DNA from: Planctomycetota bacterium
GTDB lineage: Bacteria; Planctomycetota; Planctomycetia; JALXBF01
Length of the DNA: 64,000 bases
Direction: 5' to 3'
Assembly: GCA_026991575.1 (NCBI GenBank)
Contig: JALXBF010000029.1
Span: 1-64,000 of the forward strand
Shown: positions 1 to 64,000 of the stretch, one piece after another
Numbering within the stretch: the first letter of the stretch is position 1
How the letters are laid out: each line of letters begins with the position of its first letter
Program-made: the position numbers and the translations under genes
Notes under the pieces: generated by a model
Told to the model about the DNA's origin: nothing
What the model saw: only the letters and a program-made list of their open reading frames with translations
Database searches by the model: none

Positions 1-1137
1 CACCGTGTAGCGATCGGCCGATGCGTCAAGCACGCGCAGCTCACCGCTAGAGAGCAAAACAACAACGTACGGTCCCGCGGCAAGCAGCGTGGCGTATTCG
101 GCCGTGCGCGGCGGGCCCAACCATATGAGCCGGCCAGTGGCAGCGTCCAGGCAGAACAGGCGGCCGCGATCGAAGTGCGACAGGCCGTAGAGTCGGCCGC
201 GGTAGACCAGCGGAGTCGACATCTCGGTGGCGAGTCGGCGCACAAACCAGCGGACCTCCACCGCCCACCGATTACCGCTGCGCCGGGGCGCCAGACAGCG
301 GATGCCGCGGTTCTCGGCTCCGACGATGATCGTCTCATCGTTGATCAAGGGCGTGGTCATGTTCTGGTTCGGCCCCTCGTGCGGTAGAGGGTATTCCCAA
401 AGCTTGCGTCCTGTCGCACGGTCCACGCCGACCACGGCACGGTGGTTCCATTCGATGACCTGTGGCACGCCGTCGATCACGGCCAGTTGGGGGGAAGAGT
501 AGCAGGCGCCGTCGTCGCCCTGTCGCCAGCGGACTTCGCCCGTGGCCGCGTCCAGACAGAACAGGGCGCCGCGCTTGTCATTGCCCAGGTGGACGATCAG
601 GGCGTCGCCATCGGCCAGCGGCGACGTGGCTGCTCCCCAGTACGGGTGCCGGGCGCCAAACTGAGCACCGTAGTCGCGCTGCCACAGCAGCTCTCCGGAA
701 CGTGCGTCCCATGCGCGGAGTATGCCGTTGATGGCCAGCGTAAAGACGCGGCCATTGGCGTAGCACGGCGTCGATTTCGGCCAGTCACCATGTCGCTCAC
801 CCCCGCTACCGACCTGGAACGGCACCTCGAAAGCCCGGCGCCAGAGCGGCCTACCTTGCTCCAGGTCAATACACCAGAGCAGCTCCTTCCCAGCCATGCG
901 GCCCATCTGGTAGACCCGGCCATCCACGACCAACGGCGAGCTGTACGCGGGTCCGACCTCCAGGCGCCAACGCTGCCGGAGCCGTGCACCGTCGGTAGGC
1001 AGCCGCACCGGGTAGCGCACGATCCCATCGCGCCGCGGGCCGAGCCAACCGGGCCAGTGCACAGACGCTGGCGCATCGGGCGGAATCAAGCAAACCGCGG
1101 CGGCGAACAACAGGTAGGGGCAAACCGCTGGCACCAT
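1..1137 (-). CDS. PQQ-like beta-propeller repeat protein (3' end outside window)
   Basis: The minus strand is open from an ATG at 1137 to the window edge (379 codons, no stop). An N-terminal hydrophobic stretch (about residues 5-20) suggests export. The body holds repeated propeller blades with the signature of PQQ/WD40-like repeats: LFCLDAATGEVRWRQ, VVGVDRATGRKLWEY and LFCLDAATGRLIW, each ending in a W after a ...D..TG..LW core. An AAGGACC stretch precedes the ATG by a few bases. Such proteins in planctomycetes are usually periplasmic or surface propellers of unknown substrate; true PQQ binding cannot be claimed. The C-terminus is missing, so the blade number is unknown. Confidence in the frame is high because every blade reads through without interruption. 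Confidence 0.85.
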   Translation of the reverse strand, partial: MVPAVCPYLLFAAAVCLIPPDAPASVHWPGWLGPRRDGIVRYPVRLPTDGARLRQRWRLEVGPAYSSPLVVDGRVYQMGRMAGKELLWCIDLEQGRPLWRRAFEVPFQVGSGGERHGDWPKSTPCYANGRVFTLAINGILRAWDARSGELLWQRDYGAQFGARHPYWGAATSPLADGDALIVHLGNDKRGALFCLDAATGEVRWRQGDDGACYSSPQLAVIDGVPQVIEWNHRAVVGVDRATGRKLWEYPLPHEGPNQNMTTPLINDETIIVGAENRGIRCLAPRRSGNRWAVEVRWFVRRLATEMSTPLVYRGRLYGLSHFDRGRLFCLDAATGRLIWLGPPRTAEYATLLAAGPYVVVLLSSGELRVLDASADRYTV

Positions 1138-1314
1138 GGCGGGTCCTTCGCATTGCGGGTCGTGTGCCGTCATTGTAGCCGCAGCAGGCGCTCCATCCGA
1201 ACTCACCGCGGCAAACACTTCCGCGCATGCCGGCGCGCGCTCAATAGCCAGGGACGGAATTCGGTAGAGGGGTGTGGCGGTAACGTTCGGACGTAGCCGT
1301 GGCAAGCGCATGCA

Positions 1315-1350
1315 ATTGCCGGCAGCCCGTGTGGACGAACTGCCGGCAAT
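1315..1350. terminator. Perfect 11-bp inverted repeat downstream of the PEP-CTERM gene
   Basis: ATTGCCGGCAG (1315-1325) and CTGCCGGCAAT (1340-1350) are perfectly complementary around a 14-nt loop. The hairpin lies 30 nt past the stop of the minus-strand PEP-CTERM gene and upstream of the propeller gene. There is no clear U-tract, so a terminator or mRNA-end stabiliser is inferred from position and stem strength only. Confidence 0.5.
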
Positions 1351-1379
1351 GGGCCGATGCGCCTGCGTGGCTGTCGGCC

Positions 1380-2243
1380 TTAGGCTCTCGGCCGCCGGCG
1401 GCGCAGCCAGTAGGCTGCCGGTGCCGCCATGGCAAGAAGCATCAACGAAGCCGGTTCAGGGTTGGGGCGGGGTAGGTCCCCGTCGGAGGGGTTGTCACCG
1501 TTACGCAGGTTGCCTTCGCCGTAGTCAGGCATGTACGGGATGTCTGTGGTCATGAAGACGATCGATGAGTAGCCACCGGTCGGGATCGCACCGTCCCCGT
1601 AGACGCCGAAGCCAGGGATGAAGAGCTGGTCCCAGGTGAACATGGCCATGTTGTTGCCTGAGTTGGCGGTTGCGGTGATCGGATCATAGGCTGCCGGGTC
1701 GCTCGCAAACCCGACACCGCTGACGCCCGACTCACTCGGCGCACCGTCCAACGGGTCATCGCCCTTATCATCGCCGGGTGCTTCGGTCCCGAGGAACCGG
1801 TTGCCCGCCGGTCCAACCGGCGCGCCGTCCGTGAAGACGGTATCACTGAGGAACCCCATGGATGTAATGGCCCCGGGTGCGTAGTTCGGAAGCTTCAGCA
1901 CGTGCAGGGCATGGTCCGGCTCGCTGATGTCCGGGTTGGGATCCGTGTTGACCACCTGATAGAAGAACACGTATGCGGCATCGAGGTCGATGGGAGTACC
2001 CAACAGAAGCGAGGTGGCAACACCGCCGAGTCCTAGTTCGGCCACCCAGTTGTTCGTATCCGGTTTGTAGACCGCGAAGTTTACGATACCGTCGCTGTTG
2101 GCCGATTCGGACATCTGTGTGTTGCCCGTCAGATGGGTTAGCCAGCCGGCGCGCGCTGGAGCGAACGTTGCTGCCAGCGCAACGGCCGCAGCCACGGACA
2201 GAATCCCTGGGCCAAACGGCCCGAACTTGGTTACGCGCAGCAT
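1380..2243 (-). CDS. PEP-CTERM sorting-signal exported protein
   Basis: This is a 287-aa protein. The ATG at 2243 is chosen because GGAGG lies about 7 nt upstream and the protein then begins with a good signal peptide (MLRVTKFGPFGPG, hydrophobic run, cleavage near APARAG). The longer reading frame upstream lacks these features. The C-terminus has a PEP-CTERM tripartite tag: PEPAS, a hydrophobic segment (LMLLAMAAPAAYWL), then RRRRPRA. Such tags are known to be processed by exosortases during delivery to the cell surface or matrix. The central region is rich in Gly, Asp, Asn and Pro, has no family I recognise, and probably forms a beta-rich extracellular domain. No exosortase gene is in this window. 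Confidence 0.85.
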   Translation of the reverse strand: MLRVTKFGPFGPGILSVAAAVALAATFAPARAGWLTHLTGNTQMSESANSDGIVNFAVYKPDTNNWVAELGLGGVATSLLLGTPIDLDAAYVFFYQVVNTDPNPDISEPDHALHVLKLPNYAPGAITSMGFLSDTVFTDGAPVGPAGNRFLGTEAPGDDKGDDPLDGAPSESGVSGVGFASDPAAYDPITATANSGNNMAMFTWDQLFIPGFGVYGDGAIPTGGYSSIVFMTTDIPYMPDYGEGNLRNGDNPSDGDLPRPNPEPASLMLLAMAAPAAYWLRRRRPRA

Positions 2244-2416
2244 GAGTGCCTCCACTCTGTTCCGGTCCTGCCTGGGCTGCCGGGAACGGTGACCTGCTGT
2301 GGGCACGCCGGCGGTGCAGCACCTGGCGTGCAAGTCACGCAATCGAACTGTCCCGGCGTTCCGATCGCCTAGTTTTCCCAAATCGTGCAATGTGACGTCG
2401 TGGCGCAGGAAGGCAG

Positions 2417-2428
2417 CGACTATAGTCG
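2417..2428. promoter_or_regulatory. Palindrome CGACTATAGTCG overlapping a -10-like hexamer
   Basis: A perfect 12-bp palindrome sits in the 209-bp gap between the ThiF-like gene and the PEP-CTERM gene. On the minus strand it contains TATAGT, a one-mismatch -10 box. It could be an operator over the PEP-CTERM promoter, but no convincing -35 is seen. Confidence 0.25.
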
Positions 2429-2452
2429 ATGCAATTGGCAAAGGTGGATCGC

Positions 2453-3361
2453 TCAGGAGCTGAGCTGGCGGCGGAACCGCTTCAGGAGCCAGAGCCGTTT
2501 GAGCCGCTGGACGGGGCCACGGTTTCCCCAGCGGAGCCGGCGGCGCACGTATCCGCCGGTCCATGGGTCGAACTGCTGATGCCACGGGGCCGGCCACAGT
2601 GGTCCCCGTCCCGTCAGGATCTTGACCGCCTCCACGGCGGCCACGCCGGCGCAGAGTTGGCAGGCCGCGGCGCAGCTTGGCGCGGTTCGAGCCTCCGGGT
2701 CAAGCCGCGTCAGGTCCATGTACTGGAGGTGAAACGGACGCGGCGCCAGCCCGACGCCGAAGGCAATCAGCTGCGTGAGCTCGTCCTGGTCATCGTTCAG
2801 GTCGAAGTACTCGTCAAAGCTCATGCCGCCGGGTGCAAAGACCAGCCACGCGACGCCAAAGCCGACGGGGCCGGCCGTAATCGCCCAGATGCCCTGGCGT
2901 CTTGCCTCCGCGAAGAGCAGCCGCCGTACGCGCACGGCATAGAAGTCGACACCGTCCACGAACAGGTCAGCCCCCCTGAGGAACGCCGCCGCATTGTGCT
3001 GATCGACGCTGCGGTCCCAGGTTACCACCTCCGCTTCCGGGTTGATCGACCGGACAACGTCCGCGATCACCTCAGCCTTGTTCTGGCCTATCGTCTCGAC
3101 CGTAGCGCCGTACTGGCGGTTGAAATTCGCCAGTTCGAACCGGTCCGGATCAGCGATGCGGAAGCGGCCGACGCCGAGGCGTGCCAGCGTGGCGGCGTGG
3201 ACGCCGCCAACTCCGCCGGCGCCGGCGATCGCCACGCACGCGTAGCGCAGGAGTTCTTGCGCATCGGGCGCGATCAGCCCAAGGTTGCGGCTGAATGCCT
3301 CGTGGTAGTCCCACGGCGCCCGTGCCGTGGCCAGCTGTGCTACCGCGAATCGGTCCGTCAT
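2453..3361 (-). CDS. ThiF/E1-like adenylyltransferase
   Basis: This 302-aa protein has the Rossmann nucleotide-binding motif GAGGVGG (about residue 47) followed by the IADPDRFELANFNRQ segment. That is the classical ThiF/MoeB/HesA/E1 ATP-binding core, in which a C-terminal carboxylate is adenylated. N-R-Q and the downstream K of GQNKAEV match the family ATP contacts. A Cys-rich stretch (SCAAACQLCAG) sits where zinc or catalytic Cys residues occur in relatives, but the usual paired CxxC zinc motifs are not complete. The start ATG at 3361 lies 5 nt after the stop of the membrane-fusion gene, so it is translationally linked to the exporter operon. No ThiS/MoaD-like carrier protein is adjacent. 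The substrate may be a small molecule or peptide; this is inference. Confidence 0.8.
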   Translation of the reverse strand: MTDRFAVAQLATARAPWDYHEAFSRNLGLIAPDAQELLRYACVAIAGAGGVGGVHAATLARLGVGRFRIADPDRFELANFNRQYGATVETIGQNKAEVIADVVRSINPEAEVVTWDRSVDQHNAAAFLRGADLFVDGVDFYAVRVRRLLFAEARRQGIWAITAGPVGFGVAWLVFAPGGMSFDEYFDLNDDQDELTQLIAFGVGLAPRPFHLQYMDLTRLDPEARTAPSCAAACQLCAGVAAVEAVKILTGRGPLWPAPWHQQFDPWTGGYVRRRLRWGNRGPVQRLKRLWLLKRFRRQLSS

Positions 3362-3366
3362 AGGCT

Positions 3367-4464
3367 TCAGTGAACGATGCGTTGCCCGAGCTGGGCTACG
3401 GATTTGGCATCCTGCTTGGGCTGCGCCACCTCGGGACGGTCGCGCAAGATCCGCACGTGGACGCGTAGGCCGATGGGCAGGTCCAGCTTCTGATCCAGTC
3501 TGATCCACACTTCGCGCACGCGCGAGTCGTACCGCTCGGTCGGCTCGAAGGTGAACAGCGTCTTGCGCTGCACGATCGGGCTGATGCGCGTCACCGTGCC
3601 CTTGAGCCGCTGGTCGGGCCGGCCATCGACGGTTACGATCGCTGCCATACCGGTATGAACGCGAGCAGCGTCGTATTCCTCCACAAAGGCCCGAACGTGC
3701 GAGCTGCTTCGGTCCACGATCACCACTGCCGGCTCAACCGACTGCGGCGACAGCAACTCGCCGACGCGGCAGTTGACCTGCAACACCTGGCCAGCAACAG
3801 GCGCATGCAGCGTGAGCTTTTCCAGCCGGTGCTTCAGCAGCCTGACGCGCGCCTGAGCGGCGGCAACCAGCGACTCAGCTACCTGCACATCCTCGGGCCT
3901 GGACCCTGCCTTCAGCAGCAGGTACTCCGCCTCGGCCGCCGCGGCGCGGGCCGCCGCCACCAGGTACGCATACTGCTCCTCTTCGACTTCGCGCGCATCG
4001 GCCCCGGCCCGTTCCCATAGAGCACGCTTCCGCTGCCAACGTTGATGAGCCTGCCGGGCTGCAGCAGCGGCTGCCTTATACCGCTCCAGCGCGGCCCGAA
4101 TCTCTTCGTCACGAGGACCGGCAACGACGCGAGCCAGGCGGGCAGTTGCCGCGGCCGCCTGGGCTTCTGCTTCCGCCAGCTCGGCAGCAATCAGCTCGCT
4201 GTCGAGCCGCACCAGAGGCTGGCCAGCCTCGACAAAGTCCCCCTCGCGCACCAGCACCTCCAGAACGCGGCCGGTCAGCTCAGGCCGAAGCCGGATCGGC
4301 TCATCAGCCCCTTCTAGTTGCCCTGGTGCATAGATGTCGAACTGAACCAACCGGTCACCGACCGGTTGGACCGATCGCGCCGCAGGCTTGCTGCGCTGGT
4401 CAACCACCCAGGCAAGCACGGCAACGATCGCGGTCGTGATGGCCAACAGGGCAAGCGGACGCAT
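3367..4464 (-). CDS. HlyD/DevB-like periplasmic adaptor of an ABC exporter
   Basis: This is a 365-aa membrane fusion protein. It has one N-terminal membrane anchor (about residues 4-20), then a lipoyl-like half motif (RLRPELTGRVLEVLVREGDFVEAGQPLVRL written in parts: PELTGRV, VREGDFVEAG). A long Ala/Glu/Arg-rich coiled-coil hairpin follows (about 90-215), then the second lipoyl half (LHAPVAGQVLQVN) and a beta-barrel region. This layout is that of HlyD, MacA and DevB adaptors, which bridge an inner-membrane ABC transporter to an outer channel. It lies 19 nt downstream of the ATPase gene and 5 nt upstream of the ThiF-like gene. No TolC-type outer-membrane gene is present nearby. Confidence 0.88.
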   Translation of the reverse strand: MRPLALLAITTAIVAVLAWVVDQRSKPAARSVQPVGDRLVQFDIYAPGQLEGADEPIRLRPELTGRVLEVLVREGDFVEAGQPLVRLDSELIAAELAEAEAQAAAATARLARVVAGPRDEEIRAALERYKAAAAAARQAHQRWQRKRALWERAGADAREVEEEQYAYLVAAARAAAAEAEYLLLKAGSRPEDVQVAESLVAAAQARVRLLKHRLEKLTLHAPVAGQVLQVNCRVGELLSPQSVEPAVVIVDRSSSHVRAFVEEYDAARVHTGMAAIVTVDGRPDQRLKGTVTRISPIVQRKTLFTFEPTERYDSRVREVWIRLDQKLDLPIGLRVHVRILRDRPEVAQPKQDAKSVAQLGQRIVH

Positions 4465-4483
4465 GCTAGGAGTGCCAGCAGGG

Positions 4484-5257
4484 CTAGCGCAGTCGGGCTA
4501 ACGTTCCATTTCTCAGTTCGTAAATCTCGTCGGCAAACTCAAGGATCCTCGCGTCGTGCGTGACCACCAGCACGGTTTTGCCGGTTTCGTGGGCCAGATC
4601 CCGCAGCAAAGCCATGATCTGCGGGCCAGACTCTGCGTCGAGCGATGCGGTCGGTTCGTCGGCCAGGATCAGCTCCGGGTCGTTTGCCAGAGCACGGGCA
4701 ATGGCAACCCGCTGGCACTGTCCGACACTCATCATCCGCGGATCATGGTTGCCGTAGTCCTTCAGCCCCACCAACTCCAGCAACTCCTCGGCCCGCCGGT
4801 GTGCAAGCCGCTCCGAAACCCCCAGCAACGTCATGGGCACGATGACGTTCTGAACGGCGTTCAGGCCGCGCAGCAGGTGGAACTTTTGGAAGATGAACCC
4901 GATGCGTGTCCGACGCAGCGCTGCCCGCTGCTCCTCAGCGAGCCTGGTCACGTCCTGGCCGAACAGCTCCACCGAGCCGCCGTCAGGGCGCAGAATGCAG
5001 CCGATGATGGACAGCAGCGTCGTCTTACCGCAGCCGGACGGCCCAAGCAGGTAGTAACAGGCCGCAGGCCGAAGCTGCAGATCCACACCGCGGAGTACCT
5101 CTTCCACGTGCGTGCCCCGTCGGTATGCCTTGCGGACCGCACGCAGGCGAACGACCGCGTCCTCGTACGCCGGGCCCGGTCGTTGAGCCGGGCTGGTGGT
5201 GGGCTTGCTGGCTTGTTGGTGTTGTACTCGGGACGTCACCGACGTTCCTTTGCCCAA
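4484..5257 (-). CDS. ABC transporter ATP-binding protein (MacB/LolD/DevA type)
   Basis: This 257-aa ATPase has Walker A GPSGCGKTT, a Q-loop (FIFQKFHLL), a Walker B LILADEP, a D-loop (SLDAES) and an H-loop (VVTHD). The ABC signature reads MSVGQCQRVAIARAL, so the canonical LSGGQ is replaced by SVGQC, an unusual form. Its sequence groups with the ATPases of mechanotransmission exporters that work with FtsX-like permeases and a HlyD adaptor. About 35 N-terminal residues before the ABC domain (QHQQASKPTTSPAQ and so on) look like a disordered tail, so the true start could lie further in. The gap to the permease stop is 99 nt, the largest in this cluster. Confidence 0.9.
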   Translation of the reverse strand: MGKGTSVTSRVQHQQASKPTTSPAQRPGPAYEDAVVRLRAVRKAYRRGTHVEEVLRGVDLQLRPAACYYLLGPSGCGKTTLLSIIGCILRPDGGSVELFGQDVTRLAEEQRAALRRTRIGFIFQKFHLLRGLNAVQNVIVPMTLLGVSERLAHRRAEELLELVGLKDYGNHDPRMMSVGQCQRVAIARALANDPELILADEPTASLDAESGPQIMALLRDLAHETGKTVLVVTHDARILEFADEIYELRNGTLARLR

Positions 5258-5356
5258 GGGTCAGGCCATGCGCTACCGGGTTCCTGCACACCCCCTTACG
5301 GGGGCCCCCTCGCATCCAACCGGCACGTGTGCGCGTACGGTAGTCTTGCCCACCGA

Positions 5357-6478
5357 TCAGGTCAATGCCGCCATCGGGTCGGCGCGGCGCAACCGGCTGT
5401 AGGGCAGGGATGCCGAAGCGATCGCGATCAGCAGGGCGAAGAGGCAACTACCAGCCGACAACCACCATGGGATCCAGATCGGGGCACGGGGTGTGGAGTA
5501 GAACCACTGGATGGCCGCCACCAGGCTAATGCCCACCACACACGCCAGCGACGCAAGAAAACACGCCTGGCAGAGAAGGATGAGCCAGAGGTGCCTGCCG
5601 GTTGCGCCCATGGCCTTCAGCGCGGCGTACTCGGGCATCCGGTCCAGCACGGCCGCGTACATCGTCTGGGCGACGATCACCAGTCCAACGAGCATGCCCA
5701 GCAGCGTCGCCGCTCCAAAGCTGATGCCTAGGCCCGTGCGGCGCATCCAGAAATCGACCGACAGTCGGCTGTAGTCATCGCGCACGTAGACGTCAGCCTC
5801 CGGGATCCGCTGTCGGATCCGCGCGGCCAGGGCGTCCAGATCCGTGCCCGGCGTGGCACGCACCAGCAGGTATGAGCACATAGCCGGGTCCTTGTTGCAG
5901 TAGGCGGCCGCTCGGTCGAGGGTGGTAAAAACGTAGGGCGCAACAAGAAAGCCCATCACGCCCCGACTGAAGGCCACCACGCGGGCACGCCGGCCGCCGA
6001 TCTCGCGCACCTCGCCCAGCTCGGGCCACTGCAACTTCGGACGCTCGAGCACATCGACGATGATGCCGTCTGGCTGGAGAATGTCCGCCGCCTCCCCGTG
6101 CGCCAGCTTCCAGGCATTGCCCAGCAGGGTAGGGGGCTCGGTGCCGACGACCACAACCGCTTCCCGTGACCCGTCCGGCAAGGTCATGCTGGACCAGCCG
6201 ATCAGGTAAGGGACGGCTGCCTGCACGCCCGGCAGGCCGCGAATCCGATGCACCCACGCTCTAGGAATGTCCTCAGCGAAGTCCACGTTGTGCATGCCGC
6301 GATGGCCGACCCAGATATCTGCATCGCCGTAGTCGACCATAAGGCTGACCTTGCGGATCAGCCCAATGAATAGCCCCCCCTGGACGTTGACCAGCACGAG
6401 GGTGAAGATCAAGCCAAGCAGGGCAGTCCCCAGCTTGCCACGATCGGCCAGCAGCGTTCGAATCGCTAGGTTCCACAT
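5357..6478 (-). CDS. FtsX-family ABC permease, DevC-like
   Basis: This 373-aa protein has one TM helix near the N-terminus (about 17-37), a large periplasmic domain (about 50-250) and three C-terminal TM helices. That is the topology of MacB, DevC and LolC/E permeases. The opening MWNLAIRTLLADRGKLGTAL resembles DevC proteins, and DevBCA is known to export heterocyst glycolipids. The FtsX-type motif near the end (PEYAALKAMGATGRHLW) is clear. The ATG at 6478 was chosen over the longer frame because it gives a normal DevC-length N-terminus and lies 16 nt after the FeeM-like stop. An upstream ATG at 6520 would overlap that gene. Confidence 0.87.
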   Translation of the reverse strand: MWNLAIRTLLADRGKLGTALLGLIFTLVLVNVQGGLFIGLIRKVSLMVDYGDADIWVGHRGMHNVDFAEDIPRAWVHRIRGLPGVQAAVPYLIGWSSMTLPDGSREAVVVVGTEPPTLLGNAWKLAHGEAADILQPDGIIVDVLERPKLQWPELGEVREIGGRRARVVAFSRGVMGFLVAPYVFTTLDRAAAYCNKDPAMCSYLLVRATPGTDLDALAARIRQRIPEADVYVRDDYSRLSVDFWMRRTGLGISFGAATLLGMLVGLVIVAQTMYAAVLDRMPEYAALKAMGATGRHLWLILLCQACFLASLACVVGISLVAAIQWFYSTPRAPIWIPWWLSAGSCLFALLIAIASASLPYSRLRRADPMAALT

Positions 6479-6494
6479 GGCGACGTCCCGCTGG

Positions 6495-7283
6495 TCAGGC
6501 GGCGCGCTGGGGCGGCTCATACACGGCCGCCGTCGGCTGATCCACCGATCCGTAGTACAGCGCCGTGAAGAACCGACGGTCCGCTTCGGACATCGGCGGC
6601 ACAAGGAAGTTGCGTGGACAGATGCGTGGATACAGGTAGCGACGGCTCAGGTAGCGGCCCACGCGCCAGTGCGCGGTGCGCAGATCGAGCCGCAGCGCAA
6701 CGCCGGGTGCCCCCTGAACCATCGGGTGCGGCCGGCACCCGGCAAGCACCTCGAAGCCAAGCACCTGCTCGTAGAAAGGCACCTGCAACGGATGCACAGT
6801 GATGAGCAGATCGTCGTACCGACACCAGTAGCAGTACTGCACGAGAAAGCGGGTCAACGCGAAGAAAGCCGTCGCACTGCGGTGCTGCCCGGGCAGTCGG
6901 ATCGCAAATCCGGTGGCCTCGGCCAGACGACGCCGAAGAGACCTCAACGCAGCCACCTCACGTCCGTACACCAGTTCCATGGGCAGCCCGCGGTGGCTAT
7001 CACCGACAACACTCAACGTGCCTACAACGTTGCCCGCTCGCGTCTCGACAACCAGCGTCCTGGTGCTGTTGTACGCATAGTGAGGTCCGAAGCGAATGCG
7101 TGCAGGGTGCGGGGCGATGTAGCCTCGCGTCAGATAGGCATCGTAAAGCAGACGAAACGCCTGTAGGAAGTCGTTTCGTCGCTGGGCAATGCGTACCCGC
7201 ATGTGCACGTCCTTCGGTTGAACTTGCCGAGGCTCTGCCCCCATGGCGCCGGCGGTCGCGGCGGAGTATGGCGCTTTGGCCAT
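6495..7283 (-). CDS. FeeM-like N-acyl amino acid synthase (GNAT/LuxI-like fold)
   Basis: This 262-aa protein matches the FeeM / PEP-CTERM-associated acyltransferase family. The core runs FRLLYDAYLTRGYI, LVVETRAGNVVGTLSVVGD, GLPMELVY, RRLAEATGFAIR, a segment with LTRFLVQYCYW, and VHPLQVPFYEQVLGFE. Characterised FeeM transfers a fatty acyl chain from acyl carrier protein to an amino acid amine (N-acyl tyrosine). Here it heads an operon with an exporter and an adenylyltransferase, suggesting that its product is modified and exported. The start is uncertain: ATG at 7283, 7244 or 7202 all fit, and the conserved domain begins just after 7202. A paralogue lies at 9624-10376. Confidence 0.75.
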   Translation of the reverse strand: MAKAPYSAATAGAMGAEPRQVQPKDVHMRVRIAQRRNDFLQAFRLLYDAYLTRGYIAPHPARIRFGPHYAYNSTRTLVVETRAGNVVGTLSVVGDSHRGLPMELVYGREVAALRSLRRRLAEATGFAIRLPGQHRSATAFFALTRFLVQYCYWCRYDDLLITVHPLQVPFYEQVLGFEVLAGCRPHPMVQGAPGVALRLDLRTAHWRVGRYLSRRYLYPRICPRNFLVPPMSEADRRFFTALYYGSVDQPTAAVYEPPQRAA

Positions 7284-7711
7284 GCGGTGTCAAACCGAAT
7301 CAACTCCGCCAACCCAGCCGCTGTGGGACGATCCCCACAACGCATTGCACCGCAGAAACCTGCGGTCTGCCCCACGGTGCCCGTCAGTAACCGTATCGGT
7401 CCGCACGGCGACGCGCTGCAGCCAATGCGCCCCGGCGCCAGCCCACCGCGCCGGGCACAGACCGCAGGACCGTCACACTCGTGCGCGGCGGCAGAGTGGT
7501 CGAAGCAGGACGTGTGGTCCGACGGTGGACAAGCCAGCTGCTTCCCCACGACCAGCGAAGGCTGTGTCGTTGTCCTGGAACGGCGGCGCAGTGCGTTCCG
7601 TACGCTGCCCGCGATCGTGGCCCCAGTCCAATCATGGACCGCCAGGGCCGGCTTGCGGAAGCCACCGTTGCAAGCGGATCTGCAGCTGCCAGCTCGCCGC
7701 TGCGAATCGTC
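7284..7711. other. Gene-free interval
   Basis: About 430 bases between divergent genes show no ORF with protein-like composition on either strand. Reading frames here give Cys/Arg/Pro-rich shadow sequence. Apart from the promoter at its right end and the upstream region of the FeeM-like gene, I see no further structure. Confidence 0.5.
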
Positions 7712-7740
7712 TTCTGAGCTGCCGCGCGCCGTGCTATAAT
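7712..7740 (+). promoter_or_regulatory. Sigma-70-type promoter for the FHA-mutY pair
   Basis: There is a perfect -10 TATAAT at 7735-7740 with a weak -35 TTCTGA at 7712-7717 and 17-bp spacing. Transcription would start about 90 nt before the FHA gene. Confidence 0.6.
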
Positions 7741-7835
7741 GCGTGGCAAGATCGGGGCCGCAACTGCTTGCGAAGAAAGAGTCCTGTGGGCACGATGCCC
7801 CCTAGCGCATTTGCGCGTCCAGGAGGGACGCCCTG

Positions 7836-8486
7836 ATGGTTTTCAAGTGGCAGCATCCCGCAGAATCCAGAGGTGCAGCCATGCCCGTGGCGCTTGTCGT
7901 CGTGAAGGGCCGCTCCGAGGGGACGAAGATTCCCGTTGCGACCTCCCCGTTTCTCATCGGTCGAGACCCACGCTGCCATCTGCGACCACGTAGCAGCCTC
8001 GTCAGCAAGTGGCACTGTGTGCTATCGCTCAAGGAAGACGGTGTCTACTTGCGCGATCTGAATAGTCTCAACGGCACCTTCGTGAATAACCGCCGCATTC
8101 GCCGTGAGATCAAACTTCGCAACGGTGATCTCATCGCCATTGGACCATTGGTATTCGCCGTTGCCATCGAGGAACCAGTGAGCGCACCGGCGCAAGAGCC
8201 TCAGACGGCCGATTTGGAGCAGGCCGTTGCGCAGTGGATCGGCGCCGGAGACGGCGTTGGGCCGGAAAACGAGGAGGCACTGGCTGAGTCGACAACGATC
8301 ATGCCTTCTCCTGTCGCAGAGCAGCCCCCCTCAGAACCAATCCACCACCAAGACCCGGCCGGCGCGCCATCGTCGGCCGAGGCGTCGGCCAGCCAGGAGC
8401 GAAAGTCGTCACCTAAGACGGGCAGCACAGCCGAGGTGGCTGATAAACTGCTGGAGCTGTTGTTCGAGCCGAGGCGGCGGTCGTGA
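7836..8486 (+). CDS. FHA-domain protein
   Basis: This is a 216-aa cytoplasmic protein. The FHA domain spans about residues 17-112, with the phosphothreonine-binding core IGRDPRCHL, SLVSKWHC and RDLNSLNGTFVN (Arg43, Ser/His and Asn positions conserved). The remaining half is acidic, Pro/Ser-rich and probably disordered, ending in a short helix (EVADKLLELLFEPRRR). FHA domains bind pThr targets of Hanks kinases, and two such kinases are in this window. The start is supported by GGAGGG 8 nt upstream. The stop overlaps the mutY GTG by four bases, so the two are co-translated, although a functional link between FHA and MutY is not established. Confidence 0.88.
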   Translation: MVFKWQHPAESRGAAMPVALVVVKGRSEGTKIPVATSPFLIGRDPRCHLRPRSSLVSKWHCVLSLKEDGVYLRDLNSLNGTFVNNRRIRREIKLRNGDLIAIGPLVFAVAIEEPVSAPAQEPQTADLEQAVAQWIGAGDGVGPENEEALAESTTIMPSPVAEQPPSEPIHHQDPAGAPSSAEASASQERKSSPKTGSTAEVADKLLELLFEPRRRS

Positions 8487-9655
8487 CCAGCAGGCAGAGC
8501 AGGGGGGGCCGGGAAAACGTATCGCCTGTCCGTGTCAGCGGTGCCGGGCCGGATATTCAGCGGCTGGCGCGCGCGCTCATGGCCTGGTACGCCGACCACC
8601 GCCGGGACCTGCCATGGCGACGGCCAGGTGTCACGCCGTATGAAGTCCTCGTCGCCGAGGTGATGCTCCAGCAGACTCAGGTCACCACGGTGCTGCGGTA
8701 CTACGACCGCTTCCTGGCCACCTTCCCAGACCTGTCGTCGTTGGCACGCGCTTCCGAAGCCGATGTGCTGCGGCTGTGGCAGGGCCTGGGCTACTACCGA
8801 CGGGCGCGGAACCTGCAGCGGACGGCGCGCGAACTGTGCAAGCGCTTCGGCGGGCAGGTACCCTCGGAGCTTACCGTCCTTCGCAAGCTGCCCGGGGTGG
8901 GCGAGTACACGGCACGGGCAATCCTGGCGTTTGCGTTCAACCGGCCGGTGGTCCCGGTGGACGCGAACGTGGCGCGGGTTCTGGCCCGGCTGTGGGCGGT
9001 GCCGGATCCGATCGAGCGGACCGCAACGCGACGGAGGCTGTCGTTGGCAGGCGACCTGCTGGCGGCTGCCGCCGGTAACGGCCAAGTCGGTCAGGCGCTC
9101 ATGGACCTGGGAGCGACGATCTGCACGCCGCGGTACCCGCAGTGTGCCATGTGCCCGCTCGCCGACAACTGCGTGGCCGCCCGTAACGGTGCTCAGGACC
9201 GCTTACCGGTAACCGGCGAACGTGCCCCGGTGGAGCGACTCCTGGAGTGGGGAGCCATCGTGTTCGACGACAGTGGTAGGGTCTTGCTGCTGCGGCGCAA
9301 GCGTCCGCTACGGTGGGGCGGTCTGTGGGAGTTTCCCCGATTTCCACGGCGGGATGGCGAAGACCCCCAGCGGCTCTGCGCCCGACTGGACCGCTGGGGG
9401 CTTCGGGTGCACTTCTGGCAGGTTGGGGCCTCCTTCACGTACCAGGTCACACGCTTTCGTGTGAGCCTTCGTCCGTGGGGGGGATGCTGCGGCGGTGGCC
9501 GAGTCACCGGATCCGACGAACACGATCAAGCCCGATGGGTACGGCCCGAGCGACTGGGCAACTATGCATTGCCCAGCCCGCAGCGCCGCCTGGCGCGGCT
9601 GGCTAAGCGATGGGCTCGGGAGCTTACGCAAGTTGCCACCGCTCGGCGTCACTGA
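8483..9655 (+). CDS. mutY: A/G-specific adenine glycosylase
   Basis: MutY (390 aa) removes adenine mispaired with 8-oxoguanine in base-excision repair. The sequence shows the catalytic Glu in AEVMLQQTQV (E59), the helix-hairpin-helix LPGVGEYTA, the catalytic Asp in PVDANV (D160) and the [4Fe-4S] pattern C-x6-C-x2-C-x5-C (CTPRYPQCAMCPLADNC). A C-terminal NUDIX-like domain (about 245-375), which recognises 8-oxoG, follows, including LLLRRKRPLRWGGLWEFP. Length is normal for the family. The GTG start overlaps the FHA stop. The 3' end overlaps the convergent FeeM-like gene by 32 bases, which is tight but does not disturb either domain. Confidence 0.95.
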   Translation: MTSRQSRGGRENVSPVRVSGAGPDIQRLARALMAWYADHRRDLPWRRPGVTPYEVLVAEVMLQQTQVTTVLRYYDRFLATFPDLSSLARASEADVLRLWQGLGYYRRARNLQRTARELCKRFGGQVPSELTVLRKLPGVGEYTARAILAFAFNRPVVPVDANVARVLARLWAVPDPIERTATRRRLSLAGDLLAAAAGNGQVGQALMDLGATICTPRYPQCAMCPLADNCVAARNGAQDRLPVTGERAPVERLLEWGAIVFDDSGRVLLLRRKRPLRWGGLWEFPRFPRRDGEDPQRLCARLDRWGLRVHFWQVGASFTYQVTRFRVSLRPWGGCCGGGRVTGSDEHDQARWVRPERLGNYALPSPQRRLARLAKRWARELTQVATARRH

Positions 9656-10376
9656 ACGGAGACAGCTGCGAGGTGGTCTTCAGCGATTCCAGGTCCACGT
9701 CGCCCAAGAACTTGCTGTATGCAATCCGACGCTGGCTTTTCTCGCGGCTCAACTCGGTCAGGTCCAGCAGCAGCGGCACCGCCGGAGCGTTCTGCACGGC
9801 GTCGTACGTCTTGACCGGTCCGAATTGCCTGAAGGGCAGGAAGTTGGCATAGAAGCGCACGTGGCGTGGGTTGATCACCACCAGCAGATCCGTGACGCGC
9901 TGCCTGAGTGCGAACCAGACAATGCTCCGCGTCAGCGACACCACGAGATTAACGGTGGCCGACCGCTCACGCACCCGGGACGCAAAGCCGATGACCTCCG
10001 CCAGCCGTCGCCCTTGCTCGCGCAGTCTGCGCAGCTCCTCGTGGTACAGCTTCTCCATGGGCAGTCCCCAGGGGCCGTCAGGCACGTACGTGGCCGTGGC
10101 CAACACGACGCGGTCGCGTGCGCAGGCAACGAAGACCTCTGCCCCTGGTACGCAACAGTACCGGTGCACATGGGTCTGGATCGCGTCCTGGGGTACGTAC
10201 CCCAACCGCTTGTACTGCTCCAGGACAAGGTCCAACGCGGCATGGCGAAGTGCGATCGTATCGGCCAGGCGGCAACGATACGGGACCCTGCTGATCCAGC
10301 GGCGTGCGGAATCGAGCGGCGTCTGGTCGGCACCTCGCGAGGATTCCGATCCCGTGACCTGCCCGGTCTGAACCAT
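9624..10376 (-). CDS. Second FeeM-like N-acyl amino acid synthase
   Basis: This 250-aa paralogue of the gene at 6495-7283 shares, in the same order, GLPMEKLYHEEL, RRLAEVIGFASR, a short region ending RSIVWFALR, and INPRHVRFYANFLPFRQFG. The ATG at 10376 is preferred because GGGGGAGC lies 4 nt upstream; a GTG at 10460 is possible but has no Shine-Dalgarno sequence. It stands alone here, between gltB upstream (same strand, 272-nt gap) and mutY downstream (convergent, overlapping 32 nt). By family it would acylate an amino acid amine from acyl-ACP; substrate and product are unknown. Having two copies within 4 kb suggests duplication within this locus. Confidence 0.72.
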   Translation of the reverse strand: MVQTGQVTGSESSRGADQTPLDSARRWISRVPYRCRLADTIALRHAALDLVLEQYKRLGYVPQDAIQTHVHRYCCVPGAEVFVACARDRVVLATATYVPDGPWGLPMEKLYHEELRRLREQGRRLAEVIGFASRVRERSATVNLVVSLTRSIVWFALRQRVTDLLVVINPRHVRFYANFLPFRQFGPVKTYDAVQNAPAVPLLLDLTELSREKSQRRIAYSKFLGDVDLESLKTTSQLSPFSDAERWQLA

Positions 10377-10648
10377 GATGCTCCCCCTTCGCGACGATGT
10401 GTCTGTGGCTTTCCCGTCCAACGTGCTGTCCGGTTGAACAGATGTGTCGTTTTCGGACACTCAAGCGTAGGTCACAGGCTGCGCTCGTCAACTGAATGCA
10501 ACAGCCCTTTCTGGCGGCCGGAAGTGACGTCGATCCTCGCACGCCGACCGCGCGAGCTCAGCCGCGCGCAATCAGCACCGGCAGCCAGCGGCGGGTGTTG
10601 GCAGGGGGCGTTCGCACCGGCGCGAGGCGGGCACTCCTTGTTGCCAGG

Positions 10649-15322
<4,674 letters not shown>

Positions 15323-15423
15323 GCTCTTCTCACCGTGCTTGCTCTGGTCGTCCTGAAGAACCCTCTAGCGGACTGCCGATCGAGCTCTCTCAGCGGTTGT
15401 GGTGGCAGAACGAGAAGTACTGC

Positions 15424-16377
15424 TCAGGGGGGTGTACTCGCAGTTGCCAGTTTCCGTCGTGGCCGCTTCCGCTCCAGGCGCTGACGGCCCTGTTCCCATG
15501 TTCTCTGCGTGAGAATCTCTACAAAACGCACCATGGCCCGGTTCAGCCGGGTGCGACGGCGGAGCACCACGCACAGTGGCCGATAGAGCGGTTCGCCCGC
15601 AAGCGGCACAACAGCCAGCGTGCCGCGTGTCCGCTCCCGTTCAACGGTCGGCTCAGGCAGAATCGCAACCCCCATGCCATCCTCCACCGCTCGCTTAATC
15701 ATCTCCACGTTGTCAAACGCCGCCACGATACGCGGCCGCGCGCCGTGTTGCCTAAGGTAGCGGTCGATAGCCCTCCGGATGGCGAGACCTTCCTCGAAGG
15801 CAACCAGAGGCCGACCGTGCAGTTCGGCGACGGCCAGCGAGTCGCGGGCAGCCCAGGGATGCGACGGCGCGCAAACGAGCCGCATCGGCTCCTGGCGCCA
15901 GGGCACCACGATCAGCTCGCGCGTGTGGCTGGGGAAAGAGACCAGCCCAAGGTCGGCCTGACCAGCATCCAGCAATTCGTAGACCCGGTTGGGATGCACA
16001 TAGCTAATGTCCACCTGGGCGTCCGGCAGTTCCTCCTGCAGCCGCGCCACGTACCGGCCCATGTCGTGCAGACCGACCGAGTAGATGGCGGCAACGCGAA
16101 CGAGACTACGCTGCGCGCGGGCCCGCTCGCGTAGCTGAGCTTCCACTTCGTCCAGCGCCTCCAGTAGCTCGCGCACGCGTTCGTAGTACAGCTTCCCCTC
16201 TTCCGTCAGCACCCACGGCCGTCGGCTGCGGTCCACGAGCCGTACACCGAGGCGCTCCTCCAGCTGCTGGATTGCCTGGCTGACAGCCGACTGGCTGACG
16301 CCGTGCCGTTCGGCTGCGCGCGAGAAGCTGCCCAAGCGGGCAGCATCACAAAAGAACCTCAGCGTCTCCAGCTGCAT
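15424..16377 (-). CDS. LysR-family transcriptional regulator
   Basis: This 317-aa protein has the N-terminal winged helix (LETLRFFCDAARLGSFSRAA, SQSAVSQAIQQLEERLG) and a C-terminal two-lobed effector domain (about 90-295). That is the normal LysR length and layout. The start is ATG 16377, because GGAAGAGGC lies 3-11 nt upstream; a TTG at 16389 is less likely. The tail after about residue 295 is basic and unusual (RLERKRPRRKLATA). Its position directly upstream of gltB on the same strand suggests it controls nitrogen assimilation, by analogy with GltC, though GltC genes are normally divergent. Two palindromes sharing AAGG/CCTT half-sites lie 45-85 nt upstream and are likely autoregulatory operators. 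Confidence 0.9.
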   Translation of the reverse strand: MQLETLRFFCDAARLGSFSRAAERHGVSQSAVSQAIQQLEERLGVRLVDRSRRPWVLTEEGKLYYERVRELLEALDEVEAQLRERARAQRSLVRVAAIYSVGLHDMGRYVARLQEELPDAQVDISYVHPNRVYELLDAGQADLGLVSFPSHTRELIVVPWRQEPMRLVCAPSHPWAARDSLAVAELHGRPLVAFEEGLAIRRAIDRYLRQHGARPRIVAAFDNVEMIKRAVEDGMGVAILPEPTVERERTRGTLAVVPLAGEPLYRPLCVVLRRRTRLNRAMVRFVEILTQRTWEQGRQRLERKRPRRKLATASTPP

Positions 16378-16421
16378 CGCCTCTTCCAAGCATGAGCGAG
16401 GCTAATCCGAGCGTTGCTCTG

Positions 16422-16461
16422 CATAAGGCTTCCTTATGATAACCAAGGGGCCTACCTTGGT
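16422..16461. promoter_or_regulatory. Two adjacent palindromes, candidate LysR operators
   Basis: CATAAGG-CTT-CCTTATG (16422-16438) is a perfect palindrome and contains a T-N11-A LysR box (ATAAGGCTTCCTTAT). Four bases on, ACCAAGG-GGCCTA-CCTTGGT (16442-16461) is a second perfect palindrome with the same AAGG/CCTT core. They lie just upstream of the LysR gene, where an autoregulatory site is expected. Confidence 0.6.
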
Positions 16462-16988
16462 CAACTGCTACGCGGAAGAACGCGCCTACCGAGTGGTGGC
16501 TAACCGCTTGGCAGCTGCGGGCAGCACCTCGGTGTGCGTCACCGGGCCGCGCCGTCGGGAGGCATCCACTCTGTGCGAGCCCTCCAGATGTGCCGATCAC
16601 GCAGAAAGCAGCCTCTTGATCGCCTGCGAGGAACTCAGGTGGGCTCGCCACGAAACGCCCCGCGGCTCGCTCCCTGCAGCTGTAGTCTGCATCACAACTC
16701 CACACCGGCGGGGATGCGATCCGGGGGAGGGGGAGCCGGAGCTGCAGGCACCGGAAGCAATCACCCGGCGCGCAGCCTGCAGCAATGGGCTATCGAATCG
16801 ACTCGGGGGGAACTGGCTGCAAGCCCCATCGGGCGGACTATTGCCTGCCGGTCACGGGATGACCAGCCGCACTGGGCGCAGTGGTACAGCGCCTGCGGGC
16901 ATATCTGTCCGCGGGAAGCTTCTGACGGCAACGCCACGCGACGGCCCGGCCTCCGCACGCGGGTACCGTGCGACGAGGGCTCGTCTTC
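16462..16988. other. Gene-free interval
   Basis: About 530 bases between the LysR upstream region and the small gene at 16989-17318. A plus-strand frame is open across it, but its translation is Arg/Ser/Cys-rich with no domain-like pattern and no ribosome site. No RNA gene is recognised. Confidence 0.45.
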
Positions 16989-17318
16989 TCACGGCTCAAT
17001 CCCACTTTGCCCGCAGTCTCCCCCTTGCGTGTACCTCTTGTAGCCCACTCTTTGGATAGTCTGGATGGTAGCCTCAGCCTCATACCTCCCTGCTGGAATC
17101 TTCCCCTGCTGGAAGCGGTACACCCACACCTCTGGTGGCCCCTGTTGCTCTAACTGCATCGGTCCGACTTCAAACTTCTTGCCATCGTCCTGGACTTCCC
17201 ACAGCATCACGCCAATCGTAGTGCCGTTTGGTCCGGGCTCTACAGTGGCGCGCGCCTCGCATGCGTCGAGGTCAAACACAAGCCCTGTGACTGCCGGTCG
17301 GCTACGGTCTACGGACAT
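16989..17318 (-). CDS. Small unknown protein coupled to the membrane kinase
   Basis: This 109-aa protein belongs to no family I recognise. The ATG at 17318-17316 overlaps the kinase TGA by one base (TGATG), so it is translationally coupled. The composition is that of a compact beta-sandwich: alternating hydrophobic strands (VTGLVFDLDACEARATV, TIGVMLWEV, EVWVYRF, GRYEAEATIQTI) with no signal peptide or TM segment. The C-terminal ten residues (TQGGDCGQSGIEP) are probably disordered. The intact coding frame immediately after the kinase and the protein-like composition make it real. It could be a regulator or substrate of the kinase; this is inference only. Confidence 0.6.
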   Translation of the reverse strand: MSVDRSRPAVTGLVFDLDACEARATVEPGPNGTTIGVMLWEVQDDGKKFEVGPMQLEQQGPPEVWVYRFQQGKIPAGRYEAEATIQTIQRVGYKRYTQGGDCGQSGIEP

Positions 17319-19066
17319 CAACTTCCTCCCGCGTCGGTGCGCACGCCGGCACCGCTTACGCTGAACTGGCCGTACATGAACATCATCCCCACGCTACCCG
17401 TATCGTGCTGCTCCCACTGGGGCACTTCCGGTAAGTCCGTTTTCAGTGGGACACGTTGGCCCTGAACCACCACCTCGTCGGGGCGCCCCCAGTTCAGGCG
17501 CACCCGAACCGTCACGGGCCCGGCGACATTCCACGTCACGGTTTTCTGCAACGCAATCGCAAGTTTTCGGACGTACAACCCGCCGCTACCCGTGTATTGC
17601 AGCGTGATGTGGCACAACGCCACACGGACCTCTTTCTCGTCGGGCACGTACTCGACGTACAACCCCGGCGCCAGCATCCGCGGCGGCGCGTCGGGTGGTG
17701 CCACCGGCAACACGCCCCAGAACGTGATCGCTCGTGGGTTGACTGCGTCGCCGAATTGCGGCCGTCGTGTCGCAGACATCGTGTAGCGGAGAGTACACGG
17801 CCCCCCCGGAAGCTCGCCCAGTTTGAAGGCTACGGGCGTCCTTGCCAGCACGTTAAGGGTCCGGTGGATAGGAGAATAGGTGTAATGATGGTTTGCGGGG
17901 TCGGTAACATCGAGCATGATCGGTATCGGATTATCGGCAAGCAAATCCCGGTAGCGATTCCCTCTTTCTTCGGCTTGGCCTTTTGTGGTTGGTGCCAGCG
18001 CGGCCAGACGCCAGGCCGTGGCCGCCGCAGCGGTGAGCAACAGGCTCGTGCCAACCAGTAGGCTGAGCAGCACGGCCGCGTTCAGTCGCCTTGGTTGGGC
18101 TTTGGCTGCTGTCACCTTCTGCAGTGACTGCGTCAAAGCGACCTTGAGATCGTGCGCTGTCGGCAGCCGCTGGCTGACGTCCTTGCGGAGACAGCGTGCG
18201 CAGAGTTCGTCGAGCTCAACAGGTATGCTCTCATCGACTTGTCTGAGCGGCTTCGGTTCGCGGTGCAGCACTTCGTCGTAGATCTGCTCTCTGTCGTCAC
18301 CCGTGAACGGCCGCTTTCCGGTGAGCAGCTCGTAGAGGATCACGCCGAGGGCCCAAACGTCGGCGCGGCCGTCGGCGTAATGCAGCTTCCCCTTGACCTG
18401 CTCCGGGGCCATGTATGCGGGCGTGCCGCTGAGCTCGCCGCGACGGGCATGGCGTGCTTCTTCCCAGAGAGCCAGACCAAAGTCGGCTACCTTCACACTC
18501 CCATTGCGGTCAAGCAAGATGTTGGCAGGCTTCAGGTCACAATGCACCAGACCACGTTTGTGAGCGTAGTGGACAGCGTCAGCCACCTGAACCATGATCC
18601 GCAACGCTTCTTCCAGCGGCAGCGCGCCTTTAGCGACACGGTCCCGCAGGCTACCTCCGTCGATGTACTCCATCGCAATGTATACCCCCCCTTCGTACTC
18701 GCCTGCGTCATACACCGACACGATGTGGGGGTGCTTCAGACGCGCGATCGTTCGGGCCTCGCGCAGGAAGACCTCCTGCCACCCCTCCGGTGCATCCGAC
18801 ATCGCCTTGGCCAGCTTGATGGCCACCAGTCGATCGAGGCAGGGATCACGTGCCAGGAAGACACAGCCGAAACCGCCGCGTCCCAACGGGCGGAGCACTA
18901 CATAGCGTCCAATGTGACGTGCGGACGCCGGCGCGGTTGTGTGGTCGCCTTCCTGCGGAACTACCGGTGCGGTGCGTGTGTCGTCGTTTGAGACCGTCTC
19001 CCGAGCCGCGTCAGCCCCCGGGTGCGGCCGAGTACCCAAGTCTTGCCAGGTTGGCTTGTCAACCAT
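17318..19066 (-). CDS. Membrane-anchored Ser/Thr protein kinase with exported C-terminal domain
   Basis: This is a 582-aa Hanks-type kinase. The domain spans about residues 54-315: glycine loop GRGGFGCVF, ATP Lys84 (VAIK), catalytic loop HCDLKPANILL (Asp177; the usual HRD Arg is Cys), DFG at 195, and TPAYMAPEQ. A TM helix (about 328-355) follows, then about 225 residues predicted outside the membrane. These are beta-rich and end in GSVGMMFMYGQFSV, reminiscent of LamG-like jelly rolls often found on planctomycete proteins. The start is ATG 19066, supported by AAGGGGG about 7 nt upstream, rather than a GTG 99 nt earlier. The Cys in HCD suggests a non-RD kinase with different activation-loop control. 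Confidence 0.9.
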   Translation of the reverse strand: MVDKPTWQDLGTRPHPGADAARETVSNDDTRTAPVVPQEGDHTTAPASARHIGRYVVLRPLGRGGFGCVFLARDPCLDRLVAIKLAKAMSDAPEGWQEVFLREARTIARLKHPHIVSVYDAGEYEGGVYIAMEYIDGGSLRDRVAKGALPLEEALRIMVQVADAVHYAHKRGLVHCDLKPANILLDRNGSVKVADFGLALWEEARHARRGELSGTPAYMAPEQVKGKLHYADGRADVWALGVILYELLTGKRPFTGDDREQIYDEVLHREPKPLRQVDESIPVELDELCARCLRKDVSQRLPTAHDLKVALTQSLQKVTAAKAQPRRLNAAVLLSLLVGTSLLLTAAAATAWRLAALAPTTKGQAEERGNRYRDLLADNPIPIMLDVTDPANHHYTYSPIHRTLNVLARTPVAFKLGELPGGPCTLRYTMSATRRPQFGDAVNPRAITFWGVLPVAPPDAPPRMLAPGLYVEYVPDEKEVRVALCHITLQYTGSGGLYVRKLAIALQKTVTWNVAGPVTVRVRLNWGRPDEVVVQGQRVPLKTDLPEVPQWEQHDTGSVGMMFMYGQFSVSGAGVRTDAGGS

Positions 19067-19338
19067 GTCGACCCCCTTGCCGCGTCCAGTCCCGGCGCTG
19101 TCCGAGGAATCGGCCGCCCCGGGCCCGAGCAAACGCTTAGACAATGAGACCAACGTGGATACCAACGTGCAGTGCCAACGCGACTTAGTTTACCACACCA
19201 GTCCCGCCAGGTACAACCGTCCCCCGCCAGCGAAATGCGGTTTGCTGCACGGGCCGAGCGTTCCGAGTATGCTTGTCACCGGAACCTGAGACAGCAAGTA
19301 GTAGCCCGGGTCAGTTACTCATCCAACGGTGACCAAGC

Positions 19339-21930
19339 ATGACGTCCCGCAGCGTCTTCGTCAGCCTGGCACTGGCAAGTTGGCTAACCACTTTGCAGCA
19401 CGCAGCCGCCCAACGCTCGGCCTACCTGAGGGTCACGCTTGTCGAACCAGCCGGGCGCAGCTACTGGGTGCAGCTGGCCGGTTACATCCACCGGTCACCG
19501 TGGTATCTGCCGCGGCGGGTGGTGCCGGAGGAGGCCGCGCGCGATCCGGCCCGTCGCCTCCCCAGTGGCACGCCGACCCCGTGGATCAACCTGGTGCAGT
19601 GGGCCGGAGACCGATTGCACGGCCGCCTCGCCAGGGCAGGAGGCCGGGCAGAGTATCCGAACGTGACCGTGCAGATCCACGTCGAACCACCTGCCAGTCG
19701 CCTGCGGCTCATCATCGAACTCGCCACGGCGCCGGATCCCGACCTTGTCGTGCGTCGCTGGGAAGAACGCATCGAGGGGGGACTGACCAGCGTGCTGGTG
19801 TCCCCCTACCTGGAACGGGATGCGGCCGAGTTAGAGACAGCCACCGAGATGACTAACCGCCGGCTTCGCTGGGCCATCCTGGCCAGCCGCGGCCGACGGC
19901 ACTCCCCCCGGCAGCTCATCCTGCAGACCAATCTCTGGGGGCCGCAGCGCCCCGAGCTCAATCTGCGCGAAGCCCGTGTCCTGTGGCTGCTAGGCTTCAA
20001 CACCGTCGGCAATCAGCCGCGCGAAGTACGCCTGCGCTACCCTGAGTTTCGCGTGCCGGCTCACCGCCACGGCGTCCCACTAGGCCCAGGAGCCGATCGC
20101 GAACAAATCCGCCGCTTCTGGCATCGGGTGGCCCGTAGCTATCGGAAGCCACTGCCGCCCGGCACCACGTTCGGCATCAATGATGAAGTCGTTTGTCGTC
20201 CCCCGATCGGCGACAACGCGGCTGCACTGGCAGCCTTCCGCCGCTGGCTCGCCGAGCAGGGCATCAGCCCTGCAGAGCTCGGCGTCCGACGGCTCGACGA
20301 CGTCGTGCCGATCGAAACCCCCGACCAGTTGCGTGAGCGGATGAAGCAAGATGAGCGAGCGGCGCGGCGAGTCTTCTACTGGACGAGCCGCTTTCGCCAG
20401 GCGGCTGCCACGCAGCGGCTCAAATGGAACACCGAGGAGATTCACCGCCAGCTCGGGCCACAGGTCATCGCCACCACCCTAGTGGCCGATCACCCCTACT
20501 TTGCCGGCACGGGGCTCGGCATGGGCATGCACCGCCCGAACACAGCCTGGGGCGGCTGGCCGTTGGCAATGGACTGGTTCAGCATTGGGCGGCAGCGGGC
20601 TGTCGACCTGATCGGCATCGAAGACTGGCTCGGGCTCCAGTACATGTACGGCCCGAACTACACGTGGGAAGGATTCCAGCTGCTCGGTTTCCAGGCAGCC
20701 ATCTTCCGCAGCGCCTCCAGAGGGCGGCTGCCCATCATCGTGTGGGTCACTCCGAGCGACGACGTGAACCTGCAGCTCAAGTTCGCATCAGCCTTCGCGC
20801 AAGGGGCAAGCCATCTGTTTTTCTGGACCTACGGGCCGACAGCCACAAGCACGGAGAACTACTGGAGCGACCTGAGGTCGGCCTATGATGGGATCGTGCG
20901 CGTGGCGCGCATGATGGCACTGCTGGAACCTGCCCTGGCCAGTGGTCGCCCGCGTCCGACGCGCGTCGCGTTGCTGTACAGCATCGCCTCCGATCTTTGG
21001 CAACCGTACGACTACGTGCACATGCTCGAACGCCGAGGCCTCTATCTCGCACTGGTCCATGACCACTGGCAGGTCGATCTGCTGAGCGAAGAGGATGTTG
21101 AAGCCGGCGCACTGCAGCGCTACGACGTGCTCTTCACCGCAGACCCATGCGTCAAGTCGGCCGCGGCTGAACGGATCCGGCGGTGGGTTGCCGATGGCGG
21201 ACTGTTGGTCGGCACATGCACGGCAGGATCACGAAACGAGTACGACGAGCCAACAGGACCGCTGCACGATGTGTTTGGAATCGGCCGGATCCGGCGGGTG
21301 ACCGTTCAGCGGGCCCCCTACCGCGTCCGGGCCGGGCTGAACCGGGTTGCACCGTTTGACACCGTGGCCACCGACCATGGCACGCTCGAGGCGGTCGGGC
21401 TGCACGCGGAAGTGGTACCGGCTTCCGACGCGGTGGTGGTGGCCCGCTACCAACGCGGGGGCGGCGCGGCAATCCTTGAGAACCGCTACGGGAAGGGCAG
21501 GGCGGTGTACTACACGTTCACGCCCGGTATCAGCTACATCCGTGAAGCACGCTTCGTGGCCGGGGCGCTGGCCGAACGTTGGCCGCCCTCCTATCGCCGC
21601 ATGTTCGGTAGCTTGGCCGAGCGGGCGGGCGCGCAGCGGCTAGCCCGGGTCAGCGAACCGGTTGTCGAGGTGGGGGTGCGCGACGGAGACGATGCCACGG
21701 CAATTATCCTGGGCAATTTCACCTACGAGCCGATCCGCACATTGCGCATCGCAGTCGCCGTGCCACACCGGCCGATCGCAGTGGTCTCGGCAACGCACGG
21801 ACCGCTGGCGTTTCGCTGTCGTCAAACGACACAGCACGCCGCAGGGTTGCCGTATCTCGTGGAATTTGCGGTCCCCCTTGACGTGGCTGACGGGATCCTT
21901 CTGAAGTACGGCGACCGCACGGGGCGATAA
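19339..21930 (+). CDS. Secreted glycoside hydrolase-like protein with GATase-like domain
   Basis: This 863-aa protein begins with a signal peptide (VFVSLALASWLTTLQHAAAQ). A beta-rich N-terminal region (about 30-200) precedes a region that resembles a TIM barrel (about 205-550, with FGINDEVVCRPP, DWFSIGRQRAVDLIGIEDW and HLFFWTYGP). A Rossmann-like segment follows (about 560-690: RVALLYSIASD, MLERRGLYLALVHD, YDVLFTADPCVKSAAAERI, WVADGGLLVGT) that matches the beta-galactosidase trimerisation / glutamine amidotransferase-like fold of GH42 and relatives. The C-terminus is a beta domain. I therefore expect a periplasmic or extracellular glycan-active enzyme, but no family-specific catalytic acid pair could be assigned with confidence. 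Confidence 0.6.
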   Translation: MTSRSVFVSLALASWLTTLQHAAAQRSAYLRVTLVEPAGRSYWVQLAGYIHRSPWYLPRRVVPEEAARDPARRLPSGTPTPWINLVQWAGDRLHGRLARAGGRAEYPNVTVQIHVEPPASRLRLIIELATAPDPDLVVRRWEERIEGGLTSVLVSPYLERDAAELETATEMTNRRLRWAILASRGRRHSPRQLILQTNLWGPQRPELNLREARVLWLLGFNTVGNQPREVRLRYPEFRVPAHRHGVPLGPGADREQIRRFWHRVARSYRKPLPPGTTFGINDEVVCRPPIGDNAAALAAFRRWLAEQGISPAELGVRRLDDVVPIETPDQLRERMKQDERAARRVFYWTSRFRQAAATQRLKWNTEEIHRQLGPQVIATTLVADHPYFAGTGLGMGMHRPNTAWGGWPLAMDWFSIGRQRAVDLIGIEDWLGLQYMYGPNYTWEGFQLLGFQAAIFRSASRGRLPIIVWVTPSDDVNLQLKFASAFAQGASHLFFWTYGPTATSTENYWSDLRSAYDGIVRVARMMALLEPALASGRPRPTRVALLYSIASDLWQPYDYVHMLERRGLYLALVHDHWQVDLLSEEDVEAGALQRYDVLFTADPCVKSAAAERIRRWVADGGLLVGTCTAGSRNEYDEPTGPLHDVFGIGRIRRVTVQRAPYRVRAGLNRVAPFDTVATDHGTLEAVGLHAEVVPASDAVVVARYQRGGGAAILENRYGKGRAVYYTFTPGISYIREARFVAGALAERWPPSYRRMFGSLAERAGAQRLARVSEPVVEVGVRDGDDATAIILGNFTYEPIRTLRIAVAVPHRPIAVVSATHGPLAFRCRQTTQHAAGLPYLVEFAVPLDVADGILLKYGDRTGR

Positions 21931-22030
21931 GGGCACGGCCGCGGGGCTCCGGCGGTCAGCGGGATGGCTTCAGAACGCCAAGTCGTCCCGCGGCCAGCCG
22001 GCGCGGTGACAGCTGCACGGAGAAAGAACG

Positions 22031-22059
22031 ACCGGCGCCAGGGGGGGACTGGCGCCGGT
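22031..22059. terminator. GC-rich hairpin between convergent genes
   Basis: ACCGGCGCCA (22031-22040) pairs perfectly with TGGCGCCGGT (22050-22059) around a 9-nt loop. It lies between two genes that end toward each other (21930 and 22105). On the minus strand the stem is followed by a pyrimidine-rich CGTTCTTTCT, so it probably ends the FG-GAP gene transcript. Confidence 0.6.
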
Positions 22060-22104
22060 ACGGCACGTCGGTAGCGGGGATGGGAAAAGGGGAGGGCGGG
22101 TGCG

Positions 22105-25100
22105 TTAGCGTGCGTTCAGACCGAGCTCGACCAGCAGATCGATGACGGTAGCCGGGCCGCCATCGTCCTGAAGCTCGCCCTGGCCACCGAAGTCGACGTC
22201 CCACACGCCGGTGCTAGTGACGTACGCATACCGCACGAGCAGGCCGCGATCGTCCAGAGCCAGCAACACGCGCCCGGCGCCGTCGCGGCCCGGCAGAACA
22301 TCGACAATCTGGGCGATGCTGTTGCCGGTGGGATGACCCGGGAGCGTGTCCTCTCGCCAGACGAGCCCATCGTCGCTGCGGAACTCGATCAGCTGACCTC
22401 CGTACGTCTTCGCGTACACGTAGATGCTGCCGTTGAGCTGGCCGGCTGCAAGACCGGCCTCAAGCACCAGCGGCGCATCGGTAGCCGGGTCATGCAGGAC
22501 GTTCCGTTTCCAGTCGCCTCCTTGCCGCTTCAAATGGACCAGCGCCCCGTCGGCCTGGACCGCAATCACATTTCGGCCCACGCCGCCGCCGGTGACCACG
22601 TCGACAAGCGGCTGGTAGGCGCCGGGATCCAAGGGCCGCACCCGCACGCGGTTGCCGACCAGCCGGACCTCGGTCAGTTGTCCGCCCGGGGTTACGCCGT
22701 AAGCAAACACCCACGGCTTCGCGGACGCCGGTCGGGCGACGTACAGGCCGGGTAGGCCGCTGAACCGCGGCGCCGCCGGGCCACGGGCTCCGTTGAGCAC
22801 CTGGGCCGACCAGCCCTCTGCTCGTTGGAATCGGAACACAGTCAGCGCACCACCCCGTGAGCGGGCCACGACGAGGAAGCCACCTCGAATCCGCGCGGCC
22901 TCTACCCCTTCGGCCAAAGCAGGAACGCGTACCTGTGCGCTGACGTTGCTAACCACCCACCGCTTGCCGGCTCGACGGTACCAGGCGAGGTCTCCAGCTG
23001 GGGTGACGCCGAAGACATAGCGGATGCGTCCGGCACGATCGGTAATCACGGCACTAGTGCCGCCAATCAGCGGCCCGGACACCTGCGCGGTTACGTCCGT
23101 GACGACCAGCTTCGCGCCCCGGCGCTCCAGGATGTTCACATGGCCGGCACGGTCGACGATCGCCGAGGGCTTGTCTGGATAGTAGAGCGCCCCCCCGAGG
23201 GCGTACGGGGCGGAGAACGGGCCGACGAGGCCATAGTTCAGCGGAAACTGCGTGATCGTTCCGGCCGGTGGCAGGTCCGGACCACCGGTCCAGTAGCCGC
23301 CCACGATAATCTGCGGACCGAACGGTCCCGGATTCGGATGTCCGGCCGGCACGTTCGCACTCAGCACGCCGCCCAGCGTCGGGCTCCCGAAGAGCAGTTC
23401 GACTTCGCCGGCATCCTCCACGGTACTCTGCAGCCGCAGCGTGTCGGCTCCTGGCGAACCGACCACAAGATCCCATCCTTCGCCAACACTTGGCGAATCA
23501 TGTACCTGACCGACACCGGCGACGGCCGTGCCCATGAACTGCCGCTCCATGCGGCCCTCGAAAATGACGCCTACGTTCTTCAGTGGTGAGTTGATCAGCG
23601 TCACCAGTGGCAGAACGGTGCCGGAGGCGATCTGGTACGCGTCCGTTCCAAGAAGGAGGTAGACACGTCCGGCATCGGGCAGCACCGGACCAAATTCCGG
23701 CTTGACGTCGGCCAGCGGTGCGCCGATGACCAGGTCGTCCACTTCGTCCAGCGCGCCCTGCGGGTCCCGGATGTTACCGGTCGGGGCCAGCGCGACGCCG
23801 GTGCGGTCCCCGCGCGCGGCGCCCTGGATCGTTACGCCGATCGGCTGGCTACTGGCCACGAAGCTGGTCACCAGGATCGGCGTCACGGCGCCCGAGCCGT
23901 CTGTCCGCTGGGCGAAGTTGCCGCCCACTTCGCGGCCAAAGACGATGTACACCTCTCCAGCATTGGGCAGGGTCCTCTCGCCGCGTGGCGTGGAAACGGT
24001 TACGTCGCGGTTGGGCGCCGCGAACATGAAGTCGCTGATGCCATCGTTGTCGAAGTCCCCGGCTGCGGCGACCGTCATGCCAAGCCGGTCACCGTGTTGG
24101 GCGCCCTGCACGGGGATGGCACCCAGCGCCAGGAGATCATCGTTGTTATCCAGTTCGTACACGCCACGGGTGTCCGGTGTAGCCAGCAGGGTGCCGGGGA
24201 AGAAGTAGACCCGTCCCGGCCGGTCCGGCGTGATTCCCGGACAGGCGTTGTCGGAACAGGCATCCGGTGCGCCGGCCAGAAAGTCCGGCTCAGGAGAAGC
24301 ATCCACCGAGAACGGATCGGGACGATTGGTCCGCAAGCCCGGGTCGTGCACGCCCGAAACACTCCAACCGAGGTGAGCGTCACGCGAGGGGCCGTAGACG
24401 ATGCTGCCGCGATTTGTCACGACCAAGTCGTCGACGTTGAGCACGCCCGGCGATCGCTCGACGCCACCGTCCATGCGCTCATTGCCGCCGATGACGTAAA
24501 TGGCCCCGCGGTTGAAGTCGGCCGGATCAGCCGGCGATTCAGCCCGCGGCGCACCGAGCACGATGAACGGCTCTGCCCCGGGTACCCTTGCGGCACCGAT
24601 GCCCGCCACCGAGTAGCCCAGTTGATCGCCGGGGCGGGCCCCCTGGTAGATCTGCCACGATCCTGGCTGCGTTGTGGCCAGGGGATCAAGGTCCCGTAGG
24701 TCGATGGTGACGTCCGCAAGCGTCAAGGTCTGGCCGGCGTCAAGCTTTGCACGCGCTTGCAGCCAGACGTTGACAAGAAAATCACCACCGATCAGATACA
24801 CGCGTCCTCGATCGGTGTTGATGTCCTCCAACGTGCCTTCGATCTGCTCAGCGCGGGGGGCTCCGATGAGCAGATCAGGCTTGCCGTCGCCGATGATGTT
24901 ACCGGCTGCGGCGACGCTGAAGCCGGCCCGGTCACCTGCACGCGCACCGATAATTCGAATCGCCTGTGCATTGGCGAGCAACCGTTCAAGCGGGCGGCAA
25001 CGTTGGGTAGTGGTGGGGCTGACGCAGCCTTCGAGGGTCGCAGCTTCAAGATGCTCGCCACCGAAGACAACGTACACTGCCCCCGCATCCTGACGGCCCT

Positions 25101-25311
25101 CTGGGTCGGCCAGCGGCTCGGCGATCACGAAATCGTCGCCGACCATCTTCAGCGGCGCGCTGTCCAGCAGGTTGCCCAGCGGCTTCACCTGCGCACCGAG
25201 CGCAGCTTCCGGATCGTTGCCCGTGATGAGTGTCGAGAGCAGTTCGCGTTCTTCCAGGCGTTCCAGCGAAAGCCGGCGCGCGCTGCGCTTGGTTCGACTC
25301 TTAGCCGCCAC
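22105..25311 (-). CDS. Giant surface protein with FG-GAP (integrin-like) propeller repeats
   Basis: This is a 1068-aa exported protein. It starts at GTG 25311, because GGAGG lies 8 nt upstream; the open frame continues further upstream without support. Residues about 10-24 carry the planctomycete extracellular motif (SARRLSLERLEERELLS). At least six FG-GAP blades follow (about 60-640), with D-x-D-G-type calcium loops such as GARAGDRAGFSVAAAGN, GAPRAE and AAGDFDNDGISDFMFAAP. The last about 350 residues are a second propeller-like repeat (G.L..Y....W.V pattern) also found at the C-terminus of the neighbouring subtilisin-like protein. Probable roles are adhesion or matrix binding; this is inferred. 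Confidence 0.85.
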   Translation of the reverse strand: MAAKSRTKRSARRLSLERLEERELLSTLITGNDPEAALGAQVKPLGNLLDSAPLKMVGDDFVIAEPLADPEGRQDAGAVYVVFGGEHLEAATLEGCVSPTTTQRCRPLERLLANAQAIRIIGARAGDRAGFSVAAAGNIIGDGKPDLLIGAPRAEQIEGTLEDINTDRGRVYLIGGDFLVNVWLQARAKLDAGQTLTLADVTIDLRDLDPLATTQPGSWQIYQGARPGDQLGYSVAGIGAARVPGAEPFIVLGAPRAESPADPADFNRGAIYVIGGNERMDGGVERSPGVLNVDDLVVTNRGSIVYGPSRDAHLGWSVSGVHDPGLRTNRPDPFSVDASPEPDFLAGAPDACSDNACPGITPDRPGRVYFFPGTLLATPDTRGVYELDNNDDLLALGAIPVQGAQHGDRLGMTVAAAGDFDNDGISDFMFAAPNRDVTVSTPRGERTLPNAGEVYIVFGREVGGNFAQRTDGSGAVTPILVTSFVASSQPIGVTIQGAARGDRTGVALAPTGNIRDPQGALDEVDDLVIGAPLADVKPEFGPVLPDAGRVYLLLGTDAYQIASGTVLPLVTLINSPLKNVGVIFEGRMERQFMGTAVAGVGQVHDSPSVGEGWDLVVGSPGADTLRLQSTVEDAGEVELLFGSPTLGGVLSANVPAGHPNPGPFGPQIIVGGYWTGGPDLPPAGTITQFPLNYGLVGPFSAPYALGGALYYPDKPSAIVDRAGHVNILERRGAKLVVTDVTAQVSGPLIGGTSAVITDRAGRIRYVFGVTPAGDLAWYRRAGKRWVVSNVSAQVRVPALAEGVEAARIRGGFLVVARSRGGALTVFRFQRAEGWSAQVLNGARGPAAPRFSGLPGLYVARPASAKPWVFAYGVTPGGQLTEVRLVGNRVRVRPLDPGAYQPLVDVVTGGGVGRNVIAVQADGALVHLKRQGGDWKRNVLHDPATDAPLVLEAGLAAGQLNGSIYVYAKTYGGQLIEFRSDDGLVWREDTLPGHPTGNSIAQIVDVLPGRDGAGRVLLALDDRGLLVRYAYVTSTGVWDVDFGGQGELQDDGGPATVIDLLVELGLNAR

Positions 25312-25397
25312 GTTCGTCCTCCACTCATCTCGGTGACGTCGCCCTCCGGCCCCAAGGGCTCTGCGCCCGTTCTCTCTGTCTGCCCCCCTCATGTCGC

Positions 25398-28300
25398 TTA
25401 GACCCCGCCGCCATCCAGGCCGGAATCGTCGGAGCTATCGTCCTGATCGCCGGAACTAACGTAGCTCAGTGCCCAGTCGCTCAATGGGTCCGGCCCGCCA
25501 AACAGCAGTTCCGCGATGGCACCATCGATCGACTCCACGAGCACGTCCCCCGTGTTCGTAGCGGCGACGTCGCCGGTCAGGGGTACGTCGTTGCGGACGC
25601 TCCAGTCCCAGCCGCTTGCGCCAAGCTCATAGACCACCAGCTGACCGTCCTTGGTCCGACCGATGACATATGTCCGCTGGGCTGTCTCGTCGTAGTACAG
25701 CTCCAGTTCACCCTGGAGCCGAGGCCCATGCAGCGGCATGCTCACGGGCTGCCCCGACCAGCGCCGGCCGCGCTTTTCGTACATGACCAGGTTGCCGGCA
25801 CGGTCAATGCCGAGGACGCGACGTACGATTCGACCGTTCTCGCTGATCTCGCGGGCAGCCAATCCGGCTACGATTCGCGGGACTCGGTCACGCACTTCGA
25901 CCGGGCGGGAAATCCAGCGGCCATCGCCCGTACGAACGATTTCGACCAGTTGACCGTCGCGTCGGACCGCATACAGCAGCGCGCCGCGAATCGCCTCGGC
26001 ATCGTCGGCACGGTGGGTCACTGCCAGCGTGCGGTCCGACAGCCGCTCCAGATTTGCGAGCTGGGTGACGTTCCGAACCGTCCAGACACCGCCGATCAGC
26101 TCATACGCGATCAGCCGGCCGTTACGATCCACGCCGGCCACGATCACCTGTTCGGCGCCCGTCTGCGGATCGTGCAGCCTGATCGCACGCAGCGCACCGC
26201 TCAGTGCGGGGCCGCCGGTGGTTGCTGTCACGTCTTCGATGGTCCAGCCCGTCGGCGATGCTGCGTAGCGGATCAGGTGGCCGTTGATCGCCAGACCATA
26301 GACGTCGTAGTACCCCTCGCCGTCGCGGTCAACGGTGGCCATGTAGGAGACGGCACCGAGTTGACCGTCGGTCGGCATCACCGGTTCGGACGGCTGCCAG
26401 CCGGTCTGCGTGCGCAGGAATGGTCGCAGCTGACCACCGGGGCCGAAGGTGAAGGTCATCTGGAGGCCGTCGGCGTTGAGCCCGGCCAGATTATCGATCC
26501 CGGGCTGAACGAACTGCTGATCGGTGCCCTCCGGCGCCATCGGCTGCCCAGGAGTCACGGGCTGATAGCTGCGAGCGTTCCCACTGCTGCTGCCGCCACC
26601 TCGTTGCGCCTGGCTGTCAGTAACCGGCAGCAACATCAACGGGCTACGGCCACGTGCCCCGGAACTGAACGCGCGCGGGCTCTTGTTAGCGAATTCCGGC
26701 GGCAGCTTGGTCCAGAGCATATGCTCGCGCGACAGGTAGATCAGGTCGCGGTAATTGCGCATCGCCTGGGAATCGAGCGCGTAGCCCTTGCGCGCTGCCT
26801 TCCAGCGGTTCTGGATTGGGAAGCTGTTCGGTCCGGGCAACAACCGTCGGATCAGCCGGTTGAGCTGACGCACGCCGATGTAGTTGTCGGGTCGCTCATC
26901 AGCGACGAGGTCGAGGAACCGGAGGCGGTTGATCCGAGCGAGTCGATCGCCGCCGCCCAACAGTCTGGCCATCGCACGCGCGGTCGGATCGATCGCCGGG
27001 TTGGCGACGAAGCGATCGATATCCTGGACAGTGATGATGCCGGGCGTTCCAGCGGCGCGGGCCAGAGCACGCCAGTACTGCGGGTTCAGACGGAAGTAAC
27101 GCAGGGCTATCGAACCTTCGACGGCTGCCACGAAGTTGGCGATGTTGATGTGCGAGTAGGTTCGGTATCGGTCGCTAAAGAGCAGCCGTTCTTGCTTGAC
27201 GTCGTCATCGGTACCGGTAGGGAAGTCGTACGTCTCACCGATGTTGACATCTTCTCGGGGCACCGCCGTCCATTGGAAAATCGAGTTCACGCCGTCCGGA
27301 TTGAGATAGGCACCAAAGTTCGGGATCGCCGAACGCGGAATACGCAGCACCATGTTTGGTGAAGGAACGCCCGACAGATCGCGAACCAGGTACTGATGCA
27401 GTTTCTTCAGCGCCGGATCATTCGGTCGGATCCTTCCCCCCTTCCGCCGAACCTTGTACCAGAGGTCCAGGACGTCGTAACCCAGCACGAAGGAGCCGGC
27501 GGTCACTGGGGCCGCGGCGGAGGTCCCGTTAAAATCGGGTAGAATCGGTGCCATCGAGTTCGTGTCGACCACGTCGGGCCCTTCTAAACCAAGCGAGCTG
27601 AGCCCGAACGTGCTGACGCATGTTCCGGGAGCTGCGTAGTCACTTACGACGTTCCGGCTGGAAAATGCGGTGATCTTGCCAGGGAAGGCAATGTTGTCAC
27701 CGGGTTCTAGTTGACACCGCAGGGTGAGGTCACTGGTAATCGGCGGTGCCTCTCCCGGCGGAACAGGCCCGTACGGATATGCGGCTATCACCTCGACAAC
27801 CTCGTTGAGAACGGCAGGAATGATACTCCCGTCCATGCCATTGAAAAACTGACCCTCATTGCCCGCCGCGCCAACGGGCACAATGCCGTACCGCGAGGCT
27901 TTGTAGAACCGCCGGAACTCGAACTTGAGCGGGATAGCTTCGGACTTGTTCACCTGCACAGCGTGGCGATCGCTGTCGACGTTGTTGTCGGGATCGTCAG
28001 GAAACCTGATTCCCAGGGACATGTTGGCGGCCACAATGGGATACCGCTCCCGCTTCGGTGTTCGCGGGTCATCAGCAAACGGGTTCTGGCGGACCCACTT
28101 GACCGCGGTATATAGGTCCTGGGCAGTGAAGCCAAAGCCCAGGACATTCACTGGCACAATAACCGCCTCGGGAGCGATTTGGTGGATGATGCCCGCTACG
28201 GCAGTTCCGTGGCCATCGGGATCCACGTTACCTGGGCCGGTGAAAGCCGTGTTGAACCCCGGCGCAACCGTTCCCTGGAAGCCCAAGTGGTCGCCGTCAA

Positions 28301-29957
28301 CCCCGGTGTCGATAACCGCTGCGGCAAAGCCACTGCCGTCGTACGGGGCCCGCAGTTCCTTCAAGTCCGTCAATCCAATGTAGCTGCCGCCGGGAGTGTG
28401 CGGCAGCGTGTTTGCGTAGAAGGCCCACACGCCGTCAGCATCCGATACGAACAGGATCTGTCCATCGGCTGAGAAGCTAATGGAGAAGGGCACTCGCAAT
28501 GCCGCGGCCGCGCCGAACAGATCATCGTTCGGATCGGGAAAGCCCGGATCCGTGTCGGCCGGGTCGGGTGGGAAGGCATCCGGATCCGGCACGTTGAAGC
28601 CGGTAGCAAACACCTCTTCGTTCCAAGAGTCGGTGGCCGGATCGTACCACAGTCGCCGAACCGACTTGGACTGGTAGTCCGTGAAGAACAGGCCTCCACC
28701 AAAGAATCCCACCGGGTCAATTGTCATGTCGCCGATCAACATCGGTGGCGCGTTGATGCCCGTAACGTTCGGGTTATCCAATATCGTGCGTGGTCCGATG
28801 AGGTCGACCGGGGGAGAAGTTATGCTGGGGAAATGCACGATACGCGTTACGCCGTCGACCTCCCCGAAGCGCACATCGCTAATCGCCATGAACAGCCCGC
28901 CATAGACCTGCTGAGCAGGCGTCCCATAGAAGCCCCCGGAGATGACGCCGCCACCGGGGTGAAAGACCATAGCCCGTACGTCCATGTCTACCGGGCTAAC
29001 GTACGGCGCTAAATCGGGATCATTCGGGGTAGGCATCAGCACGCGTGGCAGGATCTCCTCGACCTGGGGATGGAGTACTGCAGTGGCATCAAGGTCGATT
29101 GGGGCAGGAATGCCAGGCGAAACGCGCCAGAGCACGTTGCCATCGCGGTCTGGCGGCGCGTCGAAGAAGTCGTCGTCAACGCCGTCCATAACGTACAGGT
29201 CCGTTCCAAACGAGCCGCCTGGGCCAAGCGCCAGCGCGACCGGGGAGTTATCCAGGCGGTCGAGCTGTGGAGCAAGATCCGTGGGGGCAACATTGCGGCG
29301 GGAGAAGGCCCACAGGTTCGTGTTGAATGGGGGAGTTGGGTTGGCGACCAGCGAGCCGTCGGGCAGGAACGCGTAAATCCCGTTAAGCGGGTTCACCCCC
29401 GGGCCCGGGTCGTCCTGGTCGGCCACGCTAATAAACATCGTTGGACCGCCATTGACTCGACTAAACACCCCCTTGTAGTCGAAGGCGATATCAAACCACG
29501 CTGTATACGCGTCGATGTCCACATCGGCGCCCGCACCACCCGGGATGTAGCCGAAGACTTTCTTGTTCTGCGCGGGGTCAGTGATCCCGAAGCCTGAACC
29601 AAGCGTTGCGTACGGATCCACCCGGTAGATCGTGCCGATCGCATCGGGCGGTGCAGGGGGAATAATGCCGCCACCGGCCTGCGGAATGCCTCGCGATACG
29701 ACGTACACATCGCCCCCAAACAAACCGGTCGGATCCGCCTCGATCCTCCCGGTCACGGTGCTCAGCAGGCGAACGCTGACGAAGCCATCCGTCGTAGCAC
29801 CGACCGTGCCGAAAGGCTGCCATGCCGTGCCGCTGACCACCGTGGGCGCCAGCAAGCAACGCTCTTCCAACGTCTCGAAGTCGCGCAGCCGCGGGCGGGT
29901 GCGGTCTGTTTGGCGCGTATCTTGTCCACGTTGCGTTCGTCGCCTGGATATGAGCAT
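25398..29957 (-). CDS. Giant subtilisin-like (S8) exported protein
   Basis: This 1519-aa protein carries the planctomycete N-terminal motif (RDFETLEERCLLA, about 26-38). The N-terminal half (about 45-520) looks like a beta-propeller with repeated calcium-style D/G/N loops (GPGGSFGTDLYVMDGVDDD). The S8 protease domain has the full triad: Asp550 (AAVIDTGVD), His583 (DGHGTAVAGI) and Ser813 (FNGTSAAAPV), with the oxyanion Asn at about 700 (GAAGN). After a linker rich in Gln, Ser and Gly (about 1110-1160) come repeated propeller blades (G.LI.YEL...W.V) shared with the gene downstream. The start ATG 29957 has AAGGAG upstream. It is predicted to be a surface protease; whether it is active or processes neighbours is unknown. 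Confidence 0.88.
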   Translation of the reverse strand: MLISRRRTQRGQDTRQTDRTRPRLRDFETLEERCLLAPTVVSGTAWQPFGTVGATTDGFVSVRLLSTVTGRIEADPTGLFGGDVYVVSRGIPQAGGGIIPPAPPDAIGTIYRVDPYATLGSGFGITDPAQNKKVFGYIPGGAGADVDIDAYTAWFDIAFDYKGVFSRVNGGPTMFISVADQDDPGPGVNPLNGIYAFLPDGSLVANPTPPFNTNLWAFSRRNVAPTDLAPQLDRLDNSPVALALGPGGSFGTDLYVMDGVDDDFFDAPPDRDGNVLWRVSPGIPAPIDLDATAVLHPQVEEILPRVLMPTPNDPDLAPYVSPVDMDVRAMVFHPGGGVISGGFYGTPAQQVYGGLFMAISDVRFGEVDGVTRIVHFPSITSPPVDLIGPRTILDNPNVTGINAPPMLIGDMTIDPVGFFGGGLFFTDYQSKSVRRLWYDPATDSWNEEVFATGFNVPDPDAFPPDPADTDPGFPDPNDDLFGAAAALRVPFSISFSADGQILFVSDADGVWAFYANTLPHTPGGSYIGLTDLKELRAPYDGSGFAAAVIDTGVDGDHLGFQGTVAPGFNTAFTGPGNVDPDGHGTAVAGIIHQIAPEAVIVPVNVLGFGFTAQDLYTAVKWVRQNPFADDPRTPKRERYPIVAANMSLGIRFPDDPDNNVDSDRHAVQVNKSEAIPLKFEFRRFYKASRYGIVPVGAAGNEGQFFNGMDGSIIPAVLNEVVEVIAAYPYGPVPPGEAPPITSDLTLRCQLEPGDNIAFPGKITAFSSRNVVSDYAAPGTCVSTFGLSSLGLEGPDVVDTNSMAPILPDFNGTSAAAPVTAGSFVLGYDVLDLWYKVRRKGGRIRPNDPALKKLHQYLVRDLSGVPSPNMVLRIPRSAIPNFGAYLNPDGVNSIFQWTAVPREDVNIGETYDFPTGTDDDVKQERLLFSDRYRTYSHINIANFVAAVEGSIALRYFRLNPQYWRALARAAGTPGIITVQDIDRFVANPAIDPTARAMARLLGGGDRLARINRLRFLDLVADERPDNYIGVRQLNRLIRRLLPGPNSFPIQNRWKAARKGYALDSQAMRNYRDLIYLSREHMLWTKLPPEFANKSPRAFSSGARGRSPLMLLPVTDSQAQRGGGSSSGNARSYQPVTPGQPMAPEGTDQQFVQPGIDNLAGLNADGLQMTFTFGPGGQLRPFLRTQTGWQPSEPVMPTDGQLGAVSYMATVDRDGEGYYDVYGLAINGHLIRYAASPTGWTIEDVTATTGGPALSGALRAIRLHDPQTGAEQVIVAGVDRNGRLIAYELIGGVWTVRNVTQLANLERLSDRTLAVTHRADDAEAIRGALLYAVRRDGQLVEIVRTGDGRWISRPVEVRDRVPRIVAGLAAREISENGRIVRRVLGIDRAGNLVMYEKRGRRWSGQPVSMPLHGPRLQGELELYYDETAQRTYVIGRTKDGQLVVYELGASGWDWSVRNDVPLTGDVAATNTGDVLVESIDGAIAELLFGGPDPLSDWALSYVSSGDQDDSSDDSGLDGGGV

Positions 29958-30374
29958 CGTCTGCGTTCTCCTTGCTTGTCACGCGGCGTGCCGCCTCGGG
30001 GCCACTCCACGCCCGCCAACCCCGAGGCCGTACGCGCCTGGCGGTGGCTCGTCGCAGCAAAGCGGCGCGCTTCAGATCGTGCGCGCACCGCCATCCTCGC
30101 TGACGCGACCACGGGAGACCGTGCGCGAACCGCACGGTGTGCGAAGAGGACAGGTGATCGGCGGACACCCGCGTCGAGCATCAACCCCCCGGTCGCCCGG
30201 GCATCCGCTTGGACCAAACATCTCGGTCCTGGCCGGTGGCGTTAGCCTGTAGCGTGAGCTTTCCTACTGCGTCGCGACTACGAATATGATCACGACTCCG
30301 CGGCCAATTCGCAAGGGGTTTTATGCGCTTTTTGGCCGCTATCGCCCCGACCATGTCGGCTCGTGCAAAAGAAA
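29958..30374. other. Gene-free interval
   Basis: About 420 bases upstream of the subtilisin-like gene and downstream of the DUF3467 gene. No frame looks coding on either strand. It presumably holds the promoter of the subtilisin-like gene, which I could not locate with confidence. Confidence 0.45.
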
Positions 30375-30404
30375 CGTGCGACGGGCTCCTACGCCCATCG
30401 CACG
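30363..30404 (-). terminator. Rho-independent terminator of the DUF3467 gene
   Basis: On the minus strand, CGTGCGA (revcomp of 30398-30404) and its partner at 30375-30381 form a 7-bp stem. It is extended by GGGC/GCCC after one mismatch, with a 6-nt loop, and is followed directly by TTTCTTTTG. It lies 22 nt past the DUF3467 stop. Confidence 0.75.
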
Positions 30405-30426
30405 TACGGAATGTTCGCCGGCCCTG

Positions 30427-30822
30427 CTAGCTCGCCCGCGGCGTGTTCGCGCGGCGACGCACATCCAGCTCGATCGCACCAAACATCGCCTCGTGCCGCT
30501 GGATCGTCATCTGCAGCGCACCCAGAAGCCGCTTGGCCGTGTAGTAGTTCATGATCAGCCGGTGCGCGATCTTGACCGTCTGCGGCCCCGGCGCAAACGG
30601 CTGCGGATTCAGCCCAAAATCGATGATCACCTCCTCGGGCGTCTGCATCACGCGGGCAAAGTTCGCATACGCGCTGTGCGCCTGACTGTCATCGACCACC
30701 ACCTGCGGCTGAGCAGGACGCGCGGCCTGGGCAGGCTGTTGCTGTTGCTGCTGCTGCTGCTGCTCAGCCTGCTCCTGCTGCTTCTCTTCGTTACGAGCCT
30801 CTCGGGCCTCTACCTCAGCCAC
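30427..30822 (-). CDS. DUF3467 protein with polyglutamine N-terminus
   Basis: This is a 131-aa protein. Residues about 50-125 match the DUF3467 family (YANFARVMQTPEEVIIDFG, LNPQPFAPG, ...VKIAHRLIMNYYTAKRLLGAL, HEAMFGAIELD), whose function is not known. The first 45 residues are a charged/Gln coiled segment with nine consecutive Gln encoded by a near-perfect CAG/CAA repeat, then a PAQAARPAQPQ linker. The start is GTG 30822, supported by GGGAGG about 7 nt upstream. It is a single-gene transcript ending in a strong terminator. No TM segment or signal; it should be cytoplasmic. Confidence 0.85.
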   Translation of the reverse strand: MAEVEAREARNEEKQQEQAEQQQQQQQQQPAQAARPAQPQVVVDDSQAHSAYANFARVMQTPEEVIIDFGLNPQPFAPGPQTVKIAHRLIMNYYTAKRLLGALQMTIQRHEAMFGAIELDVRRRANTPRAS

Positions 30823-31088
30823 GACAATCCTCCCATCTCCGATGTGCAGCGGCCAACGCCTGAACCAACCTGTCCGTGCAGCTCCCGGTGGCCGCGATCC
30901 CGAAAGCTACACGGCGTTCTCAATGCCGCGGCAGCGTCATTGTACCGGAACCCACCGCGGCACAGGCAGCCGATTCTGCCGCAACCGGCGTGCCAAACCG
31001 TAACCCGTTGCCACGCCGCCGTCCATCGCCACAGCCCAGGCCACGCGGCGCATCCGGCGGGCAACAGCTGTCTTCGCCGCGCAACAGC

Positions 31089-31697
31089 TCACGTATCCCG
31101 AAAAGCCAGCAGGCTCTGAACCGGCCGCCGCGTCCGCGACAGATCCCGAAAGCGATGGATGCGAAGATGCGGCGCGTACAGCGTCAGTAACTCATTTGGC
31201 CCCAACAGATGCGCCGGATTGCTGATCCGAAAGCCCGGCCAGTCCAGCGCCTCACGTGTGAAGGTCTCGTAGATCAGCGCCCCACCGACCCGCAGACTCC
31301 GCACGATCCGGTACGGCAGGGTCGCCCGCTCCAGAAACAGGAACACGGTGATCAGGTCGTAGCGGTTCTCGGGCAGCGGATAGCTGTACGCATCCGCTGA
31401 AAACAGCCGCACGGTCACGCCATAGCGGGCCGCCAGTCGACGGGCCCGCCGCAATGCCTCCAGCGAAATGTCAAACGCATCCACCTGCCACCCAAGCCGC
31501 GCCAGCGCCACGGCCACATGACCCTCGCCGCAGGCAACATCCAGTGCCCGCCCGGTACCCGGCAACCACTCCAGGCACTCCGTCAGCCACTCGGGGACCT
31601 TCAGCTGCTCAGGCTCACGGCGCTGGCCGTAGCGCGCGTTCCAACGGGCCCGATCCTCGTACGGCAAGGACGTCGTCTCCAGAGGGTGGAAGATCAT
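31089..31697 (-). CDS. Class I SAM-dependent methyltransferase
   Basis: This 202-aa protein has the Rossmann methyltransferase motifs: motif I ALDVACGEGHVAVALA (about 51-66), the motif II acidic residue (VDAFDISLEALRRAR), the post-II SADAYSYPLP and the motif IV RYDLITVFLFL. It resembles the TehB/UbiE-like group, but the substrate cannot be read from sequence. Its length is typical of a stand-alone small-molecule methyltransferase. It sits alone on the minus strand between a DUF3467 gene and a divergent FHA gene, so context gives no clue. Confidence 0.85.
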   Translation of the reverse strand: MIFHPLETTSLPYEDRARWNARYGQRREPEQLKVPEWLTECLEWLPGTGRALDVACGEGHVAVALARLGWQVDAFDISLEALRRARRLAARYGVTVRLFSADAYSYPLPENRYDLITVFLFLERATLPYRIVRSLRVGGALIYETFTREALDWPGFRISNPAHLLGPNELLTLYAPHLRIHRFRDLSRTRRPVQSLLAFRDT

Positions 31698-31903
31698 AGA
31701 GGACGGCGCATGGAGGAGATCCAGACTCTAAGATTTTAGGGCGGCAGGGCCGGCTGCCGGAGCAATCCCAACGCCAACCCCCTACGCCCCGTAACGCCGT
31801 TAGGTACCCAGCGGGCGCGGGCCGCCGTTGCGGGGCGCGTGGATCAGCAGGAAGAACCGTACCTGCCAAAGCCGGACGCTTCTCCGGGCAGAAGGGCGCC
31901 CAG

Positions 31904-32437
31904 GTGAAGCTGGCACCGATCGCCTGCCGCCGAGCATCAACGACAACAGCGATGCGTTACATGCTGCTCCCCGAAAAAGCGGGCACGCCCATCCTCTTTG
32001 ACCGACCGCTGCTGGTCATCGGGCGACACCCGCAGTGCGATGTGCGGTTTGAGTCCCGTCGCGTGTCCCGCTTCCACTGTTGTCTGGCGAACCTGGGCGA
32101 GCGGGGCATCTTGGTGCGTGATCTTGGTAGCACGAATGGCACCTTCGTCAACGGCCATCGCGTCCGGGAGGCCCGACTCCGCCCAGGAGACCGCCTGCGT
32201 ATCGCCGGGGAGGTTGAGTACCGGATCGAGCAAGCTGCTTCGCCGGCCGAGGATGACGATGTCCTGAGCATGCCCAGGTCGTCTCAGCTTGACCTGTCCG
32301 ATAGTCCTGTCGACTCCTCTTCCAGCGCGCCGCTTCCGCTTCCGGATTCGGACCAGGACGTGCAGCTGGAGTTTGATAGCGACGAGAAGCTCGACGCACA
32401 CCTCAGCGAAGGGGCCGACGAGGAAGGGCAGGGTTGA
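31904..32437 (+). CDS. FHA-domain protein with acidic tail
   Basis: This is a 177-aa protein. The FHA domain spans about residues 18-110 with LLVIGRHPQCDVRF, SRRVSRFHCC and RDLGSTNGTFVNG, so the phosphothreonine-binding Arg, Ser, His and Asn are present. The C-terminal 65 residues are Asp/Ser/Pro-rich and likely disordered (LDLSDSPVDSSSSAP). The start is uncertain: GTG 31904 or ATG 31952, neither with a strong ribosome site. Its stop codon overlaps the -35 of the leuA leader promoter. It could be an adaptor for either Hanks kinase in the window; that is inference. Confidence 0.82.
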   Translation: MKLAPIACRRASTTTAMRYMLLPEKAGTPILFDRPLLVIGRHPQCDVRFESRRVSRFHCCLANLGERGILVRDLGSTNGTFVNGHRVREARLRPGDRLRIAGEVEYRIEQAASPAEDDDVLSMPRSSQLDLSDSPVDSSSSAPLPLPDSDQDVQLEFDSDEKLDAHLSEGADEEGQG

Positions 32438-32462
32438 CCTAAGCGATGGGAGTGCGTAGGGT
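32434..32462 (+). promoter_or_regulatory. Promoter of the leuA leader
   Basis: -35 TTGACC (32434-32439, five of six) and -10 TAGGGT (32457-32462, three of six) are 17 bp apart. The predicted start near 32469 leaves a 24-nt 5' end before the leader ORF. Confidence 0.55.
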
Positions 32463-32492
32463 TTAAGCGAAGCGGACGATTCCGGAGCATCT

Positions 32493-32546
32493 ATGCCGAA
32501 CCTGCCCCTGCTGCTAAAGCTGCTACGACTTCGTCCGGGCCGTTGA
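32493..32546 (+). CDS. leuL: Leucine leader peptide of the leuA attenuator
   Basis: This is a 17-codon ORF, MPNLPLLLKLLRLRPGR, with seven Leu codons (CTG, CTG, CTG, CTA, CTG, CTA, CTT), far above chance. GGAG lies 7 nt upstream of the ATG. It is followed by mutually exclusive hairpins and a terminator before leuA. By analogy with enteric leuL, translation through the Leu codons would sense charged tRNA-Leu; the peptide itself has no other expected role. The symbol is used by functional analogy, since no sequence homology is claimed. Confidence 0.8.
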   Translation: MPNLPLLLKLLRLRPGR

Positions 32547-32643
32547 GGGCCCCGGGGCAGGTGCTGGCTGAACAGGCTGACAGGTAAAGAAGCGAGACAA
32601 GTCGTCGCCCTGGGCCCGAACAGGTGCCCAGGGTTGTTTTTTT
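32500..32643 (+). promoter_or_regulatory. Leucine attenuator: alternative RNA pairings
   Basis: Segment 1, ACCTGCCCC (32500-32508, inside the Leu codons), pairs perfectly with segment 2, GGGGCAGGT (32554-32562). Overlapping segment 2 (32547-32558, one bulged C at 32553) pairs with segment 3 (32607-32617), which contains the terminator 5' arm. Ribosome stalling on Leu codons hides segment 1, frees 2 to trap 3 and prevents termination. Completed translation to the stop at 32546 covers segment 2 and lets the terminator form. Confidence 0.75.
32608..32643 (+). terminator. Attenuator terminator upstream of leuA
   Basis: CCCTGGGC (32608-32615) pairs with GCCCAGGG (32626-32633), a perfect 8-bp stem with a 10-nt loop, followed by TTGTTTTTTT (32634-32643). 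It ends only 20 nt before the leuA ATG, in the sense direction, so it must be regulated for leuA to be expressed from the leader promoter. Confidence 0.9.
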
Positions 32644-32663
32644 CGTCGATGGGGAGCAAGGGC

Positions 32664-34226
32664 ATGAGTCGAAATCGCGTTGTCATCTTTGACACGACCC
32701 TGCGCGACGGAGAGCAGAGTCCGGGCGCGAGCATGACGATTGACGAGAAGCTGGAGATCGCTCACGCGCTGGACGAACTGGGCGTGGACGTCATCGAGGC
32801 GGGTTTCCCGATCGCGTCACCGGGGGATTTTGAGGCAGTGCGTCGCATCGCCGCTGAGGTGCGGCGTCCGATCATCTGTGGTCTGGCCCGTTGTAACGAC
32901 GCGGACATCGATCGTGCCTGGGAGGCGCTTAGGGAGGCCGCACATCCGAGAATCCACGTCTTCCTGGCAACCAGCGCCATCCACCGCGAGTTCAAGCTCC
33001 GCATGACGAAAGAGCAGATCATTGAACGGGCCGTCGAGGCGGTGAAGCGAGCCAAGAGCTACTGCGACGACGTCGAATTCTCCCCTGAAGATGCGGCCCG
33101 CACGGAGCTGGATTTCCTTACGGCCGTCGTCCAAGCGGCTGTCGATGCCGGCGCCACAACGATCAACATCCCCGATACAGTAGGCTACTCGGTGCCCGAG
33201 CAGTTCGCGGCCGTTTTCCGCCACCTGCTGGAAAACGTCAGGGGGGCCGATCGCGTCGTCTTTAGCGCCCACTGCCACGATGACCTCGGACTGGCGGTGG
33301 CCAACAGTCTGGCGGCTGTCAAGGCAGGGGCGCGTCAGGTGGAATGCACGATCAACGGAATCGGCGAGCGGGCAGGTAACGCCGCACTGGAAGAGATTGT
33401 CATGGCCCTTCGCGTCCGCCGGGATTACTTCGGCTGCGATACGGGCATCCGTACCGAGCGGCTGTACCCGGTCAGCCGCCTGGTATCGAACATCACCGGA
33501 CTGGTCGTGCAGCGGAACAAGGCAATCGTCGGCCGCAACGCGTTCGCGCACGAAGCCGGCATCCATCAGGACGGCATCCTGAAAGAGCGGACCACCTATG
33601 AGATCATGCGGCCCGAGGACGTCGGGGTACCTCGGTCCGAGCTGGTGCTTGGCAAGCACAGCGGTCGACACGCCCTGCGGCAGCGACTGATCGAGCTCGG
33701 CTACCGGCCGACGGAAGAGCAGCTCGACAAGATCTTCGCAGCATTCAAGAAGCTGGCCGATCGCAAGAAGGAAATCTACGACGCCGACCTGGAAGCCCTC
33801 ATGGAAGACCACCTGCGTGCCATCGAGGAGACCTGGCGGCTGGAATCGTTCCATGTATTTGCCGGTAACAGCGTCACACCGACCGCCACCGTTCGGCTGC
33901 GCAACCTGCGCGACGGCGTCCATGAGGATGCTGCCACTGGCGACGGCCCGGTGGATGCGGTCTTCCGCGCAATCGAGCGGATCACCGGCATCAGCGCCCA
34001 GCTGACCGACTACCAGGTACGCAGCGTCACGGTAGGCAAGGACGCTCAGGGTGAAGTCACGGTCGAAGTCGAACGGGACGGCCGCACGTGGCGGGGCAGG
34101 GGACTGTCAACGGACATCATCGAGGCGTCCGCTCAGGCTTACCTGGCGGCGCTGAACCGAATCGTGCACTATCAGCACCGGACCGGGGAGCCGAACACCG
34201 AGACGGCAGAGGCGGTCGGCGAGTAG
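32664..34226 (+). CDS. leuA: 2-isopropylmalate synthase
   Basis: This 520-aa enzyme condenses acetyl-CoA with 2-oxoisovalerate in the first committed step of leucine synthesis. The TIM barrel carries the metal and catalytic motifs [27 protein letters not shown] and the conserved [16 protein letters not shown]-terminal LeuA allosteric domain (about 390-505) is the usual site of leucine feedback. Length is normal. The ATG at 32664 is chosen from GGGGAGCAAGG just upstream; an earlier frame opening lies inside the terminator U-tract. It is co-transcribed with dtd (16-nt gap). Expression is predicted to be controlled by the leader attenuator. Confidence 0.96.
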
Positions 34227-34242
34227 CAAGGGGAAGCAGGGC

Positions 34243-34692
34243 ATGATCGTCGTGCTTCAGCGCGTGGCCGAAGCGGCCGTCGACGTGGAAGGCCGGCAGA
34301 TCGCCCGGATCGGCCGCGGCCTCGTTGCACTGGTCGGCGTGGCGGTCGATGACGGGCACGAGCAGGTGGAGTGGATGGCGCGCAAGGTCGCCGAGTTGAG
34401 GATCTTCGAAGACGAGCACGGGAAGATGAACCGGTCGGTGCAGGATGTTGGCGGTGAGATTCTGGCGGTCAGCCAGTTCACCCTGTTGGCCGACTGCCGC
34501 AAAGGGCGCCGCCCCAGCTTCGTGCGGGCCGCGCGGCCGGAGCAGGCCAAGCCGCTGTTCGACGAGTTCGTGGCCCTGCTGCGGGGACAAGGACTCGCCG
34601 TCCAAACGGGCTGCTTCGGGGCACACATGCAGGTGCACCTCACCAACGACGGTCCGGTAACCATTGTGCTCAGTAGCCCGCCGCCTAGCTGA
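34243..34692 (+). CDS. dtd: D-aminoacyl-tRNA deacylase
   Basis: This 149-aa enzyme hydrolyses D-amino acids wrongly attached to tRNA (and glycyl-tRNA-Ala). Both signature motifs are present: [17 protein letters not shown] and the late NDGPVTIVL (Gly-cisPro region, here G-P of NDGPV). MIVVLQRV opens the fold as in all DTDs, and the length equals the family norm. AAGGGGAAGCAGGG precedes the ATG. It is the second gene after leuA in the same orientation, so leucine control might extend to it. Confidence 0.95.
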
Positions 34693-34825
34693 GAACCAAC
34701 GAAATGAGGCACTGCCGACCTAGATGCGGCTCGCTGCCCGTCTGGGACAGCCTCGCTGAGCACCAACGAGATAAGGCACTGCCGACCACGCCAGTGGTCG
34801 TGCGCAATGCGTCTCTCGGCAGTGC
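34688..34825. repeat. Near-identical direct repeats plus nested inverted repeats
   Basis: Two 33-base repeats (34688-34720 and 34755-34787) differ at three positions and end in GGCACTGCCGACC. The second begins a larger hairpin: GCACTGCCGA (34776-34785) with TCGGCAGTGC (34816-34825), enclosing GACCAC (34784-34789)/GTGGTC (34794-34799). The first copy starts at the dtd stop. It may be a REP/MITE-like or terminator-like element. Confidence 0.6.
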
Positions 34826-34854
34826 GTTCAGTGAGGGGTAGGGTGGGGTAGTAG

Positions 34855-34883
34855 TTGCTCCGGTTTGGGTCTGCTGCTATGAT
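34855..34883 (+). promoter_or_regulatory. Sigma-70-type promoter
   Basis: TTGCTC (34855-34860), a 17-bp spacer and TATGAT (34878-34883), ahead of the membrane protein at 34940. Confidence 0.55.
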
Positions 34884-34939
34884 CGCTCTGGCAGGGGCAC
34901 ATCCGCTCGATAAAGAGGCTCTCTCGGGAGGAGGACGGT

Positions 34940-35917
34940 ATGTCTGAGGGTCGATCGATCGCATCCACGTTGCGGCGCCTCCTTGCTTTCATTGACCGCT
35001 TCCTGCTGAACCCTGCGGTCCTGGTGCCTCTGATCGTCGGACTCCTGGGCATGTCGGCGTACTTCTTCTACCTGGCCTATCGTGACTATCAACGGAGTCT
35101 GCAGCCGCCGCCTTCAGCGCTGGCCGGAGCGCGCCACTGGCTGACGGTCGACGAATTGCTGTCGCAGTGGTACAACGCCAAGTTCGTGCCGGCCGAGAAG
35201 GAGAAGCTGGCTGCGAGCCTGCGACGCATGCCTGGCAGGAACTGTGCGGAACCCCCCGAGGGTGGCCGGCCGCTTGCCCCCGAGCGGGTACTGCCCAAAG
35301 CGCGCACGGCGTTCTACCGCGACATGGCCGGCTGGCTGGCCGCACTGGCCGAAGACTCCTTCGACGCGTACCGCAGATGGTACGAGCAGGAGATGGGGTT
35401 CCACGTGGGCCCGCAGACGCGTAGGGAGATCATGGCTACGCTCCGTTCCCAGGAGATACCGTTCGGCGAGGACGACGACGGCTGGAAGCTACTGCAGCGG
35501 CTCTGGGATCTTGAGCAGCCGCGGTTCGCCGTGGTGGCGGTGGCTCCTGAGGTAAGCTGCGTGCTGTTCTGGGAAGGTCCGGCCTCACTGGCCGAGGCAG
35601 GCTCGCCGGCGGAGGGCTCTCAGGCGCGGCACGGCTTTCAGCATGCCATCCCTGGGCGGCAGTACGTGGAGCCGGGCGTCTATGGGCATGCGAAACTCCT
35701 GCACGGAGACGAGCAATCGGACAGCCAGCCGCGCAAGCTGCTGTTTGCTGACGTGGTGCTGATAGCCAAACACGGTGGGCCGGAGTGGAACGACCAAGTC
35801 TGTCCGTACTACATACGGCTCTACTATGATCCGCTCTGCGACCACTGGCACCCGATCTCGATGGGCCGTGCCCCGGCCGCCTTCCGAATCCCTCAGAACC
35901 AGACGTTCTGGTACTAG
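34940..35917 (+). CDS. Unknown single-pass membrane protein
   Basis: This is a 325-aa protein of no family I recognise. A 27-residue basic N-terminus precedes one TM helix (about 27-48: VLVPLIVGLLGMSAYFFYLAY). The rest (about 60-325) is predicted soluble on the far side, rich in Trp, Tyr and Arg, with conserved-looking segments such as EQEMGFHVGPQTRRE and LYYDPLCDHWHPISMGRA. GGAGGAGG lies 6 nt before the ATG, and a good promoter precedes it. The plausible composition and signals make it a real gene; its function is unknown. Confidence 0.8.
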   Translation: MSEGRSIASTLRRLLAFIDRFLLNPAVLVPLIVGLLGMSAYFFYLAYRDYQRSLQPPPSALAGARHWLTVDELLSQWYNAKFVPAEKEKLAASLRRMPGRNCAEPPEGGRPLAPERVLPKARTAFYRDMAGWLAALAEDSFDAYRRWYEQEMGFHVGPQTRREIMATLRSQEIPFGEDDDGWKLLQRLWDLEQPRFAVVAVAPEVSCVLFWEGPASLAEAGSPAEGSQARHGFQHAIPGRQYVEPGVYGHAKLLHGDEQSDSQPRKLLFADVVLIAKHGGPEWNDQVCPYYIRLYYDPLCDHWHPISMGRAPAAFRIPQNQTFWY

Positions 35918-35945
35918 GTAGCCGGTGGGGTCTACCGTGTGTGGT

Positions 35946-35966
35946 CCGGGTGCCCGTTTCACCCGG
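35946..35966. terminator. Hairpin between convergent genes
   Basis: CCGGGTG (35946-35952) and CACCCGG (35960-35966) form a 7-bp stem with a 7-nt loop, 29 nt past the stop at 35917. There is no U-tract on the plus side, so termination is only suggested. Confidence 0.35.
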
Positions 35967-36163
35967 GCAAAGGTTCGGTCGCGAGCCTGTCTCGCTCAGG
36001 CAAGCTCGGCTGGTGTGGCGGGCGGATTGGGGTTGCGTGAAGTTAACATAACGGCCCTTATCAGACCCAGTTTCCCGAGAATTCGCCGCCGCAGCGGCCC
36101 AAAACCCGGGTTGATCCGATCCAGCTTGCCGCACGCGATCGGCGCTCGGACGTGGCGGAGTGG

Positions 36164-37327
36164 TCACGAGGACGGGGCCGGCGGCGAGGCCGACGAAACC
36201 GGCTTGCCTACCACCGATGCTCGCTGTCCGCCTTGCTGCTGGTCCGCCTGTTGGGCCGCCTGCGCCTCGGACTCCCAGCGACGCAGCAACTCAGCCCGCT
36301 GCTTCAGCTGCTCGGCAACCACCGGCCGCAGCTGCTCGATGAGTTCCGGAACGTGGCTGACGATCCGCTCGCCTTCGATGTAGACACCAATACGGCGGTA
36401 CCGCTGATAACGTTCCTCAAGGAGTTCGTCTACCGGCTTGCCCACCAGCTGCCGTAGGTAGCGGATCAAGTAGGTGCGGACTGTGTTCGCCATTTCGCGA
36501 TAGTCGCGGTGGGCACCACCGGGCGGCTCGGGGATGACATCGTCGATGACACCGAGACGGTGCAGGTCGCGTGATGTCAGCTTCAGCGCCTCAGCAGCCT
36601 TCGCAGCATGTTCCGGCGCACCGTCCTTCCACAGAATCCCGGCGCAGCCCTCCGGACTGATCACCGAATACCACGCGAACTCCAGCATCCCGACCCGGTC
36701 CGCAACCCCGATGCCCAGCGCGCCGCCCGACCCTCCTTCCCCGATCACGACCGTCACGATCGGTGTCCGAAGCCGGGCCATCTCCATCAGGTTCACGGCA
36801 ATCGACCGCGCCTCGCCACGTTCCTCAGCCCCGATCCCCGGATAGGCCCCTGGGGTGTCGATGAACGTGATAACGGGCAGGCCAAATTTCTCGGCCAGCT
36901 TCATCTTGTCCAGCGCCTTGCGGTAGCCCTCCGGATGGGCACACCCCCAGAAGCATTCCTTTTTCTCCGGAAGGGATCGCCCCTTCTGCTGGCCGATCAG
37001 CATGACCCGGTATTCGGAGATGCGAGCAAAGCCAGTGATGATGGCACGGTCGTCACCGAAGTACCGATCGCCGTGCAGCTCCAGGAAGTCGTCAAAGACC
37101 AGGTCGATGTAGTCACGTGTTTGAGGCCGGTCGGGATGGCGGGCAACCTGGATGATTTCCCACGGGGTGAGTTTGCTGTAGATTTCTCGTTTCAGGCGCG
37201 TGAGTTCGCGGCGCAGCTTGCGGATTGCCGCCGGATCGGGCTCCGCACTGCTTTCCAGGGCCGCAAGCTTCGCCTCCAGTTCCTGGATCGGACGGTCAAA
37301 GGCGAGTCGAGAATCCGGGCCGCTCAT
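36164..37327 (-). CDS. accA: Acetyl-CoA carboxylase carboxyltransferase, alpha subunit
   Basis: This 387-aa AccA, together with AccD, moves the carboxyl group from biotin to acetyl-CoA for fatty-acid synthesis. It has the N-terminal helical region (FDRPIQELEAKLAALES), the crotonase-fold core with IDTPGAYPGIGAEERGEA and GEGGSGGALGIGVADRV, and SPEGCAGILWKD. It is about 65 residues longer than E. coli AccA (319 aa), owing to a Gln/Ala-rich C-terminal tail (EAQAAQQADQQQGGQ). No accD, accB or accC lies in the window. Confidence 0.96.
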   Translation of the reverse strand: MSGPDSRLAFDRPIQELEAKLAALESSAEPDPAAIRKLRRELTRLKREIYSKLTPWEIIQVARHPDRPQTRDYIDLVFDDFLELHGDRYFGDDRAIITGFARISEYRVMLIGQQKGRSLPEKKECFWGCAHPEGYRKALDKMKLAEKFGLPVITFIDTPGAYPGIGAEERGEARSIAVNLMEMARLRTPIVTVVIGEGGSGGALGIGVADRVGMLEFAWYSVISPEGCAGILWKDGAPEHAAKAAEALKLTSRDLHRLGVIDDVIPEPPGGAHRDYREMANTVRTYLIRYLRQLVGKPVDELLEERYQRYRRIGVYIEGERIVSHVPELIEQLRPVVAEQLKQRAELLRRWESEAQAAQQADQQQGGQRASVVGKPVSSASPPAPSS

Positions 37328-37492
37328 GTTTGCTTCGCTGCGTTCAGCCTTGCGCCGGCCGGCACGGCCAACGGGGCGGGACAGCCTAACCGCTGACGTC
37401 GTGCCAATTGTACCGTTGCCGCAGAGGCTGCATAGCCCGGATCTGGCCTACCTCACGTCGCCGCCAACACGCCGCCCACCGGAACACGCCAC

Positions 37493-38347
37493 CTACTCGG
37501 CCGCTGTCGGCTCCTTCACCCATAACGCGACCTTCTGAAACATCTGCAGGAATTCGCGCATCGACTGAGGGCGTTTGGCCGGGTCCTTTTCCAGCAGCTG
37601 CATCACCAGGTTGTCCATGAGTTCGGTCACATTCGGGTTGAACGTCCTCACCGGCCGCGGCTTCTCGTGGATTTGCTTGTACAAGAGAGCTGCAGGACTA
37701 TCGGCCCGGAACGGCGGCCGCCCGGTGAGCATCTCGTAGATCGTGCAACCGAAGCTGTAGATGTCGGCTCGCTGGTCCACTCGTTGCCCGCGAATCTGCT
37801 CAGGCGCCATGTAGCTGCGCGTGCCCTGCACCTTGCGCGACCGCCGAAACAGTCCAGCCAGAAAGCCGCCCATTCGCTCGGCCAGCGCGAAATCGATGAG
37901 CCGCACATCGCCAGAGCCGGCTACCAGCAAGTTCGTTGGCTTGACGTCCTTGTGCACAAAGCCCTTCTCGTGCAGGTAATCCAGGGCACTCGCCGCCTGC
38001 TCGATGATCTTGCGTGCCTGCTGATGCACGACCGGATGCTTGCGGATGATGCGAACGGCAAGGTTCACCGACGGGAAAAGCTCCATGATCAGGTGCGGCG
38101 CTTCCTTGTCAGGGAAATACTTGTACGTCTTGACGATGTAGGGATGGCTGAGCTGCATTCCGACCTTGGCCTCGTTGGCCAGAAGCCGGCGATGCAGCGG
38201 ATCGCGGGCAGCCTCCGGCAGCAGCACCTTCAGCGCGTACCGCCGCCCGCTGTAGACGTCCTCGGCTTCCCAGATCTGACTGTGCTGACCGGTCTGGATC
38301 AGGTTGACCAGCCGGTAGCCGTTAAGGATAACTGCATCATCTGACAC
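37493..38347 (-). CDS. Atypical cytoplasmic Ser/Thr protein kinase
   Basis: This is a 284-aa protein, essentially a bare kinase domain. Present are Lys40 (YALKV), Glu59 on helix C, the catalytic loop VHKDVKPTNLL with Asp134 and Asn139, and the APE motif (YMAPEQ). Two landmarks are changed: the glycine loop reads IQTGQHSQIW, with only one of the three glycines, and DFG is DFA (IDFALAERM, about 152). The metal-binding Asp remains, so activity is possible but nucleotide binding must be adapted. There is no TM segment. It lies between accA and rnhA on the same strand, with gaps over 100 nt. Confidence 0.9.
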   Translation of the reverse strand: MSDDAVILNGYRLVNLIQTGQHSQIWEAEDVYSGRRYALKVLLPEAARDPLHRRLLANEAKVGMQLSHPYIVKTYKYFPDKEAPHLIMELFPSVNLAVRIIRKHPVVHQQARKIIEQAASALDYLHEKGFVHKDVKPTNLLVAGSGDVRLIDFALAERMGGFLAGLFRRSRKVQGTRSYMAPEQIRGQRVDQRADIYSFGCTIYEMLTGRPPFRADSPAALLYKQIHEKPRPVRTFNPNVTELMDNLVMQLLEKDPAKRPQSMREFLQMFQKVALWVKEPTAAE

Positions 38348-38454
38348 TGGCTTCTCCCGTCGTCACCCACTGCGGCGACCGCTGACGTCGGGCCAAGCGT
38401 TCATCAAAACTATACACCGCCGGTAGGGTTGTTCCGCAGCAACACCACATCGGC

Positions 38455-38949
38455 TCAGTCGCCGCCTGCGAACCGCTCCGCCATCTCCGAGGCCATCCGG
38501 TCGCATTCCTCGTTTTCCGCATGGCCGCTGTGGCCACGAACGAACTCGTAGTGCAACTCATGCTTGGCCAGTAACTCGTCAAGCCGCCGCCAGAGGTCCT
38601 CGTTCTTGATCGGGGCACGCTTGCCCTTGACCTTCCTTGCCCACCCGGCCGCCTTCCACTTCGCTAGCCACTCGCTCAAGCCCTTCGCCACGTACTGGCT
38701 GTCGGTCACCAGCCGCACCCGACAGGGCTGTTTCAGCGCTTCCAGACCGCGGATCACCGCCATCAACTCCATCCGGTTGTTTGTCGTGTGCGGCTCACCG
38801 CCCGCTGCCCGCTTCTCCCGTCCGGACCGCGGGTGGCGCAGGATGAAAGCCCATCCGCCCGGCCCAGGGTTGCCCTTGCAAGCTCCGTCGGTGAACAGGA
38901 TCACCTCGGGCTTCTCCGACCACTTTGTGCCCGCGCGACGTTTGGCCAC
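38455..38949 (-). CDS. rnhA: Ribonuclease HI
   Basis: This 164-aa enzyme cleaves the RNA strand of RNA-DNA hybrids. The four acidic catalytic residues are visible: Asp in LFTDGACKGNPGPGG, Glu in NNRMELMAVI, Asp in VTDSQYVAKG and Asp in ENEECDRMA; the active-site His flap is FVRGHSGH. The basic handle region (WKAAGWARKVKGKRAP) of E. coli-type enzymes is present. The length is normal. The neighbours give no operon evidence. Confidence 0.96.
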   Translation of the reverse strand: MAKRRAGTKWSEKPEVILFTDGACKGNPGPGGWAFILRHPRSGREKRAAGGEPHTTNNRMELMAVIRGLEALKQPCRVRLVTDSQYVAKGLSEWLAKWKAAGWARKVKGKRAPIKNEDLWRRLDELLAKHELHYEFVRGHSGHAENEECDRMASEMAERFAGGD

Positions 38950-39254
38950 AGCACCTCACCTCCCCCTCGCTCAGCTTGCCCGCAGTTTCGGACCATGTCA
39001 ACGCATGGTACCGGATCGGAGCGGTCCAGGCTGAGGGGGTTCGAGGAAGGCCGCAGACCGGTTCGGTCAGGACCGTGCGGCGCGCGCGACCGTCTCTTGC
39101 ACACGATTGCGGCGAACCGCAAGCTGCCCGCCCATGGTGTGGTTCTTCCCCAATGGCAACGGTCCGGCATCCTGGGTGCGTTACGATTAAAGGCGGCTGC
39201 AGTTCTGGTGAGCGCAGGCCGAGCCGAAACCCGGTGGTGGTGAGCACCTGACCG
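38950..39254. other. Gene-free interval between divergent genes
   Basis: 305 bases without a plausible gene. It contains a small hairpin, TTGCGG-CGAA-CCGCAA (39107-39122), of unknown role, and a possible -10 TACGAT (39182-39187) for the small membrane protein, without a good -35. Confidence 0.35.
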
Positions 39255-39509
39255 ATGGGGAACCCGGCAAAGGAACGGGCAAAGGCGCTAAAGAAAGCGC
39301 GGAAGGCTGAGCTGAAGGCGGCCAAGAAACGAGCCAAGCAGCAGGCCGCTTCGGTCGAGGCCGAAGCCAACAGCGAGAAGGCGCGCGAGGAGGACCTGGC
39401 CAGGGAACAACTGCGGCTTCATCGCTGGCGGCTCTGGGCTGCCATCGCAGGGGTCTGCATCGCGCTCATCGGTCTGGTCCTTCGGATCTTGTCGCTCGTT
39501 ATCGAGTAG
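39255..39509 (+). CDS. Small coiled-coil membrane protein
   Basis: This is an 84-aa protein. Residues 1-55 are almost entirely Lys, Ala, Glu and Arg (KERAKALKKARKAELKAAKK), forming a charged helix or coiled coil. A single TM helix follows (about 60-82: LWAAIAGVCIALIGLVLRI). It ends 27 nt before the serine-hydrolase gene on the same strand, so it may be co-transcribed. No homologous family is recognised. It could be an anchor or a nucleic-acid-contacting membrane protein, given the charge; this is speculative. Confidence 0.65.
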   Translation: MGNPAKERAKALKKARKAELKAAKKRAKQQAASVEAEANSEKAREEDLAREQLRLHRWRLWAAIAGVCIALIGLVLRILSLVIE

Positions 39510-39536
39510 TCATCCGTCGGTTGCGGAGCGCGAACG

Positions 39537-40820
39537 ATGAGATTCAGCCTGGCGCGTTTGACGATGTCGATTATCTCCGCGTTCATGCTCTTGGTAACCG
39601 TCTCCCGGCTAGCGGCCGCCGAACTGCCGCGCGCGAAACCAGAGGACGTGGGGCTCGACCCGGCGAAGCTTGCTGAGATCGCCCGGGTCTGCCAGAAGGC
39701 GGTTGACGAAGGTCTATCGTCCGGTGCGGTGGTCGGCATCGTGCGCCGTGGCCACATCGCCTATCTGGAAGCGTTTGGCTACCGTGACCTGCGAGCGCGC
39801 GTGCCGATGACGACCGACACGCTCTTCCGCATCTTCTCCATGACCAAGCCGATCACGACCGTCGCCGCCATGACATTGTGGGAAGAGGGCAAGCTCGGTC
39901 TGGACGATCCGGTCGAAAAGTACGTCCCTGAGTTCCGGTCGGCGAAGGTCTGGGCGGGTCGGACACCGAAGGGCGAGATGATGCTCGTGGATCCGCTTCG
40001 TCCCATGACGATTCGCGACCTGATGCGGCACACGTCCGGACTGACCTACGGCTTCTACGGCGACACGGAAGTGGACCAGATGTACATGGACGCAAAGCTG
40101 CTGGATCTGAAAAGCAACTCTCGTGAGCTGGTGCGCAAGGTTAGTCGCTTCCCCCTGCTCTACCACCCCGGCGATCGCTGGCGGTACAGCATCGGCGTGG
40201 ACGTGCTCGGCTACATCGTCGAACAGCTTTCCGGCAAGCCTCTGGACGAGTTCATGAAGGAGCGGCTTTTTGGCCCGCTGGACATGCGTGACACCGATTT
40301 CTACGTACCGCCGGAGAAGCTGGACCGCTTCGCCGTCAATTACGGTGTCAGCTACTCGGGAAAGCTCGTCCCGGTGGATGAGCCGCAGAAGAGTCCGCTA
40401 CGGCAGCGCCCGGGGCTACTTTCCGGCGGTGGCGGCTTGATCTCCACAGCGCGCGACTACCTGCACTTCTGTCAGATGTTGCTCAACGGCGGCGAGCTGT
40501 TTGGGCATCGGGTTCTGCGCGCCGAGACCGTGGCCCAGATGACCAAGAACCAGCTTCCCAAACACATCCGCCACATCGCCATCGCGCAACCTCGCGACGG
40601 CTTCGGCTTCGGGCTCGGATTCTACGTCGTCGTAAAGGAAAGCCGGTGGGATCCAGCGGCCGTGGTGGGCGAATACGGTTGGGCCGGCGCAGCCAGCACG
40701 CACTTCTGGATCAGCCCCAAGCATGAGCTGGCCGTCGTGGTGCTGCAACAGCGTATGCCTTACACCGACAAGCTGGCTCGTGCCATCAAGCCGATTGTCT
40801 ATGATGCGATCCGGGACTGA
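39537..40820 (+). CDS. Exported beta-lactamase-family serine hydrolase
   Basis: This 427-aa protein has a signal peptide (MSIISAFMLLVTVSRLAAAEL). The class C beta-lactamase / DD-peptidase / esterase fold is clear: the active-site SMTK (S-x-x-K, about 103), the family-typical MRHTSGLTYG and the YSIG of the Y-x-N position (Tyr with Ser instead of Asn). GWAGAASTHFW supplies the third-motif region. Family members include EstB-type esterases, penicillin-binding proteins and LACTB; substrate cannot be assigned. It lies just downstream of a small membrane protein and convergent with rpsA (13-nt gap). Confidence 0.9.
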   Translation: MRFSLARLTMSIISAFMLLVTVSRLAAAELPRAKPEDVGLDPAKLAEIARVCQKAVDEGLSSGAVVGIVRRGHIAYLEAFGYRDLRARVPMTTDTLFRIFSMTKPITTVAAMTLWEEGKLGLDDPVEKYVPEFRSAKVWAGRTPKGEMMLVDPLRPMTIRDLMRHTSGLTYGFYGDTEVDQMYMDAKLLDLKSNSRELVRKVSRFPLLYHPGDRWRYSIGVDVLGYIVEQLSGKPLDEFMKERLFGPLDMRDTDFYVPPEKLDRFAVNYGVSYSGKLVPVDEPQKSPLRQRPGLLSGGGGLISTARDYLHFCQMLLNGGELFGHRVLRAETVAQMTKNQLPKHIRHIAIAQPRDGFGFGLGFYVVVKESRWDPAAVVGEYGWAGAASTHFWISPKHELAVVVLQQRMPYTDKLARAIKPIVYDAIRD

Positions 40821-40833
40821 CCGGCGACAGCCG

Positions 40834-42219
40834 TTACGGATCCAGCCCGCCCTTGAGCTTACGGCCCTTTTGCGGTGCCCTACCCTGCTCTTGCTGGAGC
40901 CGCTTCAAGTACTCGGCCACCGCCTGCTCTTCTTCCTGGCGCTGTGCTGCTTCGATAGCCTCTCGGCGCGACAGCCTCAGCCGCCTCTGTTCCGGCTGGA
41001 TTTCCAGCACCGTCACAGGAATCTCCTCTCCGACCTCGACCACCTCCGAGGGGCGCGTCACGTGGTGGGGGGCCAGCTCGGAGATGTGGACAAGGCCTTC
41101 CAGACCGGGCTCAAGCTCGACAAACGCGCCGTACTCGGTCAACCGGGTCACGCGACCGCGTGCCAGCGAGCCCGGGGGATACTTGGTCAGAGCCTTCTCC
41201 CACGGGCTGGGCTCCAGTCGCTTCAAGCTCAAGCTCACCTTTCCCTGCTCGCGGTCTACCTTCAGCACCTGGACCTCGACCTCATCGCCCGGGCGAACCA
41301 CGTCCTCAGCCCGCTGAACCCGGTACCAGCTCAGCTCACTCATCGGAATCAGGCCGTCCAGGCCCCCTAGGTCGACGAACACGCCAAACTCCCGCACTGC
41401 CCGCACCCTGCCCCTTCGGACCTGTCCTTCCTGCAGCTCCGCCAGCAATCGCTTCCGCGCCTCCTCACGCTCACGTTCCAGCAGCTTCCGGCGGCTGAGA
41501 ACCAGGCTTTGCTGGGACCGCCGGACTTCCAGCACCTCGCAGCGGAGCGTTTGCCCCACGAACTGGCCTAGGTCTTCGACATGTTCCAGTGCAACCTGGC
41601 TGGCCGGAATGAACGCTCGCACACCACTGACCGATCCTTCCAAGCCCCCGCGATTCTGGCCCGTGATCCGCACATCCAGCACGGTGCCTGGATGCACCGT
41701 ATCCCAATCGAACAGTTCCGCCGCGCCGGGCACGCGCAGCAGGTACAGCCCCTCGTTCGGGTCAAATGCTTCCACGATCAGCTCCACGCGCTCGCCTACC
41801 ATCGGGGGCCGTTCGAACTGTGCCTTAGGCACGACTCCCTGATCGCGGTCACCGATGTCGACAAATACGTCCTCCTCACCCACCGAGACGACCGTGCCGG
41901 TGACCTTGCCGGTCAGCGTCTGCTCCCGGACCGGCCGCATCTCGGCCGCCATCTGGTCGGCCAGATCCTCGTCGCTCAGCGCGGCGAGCATCCGCTCGAT
42001 CTCCGCTTCTTCCTCGTCGTCCAGCACGATGTGCGGACCCCGGCGTCGGAACGGCTGCTCGGCACTACCCGACGACGGCGGCTGTGGCACGGTCCCGGCA
42101 CCGCCTTGTTCGCTCGACGGCTGACCCTCCTGGCCGGATGCCGCGTTCGGCTCGCCGGCAGGTTCCTGAGCGGTCTCTGGCCGTTCCGGCTGCTTGTTCA
42201 GATCCTCAGAACTGCTCAT
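40834..42219 (-). CDS. rpsA: 30S ribosomal protein S1 / S1-domain protein
   Basis: This 461-aa protein has four S1 (OB-fold) RNA-binding domains at about 95-165, 180-250, 270-345 and 360-430. The last two are the most canonical (FGVFVDLGGLDGLIPMSEL; YGAFVELEPGLEGLVHISEL). The first about 90 residues are Gln/Pro/Ser-rich and disordered, a planctomycete-like extension. The C-terminus is basic (GRAPQKGRKLKGGLDP). ATG 42219 follows GGGAGAG; an earlier GTG is unsupported. The protein recruits mRNA to the 30S subunit. Four domains is fewer than the six of E. coli S1 but common outside Proteobacteria. Confidence 0.9.
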   Translation of the reverse strand: MSSSEDLNKQPERPETAQEPAGEPNAASGQEGQPSSEQGGAGTVPQPPSSGSAEQPFRRRGPHIVLDDEEEAEIERMLAALSDEDLADQMAAEMRPVREQTLTGKVTGTVVSVGEEDVFVDIGDRDQGVVPKAQFERPPMVGERVELIVEAFDPNEGLYLLRVPGAAELFDWDTVHPGTVLDVRITGQNRGGLEGSVSGVRAFIPASQVALEHVEDLGQFVGQTLRCEVLEVRRSQQSLVLSRRKLLEREREEARKRLLAELQEGQVRRGRVRAVREFGVFVDLGGLDGLIPMSELSWYRVQRAEDVVRPGDEVEVQVLKVDREQGKVSLSLKRLEPSPWEKALTKYPPGSLARGRVTRLTEYGAFVELEPGLEGLVHISELAPHHVTRPSEVVEVGEEIPVTVLEIQPEQRRLRLSRREAIEAAQRQEEEQAVAEYLKRLQQEQGRAPQKGRKLKGGLDP

Positions 42220-42294
42220 CACCACACTCTCCCACGGCTCCCCCACACGGGCCGGTCCTGGACGAGTACACTAAGTAGCTTCTGGTTCCTCAGA

Positions 42295-42323
42295 ATCCTA
42301 GCTGCTCGCGGTGACGGTGGCAA
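42295..42323 (-). promoter_or_regulatory. rpsA promoter
   Basis: On the minus strand, TTGCCA (42323-42318), a 17-bp spacer and TAGGAT (42300-42295) form a good sigma-70-type promoter. It starts transcription about 70 nt before rpsA. Confidence 0.65.
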
Positions 42324-42399
42324 AAACGCCCGTGTCCTTGATCCGAACTGAGGTCGTATGCCGCTAAGCGGAAAAGAATGCCCGAGGAGTGCCTGAACG

Positions 42400-43617
42400 A
42401 TGGCCAGCCGTACACGAAAGACTGCTCCTATACCCATTGACGACGAAGCGGCCCTTCAGCGTGTGATGAAATTGATGGCAATTCCAGGACCACCGGGCAA
42501 GGAAGCGGCCGTGATGGAAGCGATCTGCGCAGAGTTGCGAGCTGTGGGGCTCAGCGACCGTGACTGGAGCTTTGACGACGCACACCGGAGGTGTGGCTTC
42601 GGGGAGATCGGCAACCTGATCGTGCACCTTCCCGGAACTCGCGACGAGCCCACGCGGCTACTGATGGCTCACGTCGATACCGTGCCGCTCTGCGTGGGAG
42701 CCAGGCCGCAGGTCAGGGGGCGATTCGTGGTGAATTCGAACCCGGAGTCAGGACTTGGGGCCGACAACCGCTCGGGCGCGGCGGCCATCCTGACTGCGCT
42801 GATCGAGCTGCTGCAGCAGCGGCTTGACCACCCGCCGGTGACGTTCCTCTGGGTGGTACAGGAAGAGATTGGCCTGGTCGGATCACGGTACGTGGCGGTA
42901 GACCGCTTGCAGCGGCCAAGGCTTTGCTTCAACTGGGACGGTGACGAACCAGGCCGGGTCACGATCGGGGCGATCGGAGCCAGGCGATTCACGGTTGAGA
43001 TCCGTGGTGTCGCCAGCCATGCCGGCGTGGCGCCGGAGAAAGGTGTCAATGCCCTGGTGGTTGCATCGCTGGCCGTGGCGGAGCTTCAGCGCAAAGGCTG
43101 GCACGGACTGGTCCGCAAAGGCAAGAAGGAGGGGCGCGCCAACTTGGGGGTGGTTGAGGGGGGCAAAGCGACGAACATCGTGATGGACAGATTGCGCATC
43201 GAAGGAGAGCTCCGTAGCCATGACCGCGGCTTCCAGCGGACGATGGCTGCTGCGTACAAGGACGCGTTCCGCACCGCATGCACTCGAGTACGCTCAGTCG
43301 ACGGCAAACAGGCAAAGGTAACGTTCCGAGACGTCGAAGCGTACCGTCCGTTTAGGCTCGATGAGAACGAGCTGTCGGTGCGGGCAGCATGTGGCGCAGT
43401 TCGGCAGCTCGGCTTGGAGCCGGAACTGTACATTGCCAACGGCGGCCTGGATGCCAACAGCATGGCGCGGCATGGTCTGCCCACCGTAACGCTCGGCGCC
43501 GGCCAACGCAACGTCCACACCGTCAACGAGCGCATGCACATTCCCTCGTTTCACAGGGCCTGTCGCATCGCGCTGCGGCTAGCCACGGCGCGGCAGCAAG
43601 AGCTCCTCGGCGTCTGA
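42400..43617 (+). CDS. M20/M28-type zinc aminopeptidase (PepT-like)
   Basis: This 405-aa cytoplasmic metallopeptidase has the dizinc ligands in order: His/Asp in MAHVDT, Asp in GADNRSG, Glu-Glu in QEEIGL, Asp in NWDGDE, and the C-terminal His in NVHTVNE. The lid domain (about 185-300), inserted as in peptidase T and carboxypeptidase G2, carries SHAGVAPEKGVNA. Probable function is cleavage of small peptides or acylated amino acids; the substrate cannot be fixed from sequence. No signal peptide. The gene is divergent from rpsA. Confidence 0.88.
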   Translation: MASRTRKTAPIPIDDEAALQRVMKLMAIPGPPGKEAAVMEAICAELRAVGLSDRDWSFDDAHRRCGFGEIGNLIVHLPGTRDEPTRLLMAHVDTVPLCVGARPQVRGRFVVNSNPESGLGADNRSGAAAILTALIELLQQRLDHPPVTFLWVVQEEIGLVGSRYVAVDRLQRPRLCFNWDGDEPGRVTIGAIGARRFTVEIRGVASHAGVAPEKGVNALVVASLAVAELQRKGWHGLVRKGKKEGRANLGVVEGGKATNIVMDRLRIEGELRSHDRGFQRTMAAAYKDAFRTACTRVRSVDGKQAKVTFRDVEAYRPFRLDENELSVRAACGAVRQLGLEPELYIANGGLDANSMARHGLPTVTLGAGQRNVHTVNERMHIPSFHRACRIALRLATARQQELLGV

Positions 43618-43776
43618 AGCGCAGCCTCCTTCCCTACTGGCGGGTGGTTCAACCGCGACGCCGATGGGCCCCGCGGAGGCCGGTAAGAGGGGGAGCAGAG
43701 CGGGCAGTGATTGAACGTGTGCCGTCGGTGTCTTCTCGCCCGCCGTTCAGGAGCCAGCACGCGAAGTGGACAGCTC

Positions 43777-44157
43777 CTACCGGGTGCGCTGCGTCCAGGT
43801 ACGCAAGCAGTTGCTGCACTGGTACCCGACGCGATTGCCCGACCGCACACCAGTCGGGTATCCGTCGCCACCACACGCCATGCATCGAGAGCGGGAGTCG
43901 AGCAGAGCTGCACCACATGAGGCCCCGGCCATTGCGCCGATCAGCATCCCGCCAAGCCCGGCGAGGCTGCCCAGGGCCGCTCCCAGCACGCCTCCCACGG
44001 CTGCGCCCACGGGCGAATCGTCCCGGCCGTAATACGCACGCGTCGACCACCGCCGGCCACACCCTGGGCAGCGGTAAAACGCGCGGCCTTCGCTGACGCG
44101 GTGAGCCGTCACGGACCGATCGCAGTTGTAGCAGGTGCTCTGTTGTGCCACCGGCAA
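43777..44157 (-). CDS. Zinc-ribbon / glycine-zipper / zinc-ribbon protein
   Basis: This 126-aa protein has an unusual symmetric layout. An N-terminal zinc ribbon (CYNC ... CPGC, about 9-33) and a C-terminal zinc ribbon (CMAC ... CSNC, about 93-118) flank a Gly/Ala-rich hydrophobic segment (about 50-85: GAAVGGVLGAALGSLAGLGG). That segment looks like a glycine zipper that inserts in or associates with membrane. I do not recognise a family. The gene stands alone, convergent with the peptidase gene. A sensor or membrane-tethered nucleic-acid binder is conceivable but unsupported. Confidence 0.7.
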   Translation of the reverse strand: MPVAQQSTCYNCDRSVTAHRVSEGRAFYRCPGCGRRWSTRAYYGRDDSPVGAAVGGVLGAALGSLAGLGGMLIGAMAGASCGAALLDSRSRCMACGGDGYPTGVRSGNRVGYQCSNCLRTWTQRTR

Positions 44158-44401
44158 CTTCCTCCCGTAGCAGTCCCCATCAGTGAAGGCTCCGGCAGAA
44201 ACCTACCCTACGTACGGAACAGCTCGGCAAGTCCTGACACCGGAAGACCCGCGTGCATTGGGCAGGCCAGCACGGACTGGTGCGGGGCCCGATGATAGCA
44301 ACAAGGCCGCTCTCGCCTGCTCCGCGTAAGGGAATCCACCGCCGTCGGTTACGGACTCGCCTAAAATAGCGTGCAACACGACTCACCGTGAGGCGACCGC
44401 G

Positions 44402-45442
44402 ATGAGAAAGGTTCTATCGCTACTGTCACTCGCCGTTGCTGGTCTTGGCCTGCCGTGGGCGCTTGCCATCGTGCACGTCCCGGCTGCTTCGCAGTCTGAG
44501 CTGTGGGCTGAATACGTCGGCGTGTCAGGTCCCGGTGTTGGCAAGCACGTAGTCCTGATTTCGGGTGACGAAGAGTACCGGTCCGAGGAGGCTCTGCCCG
44601 CACTTGCGCGGGTCCTGGCCAAGCGGCACGGCTTCCGGTGTACGGTCCTGTTTGCGATCAATCCGGAAACCGGTACTGTTGATCCGAACTACGTCAGCAA
44701 CATCCCCGGTCTGCATCACCTCGATGATGCCGATCTGATGGTCATCTTCACGCGGTTCCGTGACTTGCCTGATGACCAGATGGCGCACATTGACCGGTAT
44801 CTCCGCTCAGGGCGTCCGGTCATTGGTCTGCGCACCGCGACGCACGCCTTCCGCATCCGCCGCAAGGACAGCCGCTATCGGCACTACGACTTCCGCTACA
44901 AGGACGGTCCCTGGGAAGGCGGCTTTGGTCGCCGCGTGCTGGGCGAGACCTGGATTGCCCATCATGGCCGCCACGGGCGGGAAAGCACACGCGGGATCAT
45001 CGCGCCGGGAGCCGAGAACCACCCGATCGTGCGGGGGATCCGCGACGGAGACATCTGGGGACCAACGGACGTGTACCGCGTCCGGCTACCCCTGCCGGGC
45101 GACAGCAAGCCGCTGGTTCTGGGCCAGGTGCTGGCCGGCATGACACCAGATGCACCACCAGTTTCCGGGCCGAAGAACGATCCGATGATGCCGATCGCGT
45201 GGACGAAGAGCTACGAGATTGAGCCCGGGCATCGGGGCCGTGTGTTTACGACAACCATGGGCGCCTCGGTCGACCTGGTCAGTGAAGGCTTGCGCAGGCT
45301 ATTGGTCAATGCGGTGTACTGGGCGGTGGGCCTGGAGGATCAGATTCCTGAGCGGGCTGACGTTCGTTTTGTGGGCAGGTACGAGCCGACGTTTTTTGGC
45401 TTTGGCAAGTTCCGGAAGGGGTTGAAGCCGTCCCAGTTTTGA
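44402..45442 (+). CDS. Secreted ThuA-domain protein
   Basis: This 346-aa protein has a signal peptide (VLSLLSLAVAGLGLPWALA). A ThuA-like, glutamine-amidotransferase-type Rossmann fold follows (about 48-320): HVVLISGDEEYRSEEALPAL, DADLMVIFTRFRDLP, GRPVIGLRTATHAF, HHGRHG and GPTDVYRV. ThuA homologues are abundant and exported in planctomycetes and are thought to act in sugar metabolism, but the reaction is unknown. The C-terminus YEPTFFGFGKFRKGLKP is typical of this subgroup. Its last 137 bases overlap the convergent yqeG-like gene. Confidence 0.88.
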   Translation: MRKVLSLLSLAVAGLGLPWALAIVHVPAASQSELWAEYVGVSGPGVGKHVVLISGDEEYRSEEALPALARVLAKRHGFRCTVLFAINPETGTVDPNYVSNIPGLHHLDDADLMVIFTRFRDLPDDQMAHIDRYLRSGRPVIGLRTATHAFRIRRKDSRYRHYDFRYKDGPWEGGFGRRVLGETWIAHHGRHGRESTRGIIAPGAENHPIVRGIRDGDIWGPTDVYRVRLPLPGDSKPLVLGQVLAGMTPDAPPVSGPKNDPMMPIAWTKSYEIEPGHRGRVFTTTMGASVDLVSEGLRRLLVNAVYWAVGLEDQIPERADVRFVGRYEPTFFGFGKFRKGLKPSQF

Positions 45443-45941
45443 GCTGATCGCCAAACCACCACAGCACGATCCACTCAAACGGTCGTTTCAACCACGTGCT
45501 GATTGCCTGTCGTCCCGGATATGGCTTGACGAGGATGGCCTTTAGGCCCAGGAGCTTGCCGACCATGACGTCGGCAAAGAGCTGGTCCCCCACGATGGCG
45601 ACCTCGTCTGGAGCCAACGCCAACGCCTCCAGCGCGCGACGCGTCCGCCATGGAAACGGCTTTGCTGCGCGGGCGACGCAGGGCAGCTCAAGTGAGGCTG
45701 CGATGTGCTGACTGCGTTTCCGTCGCGCGTTGGTGACCAGGTGCAGCCGCACGCCGGCGTCCGCAAGCGCGCGGAGCCAGCGCCGCACCTCCTCTGGCAC
45801 GGACCAGCCGCCGTGTGGCATCAGCGTGCAATCGATATCGATGAGCAGCCCACGAACGCCCAGCTCTTCGGCCAGTTCGGGCGTCAGGTCGGTGACATGT
45901 TCCAGGACCAGGTCCGGTCGCAATAGCTTCGCCACGCCCAT
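45306..45941 (-). CDS. YqeG-family HAD-type phosphatase
   Basis: This is a 211-aa protein of the HAD superfamily, class III (YqeG). Motif I is LIDIDCTLMP (D-x-D-x-T kept; the usual Asn is Cys), motif II Thr/Asn in LVTNARRKRS, motif III Lys in AAKPFPWRT, and motif IV Asp in VGDQLFADVM. The conserved domain ends near residue 167. The last about 45 residues (SQKTSARTCPQNERQ) are Ser/Pro-rich and antisense to the ThuA gene, so they may be a late-acquired tail. The start lies 3 nt after the hemD stop, so hemD-yqeG form an operon. Confidence 0.85.
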   Translation of the reverse strand: MGVAKLLRPDLVLEHVTDLTPELAEELGVRGLLIDIDCTLMPHGGWSVPEEVRRWLRALADAGVRLHLVTNARRKRSQHIAASLELPCVARAAKPFPWRTRRALEALALAPDEVAIVGDQLFADVMVGKLLGLKAILVKPYPGRQAISTWLKRPFEWIVLWWFGDQLKTGTASTPSGTCQSQKTSARTCPQNERQPAQESDPPGPPPSTPH

Positions 45942-45944
45942 GCC

Positions 45945-46784
45945 CTAACGGTTCGCGCGCTGCAGTCGTTGGGCCAGCGCCTCAACCAGCGGCTTCATGA
46001 AGAATTGCCGCTCCAGCTCCAGGTGCACGGGCAGGCCGTGGGAGCGCAATCGAGCTGCCGTGACCGGGCCGACTGCGGCAACCACCGTGCGGTTCAGCAA
46101 TTCTGGCAAGCGACCTTGCATGCCAGCTGCATGGGCCACGTCGACGACGCGGTCCACCTGGGGCGCGCTGGTGAAGGCAATCGCATCCACGCGCCCCAAC
46201 TCGATGCTCTCCAACAACCGCAGCACCTCCCGGTCCTCGCTCGCCGCTGCGTAGCGGTACGGCGCAACGGTGTAGACTTCCGCGCCTTTGGCCTTCAGGA
46301 AGCCGGTCAGCTTCTCGTTGGGGTCCTGGCCGTAGAGTTGGACACCGATGCGGCGTCCGGCGAGGTTCTCGTGCTGAAGCGTCTCGATGAGCCCGTCGGT
46401 CGTTGGCCGCTTGGCGGGCAGGTCCGGTCGTAGCCCCAGGTTGATCAGGGCTCGCGCCGGTTTGGGGCCGCGCGTGATCTTGCGCACGTGCAGCAGCGAC
46501 TCGACGAACCGCTCCTCGTTTCCCGTCCGTTGCGCGTGCGCGAACAGACGCCTTACCCCCTCACCCGTCAAGAAAATGACGTCCTCGAAGCCCCGCTCAT
46601 AGAGCCGCTCCAACCAGCCGCGCACGTTCTCCTCGTCCTCAGTGTCGACGATCGTAACCAGCGGGCACCGCAGCGGCGTTCCACCGTGCTGTTCGATCAG
46701 CCGAGCCAATTCGTCCAGCTCGCGGTTCTCCGCCAATGCAATCGTCTTACCACGAAGAGGCTGCGTGGTCGTCTGCTCCGCCAC
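45945..46784 (-). CDS. hemD: Uroporphyrinogen-III synthase family protein
   Basis: This 279-aa protein has the two-lobed HemD fold, with inverted C-terminal motif TSAPQVDRVVDVA and VVAAVGPVTAARLRSHGLP, and the N-lobe TIALAENRELDELARLIEQ. HemD closes hydroxymethylbilane to uroporphyrinogen III, the branch point to haem and cobalamin. Sequence conservation in this family is low, so function is likely but not certain. The GTG at 46784 is preferred (GAAGGAG about 8 nt upstream) over an earlier ATG at 46865, whose N-terminus looks non-coding. It is followed by yqeG (3-nt gap). Confidence 0.82.
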   Translation of the reverse strand: MAEQTTTQPLRGKTIALAENRELDELARLIEQHGGTPLRCPLVTIVDTEDEENVRGWLERLYERGFEDVIFLTGEGVRRLFAHAQRTGNEERFVESLLHVRKITRGPKPARALINLGLRPDLPAKRPTTDGLIETLQHENLAGRRIGVQLYGQDPNEKLTGFLKAKGAEVYTVAPYRYAAASEDREVLRLLESIELGRVDAIAFTSAPQVDRVVDVAHAAGMQGRLPELLNRTVVAAVGPVTAARLRSHGLPVHLELERQFFMKPLVEALAQRLQRANR

Positions 46785-46917
46785 GGCCGTCACTCCTTCG
46801 GTCTGCCACCATGGAAGAGGGGCACATTCACTGATTCTAACGCTGCACGGTCCGGGGTACAGCACAGTCCCGGTTAACGGTTCGTAGAATTCAGCGGTTT
46901 ACGCCGCACCGGGAGCG

Positions 46918-47532
46918 ATGATGCGCCTGTTACGTACGGTGCAACTGGTAACGCTAGGCCTCTGGGTTGGCTCGGGCCTGTTCTTTTCGTACGTTGTCGC
47001 GCCGCATGTGTTCCATTTGTTCACCGAGCGCTTGCTGACAGAACCCCAGGAGGGGCTACCTGCGCTGGACGAACGCATCGGTCGTCGTCTGGCGGGGATG
47101 ACGGTCGGGGCCATCTTCCCCGACTACTTCTGGACCCAAGTGGTGCTCGGTGGTCTGGCGCTTGCAAGTACTGCCGGCCTGCTGGTTGGCACGGGCAGAG
47201 CCTCGGGCCGATCGCTGACCGTTCAGGCGACTCTGTTGGGTGTCGCTGTTGCGGCGCTTGCCGTGCAGCTGGTCTGGGTATTCCCGCGCAGCGAGGTGGT
47301 GCTGGCTGAGGTACATCGTCTGGAGCTGGCCGGTAAGCTGACCGAGGCCGACCAGCTCCGACGGACTTTTGCTCGCTGGCATGGCATCAGTCAACTGCTT
47401 AACCTGACAACGCTGGCCGGTGCCGGGCTGACGCTTGTGCTGGCGGCCTGGCAGGCCGCTGCACCGTCGGCGTCAGAATCGGTTCAGGGCGATACCGCAC
47501 TGCGGTCGTCTGCTCAGGTGGAGGACGGCTGA
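46918..47532 (+). CDS. DUF4149 (TMEM205-like) membrane protein
   Basis: This 204-aa protein has four predicted TM helices (about 6-27, 65-92, 101-125, 155-177). The first carries the DUF4149 pattern VTLGLWVGSGLFFSYVVAPHVFHLF, and a basic/charged loop sits between helices 3 and 4. A GGGAGCG ribosome site precedes tandem ATGs. Function is unknown; relatives include TMEM205-like proteins implicated in resistance to platinum compounds in mammals. It is the first gene of a tight run with the VOC gene (1-nt gap) and trpE. Confidence 0.8.
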   Translation: MMRLLRTVQLVTLGLWVGSGLFFSYVVAPHVFHLFTERLLTEPQEGLPALDERIGRRLAGMTVGAIFPDYFWTQVVLGGLALASTAGLLVGTGRASGRSLTVQATLLGVAVAALAVQLVWVFPRSEVVLAEVHRLELAGKLTEADQLRRTFARWHGISQLLNLTTLAGAGLTLVLAAWQAAAPSASESVQGDTALRSSAQVEDG

Positions 47533-47533
47533 G

Positions 47534-47917
47534 ATGGAGATCCTGCAGTTGAACCACGTGGCCATCCATGTGCAAGACGTCGAGCGAAGCTGTGCCTTCT
47601 ACCGCGATGTGCTCGGGCTGAAGCAGATCGAGCGGCCCGCATTCAGTTTCCCCGGCGCCTGGTTCTCGCTGGGACCGGGCCAGGAGCTACACATCATCGG
47701 CGAGGCTGAGCGGCCGTCGCAAGGAGGGCCACGGAGCAACCACTTTGCGCTCCGGGTGCCTTCGATCCGGCAGGCCGAAGAAGAGCTACGCAGGAAGGGG
47801 ATTGCATTTCAGGGGCCGTGGCAGAGACCGGATGGAGCATGGCAGATGTTCCTTGCCGACCCGGATGGCCATTTCATCGAGCTGTGCGAGCTACCCGAGC
47901 CGACGCCACAGTCTTAG
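47534..47917 (+). CDS. VOC-superfamily (glyoxalase/dioxygenase fold) protein
   Basis: This 127-aa protein is a VOC fold: NHVAIHVQDVERSCAFYRDVLGL (read as NHVAIHVQDVE and FYRDVLGL), SNHFALRV at the second half, and DPDGHFIEL at the end. The metal ligands His (NHVAIHV), Glu/His and the final Glu of FIEL fit glyoxalase I and related enzymes, but a specific reaction is not assignable. ATG 47534 begins one base after the TGA of the preceding gene, so it is translationally coupled. It sits immediately upstream of trpE. Confidence 0.9.
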   Translation: MEILQLNHVAIHVQDVERSCAFYRDVLGLKQIERPAFSFPGAWFSLGPGQELHIIGEAERPSQGGPRSNHFALRVPSIRQAEEELRRKGIAFQGPWQRPDGAWQMFLADPDGHFIELCELPEPTPQS

Positions 47918-47930
47918 TCAGGAGCCGTCA

Positions 47931-49517
47931 ATGCCGCACACACATGAGCCTGACTTCGACCAATTCCTTCAGCTCGTGCGTCGCCACCCTGAGTGCACCG
48001 TTGTGCCTGTCTGGCGGCGGTTGACTGGCGACGGCCTCACGCCCGTGACCGCCTATCGGCTGCTGGAAGGGAGCGGTCAGCGGCCTGGTTTTCTGTTTGA
48101 GAGCGTGGTGGGCGGTGAGCGCGTGGGACGGTATAGCTTCGTGAGCACGGCGCCGGTGCTGACGCTCGCGTACCGCGGCGACGCGCCGTCGGTTGCGTTC
48201 GCTGACGATGCGTCTGCCGATCTGTTTCTGGACGCACAACTGCCGCGGCTTCTGGAGCAGCTTCCGCCGGACCCGCTCGGCGGGCTGAAGGCGGTGATGC
48301 TCCGCTTGCGCGGTCCGCACCTGCCGGGTATGCCGCGGTTCCTGGGGGGAGCTGTCGGCTACGTAGGCTATGACGTAGTTCGGCAGTACGAGCCGCTGGG
48401 CCGCGGCCCGGAGGACGACCGCGGGCTGCCCGACCTGGTGTTCGGCTTCTATGATCGGATGATCGTCTTTGACCACATCCAGAAGACGATTCTGGTGGTG
48501 GCCCATGCGCATTTGCCGCCGCCCGAGGGCCGCACGTTTGAGCGGCTGCGAAACTGTTACGAGCGTGCGGCAGAAGCGGTGGATGTGCTGGTCGACCGCA
48601 TCTGCAGCTCGCCGCCGTGGCTTGCGCCCGTGGATGCGCCGCAGAGCCCGGAGGTGAACTGGCCGTTCCGCTCGAACTTCAGCCGCGAGCGGTTCGAGGA
48701 GGCAGTGCGGCGGTGCAAGGAGTACATCGTGGCGGGGGACATTTTCCAAGTGGTAATCAGCCAACGGCTGGAGGCCGACACGCGTGCTACCCCGTTTGAC
48801 ATCTACCGTGCCCTTCGCGTGGTCAATCCGAGCCCGTTCATGTTCTACCTTGACCTCAACGACTGCTACCTCGTGGGTGCGTCACCGGAGATCATGGTCC
48901 GCGTGGAAGACGGCTGGATCACGACCAGGCCACTGGCCGGCACCAGGCCCAGGGGTGCTACTGAGGAGGAGGACCGTGCCTTAGAGCGAGAGTTGCTCGC
49001 GGACGAGAAGGAACGGGCTGAGCATGTGATGCTGGTCGATCTTGGCCGCAACGACGTGGGCCGGGTTGCTCAGTACGGCACGATCGAGCTGAGCGATGTG
49101 ATGACGGTCGAGCGGTACAGCCATGTGATGCACATCACGTCGAACGTCTGCGGCCGTTTGCGGCCGGAGTTGCACGCGGTCGACGCCCTGCGCGCGTGCC
49201 TGCCGGCGGGCACCGTCAGCGGCGCGCCGAAGGTGCGGGCCATGCAAATCATCGACGAACTGGAACCGCATCGGCGTGGCCCGTACGCCGGGGCTGTCGG
49301 CTACGTTGACTTTACGGGCAACATGGACACGTGCATCGCGCTGCGCACCATGGTGATCGCCTCCGGACGGGTCTACGTCCAGGCAGGGGCAGGCATCGTC
49401 CATGACAGCGTGCCAGCACGCGAGTACGAGGAGACGCTTAACAAGGCAAAAGGCATGCTCAAGGCGATCGAGCTTGCCGAACGCTACATCACACAGGCTG
49501 CCTCCACACAGCGATAG
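47931..49517 (+). CDS. trpE: Anthranilate synthase component I
   Basis: This 528-aa enzyme turns chorismate and ammonia into anthranilate, the first step of tryptophan synthesis. The chorismate-utilising domain has AGTRPRGATEEEDRALERE, DEKERAEHVMLVDLGRNDVG, MHITSNVCG and PAGTVSGAPKVRAMQIIDELE. An N-terminal domain carries the Trp-inhibition region (FLFESVVGGERVGRYSF, near the LLES site). ATG 47931 has AGGAG 7 nt upstream. No trpG or trpD follows, so the glutaminase partner is elsewhere. It lies downstream of VOC and DUF4149 genes in a compact run; there is no Trp leader peptide or attenuator visible before it. Confidence 0.95.
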   Translation: MPHTHEPDFDQFLQLVRRHPECTVVPVWRRLTGDGLTPVTAYRLLEGSGQRPGFLFESVVGGERVGRYSFVSTAPVLTLAYRGDAPSVAFADDASADLFLDAQLPRLLEQLPPDPLGGLKAVMLRLRGPHLPGMPRFLGGAVGYVGYDVVRQYEPLGRGPEDDRGLPDLVFGFYDRMIVFDHIQKTILVVAHAHLPPPEGRTFERLRNCYERAAEAVDVLVDRICSSPPWLAPVDAPQSPEVNWPFRSNFSRERFEEAVRRCKEYIVAGDIFQVVISQRLEADTRATPFDIYRALRVVNPSPFMFYLDLNDCYLVGASPEIMVRVEDGWITTRPLAGTRPRGATEEEDRALERELLADEKERAEHVMLVDLGRNDVGRVAQYGTIELSDVMTVERYSHVMHITSNVCGRLRPELHAVDALRACLPAGTVSGAPKVRAMQIIDELEPHRRGPYAGAVGYVDFTGNMDTCIALRTMVIASGRVYVQAGAGIVHDSVPAREYEETLNKAKGMLKAIELAERYITQAASTQR

Positions 49518-49684
49518 CAACTGGCCCGTCCCTTCAGGACGCAGCCGCCTCCTGAGCAGTTCGGGTCTCCCCGAGTCCGCCGCGCTCGCTGTGCCCCGGC
49601 TGACCACCGAGACCGCTGCGGCCCACGGAGCTGTCGGATCCCGGTGACCGCGCAATCCCCCCCAACTTCCCCATTCCGATTTTC

Positions 49685-49712
49685 TTGACGCCGAATCTGG
49701 TAAAACTAGAAT
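49685..49712 (+). promoter_or_regulatory. Strong promoter for mcsA-mcsB
   Basis: TTGACG (49685-49690, five of six), a 16-bp spacer and TAGAAT (49707-49712, five of six) form the best promoter in this window. The predicted start is about 45 nt before mcsA. No CtsR heptad repeat (GGTCAAA) was seen. Confidence 0.75.
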
Positions 49713-49762
49713 CAAATGGGTCTTCCGGCCTGCCGGCATGTCGCCATGGGACGAGGACTGTG

Positions 49763-50263
49763 ATGAAGTGCAAGTACTGCAACAAGCCCGCGACCATTCA
49801 CATTACGGAAATCATCGAAGGCACGCCGCAGGAGTTCCATCTGTGCGATGAGCATGCCCGCGAGCACATCGCCTCCGGACCGGCCGCACCCTCCAAGCCG
49901 AAGCAGCCGCAGGAGCACATGGCTGCGCTGGCGGCGGCGTCGTCGACCGGGGACCTGTCCCGGTTGGATGCCCAGGCCTGTCCAGCTTGCGGGATCACTT
50001 TTCGGGAGTTCCGCCAGAGCGGCCGCCTGGGCTGTGCGCACGACTACGAAGCGTTCAAGCAGGAGCTGCTCCCGCTCATTGAGAACATCCACGGAGCAAC
50101 GCAGCACTGCGGAAAAGTGCCGAGCGGGGCGCCGGAGACCATCGCGCGCACATCACAGCTCTTGCACCTGCGCCGCCAGCTCAAGGAGGCGATCGAGCGC
50201 GAAGACTATGAACGGGCGGCTGAGCTGCGCGATAAAATTCGAGATCTTGAGGGAGACGTCTGA
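49763..50263 (+). CDS. mcsA: McsA, activator of protein arginine kinase
   Basis: This 166-aa protein binds zinc and DNA/protein and activates McsB. The N-terminal CxxC pair (MKCKYC ... HLCDEH) and the second pair (CPACGITF ... GCAHDY) are treble-clef-like zinc sites. The UVR motif at the C-terminus (about 131-165: LRRQLKEAIEREDYERAAELRDKIR, in segments) matches UvrB/ClpC-type interaction helices. ACGAGGACT precedes the ATG. The gene pairs with mcsB 63 nt downstream. Known McsAB phosphorylates arginine and marks proteins for ClpCP; ctsR and clpC are not in the window. Confidence 0.92.
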   Translation: MKCKYCNKPATIHITEIIEGTPQEFHLCDEHAREHIASGPAAPSKPKQPQEHMAALAAASSTGDLSRLDAQACPACGITFREFRQSGRLGCAHDYEAFKQELLPLIENIHGATQHCGKVPSGAPETIARTSQLLHLRRQLKEAIEREDYERAAELRDKIRDLEGDV

Positions 50264-50326
50264 CGATCCGCGGCGCGCGGCGTGAGCCGGCCCGAGGAAG
50301 TTAGCCCGAGGAACTGTACCGTGGCG

Positions 50327-51388
50327 ATGGACTTGCTCGACCAGCTGTGTCACACAATCTGCTCCTGGCTTCAAGGCACGGGGCCCGAGTCGGACATCGT
50401 CATCTCAAGCCGCGTTCGTCTTGCCCGCAACCTGATCCGCTACCCGTTTACCAGCCGGGCGACTGAGCAGGACAAGCGAGAAATTTTTGGTTTCGTGCGC
50501 GATCGACTCCGGTCGCTGGAGCTGACCCGGGAGTTCCACATTCTGGCCGTGGACGAACTGCCTGAAACCGACCGCCAGTTCCTGGTCGAGCGGCAGCTGA
50601 TCAGCCGCGAGCTGCACAACGGATCGGGACCTCGGGGCGTCGCGTTCGACAGCAGTGAAACCGCAAGCCTGATGATCAACGAGGAGGATCACCTGCGTCT
50701 GCAAGTGATGCAGAGCGGTCTGGCGCTGCGCGAGGCCTGGGACCGAGCCAACGCCCTGGACGACGCGCTCGATTCGGTCATCGATTTCGCCTATCATCCC
50801 GAATTCGGCTACCTGACCGCTTGCCCGACGAACGTCGGCACGGGCCTGCGAGCCAGTGTCATGCTACACCTACCCGCACTGGCGATGACCAAACAGATGG
50901 ACAAGGTTGTCATGGCCATGGAGAAGATGGGGCTGGCGGTGCGCGGTCTCTTTGGCGAAGGCAGCCAGCCGTCCGGTGACTTCTACCAGATCTCCAATCA
51001 GGTGACACTGGGCCGCAGTGAGGAGGACATCATCGAAGAGATTTACAGCGTTATCCCGAAGCTGATCCAATACGAACGCCGCGCCCGGGAGGCGCTGCTG
51101 TCTGAGAGTCGCAACGAGCTGCAGGACAGCGTCAGCCGTTCGCTGGGCATCCTGGGCAGCGCCCACACGATCACGTCCGAGGAGACCATGTACCACCTTT
51201 CGCGCGTGCGACTGGGCATTGCCCTGGGCTTGATCGATCTGCCCACACAGACAGTGAACAAACTCTTCATGCAGACGCAGCCGGCCCACTTGCAAAAGCT
51301 GCAACGTCAGGAACTCTCCGGGCAGGAACGCAACATCGTTCGCGCCGCCCTGCTCCGTCAGCGGCTGGCCAGCGCCAACCAGAACTGA
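50327..51388 (+). CDS. mcsB: McsB protein arginine kinase
   Basis: This 353-aa phosphagen-kinase-fold protein phosphorylates arginine side chains, in Gram-positives tagging proteins for ClpCP degradation. Diagnostic segments are SSRVRLARNL, NEEDHLRLQVM, FAYHPEFGYLTACPTNVGTGLRASV (in two parts: FGYLTACPTNVGTG) and the C-terminal catalytic/nucleotide loop TSEETMYHLSRVRLG. The CPTN motif marks McsB rather than creatine/arginine phosphagen kinases. ATG 50327 is used; GTGs at 50321 (GAGGA upstream) and 50282 are alternatives. Following ogt starts 9 nt after the stop. Confidence 0.95.
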   Translation: MDLLDQLCHTICSWLQGTGPESDIVISSRVRLARNLIRYPFTSRATEQDKREIFGFVRDRLRSLELTREFHILAVDELPETDRQFLVERQLISRELHNGSGPRGVAFDSSETASLMINEEDHLRLQVMQSGLALREAWDRANALDDALDSVIDFAYHPEFGYLTACPTNVGTGLRASVMLHLPALAMTKQMDKVVMAMEKMGLAVRGLFGEGSQPSGDFYQISNQVTLGRSEEDIIEEIYSVIPKLIQYERRAREALLSESRNELQDSVSRSLGILGSAHTITSEETMYHLSRVRLGIALGLIDLPTQTVNKLFMQTQPAHLQKLQRQELSGQERNIVRAALLRQRLASANQN

Positions 51389-51397
51389 CCCCCACAC

Positions 51398-51943
51398 GTG
51401 CCGACCGTGTCTGCCGCCGGTCTGCTGACACTCCAAACCCCCCTAGGATGGCTGGCCGCCCGCATTGTGCCCGAGGGTGTTACTCGGCTGAGCTTGGGCC
51501 ATGCGACCCGCGCTCGGGCAATCGAAGCGGTGGCCGGGACCACAGGGAGAGCTGTGGCCGCCACGGCGGCCGCGGCAGGCCGCGTCCAGACGACGGCGCG
51601 GCTGCTTGAGGAGTTGCTCGAGCGGTATTTCGCTGGCGAGTCGGTGTGCTTCGATCCCGTGGCAGTTGTGCTCCGATTGCCCCCGTTCACGACGACCGTG
51701 CTGACGGCCTGCCGCGCAATTCCGTTCGGGCGCACCACGACGTACGGACAACTGGCCGCTGCTATCGGCCACCCGCGAGCTGCGCGTGCGGTGGGCCAGG
51801 CGCTGGCACGGAATCCGGTGCCGTTAATCGTCCCATGCCACCGCGTGCTTGCCGGTAACGGCCGACTCGGCGGGTTCACGAGTCCGGGCGGTGTGGAGCT
51901 AAAGCGGGCCTTGCTGGCGCTAGAGGGCGTGCGGTTCGAGTAG
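51398..51943 (+). CDS. ogt: Methylated-DNA-[protein]-cysteine S-methyltransferase
   Basis: This 181-aa suicide repair protein removes O6-alkyl groups from guanine onto its own Cys. The active-site PCHRV (IVPCHRVLAGNGRLGG) and the winged-helix segment TTTYGQLAAAIGHPRAARAVGQAL are intact. The N-terminal RNase H-like domain is poorly conserved, as usual. GTG 51398 lies 9 nt after mcsB, so it is likely translated from the same mRNA; a functional link with McsAB is not known. Normal length for Ogt/MGMT. Confidence 0.93.
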   Translation: MPTVSAAGLLTLQTPLGWLAARIVPEGVTRLSLGHATRARAIEAVAGTTGRAVAATAAAAGRVQTTARLLEELLERYFAGESVCFDPVAVVLRLPPFTTTVLTACRAIPFGRTTTYGQLAAAIGHPRAARAVGQALARNPVPLIVPCHRVLAGNGRLGGFTSPGGVELKRALLALEGVRFE

Positions 51944-52186
51944 TGGACTACGTCGCGGTTGTGACCATCTTTGCCGGCGCGTCCGCCCGCTATAGCTCAC
52001 GCGCTGTACCAGCGACGGCTGCCCGTTTCGGGGGCCCACTACGGTAGTTGGTTCCACCGTCTACTTCGTCGCATCGGGGGCAGTAGGCGGCCGTCGTCAC
52101 GATGCTGGCCGACCCACGCATGCGTGGGATTGGCGGGCGGTGTTGCTGCGCGCGGAGCTAGCGAAGTGGAGAGAGGCGCAAAAAGT
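51944..52186. other. Gene-free stretch before the tRNA terminator
   Basis: About 240 bases between ogt and the tRNA terminator. No coding frame or RNA structure recognised. Confidence 0.4.
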
Positions 52187-52215
52187 GTGCCCCGCGCGAG
52201 GGGGACGCGGGGCAC
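52180..52215 (-). terminator. Terminator of tRNA-Arg
   Basis: GTGCCCCGCG (52187-52196) and CGCGGGGCAC (52206-52215) form a perfect 10-bp stem with a 9-nt loop. On the minus strand it is followed by ACTTTTTG, a U-tract, 33 nt past the tRNA 3' end. Confidence 0.85.
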
Positions 52216-52247
52216 CGTCGGGGAGGGGTCGAAGGGCAGCTTGTAAA

Positions 52248-52321
52248 TACGCCGGGAGGGATTCGAACCCCCAACCTTCGGATCCGTAGTCCGATGCTCT
52301 ATCCAGTTGAGCTACCGGCGC
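52248..52321 (-). tRNA. tRNA-Arg (anticodon ACG)
   Basis: This is a 74-nt cloverleaf with a 7-bp acceptor (GCGCCGG/CCGGCGU, ending in a G-U pair) and discriminator A. The D arm is GCUC...GAGC and the anticodon stem UCGGA/UCCGA with loop CUACGGA gives ACG. The T arm has GGUUCGAAUCC. The 3' CCA is not encoded. ACG becomes ICG after deamination and reads CGU, CGC and CGA. Confidence 0.96.
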
Positions 52322-52366
52322 ACCGTGCAGTATGCGTCATGCCTCAGGTCGGGGCTCTTCGCTTCT

Positions 52367-52391
52367 ATTGTATCACCCGACCAAGCCGCGG
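52367..52391 (-). promoter_or_regulatory. Candidate tRNA-Arg promoter (-10)
   Basis: On the minus strand, TACAAT (52372-52367) is a five-of-six -10 placing the start about 39 nt before the tRNA. A TTGCCA upstream is 19 bp away, longer than ideal, so the -35 is uncertain. Confidence 0.35.
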
Positions 52392-52579
52392 TGGCAAGAG
52401 CCGTCGGGGACAACCAACCCAACGGGCGTTCCCGCCGCGGCTCACTACTATTTAACCGACCTTCGCCAGCGAAGGCAAGTCCCCTTGGGGCTCGCTTCAA
52501 CCGCCCGAGTCGCTACCCATGGAACGCCGCGTGATGATGGGGGCAGGCTGGCGATGGCGGCACCAACCCACAGCGCTTG
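52392..52579. other. Gene-free interval before htrA promoter
   Basis: The region between the tRNA promoter and the htrA promoter has no coding frame or conserved RNA that I can identify. Confidence 0.4.
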
Positions 52580-52608
52580 TTGTGACCCGGCGGGCGACGG
52601 GTCATAAT
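52580..52608 (+). promoter_or_regulatory. htrA promoter
   Basis: TTGTGA (52580-52585), a 17-bp spacer and CATAAT (52603-52608, five of six) lie about 90 nt before the HtrA start. Confidence 0.6.
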
Positions 52609-52694
52609 TGAACAGGCTGCTCAGTGGGCATTCCGCCCCCGGTTGCCAACTCGTGTTGAGGGCAGCAAGTGACCACTCGCAGAGGAGGTGTTCG

Positions 52695-54110
52695 ATGGGC
52701 TCAAGTCATAGCCGGCTCTGGCTGACCAGCTCGATCGTTGTCTGCGCAACCGTGTCGCTGGGGCTTGGCGCGGGCGCGGCCGTTGCTCAGCAGCGTACGG
52801 CCGACGAGCAACCGTCCGAGCACGCCGTGGCCCAGCTGCGTCGCATGATTGAGCACGCCAAGCAGCGGGTCTACCCGGCGCTGGTGTTTCTGAAGCCGAT
52901 CCAGGAGGACATCGAGTCGGGAGAAACGCGCAAGCGCGAGGTGCTTGGTTCTGGCGTGATCATCACCCCGGACGGACTCGTGGTCACGAATCACCACGTG
53001 GTCGAACACGCCGTTGAAATCAGGGCGGTGCTGTCGGACCGCCGTCAGTTGCCCGCGAAGCTACTCGGGAAGGATCCGGAGACGGACCTGGCTCTGCTGC
53101 AACTGGAAGGGCTGCGCCCGGATGAGCAGCTGCCCTATGCTGAATTCGCCGATTCAGACCGACTCAGCTCAGGCGACTTCGTCATGGCCATGGGCAGCCC
53201 GTTCGGCTTCGAACGATCGATCTCGCTGGGCATCGTCTCCAACACGCGCCGCTACATGGGGTTCGAAGGACGGTACGTCTTCAACACTTTCATCCAGACC
53301 GATGCTGCGATCAACCCGGGCAACTCCGGTGGGCCACTGGTCGATGTGTACGGCCGAGTCGTCGGAATCAACACGCTCGCGTTACGCGGCGGCGATGGCA
53401 TCGGCTTTGCAATCCCATCGAACACAGTCCGCGACGTCGTACAACGGCTCCGCCGGGACGGCCGGGTCATCCGGGCGTACACGGGGTTGCGGTTGCAGCC
53501 GCTGCGTGACTTCCGCAGCAACACATTCGTCGACTCCGACGTCGGCGTCCTGGTGCGCGATGTTGCCCAGGCGTCTCCTGCCCAGGAGGCGGGGATCCGG
53601 CCCGGCGATCTGCTGGTGGCCGTGCGGGGCGAAACAGTCACAGCCACTTACGTCGAGGACCTGCCGGCTGTGGAACGGCTCCTGGCCGATTTGCCCATCG
53701 GCGAGTCGGTGGAGTTGACTATCCGGCGAGGCAGCGAGAACCTTACCGTCACGCTGGTACCCGAGGAACGGGGCTCGCTGGACCTGGCTTACTTCGAGTG
53801 CAAGCGGTGGGGGTTCACCGCCAAAGAGTACAACGAGTTCTCCGAGCCTACGCTCTCGTTCTACAAGCGGCGGGGGGTCTTCGTCAGCGGGGTGAAGTAT
53901 GGCGGACCCGGCTATCGAGCGGGCCTGCGGGAGCAGGATATCCTGCTGGAAGTGGCGGGCCGCACGATCGAGACGATCGACGACCTGAAGACCGCTTACG
54001 AAGAGGCGCTCGCCAAGAAGGGCCCACGCAAGCGCGTGCTGCTCCGCGTGAAGCGACGGCAGTTCGTGATGCCGATCGTCGTTGACTACAGCCGGGCAAG
54101 CGAGGACTGA
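52695..54110 (+). CDS. HtrA/DegP-type periplasmic serine protease
   Basis: This 471-aa protein has a signal peptide (about 10-32). The trypsin-like catalytic triad is His101 (TNHHVV), Asp131 (PETDLALLQ) and Ser211 (GNSGGPL). Two PDZ domains follow (about 262-355 and 380-465: GVKYGGPGYRAGLREQDIL). It should degrade misfolded envelope proteins. ATG 52695 is fixed by GAGGAGGTG about 5 nt upstream; the open frame begins earlier without support. It ends one base before the PDZ protein start (TGAGATG), so the pair is translationally coupled. Confidence 0.93.
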   Translation: MGSSHSRLWLTSSIVVCATVSLGLGAGAAVAQQRTADEQPSEHAVAQLRRMIEHAKQRVYPALVFLKPIQEDIESGETRKREVLGSGVIITPDGLVVTNHHVVEHAVEIRAVLSDRRQLPAKLLGKDPETDLALLQLEGLRPDEQLPYAEFADSDRLSSGDFVMAMGSPFGFERSISLGIVSNTRRYMGFEGRYVFNTFIQTDAAINPGNSGGPLVDVYGRVVGINTLALRGGDGIGFAIPSNTVRDVVQRLRRDGRVIRAYTGLRLQPLRDFRSNTFVDSDVGVLVRDVAQASPAQEAGIRPGDLLVAVRGETVTATYVEDLPAVERLLADLPIGESVELTIRRGSENLTVTLVPEERGSLDLAYFECKRWGFTAKEYNEFSEPTLSFYKRRGVFVSGVKYGGPGYRAGLREQDILLEVAGRTIETIDDLKTAYEEALAKKGPRKRVLLRVKRRQFVMPIVVDYSRASED

Positions 54111-54111
54111 G

Positions 54112-56334
54112 ATGCACACTGCAAGAGTGGTCACACTGGTTGCCACAACCGTCCTTCTGATCCTCCAATCCGTGATCGGTGGCCAGGAGGCGGTCCCACC
54201 GGATTGTTTCGGCGTCGTTGAGGTTTACGCCCGCGTGCCCGGGTTCCCGCTGCCCAAGCAACTCCAACAGTACCCTCAGATGTACGACTGGCCCGAACTC
54301 ATCCTCGTTCGTACCCGACAGCCAGCCCGCCTTGGTGCCGTGGCCCTTGGCCCCGACCTGTTGGTCACCCGCGATTGCATGATCGAACCGGACGCTGTGC
54401 AACGCGTTCTGGTACGGAACAGCAAGGGCCAAACAGCAAACGCCGTGCTTGTCGGTCGTCATCCGACGGTCCCGTGCCTGGTGTTCAAGGCTGACAGGCC
54501 CCTGTTCCGCCCCATCCGCTCCGGGCAGAATCGGCCGGCGATCGGTGAGGTAACGTCGGTCCGCTTGCTTCATGTGGACGACTACTGGCACCTGCACAAG
54601 GAGACCGCCCTCCGGGAACCGATTTGGCACCGACCGGAACAGTTCGTGATCGGGACCGGCTTGTCCGATTCACAGCTGAACCTGGGGCAGGTCCTGTATA
54701 GCAATCGTGAGGCGTTTATCGATAGCCCTGCGGTATTGGTTGCCGAAAGCACGCCTTTCGCGGTGGGCTTCAGCTCTGGCGTGCATTTCGAAGCCGATGC
54801 GATGCTGGACGGGCTGCCGCTGTCGCCCCCTTCGGAAGCCGCTTTGGTTACGCCCGAGAAGCAGCGAGCTGCCGTCGCACGGATCGAGGCCGCCGCCGCC
54901 AAGAGCACGGTGTCGGTGCGGCTCCGCTTCCGCAAGGCAGAGGGAGCGGAGGAAACGGTCGCTGACCTGGATGCGCTCGGGCTCGTCCTCGGCTCGGGAT
55001 ACATCCTCGTGCCTCGCGCCGTGACACGTGCCCAGGCGGCGTTAATCGAAACGGTCACGCTGGAGCCGGACTCGGACGAACCGGTTCCAGCGACGTTTGT
55101 CGGCGCGTTGCGTGAATACGAAGCGTTTCTCGTGCAGGCCGACACGAAGGCCCTTGAAAAGCTGGGCGTCGCACCGCCGCAGCGTAGCCGTGCCCATGTA
55201 GGGACGTACCGGCTCTACGGCGCAACCCATCTGAACTGGGCTTACGGTACGCGGTTCTTCCAGACACGGCTCGCCCGGCCCTACTCAATCGACACGAGCT
55301 TCTATGGCGGCACAGTCTTTTACTTCACCCCGACCATCCCGCGGGGCACAGCCGTCTGGACGCTCGACGCGGAGCTGGTCGGTGTGGAACTGCGCGAACG
55401 TGATCCTTATGCGGGCCTTGACGAGATGCTTCCCTCCCCGCCGCCGACACTGGCCGTCTTCAGCTCCAGGCACAGTCCCAGTTCGGTCTTCATCACTGCG
55501 GATCACCTTGATCGGTGGCTCCAGCAGCTGGACCGGGTGCTTGATCCGCGGGTTCGGCCAGTGCCCCCCGGCCAGGAGCATCGACGGCCGTGGCTCGGGG
55601 TCGAGTTCGCGCGCGTTTCGAAAGACCTGGCCGACGCCCTTGGTTGCCGCAAAGAAACTCGTGACGGCACCATCGGCCTGCAGGTCCAGCTGGTCTACCC
55701 CGGTTCGCCGGCCGAGAAGGCCGGGATCCGCGTCGGTGACATCCTGCTTGCGCTGTCCTTCCCCGACTATCCCCGGCTGATAGAGCTCACCGGCCGGCGG
55801 CGTCCGACTGGGAACGTCCGCGAGGTGCTAGAGCGGCTGATGCGCCAGCGAATGTTCGGCAACCGACGTCGCGCTGCCGGCCCGTGGCCAAGCCGCGATA
55901 ACTACCTGACCGAACTGCTCGCGATCCTTGGCCCGGGCACCAAGGTCAGCGTGATCTACTGGCGTGACGGCAAGCTTTATAACGTGCCGACCACCATTGA
56001 GCTAGCCCCGCCGGATCAGGATTCCGCAGCGAAGTACGAGAACAAGAAGCTCGGCCTGACTGTCAAGGAGCTGACCTACGAAGTTCGCGCCGCCCTGCAA
56101 CTCGGACCGGACGCCCCGGGGGTGGTGGTGGCAAAGGTCGACAGTGGTACGGCCGCGTCCCAGGCCAGGCTGCGGCCGGGTGAGATCATCGTCACGGCGG
56201 ACGATCAGCCTCTGCACAGCCCAGAGGACCTGAAGGCAGCCGTGCAGCAGGCGCAGAAAGCCGGCAAGGCGTCGATCCGGCTGCGGGTCGTGGAACGGGG
56301 TCGATCCCGCTTCGCGGACCTGCGTCTCGATTAA
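54112..56334 (+). CDS. Exported HtrA-like pseudoprotease with two PDZ domains
   Basis: This is a 740-aa protein. A signal peptide (about 4-24) precedes two regions that resemble degenerate HtrA chymotrypsin halves: GAVALGPDLLVTRDCMIEPD where HtrA has the G.G.....TNHHV segment, and later LGLVLGSGYILVPRAVTRA. The catalytic His and the GNSGGP Ser are missing, so it should be inactive. PDZ domains follow at about 490-560 (GLQVQLVYPGSPAEKAGIRVG) and 655-735 (VVVAKVDSGTAASQARLRPGE). It is coupled to the active HtrA upstream and may be its regulatory or substrate-binding partner. Assignment of the N-terminal halves rests on pattern, not on a search. Confidence 0.7.
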   Translation: MHTARVVTLVATTVLLILQSVIGGQEAVPPDCFGVVEVYARVPGFPLPKQLQQYPQMYDWPELILVRTRQPARLGAVALGPDLLVTRDCMIEPDAVQRVLVRNSKGQTANAVLVGRHPTVPCLVFKADRPLFRPIRSGQNRPAIGEVTSVRLLHVDDYWHLHKETALREPIWHRPEQFVIGTGLSDSQLNLGQVLYSNREAFIDSPAVLVAESTPFAVGFSSGVHFEADAMLDGLPLSPPSEAALVTPEKQRAAVARIEAAAAKSTVSVRLRFRKAEGAEETVADLDALGLVLGSGYILVPRAVTRAQAALIETVTLEPDSDEPVPATFVGALREYEAFLVQADTKALEKLGVAPPQRSRAHVGTYRLYGATHLNWAYGTRFFQTRLARPYSIDTSFYGGTVFYFTPTIPRGTAVWTLDAELVGVELRERDPYAGLDEMLPSPPPTLAVFSSRHSPSSVFITADHLDRWLQQLDRVLDPRVRPVPPGQEHRRPWLGVEFARVSKDLADALGCRKETRDGTIGLQVQLVYPGSPAEKAGIRVGDILLALSFPDYPRLIELTGRRRPTGNVREVLERLMRQRMFGNRRRAAGPWPSRDNYLTELLAILGPGTKVSVIYWRDGKLYNVPTTIELAPPDQDSAAKYENKKLGLTVKELTYEVRAALQLGPDAPGVVVAKVDSGTAASQARLRPGEIIVTADDQPLHSPEDLKAAVQQAQKAGKASIRLRVVERGRSRFADLRLD

Positions 56335-56367
56335 GCCGGTTGCTGGGTGTGGATGCCGGCTAGCTCC

Positions 56368-58749
56368 CTACCGCTCGGCTGCAGCCTCCGCGCCGGGCTG
56401 CTGCCGCTGCGACGCCGCCGAGGCCCCTGAGCCGTCAGCTGCCGCGGGAGCGTGCTCGGACTCGTGCCCAGTGACGAGCTCCTCGGTAGGCGGGCCGGTT
56501 AGCACCAACGGCTTGCGGGCGCGGTACAGTTCGCGCCGCTGCTGGAGCTTCTCCGCCTCCTCCCGGAAGCCCGCCTGGCGAGCAGCCAGCAAACCGCGTT
56601 CAATCACTCGGAGTGCATCCTCAAACTGGCCGCGCGCTGCCAACGCAGCAGCCAGCACATCAAAACCGCGAATATCCCGGGCCTGATCGATCAACCACCG
56701 ACCGTGCAGCTCCGCTTGCCTGGGCTCACGCACGGAAGCATCCGGAGCGGCGGCCAGTAGCAGGCCAAGATGGTAGCGCGTGTTCACGTGCGTCGGATTG
56801 GCCAGATACGCTCGCTGGAGCACACTCTTAGCCCGGGCCCAGTCGCCACGAGACTCGTAGATCTCCGCCAGCCGAACCGCCGGCGACACGAACGTTGGTT
56901 CCACCTGCAGCGCCAGCTCATAGAGCCGGATCGCCTCGTCGACCTTGCCCTGCTCGGCCTTGAGATTCGCGAGGTTGTAGATGGGGGTGCCGCTTTCGCG
57001 GTCCAGACGCATGACCTGCGCCAGCAGCTGCTCGGCCTTGTCGTATTGCTTCTTGGCCTTGTACAGCAGCGCAAGGTTGTTCATAGCGCGCACGTTGTCA
57101 GGCTGCTGCCGCAGCACCTCTTGTAGTGCCCCGATCGCCTCATCGTGGCGGTCCAGGTGATGCAGCACACTGGCCATGTTGTACAGGTAGATCGGTTCGC
57201 CGGGACGAATTGCCAGCGCAGCCTCGTACGCCTTCAACGCCTCCTCGTACTCGCCACGGTCGGCCAGAATGTTGCCGAGCACGTTGTGCGCCGAGGCATT
57301 CGACGGCCGCAACCTCAAAGCAATCCGTGCGTACCTCTCAGCCTGCGTAAGGTCGCCGTTCTGGTAGTACTGGGCCGCCAGGTTCGAGTAAGCCAGACTA
57401 GCCTGGGGCTGAACCCGCACGGCGTGTTGCCACAGGGCCATATCGTTGTTCCAGTAGGTCGTCTGTTGGGCAGTCAACAGGCACAGTAGCAGCGACACAA
57501 CGCCAACGATCAGCCCAACCGAAGCCCCCCCGAACTGCTGGACCAACCAGGCTACGCCACTGCCTACCACGACCGCCAGCGGCATGGAAGCCAGGTACGT
57601 GTACCGATCGGCCGCAATCTGCGGTCCCGCTTGAAGCAGGCCGGAAACCGGCGCAAGGATCGCCAGGAACGCAAGCCAGCCTACCCACAGGGCCGGCCAG
57701 CGGTGCCGCGCAATCCAGGTCCAAGCGGTCACGCCGAGCAGTAACACGACGCCGAGCGCGATATAGGCGTAGTGCCAGGCCGTCAGCGTCTCCGGCTGCT
57801 CGTAAATGGGGCTCAACGCGATGGGGACCACCATTTTCGTCAGGTAGAACCCGACGCCGAATGCTGCGCTGGCCAGACGGCGTCCGATCGGATAACCGGC
57901 AATCGGCGCCAGCGTCCCCTCCAGCGCCTGACCTGCGATGGCCACCAGCCCCAGAACCAGCGCCGCGGCAAACGGGAACAGCTTCTCACGTACGCAGCCC
58001 CAGAACTCGGCCGACCTCACGCCGCGGTACCGCCTCAACGGGTACCAATCTACCAGGAGAAGAACCACGGGGAACGCCACGACCGTCGCCTTCGCCAGAC
58101 CTGCCAGGACGAACACAAGCCAGGCCGGCCAGAGCGCCCTCACCCGCACCGCTCGGCCCGTCTCCGGATCCGGGACAAAAGCCTTCAGGTACAGAAGCGT
58201 CGCCAACAGAGCGAGTGCTCCGGATAACACGTCGCGCCGCTCGGTCACCCAGGCAACCGACTCGACGCGGAGCGGGTGGATGGCAAACAACAGGGCCGCC
58301 GCGCTACTGCCCAGCGCGAGTGCCGTCGGCATCACGCCACGGGAAGGCCGCGAAAACAGCAGCAAACGCCACGCCACCGACACGCACAGGATGGCCGCGA
58401 GCAGATGGAGGAGCAGGTTCGTTAGGTGAAACCCAAACGGGTTCAGTCCCCAGATCTGGTAATCGATCGCCAGGCTCAGCCAGCTCAGCGGCTGGTAGGG
58501 CCCCATGTGAAACGTGGTGAACATCCAGGCGAGATTCTCGGGACTGAGCGAGCGAATTCGCAAGTTCGTCAGAATCGTCTCGCCATCGTCCCAGCCCAGG
58601 AAGCCGTTGCCCAGGCCAATTCCATGAGCAACGGCTGTGACCAGAGCAACCGCAACCAGGAGCTTAACGCTGGGGCGCGGAAGTTCGGCCCTTGTTTCAG
58701 CGCCGGCAAGGTCAGCTGAGGGTGCAGTTTTCGTCTGCGTTCCTTCCAT
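56368..58749 (-). CDS. TMTC-like polytopic membrane protein with TPR repeats
   Basis: This is a 793-aa protein. About ten TM helices (about 25-430) include the loop FAIHPLRVESVAWVTERRDVL and the DDGETIL segment of TMTC/GT-C-like proteins. About eight TPR repeats follow (about 455-720; for example ASAHNVLGNILADRGEYEEAL and VRAMNNLALLYKAKKQYDKAE). The tail is Ala/Gly/Ser-rich. Eukaryotic TMTC proteins O-mannosylate cadherins; bacterial homologues are common in planctomycetes with unknown substrates. The start is uncertain: ATG 58749 is used, with an ATG 30 nt earlier also open. Confidence 0.82.
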   Translation of the reverse strand: MEGTQTKTAPSADLAGAETRAELPRPSVKLLVAVALVTAVAHGIGLGNGFLGWDDGETILTNLRIRSLSPENLAWMFTTFHMGPYQPLSWLSLAIDYQIWGLNPFGFHLTNLLLHLLAAILCVSVAWRLLLFSRPSRGVMPTALALGSSAAALLFAIHPLRVESVAWVTERRDVLSGALALLATLLYLKAFVPDPETGRAVRVRALWPAWLVFVLAGLAKATVVAFPVVLLLVDWYPLRRYRGVRSAEFWGCVREKLFPFAAALVLGLVAIAGQALEGTLAPIAGYPIGRRLASAAFGVGFYLTKMVVPIALSPIYEQPETLTAWHYAYIALGVVLLLGVTAWTWIARHRWPALWVGWLAFLAILAPVSGLLQAGPQIAADRYTYLASMPLAVVVGSGVAWLVQQFGGASVGLIVGVVSLLLCLLTAQQTTYWNNDMALWQHAVRVQPQASLAYSNLAAQYYQNGDLTQAERYARIALRLRPSNASAHNVLGNILADRGEYEEALKAYEAALAIRPGEPIYLYNMASVLHHLDRHDEAIGALQEVLRQQPDNVRAMNNLALLYKAKKQYDKAEQLLAQVMRLDRESGTPIYNLANLKAEQGKVDEAIRLYELALQVEPTFVSPAVRLAEIYESRGDWARAKSVLQRAYLANPTHVNTRYHLGLLLAAAPDASVREPRQAELHGRWLIDQARDIRGFDVLAAALAARGQFEDALRVIERGLLAARQAGFREEAEKLQQRRELYRARKPLVLTGPPTEELVTGHESEHAPAAADGSGASAASQRQQPGAEAAAER

Positions 58750-59040
58750 CTTCGCCTGTGGCCTCTTGTGGGTAAGCACTCTACGACAGCGGTACGGGGC
58801 GGACTTAGCACGCTGCGTTCGGTGGCGAATCTACCTTGTCTACGGCGACGCGGCCGTCACGGTTGAATTGCCGCTGCACGGGGACCCTGCTCCCGACGTG
58901 ACTGGCCGGCGCGTGCGAACGCCGACGCTGCCGCTGCCCGCAGCTGTACCGGGAAAGGTTTCGCTCGGGTGGCTGTCGGGGGGTGGGCCGTGCTAGACTG
59001 AGGGATGCTCGTGCCGAGAACCATGCTGTGGAGGCTCACC

Positions 59041-60006
59041 ATGAAGCGCACGCTGGCAGGCATCGGCTGTTTCGTAGCAGGCATCGCCGTCGGTGCGTTC
59101 TTCGGGGGGCTTGTGTCGTCGGCTCGATCTCAGGCGCCGGCCAAGCCCGTAGCGGCCGCCGTCACAGCGTCCGACAAGGAAGGCCTACGGATTATCGGTT
59201 TTGGGGCTCACCCGGACGATTGTGAGATCCGGGCGGGGGGTACGGCGGCGCTCTGGAGCAAGCACGGCTATGCCGTGAAGTTCGTGTCAGCCACCAATGG
59301 CGATATCGGCCACTGGCAAATGGCTGGCGGTCCGCTGGCTCAGCGGCGACTGCGCGAGGTGATGAAGGCCGACAAGATCCTCGGCGTGGCTACCGAAGTG
59401 CTCGACATCCACGACGGCGAACTGGAGCCGACACTGGAGAACCGCCGCAAGTTCGTGCGGCTGATTCGAAGCTGGCGTGCCGACGTGGTCATGGGACATC
59501 GGCCAAATGATTACCATCCGGATCACCGCTATACCGGCGTCCTCATGCAGGACTCGGCGTTCATGGTTGCGGTTCCCTATTTCTGTCCCGACGTTCCGTA
59601 CCTGCGGCGGAACCCGGTTTATCTGTACTACTACGACCGGTTCGAACGGCCTACGCCGTTCCGCCCCGATGTGGTGATCCCGATCGATGAGGTGATCGAT
59701 CAGAAGTTGGAGGCCCTCTTGGTGATGGAATCGCAGTTCATCGAAGGTGGGGCGCTGGGATACCTTCGACCGCTGCCGCAGGGAGCAGCAGCGCGGGCCG
59801 CACGCCGCGAGCAGGCCAGGCAAGGATTCCTGCGCCGGTTTGCTGCGGTGGCGGATCAGTACCGTGATCGACTGATTGAGCTGTACGGGCCGGAGGTCGG
59901 CAAGAAGGTGCGATACGCCGAAGCGTTTGAGATCTGCGAGTACGGACGCCAGCCAACGGCTGAAGAACTGCGCAAGATCTTCCCGTTCGCACCGTGGCCT
60001 GACTAG
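59041..60006 (+). CDS. Exported LmbE/PIG-L deacetylase
   Basis: This is a 321-aa protein. The N-terminal signal or anchor (GIGCFVAGIAVGAFFGG) is followed by the PIG-L fold. The zinc motif GAHPDDCEI (AHPDD) and the later HPDHR, with DVVMGHRPNDYHPDHR around it, give the metal and catalytic residues. Family members deacetylate N-acetylglucosamine conjugates (GlcNAc-PI, mycothiol, BshB); the planctomycete exported forms have unknown substrates. The ATG at 59041 is preferred because GTGGAGG lies 6 nt upstream; a start at 59005 is possible. The tail has no further domain. Confidence 0.9.
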   Translation: MKRTLAGIGCFVAGIAVGAFFGGLVSSARSQAPAKPVAAAVTASDKEGLRIIGFGAHPDDCEIRAGGTAALWSKHGYAVKFVSATNGDIGHWQMAGGPLAQRRLREVMKADKILGVATEVLDIHDGELEPTLENRRKFVRLIRSWRADVVMGHRPNDYHPDHRYTGVLMQDSAFMVAVPYFCPDVPYLRRNPVYLYYYDRFERPTPFRPDVVIPIDEVIDQKLEALLVMESQFIEGGALGYLRPLPQGAAARAARREQARQGFLRRFAAVADQYRDRLIELYGPEVGKKVRYAEAFEICEYGRQPTAEELRKIFPFAPWPD

Positions 60007-60215
60007 CTATCCCCGCAGCCCCGCTGACCGTCCCCGCGCGCACGAGCGTGCCTTCGAAGTCTGGCAACAACAGATCGGGCCCCGGACTCGGGAGAACCGT
60101 GCGCGATCCGAAGCGGACAAGCTAACCGGCTTGTAGACCTTTCCAAACACTCGCGCTTTCCGACTGCGCACGAGGATCCGACAACCTGACAAGCTTCCTG
60201 CAGCGGCTGGCTCCA

Positions 60216-62216
60216 CTAATAGCCCCGTTCCAGGTCGACGACGTTCAGCAGCGGTTCGCCTCGGACGAACCGGCGCAGGTTCTCGCGATACAGCTCGAAG
60301 AGCCGATCGTTGCGATGCTCGGACCAGGATGCCATGTGTGGGGTGATGATGACGTTGGGGAACTGCCAGAGCGGGTGGTCTGGAGGCAGCGGTTCCGGAT
60401 CGGTTACGTCCAGGCCAGCGCCCGCAATACGACCTTCTCGAAGAGCGCGCACCAGGGCATCCGTGTCCGTCGAGCGTCCCCGGCCCACGGAAATGAAATA
60501 GGCCGTCGGCTTCATTGCCCCGAAGAACTCGTCATCAAACCACTTCTCCGTCACCTTGGTCAACGGGGCGCAGTTGAAGACCACGTCGGCCCGCGCCGCC
60601 ATCTCCAGCAGGGCTTCCGGCTTGCCGAGTTGGAACACAAAGTCGGGCTTCGCCAAGGGCTTCGGATCGATCGCCAGCACCCGGCAGCCAAACGCGGCGG
60701 CCCGCCGGGCCACCTCGGTGCCGATCCCCCCAAGCCCAACGACCAGCACCGTCTTCCCGGCAAGCTCAATGATCCGGTTACGATCGAAGTCCTCTGGCAA
60801 CTCCCACCGGCCACCCTGTGCATGATGGGCCGCGATTGCCTTGATTCCTCGCGTGAACGCCAGCAACATGGCGAACGCGTGGTCGGCAATCTCTGGACCG
60901 TAGATCCGCTGGGCATTGGTAAGCACAATGCCACGTTCGGTCAGTTCGCTGATTCCGACGTACCGCTCGACCCCAGCAGAAGGCACCTGGATCCACCGCA
61001 ATCGCTTGCCTGCGCGGACCAGCTCGGGCGTGCACAGTCCGATGACCCCGTCCGCGTCTGAGACAAGCCGAACTGCCTCGCGCTCGTTCCGGTACGGGAC
61101 GAGCTGGACGTCGCCGGCCACGGCCTGCAACGCCGCCATGCGCAGCGGGCTCAGACGCGGCACCAATACCTTCGTAGGCTTCGTCCAGCCAGGGTCCTCG
61201 CTCGTCGGCGAAGGTCCTTCCTTCAGCCCTAAGTCGCGCAGCAGGTAGTACCGTGGGACCAGGCCGAGGATCTCGGCGTAAACGTGCTGCAGGTTCTCAA
61301 CTCGCGTGCGTGCTTCGACGCCGGTCCAGCTCTTGTAGAACGGCAATCGGAACGAGTCGCGGATCTGGGCAAAACTCTTGCCCGCCAGGGCCCCGGCCAG
61401 TACATGTCGCCTCAACTCGACGATGTACCGCCTCTGGAGCTCCAATAGCTCCTTTCCCGCCGGCGGACCATGCCCGGGGGCCACGATGTCGATGTCCAGC
61501 TGCTGGATCGCCTCCAGCACCCGCACCCAACTTTCCGTGTCCGCGTCGCCCATGTAGTTGTACGGCCCGTTGACGCACAGGTCACCGGTGAAGACGATTC
61601 GTTGTTTTGGCAAGTAGGCAATCGCATCGCCGGGCGTGTGCCCGTGGCCAAAGTGCAAGAACTCCACCCGCTGTACGCCATCGTCCAGCACAAGCTTCCG
61701 CTCGAAGGCCACCGTAGCGTGCTTTAGCTCCGTGCCCTCCACCAACGCTCGCTGCCGCGCGCTGGGCGAACGATGCTGCAGCAGCCAGCCGATTGGATTC
61801 TTGAGCCGTTGATCCCGGATGCACAGCGTATGCCCGATCCCGACCGCACCGACGGAGACGTACACGCCGTTGCCAAACGAGTGGTCTCCGTGGTAATGCG
61901 TGTCGAACACGAATCGGATCGGCTTCTTGGTTGTCTTGCGAACCGCGTCGATGACGTGCCGCGCAGAGAACGGAAACCCGGCATCGATAACGACCACGTA
62001 GTCCTTGAAGATGACCCAGCCCGAGTTGCTGCCAATGAAGTCTGGCTGGCCTGGAGTCACCAGAAAGTAGACCCCGGGCGCCAACTGCTGGACCCTGACC
62101 GGGACCTTCTCCAGCGGCAACGGTCGGCGTGTCTTCGCTTCCTGAGCGACCGCCGGCGTGGCAACCAGGATGCCGGAGCCGGCGAGCACGACGGCAACCG
62201 AAACGAGCCTCCGCAT
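60216..62216 (-). CDS. Secreted metallo-beta-lactamase / D-2-hydroxyacid dehydrogenase fusion
   Basis: This 666-aa protein has a signal peptide (about 1-25) and an MBL domain (about 40-330) with all zinc ligands: H107-x-H109-x-D111-H112, H193, D212 and H249. An NAD-dependent D-2-hydroxyacid dehydrogenase domain follows (about 345-660): GLGGIG (G495, G497, G500), NAD-specifying Asp518 (AIDPKP), and catalytic R580 (SVGRGRS), E609 and H628. There is no internal frameshift; the junction is an unbroken linker about 330-345. A dehydrogenase that needs NAD on an exported polypeptide is odd. The start is supported by GGGAGTG about 9 nt upstream. It lies 14 nt after the isomerase stop, so in one operon. 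Confidence 0.88.
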   Translation of the reverse strand: MRRLVSVAVVLAGSGILVATPAVAQEAKTRRPLPLEKVPVRVQQLAPGVYFLVTPGQPDFIGSNSGWVIFKDYVVVIDAGFPFSARHVIDAVRKTTKKPIRFVFDTHYHGDHSFGNGVYVSVGAVGIGHTLCIRDQRLKNPIGWLLQHRSPSARQRALVEGTELKHATVAFERKLVLDDGVQRVEFLHFGHGHTPGDAIAYLPKQRIVFTGDLCVNGPYNYMGDADTESWVRVLEAIQQLDIDIVAPGHGPPAGKELLELQRRYIVELRRHVLAGALAGKSFAQIRDSFRLPFYKSWTGVEARTRVENLQHVYAEILGLVPRYYLLRDLGLKEGPSPTSEDPGWTKPTKVLVPRLSPLRMAALQAVAGDVQLVPYRNEREAVRLVSDADGVIGLCTPELVRAGKRLRWIQVPSAGVERYVGISELTERGIVLTNAQRIYGPEIADHAFAMLLAFTRGIKAIAAHHAQGGRWELPEDFDRNRIIELAGKTVLVVGLGGIGTEVARRAAAFGCRVLAIDPKPLAKPDFVFQLGKPEALLEMAARADVVFNCAPLTKVTEKWFDDEFFGAMKPTAYFISVGRGRSTDTDALVRALREGRIAGAGLDVTDPEPLPPDHPLWQFPNVIITPHMASWSEHRNDRLFELYRENLRRFVRGEPLLNVVDLERGY

Positions 62217-62230
62217 CGCGACCGCACTCC

Positions 62231-63247
62231 CTACTTGCGTCCGAGGATCCTGTCCAAAGCGTCCGACGCCTGGTAGATCAACGCCTCAGGCCAGTGCTGG
62301 AATGGGTGGAAATACTCGAACGTCACGTAGCCACGATATCCCACGGCGTCTAGCGCTTCCATGACGGCCGGCCAGTCCGTTGAACCATCCAGCAGGAGCC
62401 GGAATGAATCGAGGTTGAGCACCGGCACGTTCCGGTTGAACTCCTTGAAGTGCACGTTCTTGATTCGCCGGCCAAGGATGCGGATCCAGTCCTCAGGGAA
62501 CTGGTACTCCATGATGTTGCCCGTGTCGAAATGGATCCGGAGCCAGCGGCTCTTGAAGCTGTCCACGAAGCGGACCATGTCCTCGGGGCTGAGCAGGTAG
62601 CCGTTGACGAAGATGTTCTCTACGTTGAGATACACGCGATACTTCTCCGCTTCGGGCAGCAGCGAGCGGATGGCGGCGCGCGCAAGACGGTCGCACTCCT
62701 CATAGGGCATCGGCTCCTGCTCAGGAACCCATGGGATGTACACCGAGCCCGCGATGACCAAGAGGTTCTCCGTGCCTAGCGCCCTGGCAGCACGGATCAT
62801 CTGTCTGGCCAACTCCATGCCCTTGCGCCGCCGCTCGGGATCCTTGCTCGTCAGCGAGTACGGCCAGTACAGAAACGAGCAGACGCCGCTGATCTCGATG
62901 CCGCACCGCCGGGCTAGCTGGCCGATCCGCTTCAGCTCGGGTTCGCCAGCCTCCGGCGAAATGTCCCCTTCTAGGGCGTAGTTCACCTCTACCGCCTCAA
63001 AGCCGGCATCGGCCGCCAGTTCGAAGCATTCCTTCAGCGTCATGCGCTCCGGGTACGGGAACGCCCACAGGTTGATCGATTTCTTCATCGGGTATCGGCG
63101 ACGTGGCCGCCGCTGCCTGCCGCTGCGCGGCCTCGCCCCTGCCGCTTCGGCCCGTGGCAACAGCCCCTGGGCCGCCAGAAAGCTCGGTCCGAACGCTGCA
63201 CAATACGCCATCAGTTCACGACGGGAAAGATCACCTGCTCGGGGCAT
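62231..63247 (-). CDS. Exported TIM-barrel sugar-phosphate isomerase/epimerase
   Basis: This 338-aa protein is an AP endonuclease 2-type TIM barrel as in xylose isomerase and IolE-like enzymes, with metal-site segments ENIFVN, HFDTGN, HFKEFN and FEYFHP. The N-terminus has a twin-arginine-like motif (DLSRRELMAYC) and a hydrophobic stretch, so export by Tat with bound metal is plausible. A basic linker (RRPRRRYP) and a second Met precede the barrel (from about residue 54). GGAGGC lies upstream of ATG 63247. It sits 27 nt after the sulfatase stop. The natural sugar substrate is unknown. Confidence 0.87.
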   Translation of the reverse strand: MPRAGDLSRRELMAYCAAFGPSFLAAQGLLPRAEAAGARPRSGRQRRPRRRYPMKKSINLWAFPYPERMTLKECFELAADAGFEAVEVNYALEGDISPEAGEPELKRIGQLARRCGIEISGVCSFLYWPYSLTSKDPERRRKGMELARQMIRAARALGTENLLVIAGSVYIPWVPEQEPMPYEECDRLARAAIRSLLPEAEKYRVYLNVENIFVNGYLLSPEDMVRFVDSFKSRWLRIHFDTGNIMEYQFPEDWIRILGRRIKNVHFKEFNRNVPVLNLDSFRLLLDGSTDWPAVMEALDAVGYRGYVTFEYFHPFQHWPEALIYQASDALDRILGRK

Positions 63248-63274
63248 CGCTACTCTGCCTCCGCCCGCTACGGG

Positions 63275-64000
63275 TCAGTACCACTGAAGCCGTTCATCGC
63301 CCGGCTGCAGCCGTCCCGGCGGCCTGACTTCAGAACCCTTGCGGCCGGTGAGGCGATCACCAAGTTCGCGACGGGCCACCTCCGCAGCCGCCATCAACCG
63401 CTTGGCCACGTCCGGGTACCTGTCGATCACGTTCGTCGTTTCGCCGACGTCGTTCTTCAGGTCGAAAAGCGATAGCTCAATCTCACGCACTTCATACGGC
63501 ACCGGCTTGCCGCCCTTGCCCCCAGGGCGTCCGCCAAGCGTGCGATAGCGGTGCGGGAAGTGCAGCTTCCATCTGCGGTCGCGGATGGCCTGTAACTCGC
63601 CATTCGCGTAATAACAGTAGAACGCTTCGTGGGGCGACAGCGCACCGTCCTGGAACATAAGCGGTCGGATGTCCTTGCCGTCGATCTTACGCGGCGGCAG
63701 CTCCGCACCGATCAACGCCGCGACCGTCGGCAGAACATCGATCGTGCTGGCCAGTTCGTCGCACCGCGTGCCCGCCGGGATACGCCCCGGCCACCAGAAG
63801 ATCGTGGGTACGCGTATCCCCCCCTCGAACGTCGTCCCCTTCCCCTCCCGCAGCGGTCCGGCTGAGCCGGCATGTTCACCGTAACTGAGCCAGGGACCGT
63901 TGTCCGAGCTGAAGATGACCAGCGTGTGACGGTCCAGCCCCAACCGCCGGAGCGTATCGAGGATCTTGCCCACCGACCAGTCAACCTCCATGACAACATC
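63275..64000 (-). CDS. Arylsulfatase-family enzyme (5' end outside window)
   Basis: At least 241 codons are open to the right edge, giving the C-terminal half of a type I sulfatase: [20 protein letters not shown] (DNG and substrate-side region), ATP-independent alkaline-phosphatase-fold motifs, [20 protein letters not shown], and the terminal sub-domain ([14 protein letters not shown], with the LYDL...E..N pattern). The nucleophile C-x-P-x-R lies beyond the window, so activity cannot be judged. Stop 63275 is followed by the isomerase gene. This makes a sulfatase, isomerase, MBL-dehydrogenase operon, a likely sulfated-glycan degradation unit. Confidence 0.88.

Follow-up and report, generated by a model that had tools for sequence, protein, structure and literature searches.

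The window analysed here is a 64,000-nucleotide stretch of planctomycete DNA (G000:C29:1-64000; its left end is the contig end and is readable from base 1 onward), and between 7283 and 2453 it carries a run of five genes on the minus strand. In reading order these encode a FeeM-like acyltransferase (NAS; 6495-7283; PF21926 FeeM, 1.8e-39), a DevC/MacB-like ABC permease (5357-6520; MacB_PCD, 6.6e-9, and FtsX, 5.2e-16), a DevA-like ABC ATPase of 257 aa, listed with a TTG start (4484-5257; PF00005, 9.5e-32), a HlyD/DevB-like periplasmic adaptor of 365 aa (3367-4464; HlyD_3, 5.7e-18, and HlyD_D23, 1.2e-17) and a ThiF/E1-like protein of 302 aa (2453-3361; PF00899, 6.5e-43), predicted to be an ATP-dependent N-acyl amino acid cyclase. 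The permease ATG at 6520 lies inside the end of the NAS gene, giving an overlap of 26 bp (an alternative ATG is found at 6478), and the remaining intergenic gaps are, in order, 99, 19 and 5 bp. This spacing makes it likely that the run is a single operon, and the five closely spaced same-strand ORFs described in an earlier, sequence-only reading of this DNA were all found at their coordinates. A scan of the locus for promoters and terminators gave signals no more than expected by chance.

Two further genes on the minus strand flank the run. A PEP-CTERM protein gene (1380-2243; TIGR02595, 18.3 bits against a cut-off of 16), its start inferred from a signal-like N-terminus, follows 209 bp past the ThiF stop, where the sequence-only reading had placed one. 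On the other side, past FHA and mutY genes and outside the five-gene run, lies a second FeeM-type NAS gene of 278 aa (9624-10460; PF21926, 2e-32). The earlier reading had missed this second gene, as it had the absence of an oxidase from the cluster and the recurrence of the PEP-CTERM association.

The sole PDB sequence match of the NAS was FeeM (2G0B, 1.2e-9), and its AlphaFold model (pLDDT 84) gave FeeM 2G0B as the top fold (8.7e-15), followed by acyl-homoserine lactone synthases. These matches, together with PF21926, support the original proposal that the protein N-acylates an amino acid, and they provide the amino-acid N-acyltransferase of FeeM/AHL-synthase fold that an acyl-oxazolone pathway requires. 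The protein also matches the N-terminal part of NCBIfam PRK14852. Its identity to NAS proteins of related clusters is about 24-31%, and it deviates from them at two mostly conserved positions, R117 and Q167. The two NAS genes of the window are 32.5% identical to each other and are the only FeeM-type NAS genes in the whole genome.

The ThiF-like protein scored 390 bits against PRK08223 (cut-off 266), a model that also matches the ThiF of stieleriacine-type (L059, L056) and kyonggic-acid-type (L104, Massilia) clusters, and 317 bits against PRK14851. It matches the ThiF part of PRK14851 and PRK14852, and PRK14851 covers nearly the whole length of a ThiF-FDO fusion in genome G185. The PRK14852 model thus represents proteins that join a NAS-like to a ThiF-like region, and the G185 fusion is one that joins ThiF to the oxidase (FDO). 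Among the 19 planctomycete sequences aligned, the adenylation residues G47-G52 (GxGGVGG, 47-53), R82, K95 and D136 are invariant, and D136 aligns with the catalytic Asp of TcdA. No cysteine is invariant in this alignment, which argues against an E1-type thioester mechanism. Likewise, the window protein falls far below the cut-offs of the ThiF, MoeB and UbaA equivalog models, so that it does not appear to be an E1/ThiF/MoeB enzyme of sulfur transfer or ubiquitin-like conjugation, and a peptide-recognition domain was not found in it. With every adenylation residue kept, the idea that this protein adenylates a carboxylate gains support. Its closest PDB sequences are those of TcdA (2.5e-17), and the top fold match of its model is AclA of Tenacibaculum discolor (9egb), with MccB and PaaA also among the fold matches. 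The highest identity, 57-60%, is to planctomycete copies in ThiF/oxidase clusters, and on the ThiF tree the nearest planctomycete ThiFs (L055, L058, L067, L057) mostly adjoin an FDO gene.

The three exporter genes were compared with the Dev models. The adaptor scored 104.7 bits against DevB (TIGR02971, cut-off 129), the ATPase had DevA as its best NCBIfam match (TIGR02982, 217.6 bits, cut-off 295.8), and the permease reached 89 bits against DevC (TIGR01185, cut-off 290). All three thus lie below the cut-offs, and the label "DevBCA-like" of the earlier reading is right where "DevBCA" would not be. The adaptor matched EmrA and MacA in the PDB. Like the heterocyst DevBCA glycolipid exporter and MacAB-TolC, the set comprises a permease with MacB periplasmic core and FtsX domains, an ABC ATPase and a HlyD-type adaptor in separate genes, as expected for a MacB-type exporter; unlike them, it falls below the DevB, DevA and DevC cut-offs, has no TolC in the run and is linked to NAS and ThiF. 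TolC-like genes are found elsewhere in the genome, where the window permease is the only DevC-like gene found.

NAS and ThiF together form the core of oxazolone (oxzAB, tyzACB, trzAS) and stieleriacine biosynthesis, in which the ThiF adenylates an N-acyl amino acid that becomes a 5-oxazolone by intramolecular cyclisation (PMC10404671, PMC12856293, PMC12479983); the sequence-only reading, which knew no name for the combination, is corrected on this point. In Mycobacterium tuberculosis the acyltransferase TyzA, the ThiF-like cyclase TyzB and the flavin-dependent oxidase TyzC yield C12-tyrazolone, and TrzA and TrzS yield tryptazolones (PMC10404671, PMC12856293). Within TrzS, cyclisation comes first, the D217A exchange in the ThiF part abolishes it, and blocked desaturation leads to accumulation of the saturated cyclised compound (PMC10404671, PMC12856293). 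D136 of the window ThiF would be the counterpart of TrzS D217, as judged through the alignment with TcdA rather than with TrzS itself, and the adenylation residues needed by an acyl-oxazolone cyclase, including this Asp, are intact. As in OxzAB of Pseudoalteromonas rubra and TyzACB and TrzAS of M. tuberculosis, NAS and a ThiF-like protein are encoded together in the window, the adenylation residues with the catalytic Asp are shared, and PRK14851 and PRK14852 match the proteins. In contrast to these systems, the window run has no FDO linked or fused to ThiF, either as a gene or as a domain, and contains an ABC exporter, whereas for tyz no transporter other than the adjacent mmpL9 is discussed.

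The Stieleria clusters for stieleriacines combine NAS, ThiF, a nitroreductase and a methyltransferase, with a PEP-CTERM gene nearby (BGC0002080; PMC7293339, PMC12479983), and transporters are mentioned there only as unspecified and putative (PMC7293339, PMC12479983). No oxazolone has so far been obtained from stieleriacine producers, and the main NAS gene of S. neptunia is not the one in the cluster. The window contains the NAS and ThiF that such a cluster requires, both of planctomycete type, and likewise has a PEP-CTERM gene close by; its ThiF is 50-53% identical to those of L059 (Rhodopirellula sp. JC639, a strain that is Stieleria mannarensis; PMC12254169) and L056 (Roseiconus). However, neither a nitroreductase-family oxidase nor a methyltransferase is present in the window cluster, and L056 and L059 have no DevC within 9 kb where the window has one. 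A methyltransferase of the cluster type was not found anywhere in the genome. TcdA, the closest solved relative of the window ThiF in sequence, uses ATP to cyclise an N-acylated amino acid by way of an adenylate; its substrate, however, is tRNA-bound t6A, and the window ThiF reaches only 73 bits against the TcdA model (cut-off 304).

The absence of the oxidase was followed through the genome. A search with PF00881 gave zero matches and suggested a genome devoid of nitroreductases, which proved a false negative: PF00881 matches cluster-type FDOs weakly or not at all, and a profile made from the cluster FDOs (A3) found one relative. This relative (G000:C39:41000-42064; 151 bits) is unlinked to the operon and divergent; in each of eight other genomes the top FDO match to the same profile reached 244-469 bits. 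It carries Leu in place of the invariant Arg of the QR motif of cluster FDOs, lacks their RSxR end, and has a Glu/Gln-tRNA synthetase gene on one side and another FtsX permease on the other. With the A3 profile no FDO was found in G087 (99% complete), which has the same operon order plus a methyltransferase, and G056 (94% complete), another relative with the gene set, gave just a 26-residue match at 6e-4. The set of synthase, exporter and cyclase genes therefore occurs without an FDO, as in G087. The window genome belongs to the same class as G087. Operons lacking the FDO do not form one lineage, given that the FDO label, blurred by contig ends, needs 26 changes on the ThiF tree. A 508-aa neighbour conserved in L035 and other loci was considered as the missing oxidase and rejected; it is an ECF-type sigma factor.

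A scan of GTDB genomes with a ThiF alignment (A2) yielded 80 named loci; for planctomycetes, 20 neighbourhoods could be taken from whole genomes. FeeM and FDO genes recur around the ThiF genes in these neighbourhoods. The gene set of the window recurs in other planctomycetes, so its clustering is not a matter of chance; this neighbourhood comparison, proposed with the sequence-only reading, bears out its view that the five genes serve one pathway. Same-strand exporter operons were found in the window and in L034/L071, L035/L088, L036, L039, L044, L067 and L102, with and without FDO, and the order FeeM-DevC-DevA-HlyD-MTase-ThiF of L034/L071 is that of the window plus a methyltransferase. Furthermore, FeeM and ThiF have a DevA/DevC/HlyD set as their neighbour in a Thiodiazotropha genome (L097) and in an unclassified bacterium (L113).

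Of the 24 DevC homologues in seven planctomycete genomes, 10 have a ThiF gene no more than 8 kb away, against 0.17 expected (P=3e-16, a value that assumes random placement, with some contigs short and the genomes chosen for ThiF rather than for exporters). Four further ThiF-bearing genomes were searched and contained no DevC homologue. The window DevC falls in a clade (support 100/99) with two other DevCs from such clusters, that of L067, where an FDO is present, and that of G087, where there is none; proteobacterial DevC-like genes form a separate group in the tree. The linked DevCs are not one dedicated subfamily, as the label needs 7 changes, 5 of them forced by supported branches.

PEP-CTERM-like ORFs are also concentrated near the cyclase gene: of the 57 in the neighbourhoods, 40 are no more than 3 kb from the ThiF gene, in a zone amounting to 37.6% of the sequence (P=6e-7, with loci that are not fully independent), and their density drops about tenfold towards 8 kb. 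The window protein scores above the TIGR02595 cut-off in a genome with one exosortase (G000:C181, 5.4e-68), which places it among PEP-CTERM proteins. It is not itself a conserved partner, having no homologue in the other loci, and only the sorting signal recurs. Since the PEP-CTERM proteins at these loci are mostly non-homologous, it is the sorting system that is associated with the cyclase genes. An earlier published link, credited to Craig et al. (2011) in PMC4897644, PMC11072679 and PMC7293339, connects NAS genes with PEP-CTERM/exosortase systems. The window resembles the link as cited there in that a PEP-CTERM gene adjoins the operon and an exosortase is encoded in the genome, and differs in that the association was measured here around ThiF, with PEP-CTERM proteins that are mostly unrelated.

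Taken together, we consider it probable that the operon encodes an exporter-coupled variant of the N-acyl amino acid/oxazolone pathway. The FeeM-type synthase would N-acylate an amino acid, probably aromatic, with a fatty acyl group drawn from acyl-ACP or acyl-CoA. The ThiF-like enzyme would then adenylate the free carboxylate with ATP-Mg, and attack of the amide oxygen on the adenylate would give a 2-alkyl-5(4H)-oxazolone, with neither a cysteine thioester nor a carrier protein involved. For these two steps jointly, homology to characterised enzymes and the conserved residues give us good confidence. Finally, the DevC/A/B-like pump, together with a TolC-type channel encoded elsewhere, would move the lipid product out of the cell; its linkage to NAS and ThiF makes this export role, already suggested by the sequence-only reading, likely. 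In relatives, the ring is subsequently desaturated by the FDO and then hydrolysed to N-acyl dehydroamino acids of the stieleriacine type. Here desaturation may be absent, leaving a saturated reactive oxazolone or its hydrolysis product, or may be carried out by the unlinked divergent FDO. In studies of mycobacteria and rhodococci, acyl-oxazolones remained mostly within the cells, and the cargo of the pump might therefore be the N-acyl amino acid rather than the oxazolone. Several further points weigh against this reading: the FDO that completes every characterised oxazolone pathway is absent from the cluster and its one relative in the genome is divergent and unlinked, a cluster-type methyltransferase is absent, the identity of the NAS is low and two of its mostly conserved positions are changed, and stieleriacine producers have yielded no oxazolone. 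The combination of a built-in MacB-type exporter with no clustered oxidase is not described in the papers found. An ABC transporter is not mentioned in the oxazolone-biosynthesis papers searched, and the search on DevBCA and N-acyl compounds returned only a review of efflux systems; subscription papers lay outside both searches, and the novelty of the exporter link is therefore provisional.

Other readings of the same genes were weighed against this exporter-coupled pathway. The unlinked C39 FDO might perform the desaturation in a dispersed pathway of the stieleriacine type, with the exporter secreting an ordinary N-acyl dehydroamino acid. Stieleriacines are found in culture medium, planctomycete pathway genes are often dispersed, an FDO relative is after all present in the genome, and the closest ThiF and DevC relatives (L055, L058, L067) sit with an FDO. 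However, the divergence of this FDO, its Leu at the QR-motif Arg, its missing RSxR end and its tRNA synthetase and permease neighbours fit such a role poorly, and G087 keeps the same order with no FDO while G056 has just the short weak match, all of which makes this reading rather unlikely. Still less probable is a conjugating role, in which the ThiF would not close a ring but would hand the activated N-acyl amino acid on to an external nucleophile (an amine lipid, polyamine, sugar or protein), and the conjugate would be exported. E1-like enzymes do also catalyse couplings, as the MccB and PaaA fold matches recall, a saturated oxazolone formed where there is no FDO would be a good acyl donor, and a PEP-CTERM gene follows the operon; yet the protein shows neither a peptide-recognition domain nor an invariant cysteine, its closest solved sequences are those of a cyclising enzyme, TcdA, and its closest relatives belong to oxidase-containing clusters of the oxazolone type.

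The pump could also be a resistance or lipid-homeostasis exporter, co-transcribed by chance and with a cargo unrelated to the NAS/ThiF product. In the seven genomes, about half of the DevC homologues lie away from NAS and ThiF genes, which indicates that such pumps have other uses too, and a cargo is not readable from sequence. Against this stand a linkage far above chance that has arisen in several DevC lineages with different gene orders, and a genome with no other DevC-like gene; we hold an unrelated cargo to be highly improbable. Within the exporter-coupled pathway itself, a further and very speculative step can be envisaged for the FDO-free branch: the saturated electrophilic oxazolone would be the end product, exported by its dedicated pump to serve as an acyl donor outside the inner membrane and decorating surface molecules with the N-acyl amino acid lipid. 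The recurrence of PEP-CTERM genes next to that of the cyclase makes PEP-CTERM proteins or exopolysaccharide possible targets of such acylation.

Oxazolone lipids are a recent discovery, and the literature treats what they do in the cell and what becomes of them as unsettled (PMC10404671, PMC12856293). The pump whose genes recur alongside that of the cyclase is a candidate exit route for these lipids or their precursors, and the oxidase-less operons make it possible to test directly if the cyclase product is useful when it is not desaturated. Moreover, the concentration of PEP-CTERM genes beside the cyclase adds to a long-standing and still unexplained connection of N-acyl amino acids with the sorting of surface proteins.

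Around the ThiF cyclase genes, predicted to encode the cyclase of an oxazolone-type pathway, the density of PEP-CTERM genes within 1 kb (≤1 kb) was about 10 times that at 7-9 kb (neighbourhood loci L033-L052 and L055-L134). This enrichment was seen in both Planctomycetota and Proteobacteria, and the PEP-CTERM proteins concerned were for the most part unrelated to each other.

Matches to the FeeM-type synthase numbered 23 and 34 in two planctomycete genomes, G076 and G017, respectively; several lie in open frames of more than 700 amino acids and may represent fusions. In the source genome, a divergent flavin-dependent oxidase of the Acg/TyzC type is encoded on contig C39 at 41000-42064 (L137:6923-8134, minus strand), adjoining genes for a Glu/Gln-tRNA synthetase and an FtsX permease. 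The Pfam nitroreductase model gave no match to this oxidase.

Between the two NAS genes of the window, an FHA-domain gene and mutY overlap by 4 bp (7836-9655, plus strand) and are transcribed away from the NAS operon. Further along, two very large neighbouring ORFs (together 22105-29957, minus strand) are separated by 5 bp; one encodes a subtilase of 1519 aa, the other an FG-GAP repeat protein of 1095 aa. The window also carries a planctomycete arginine-kinase (McsB)-like gene (50282-51388, plus strand) with an ATP:guanido phosphotransferase catalytic domain (PF00217, 4.9e-68).

Exporter-type genes accompany ThiF genes at other loci. Two tandem ThiF-type genes (L035:8797-10936, equivalent to L088) have a FeeM gene on one side and a DevC/DevA/HlyD exporter on the other, and a 634-aa ORF at L102:4526, matching both an ABC ATPase and an HlyD-type adaptor, is possibly a fused exporter. 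Betaproteobacterial loci (L107, L111, L114, L098, L083, L086, L100 and L073) carry two MacB-like permease genes in tandem, near the ThiF gene but on the opposite strand, with the flavin-dependent oxidase present at most of these loci; the pairing of these permeases with ThiF is a second, separate exporter-type association.
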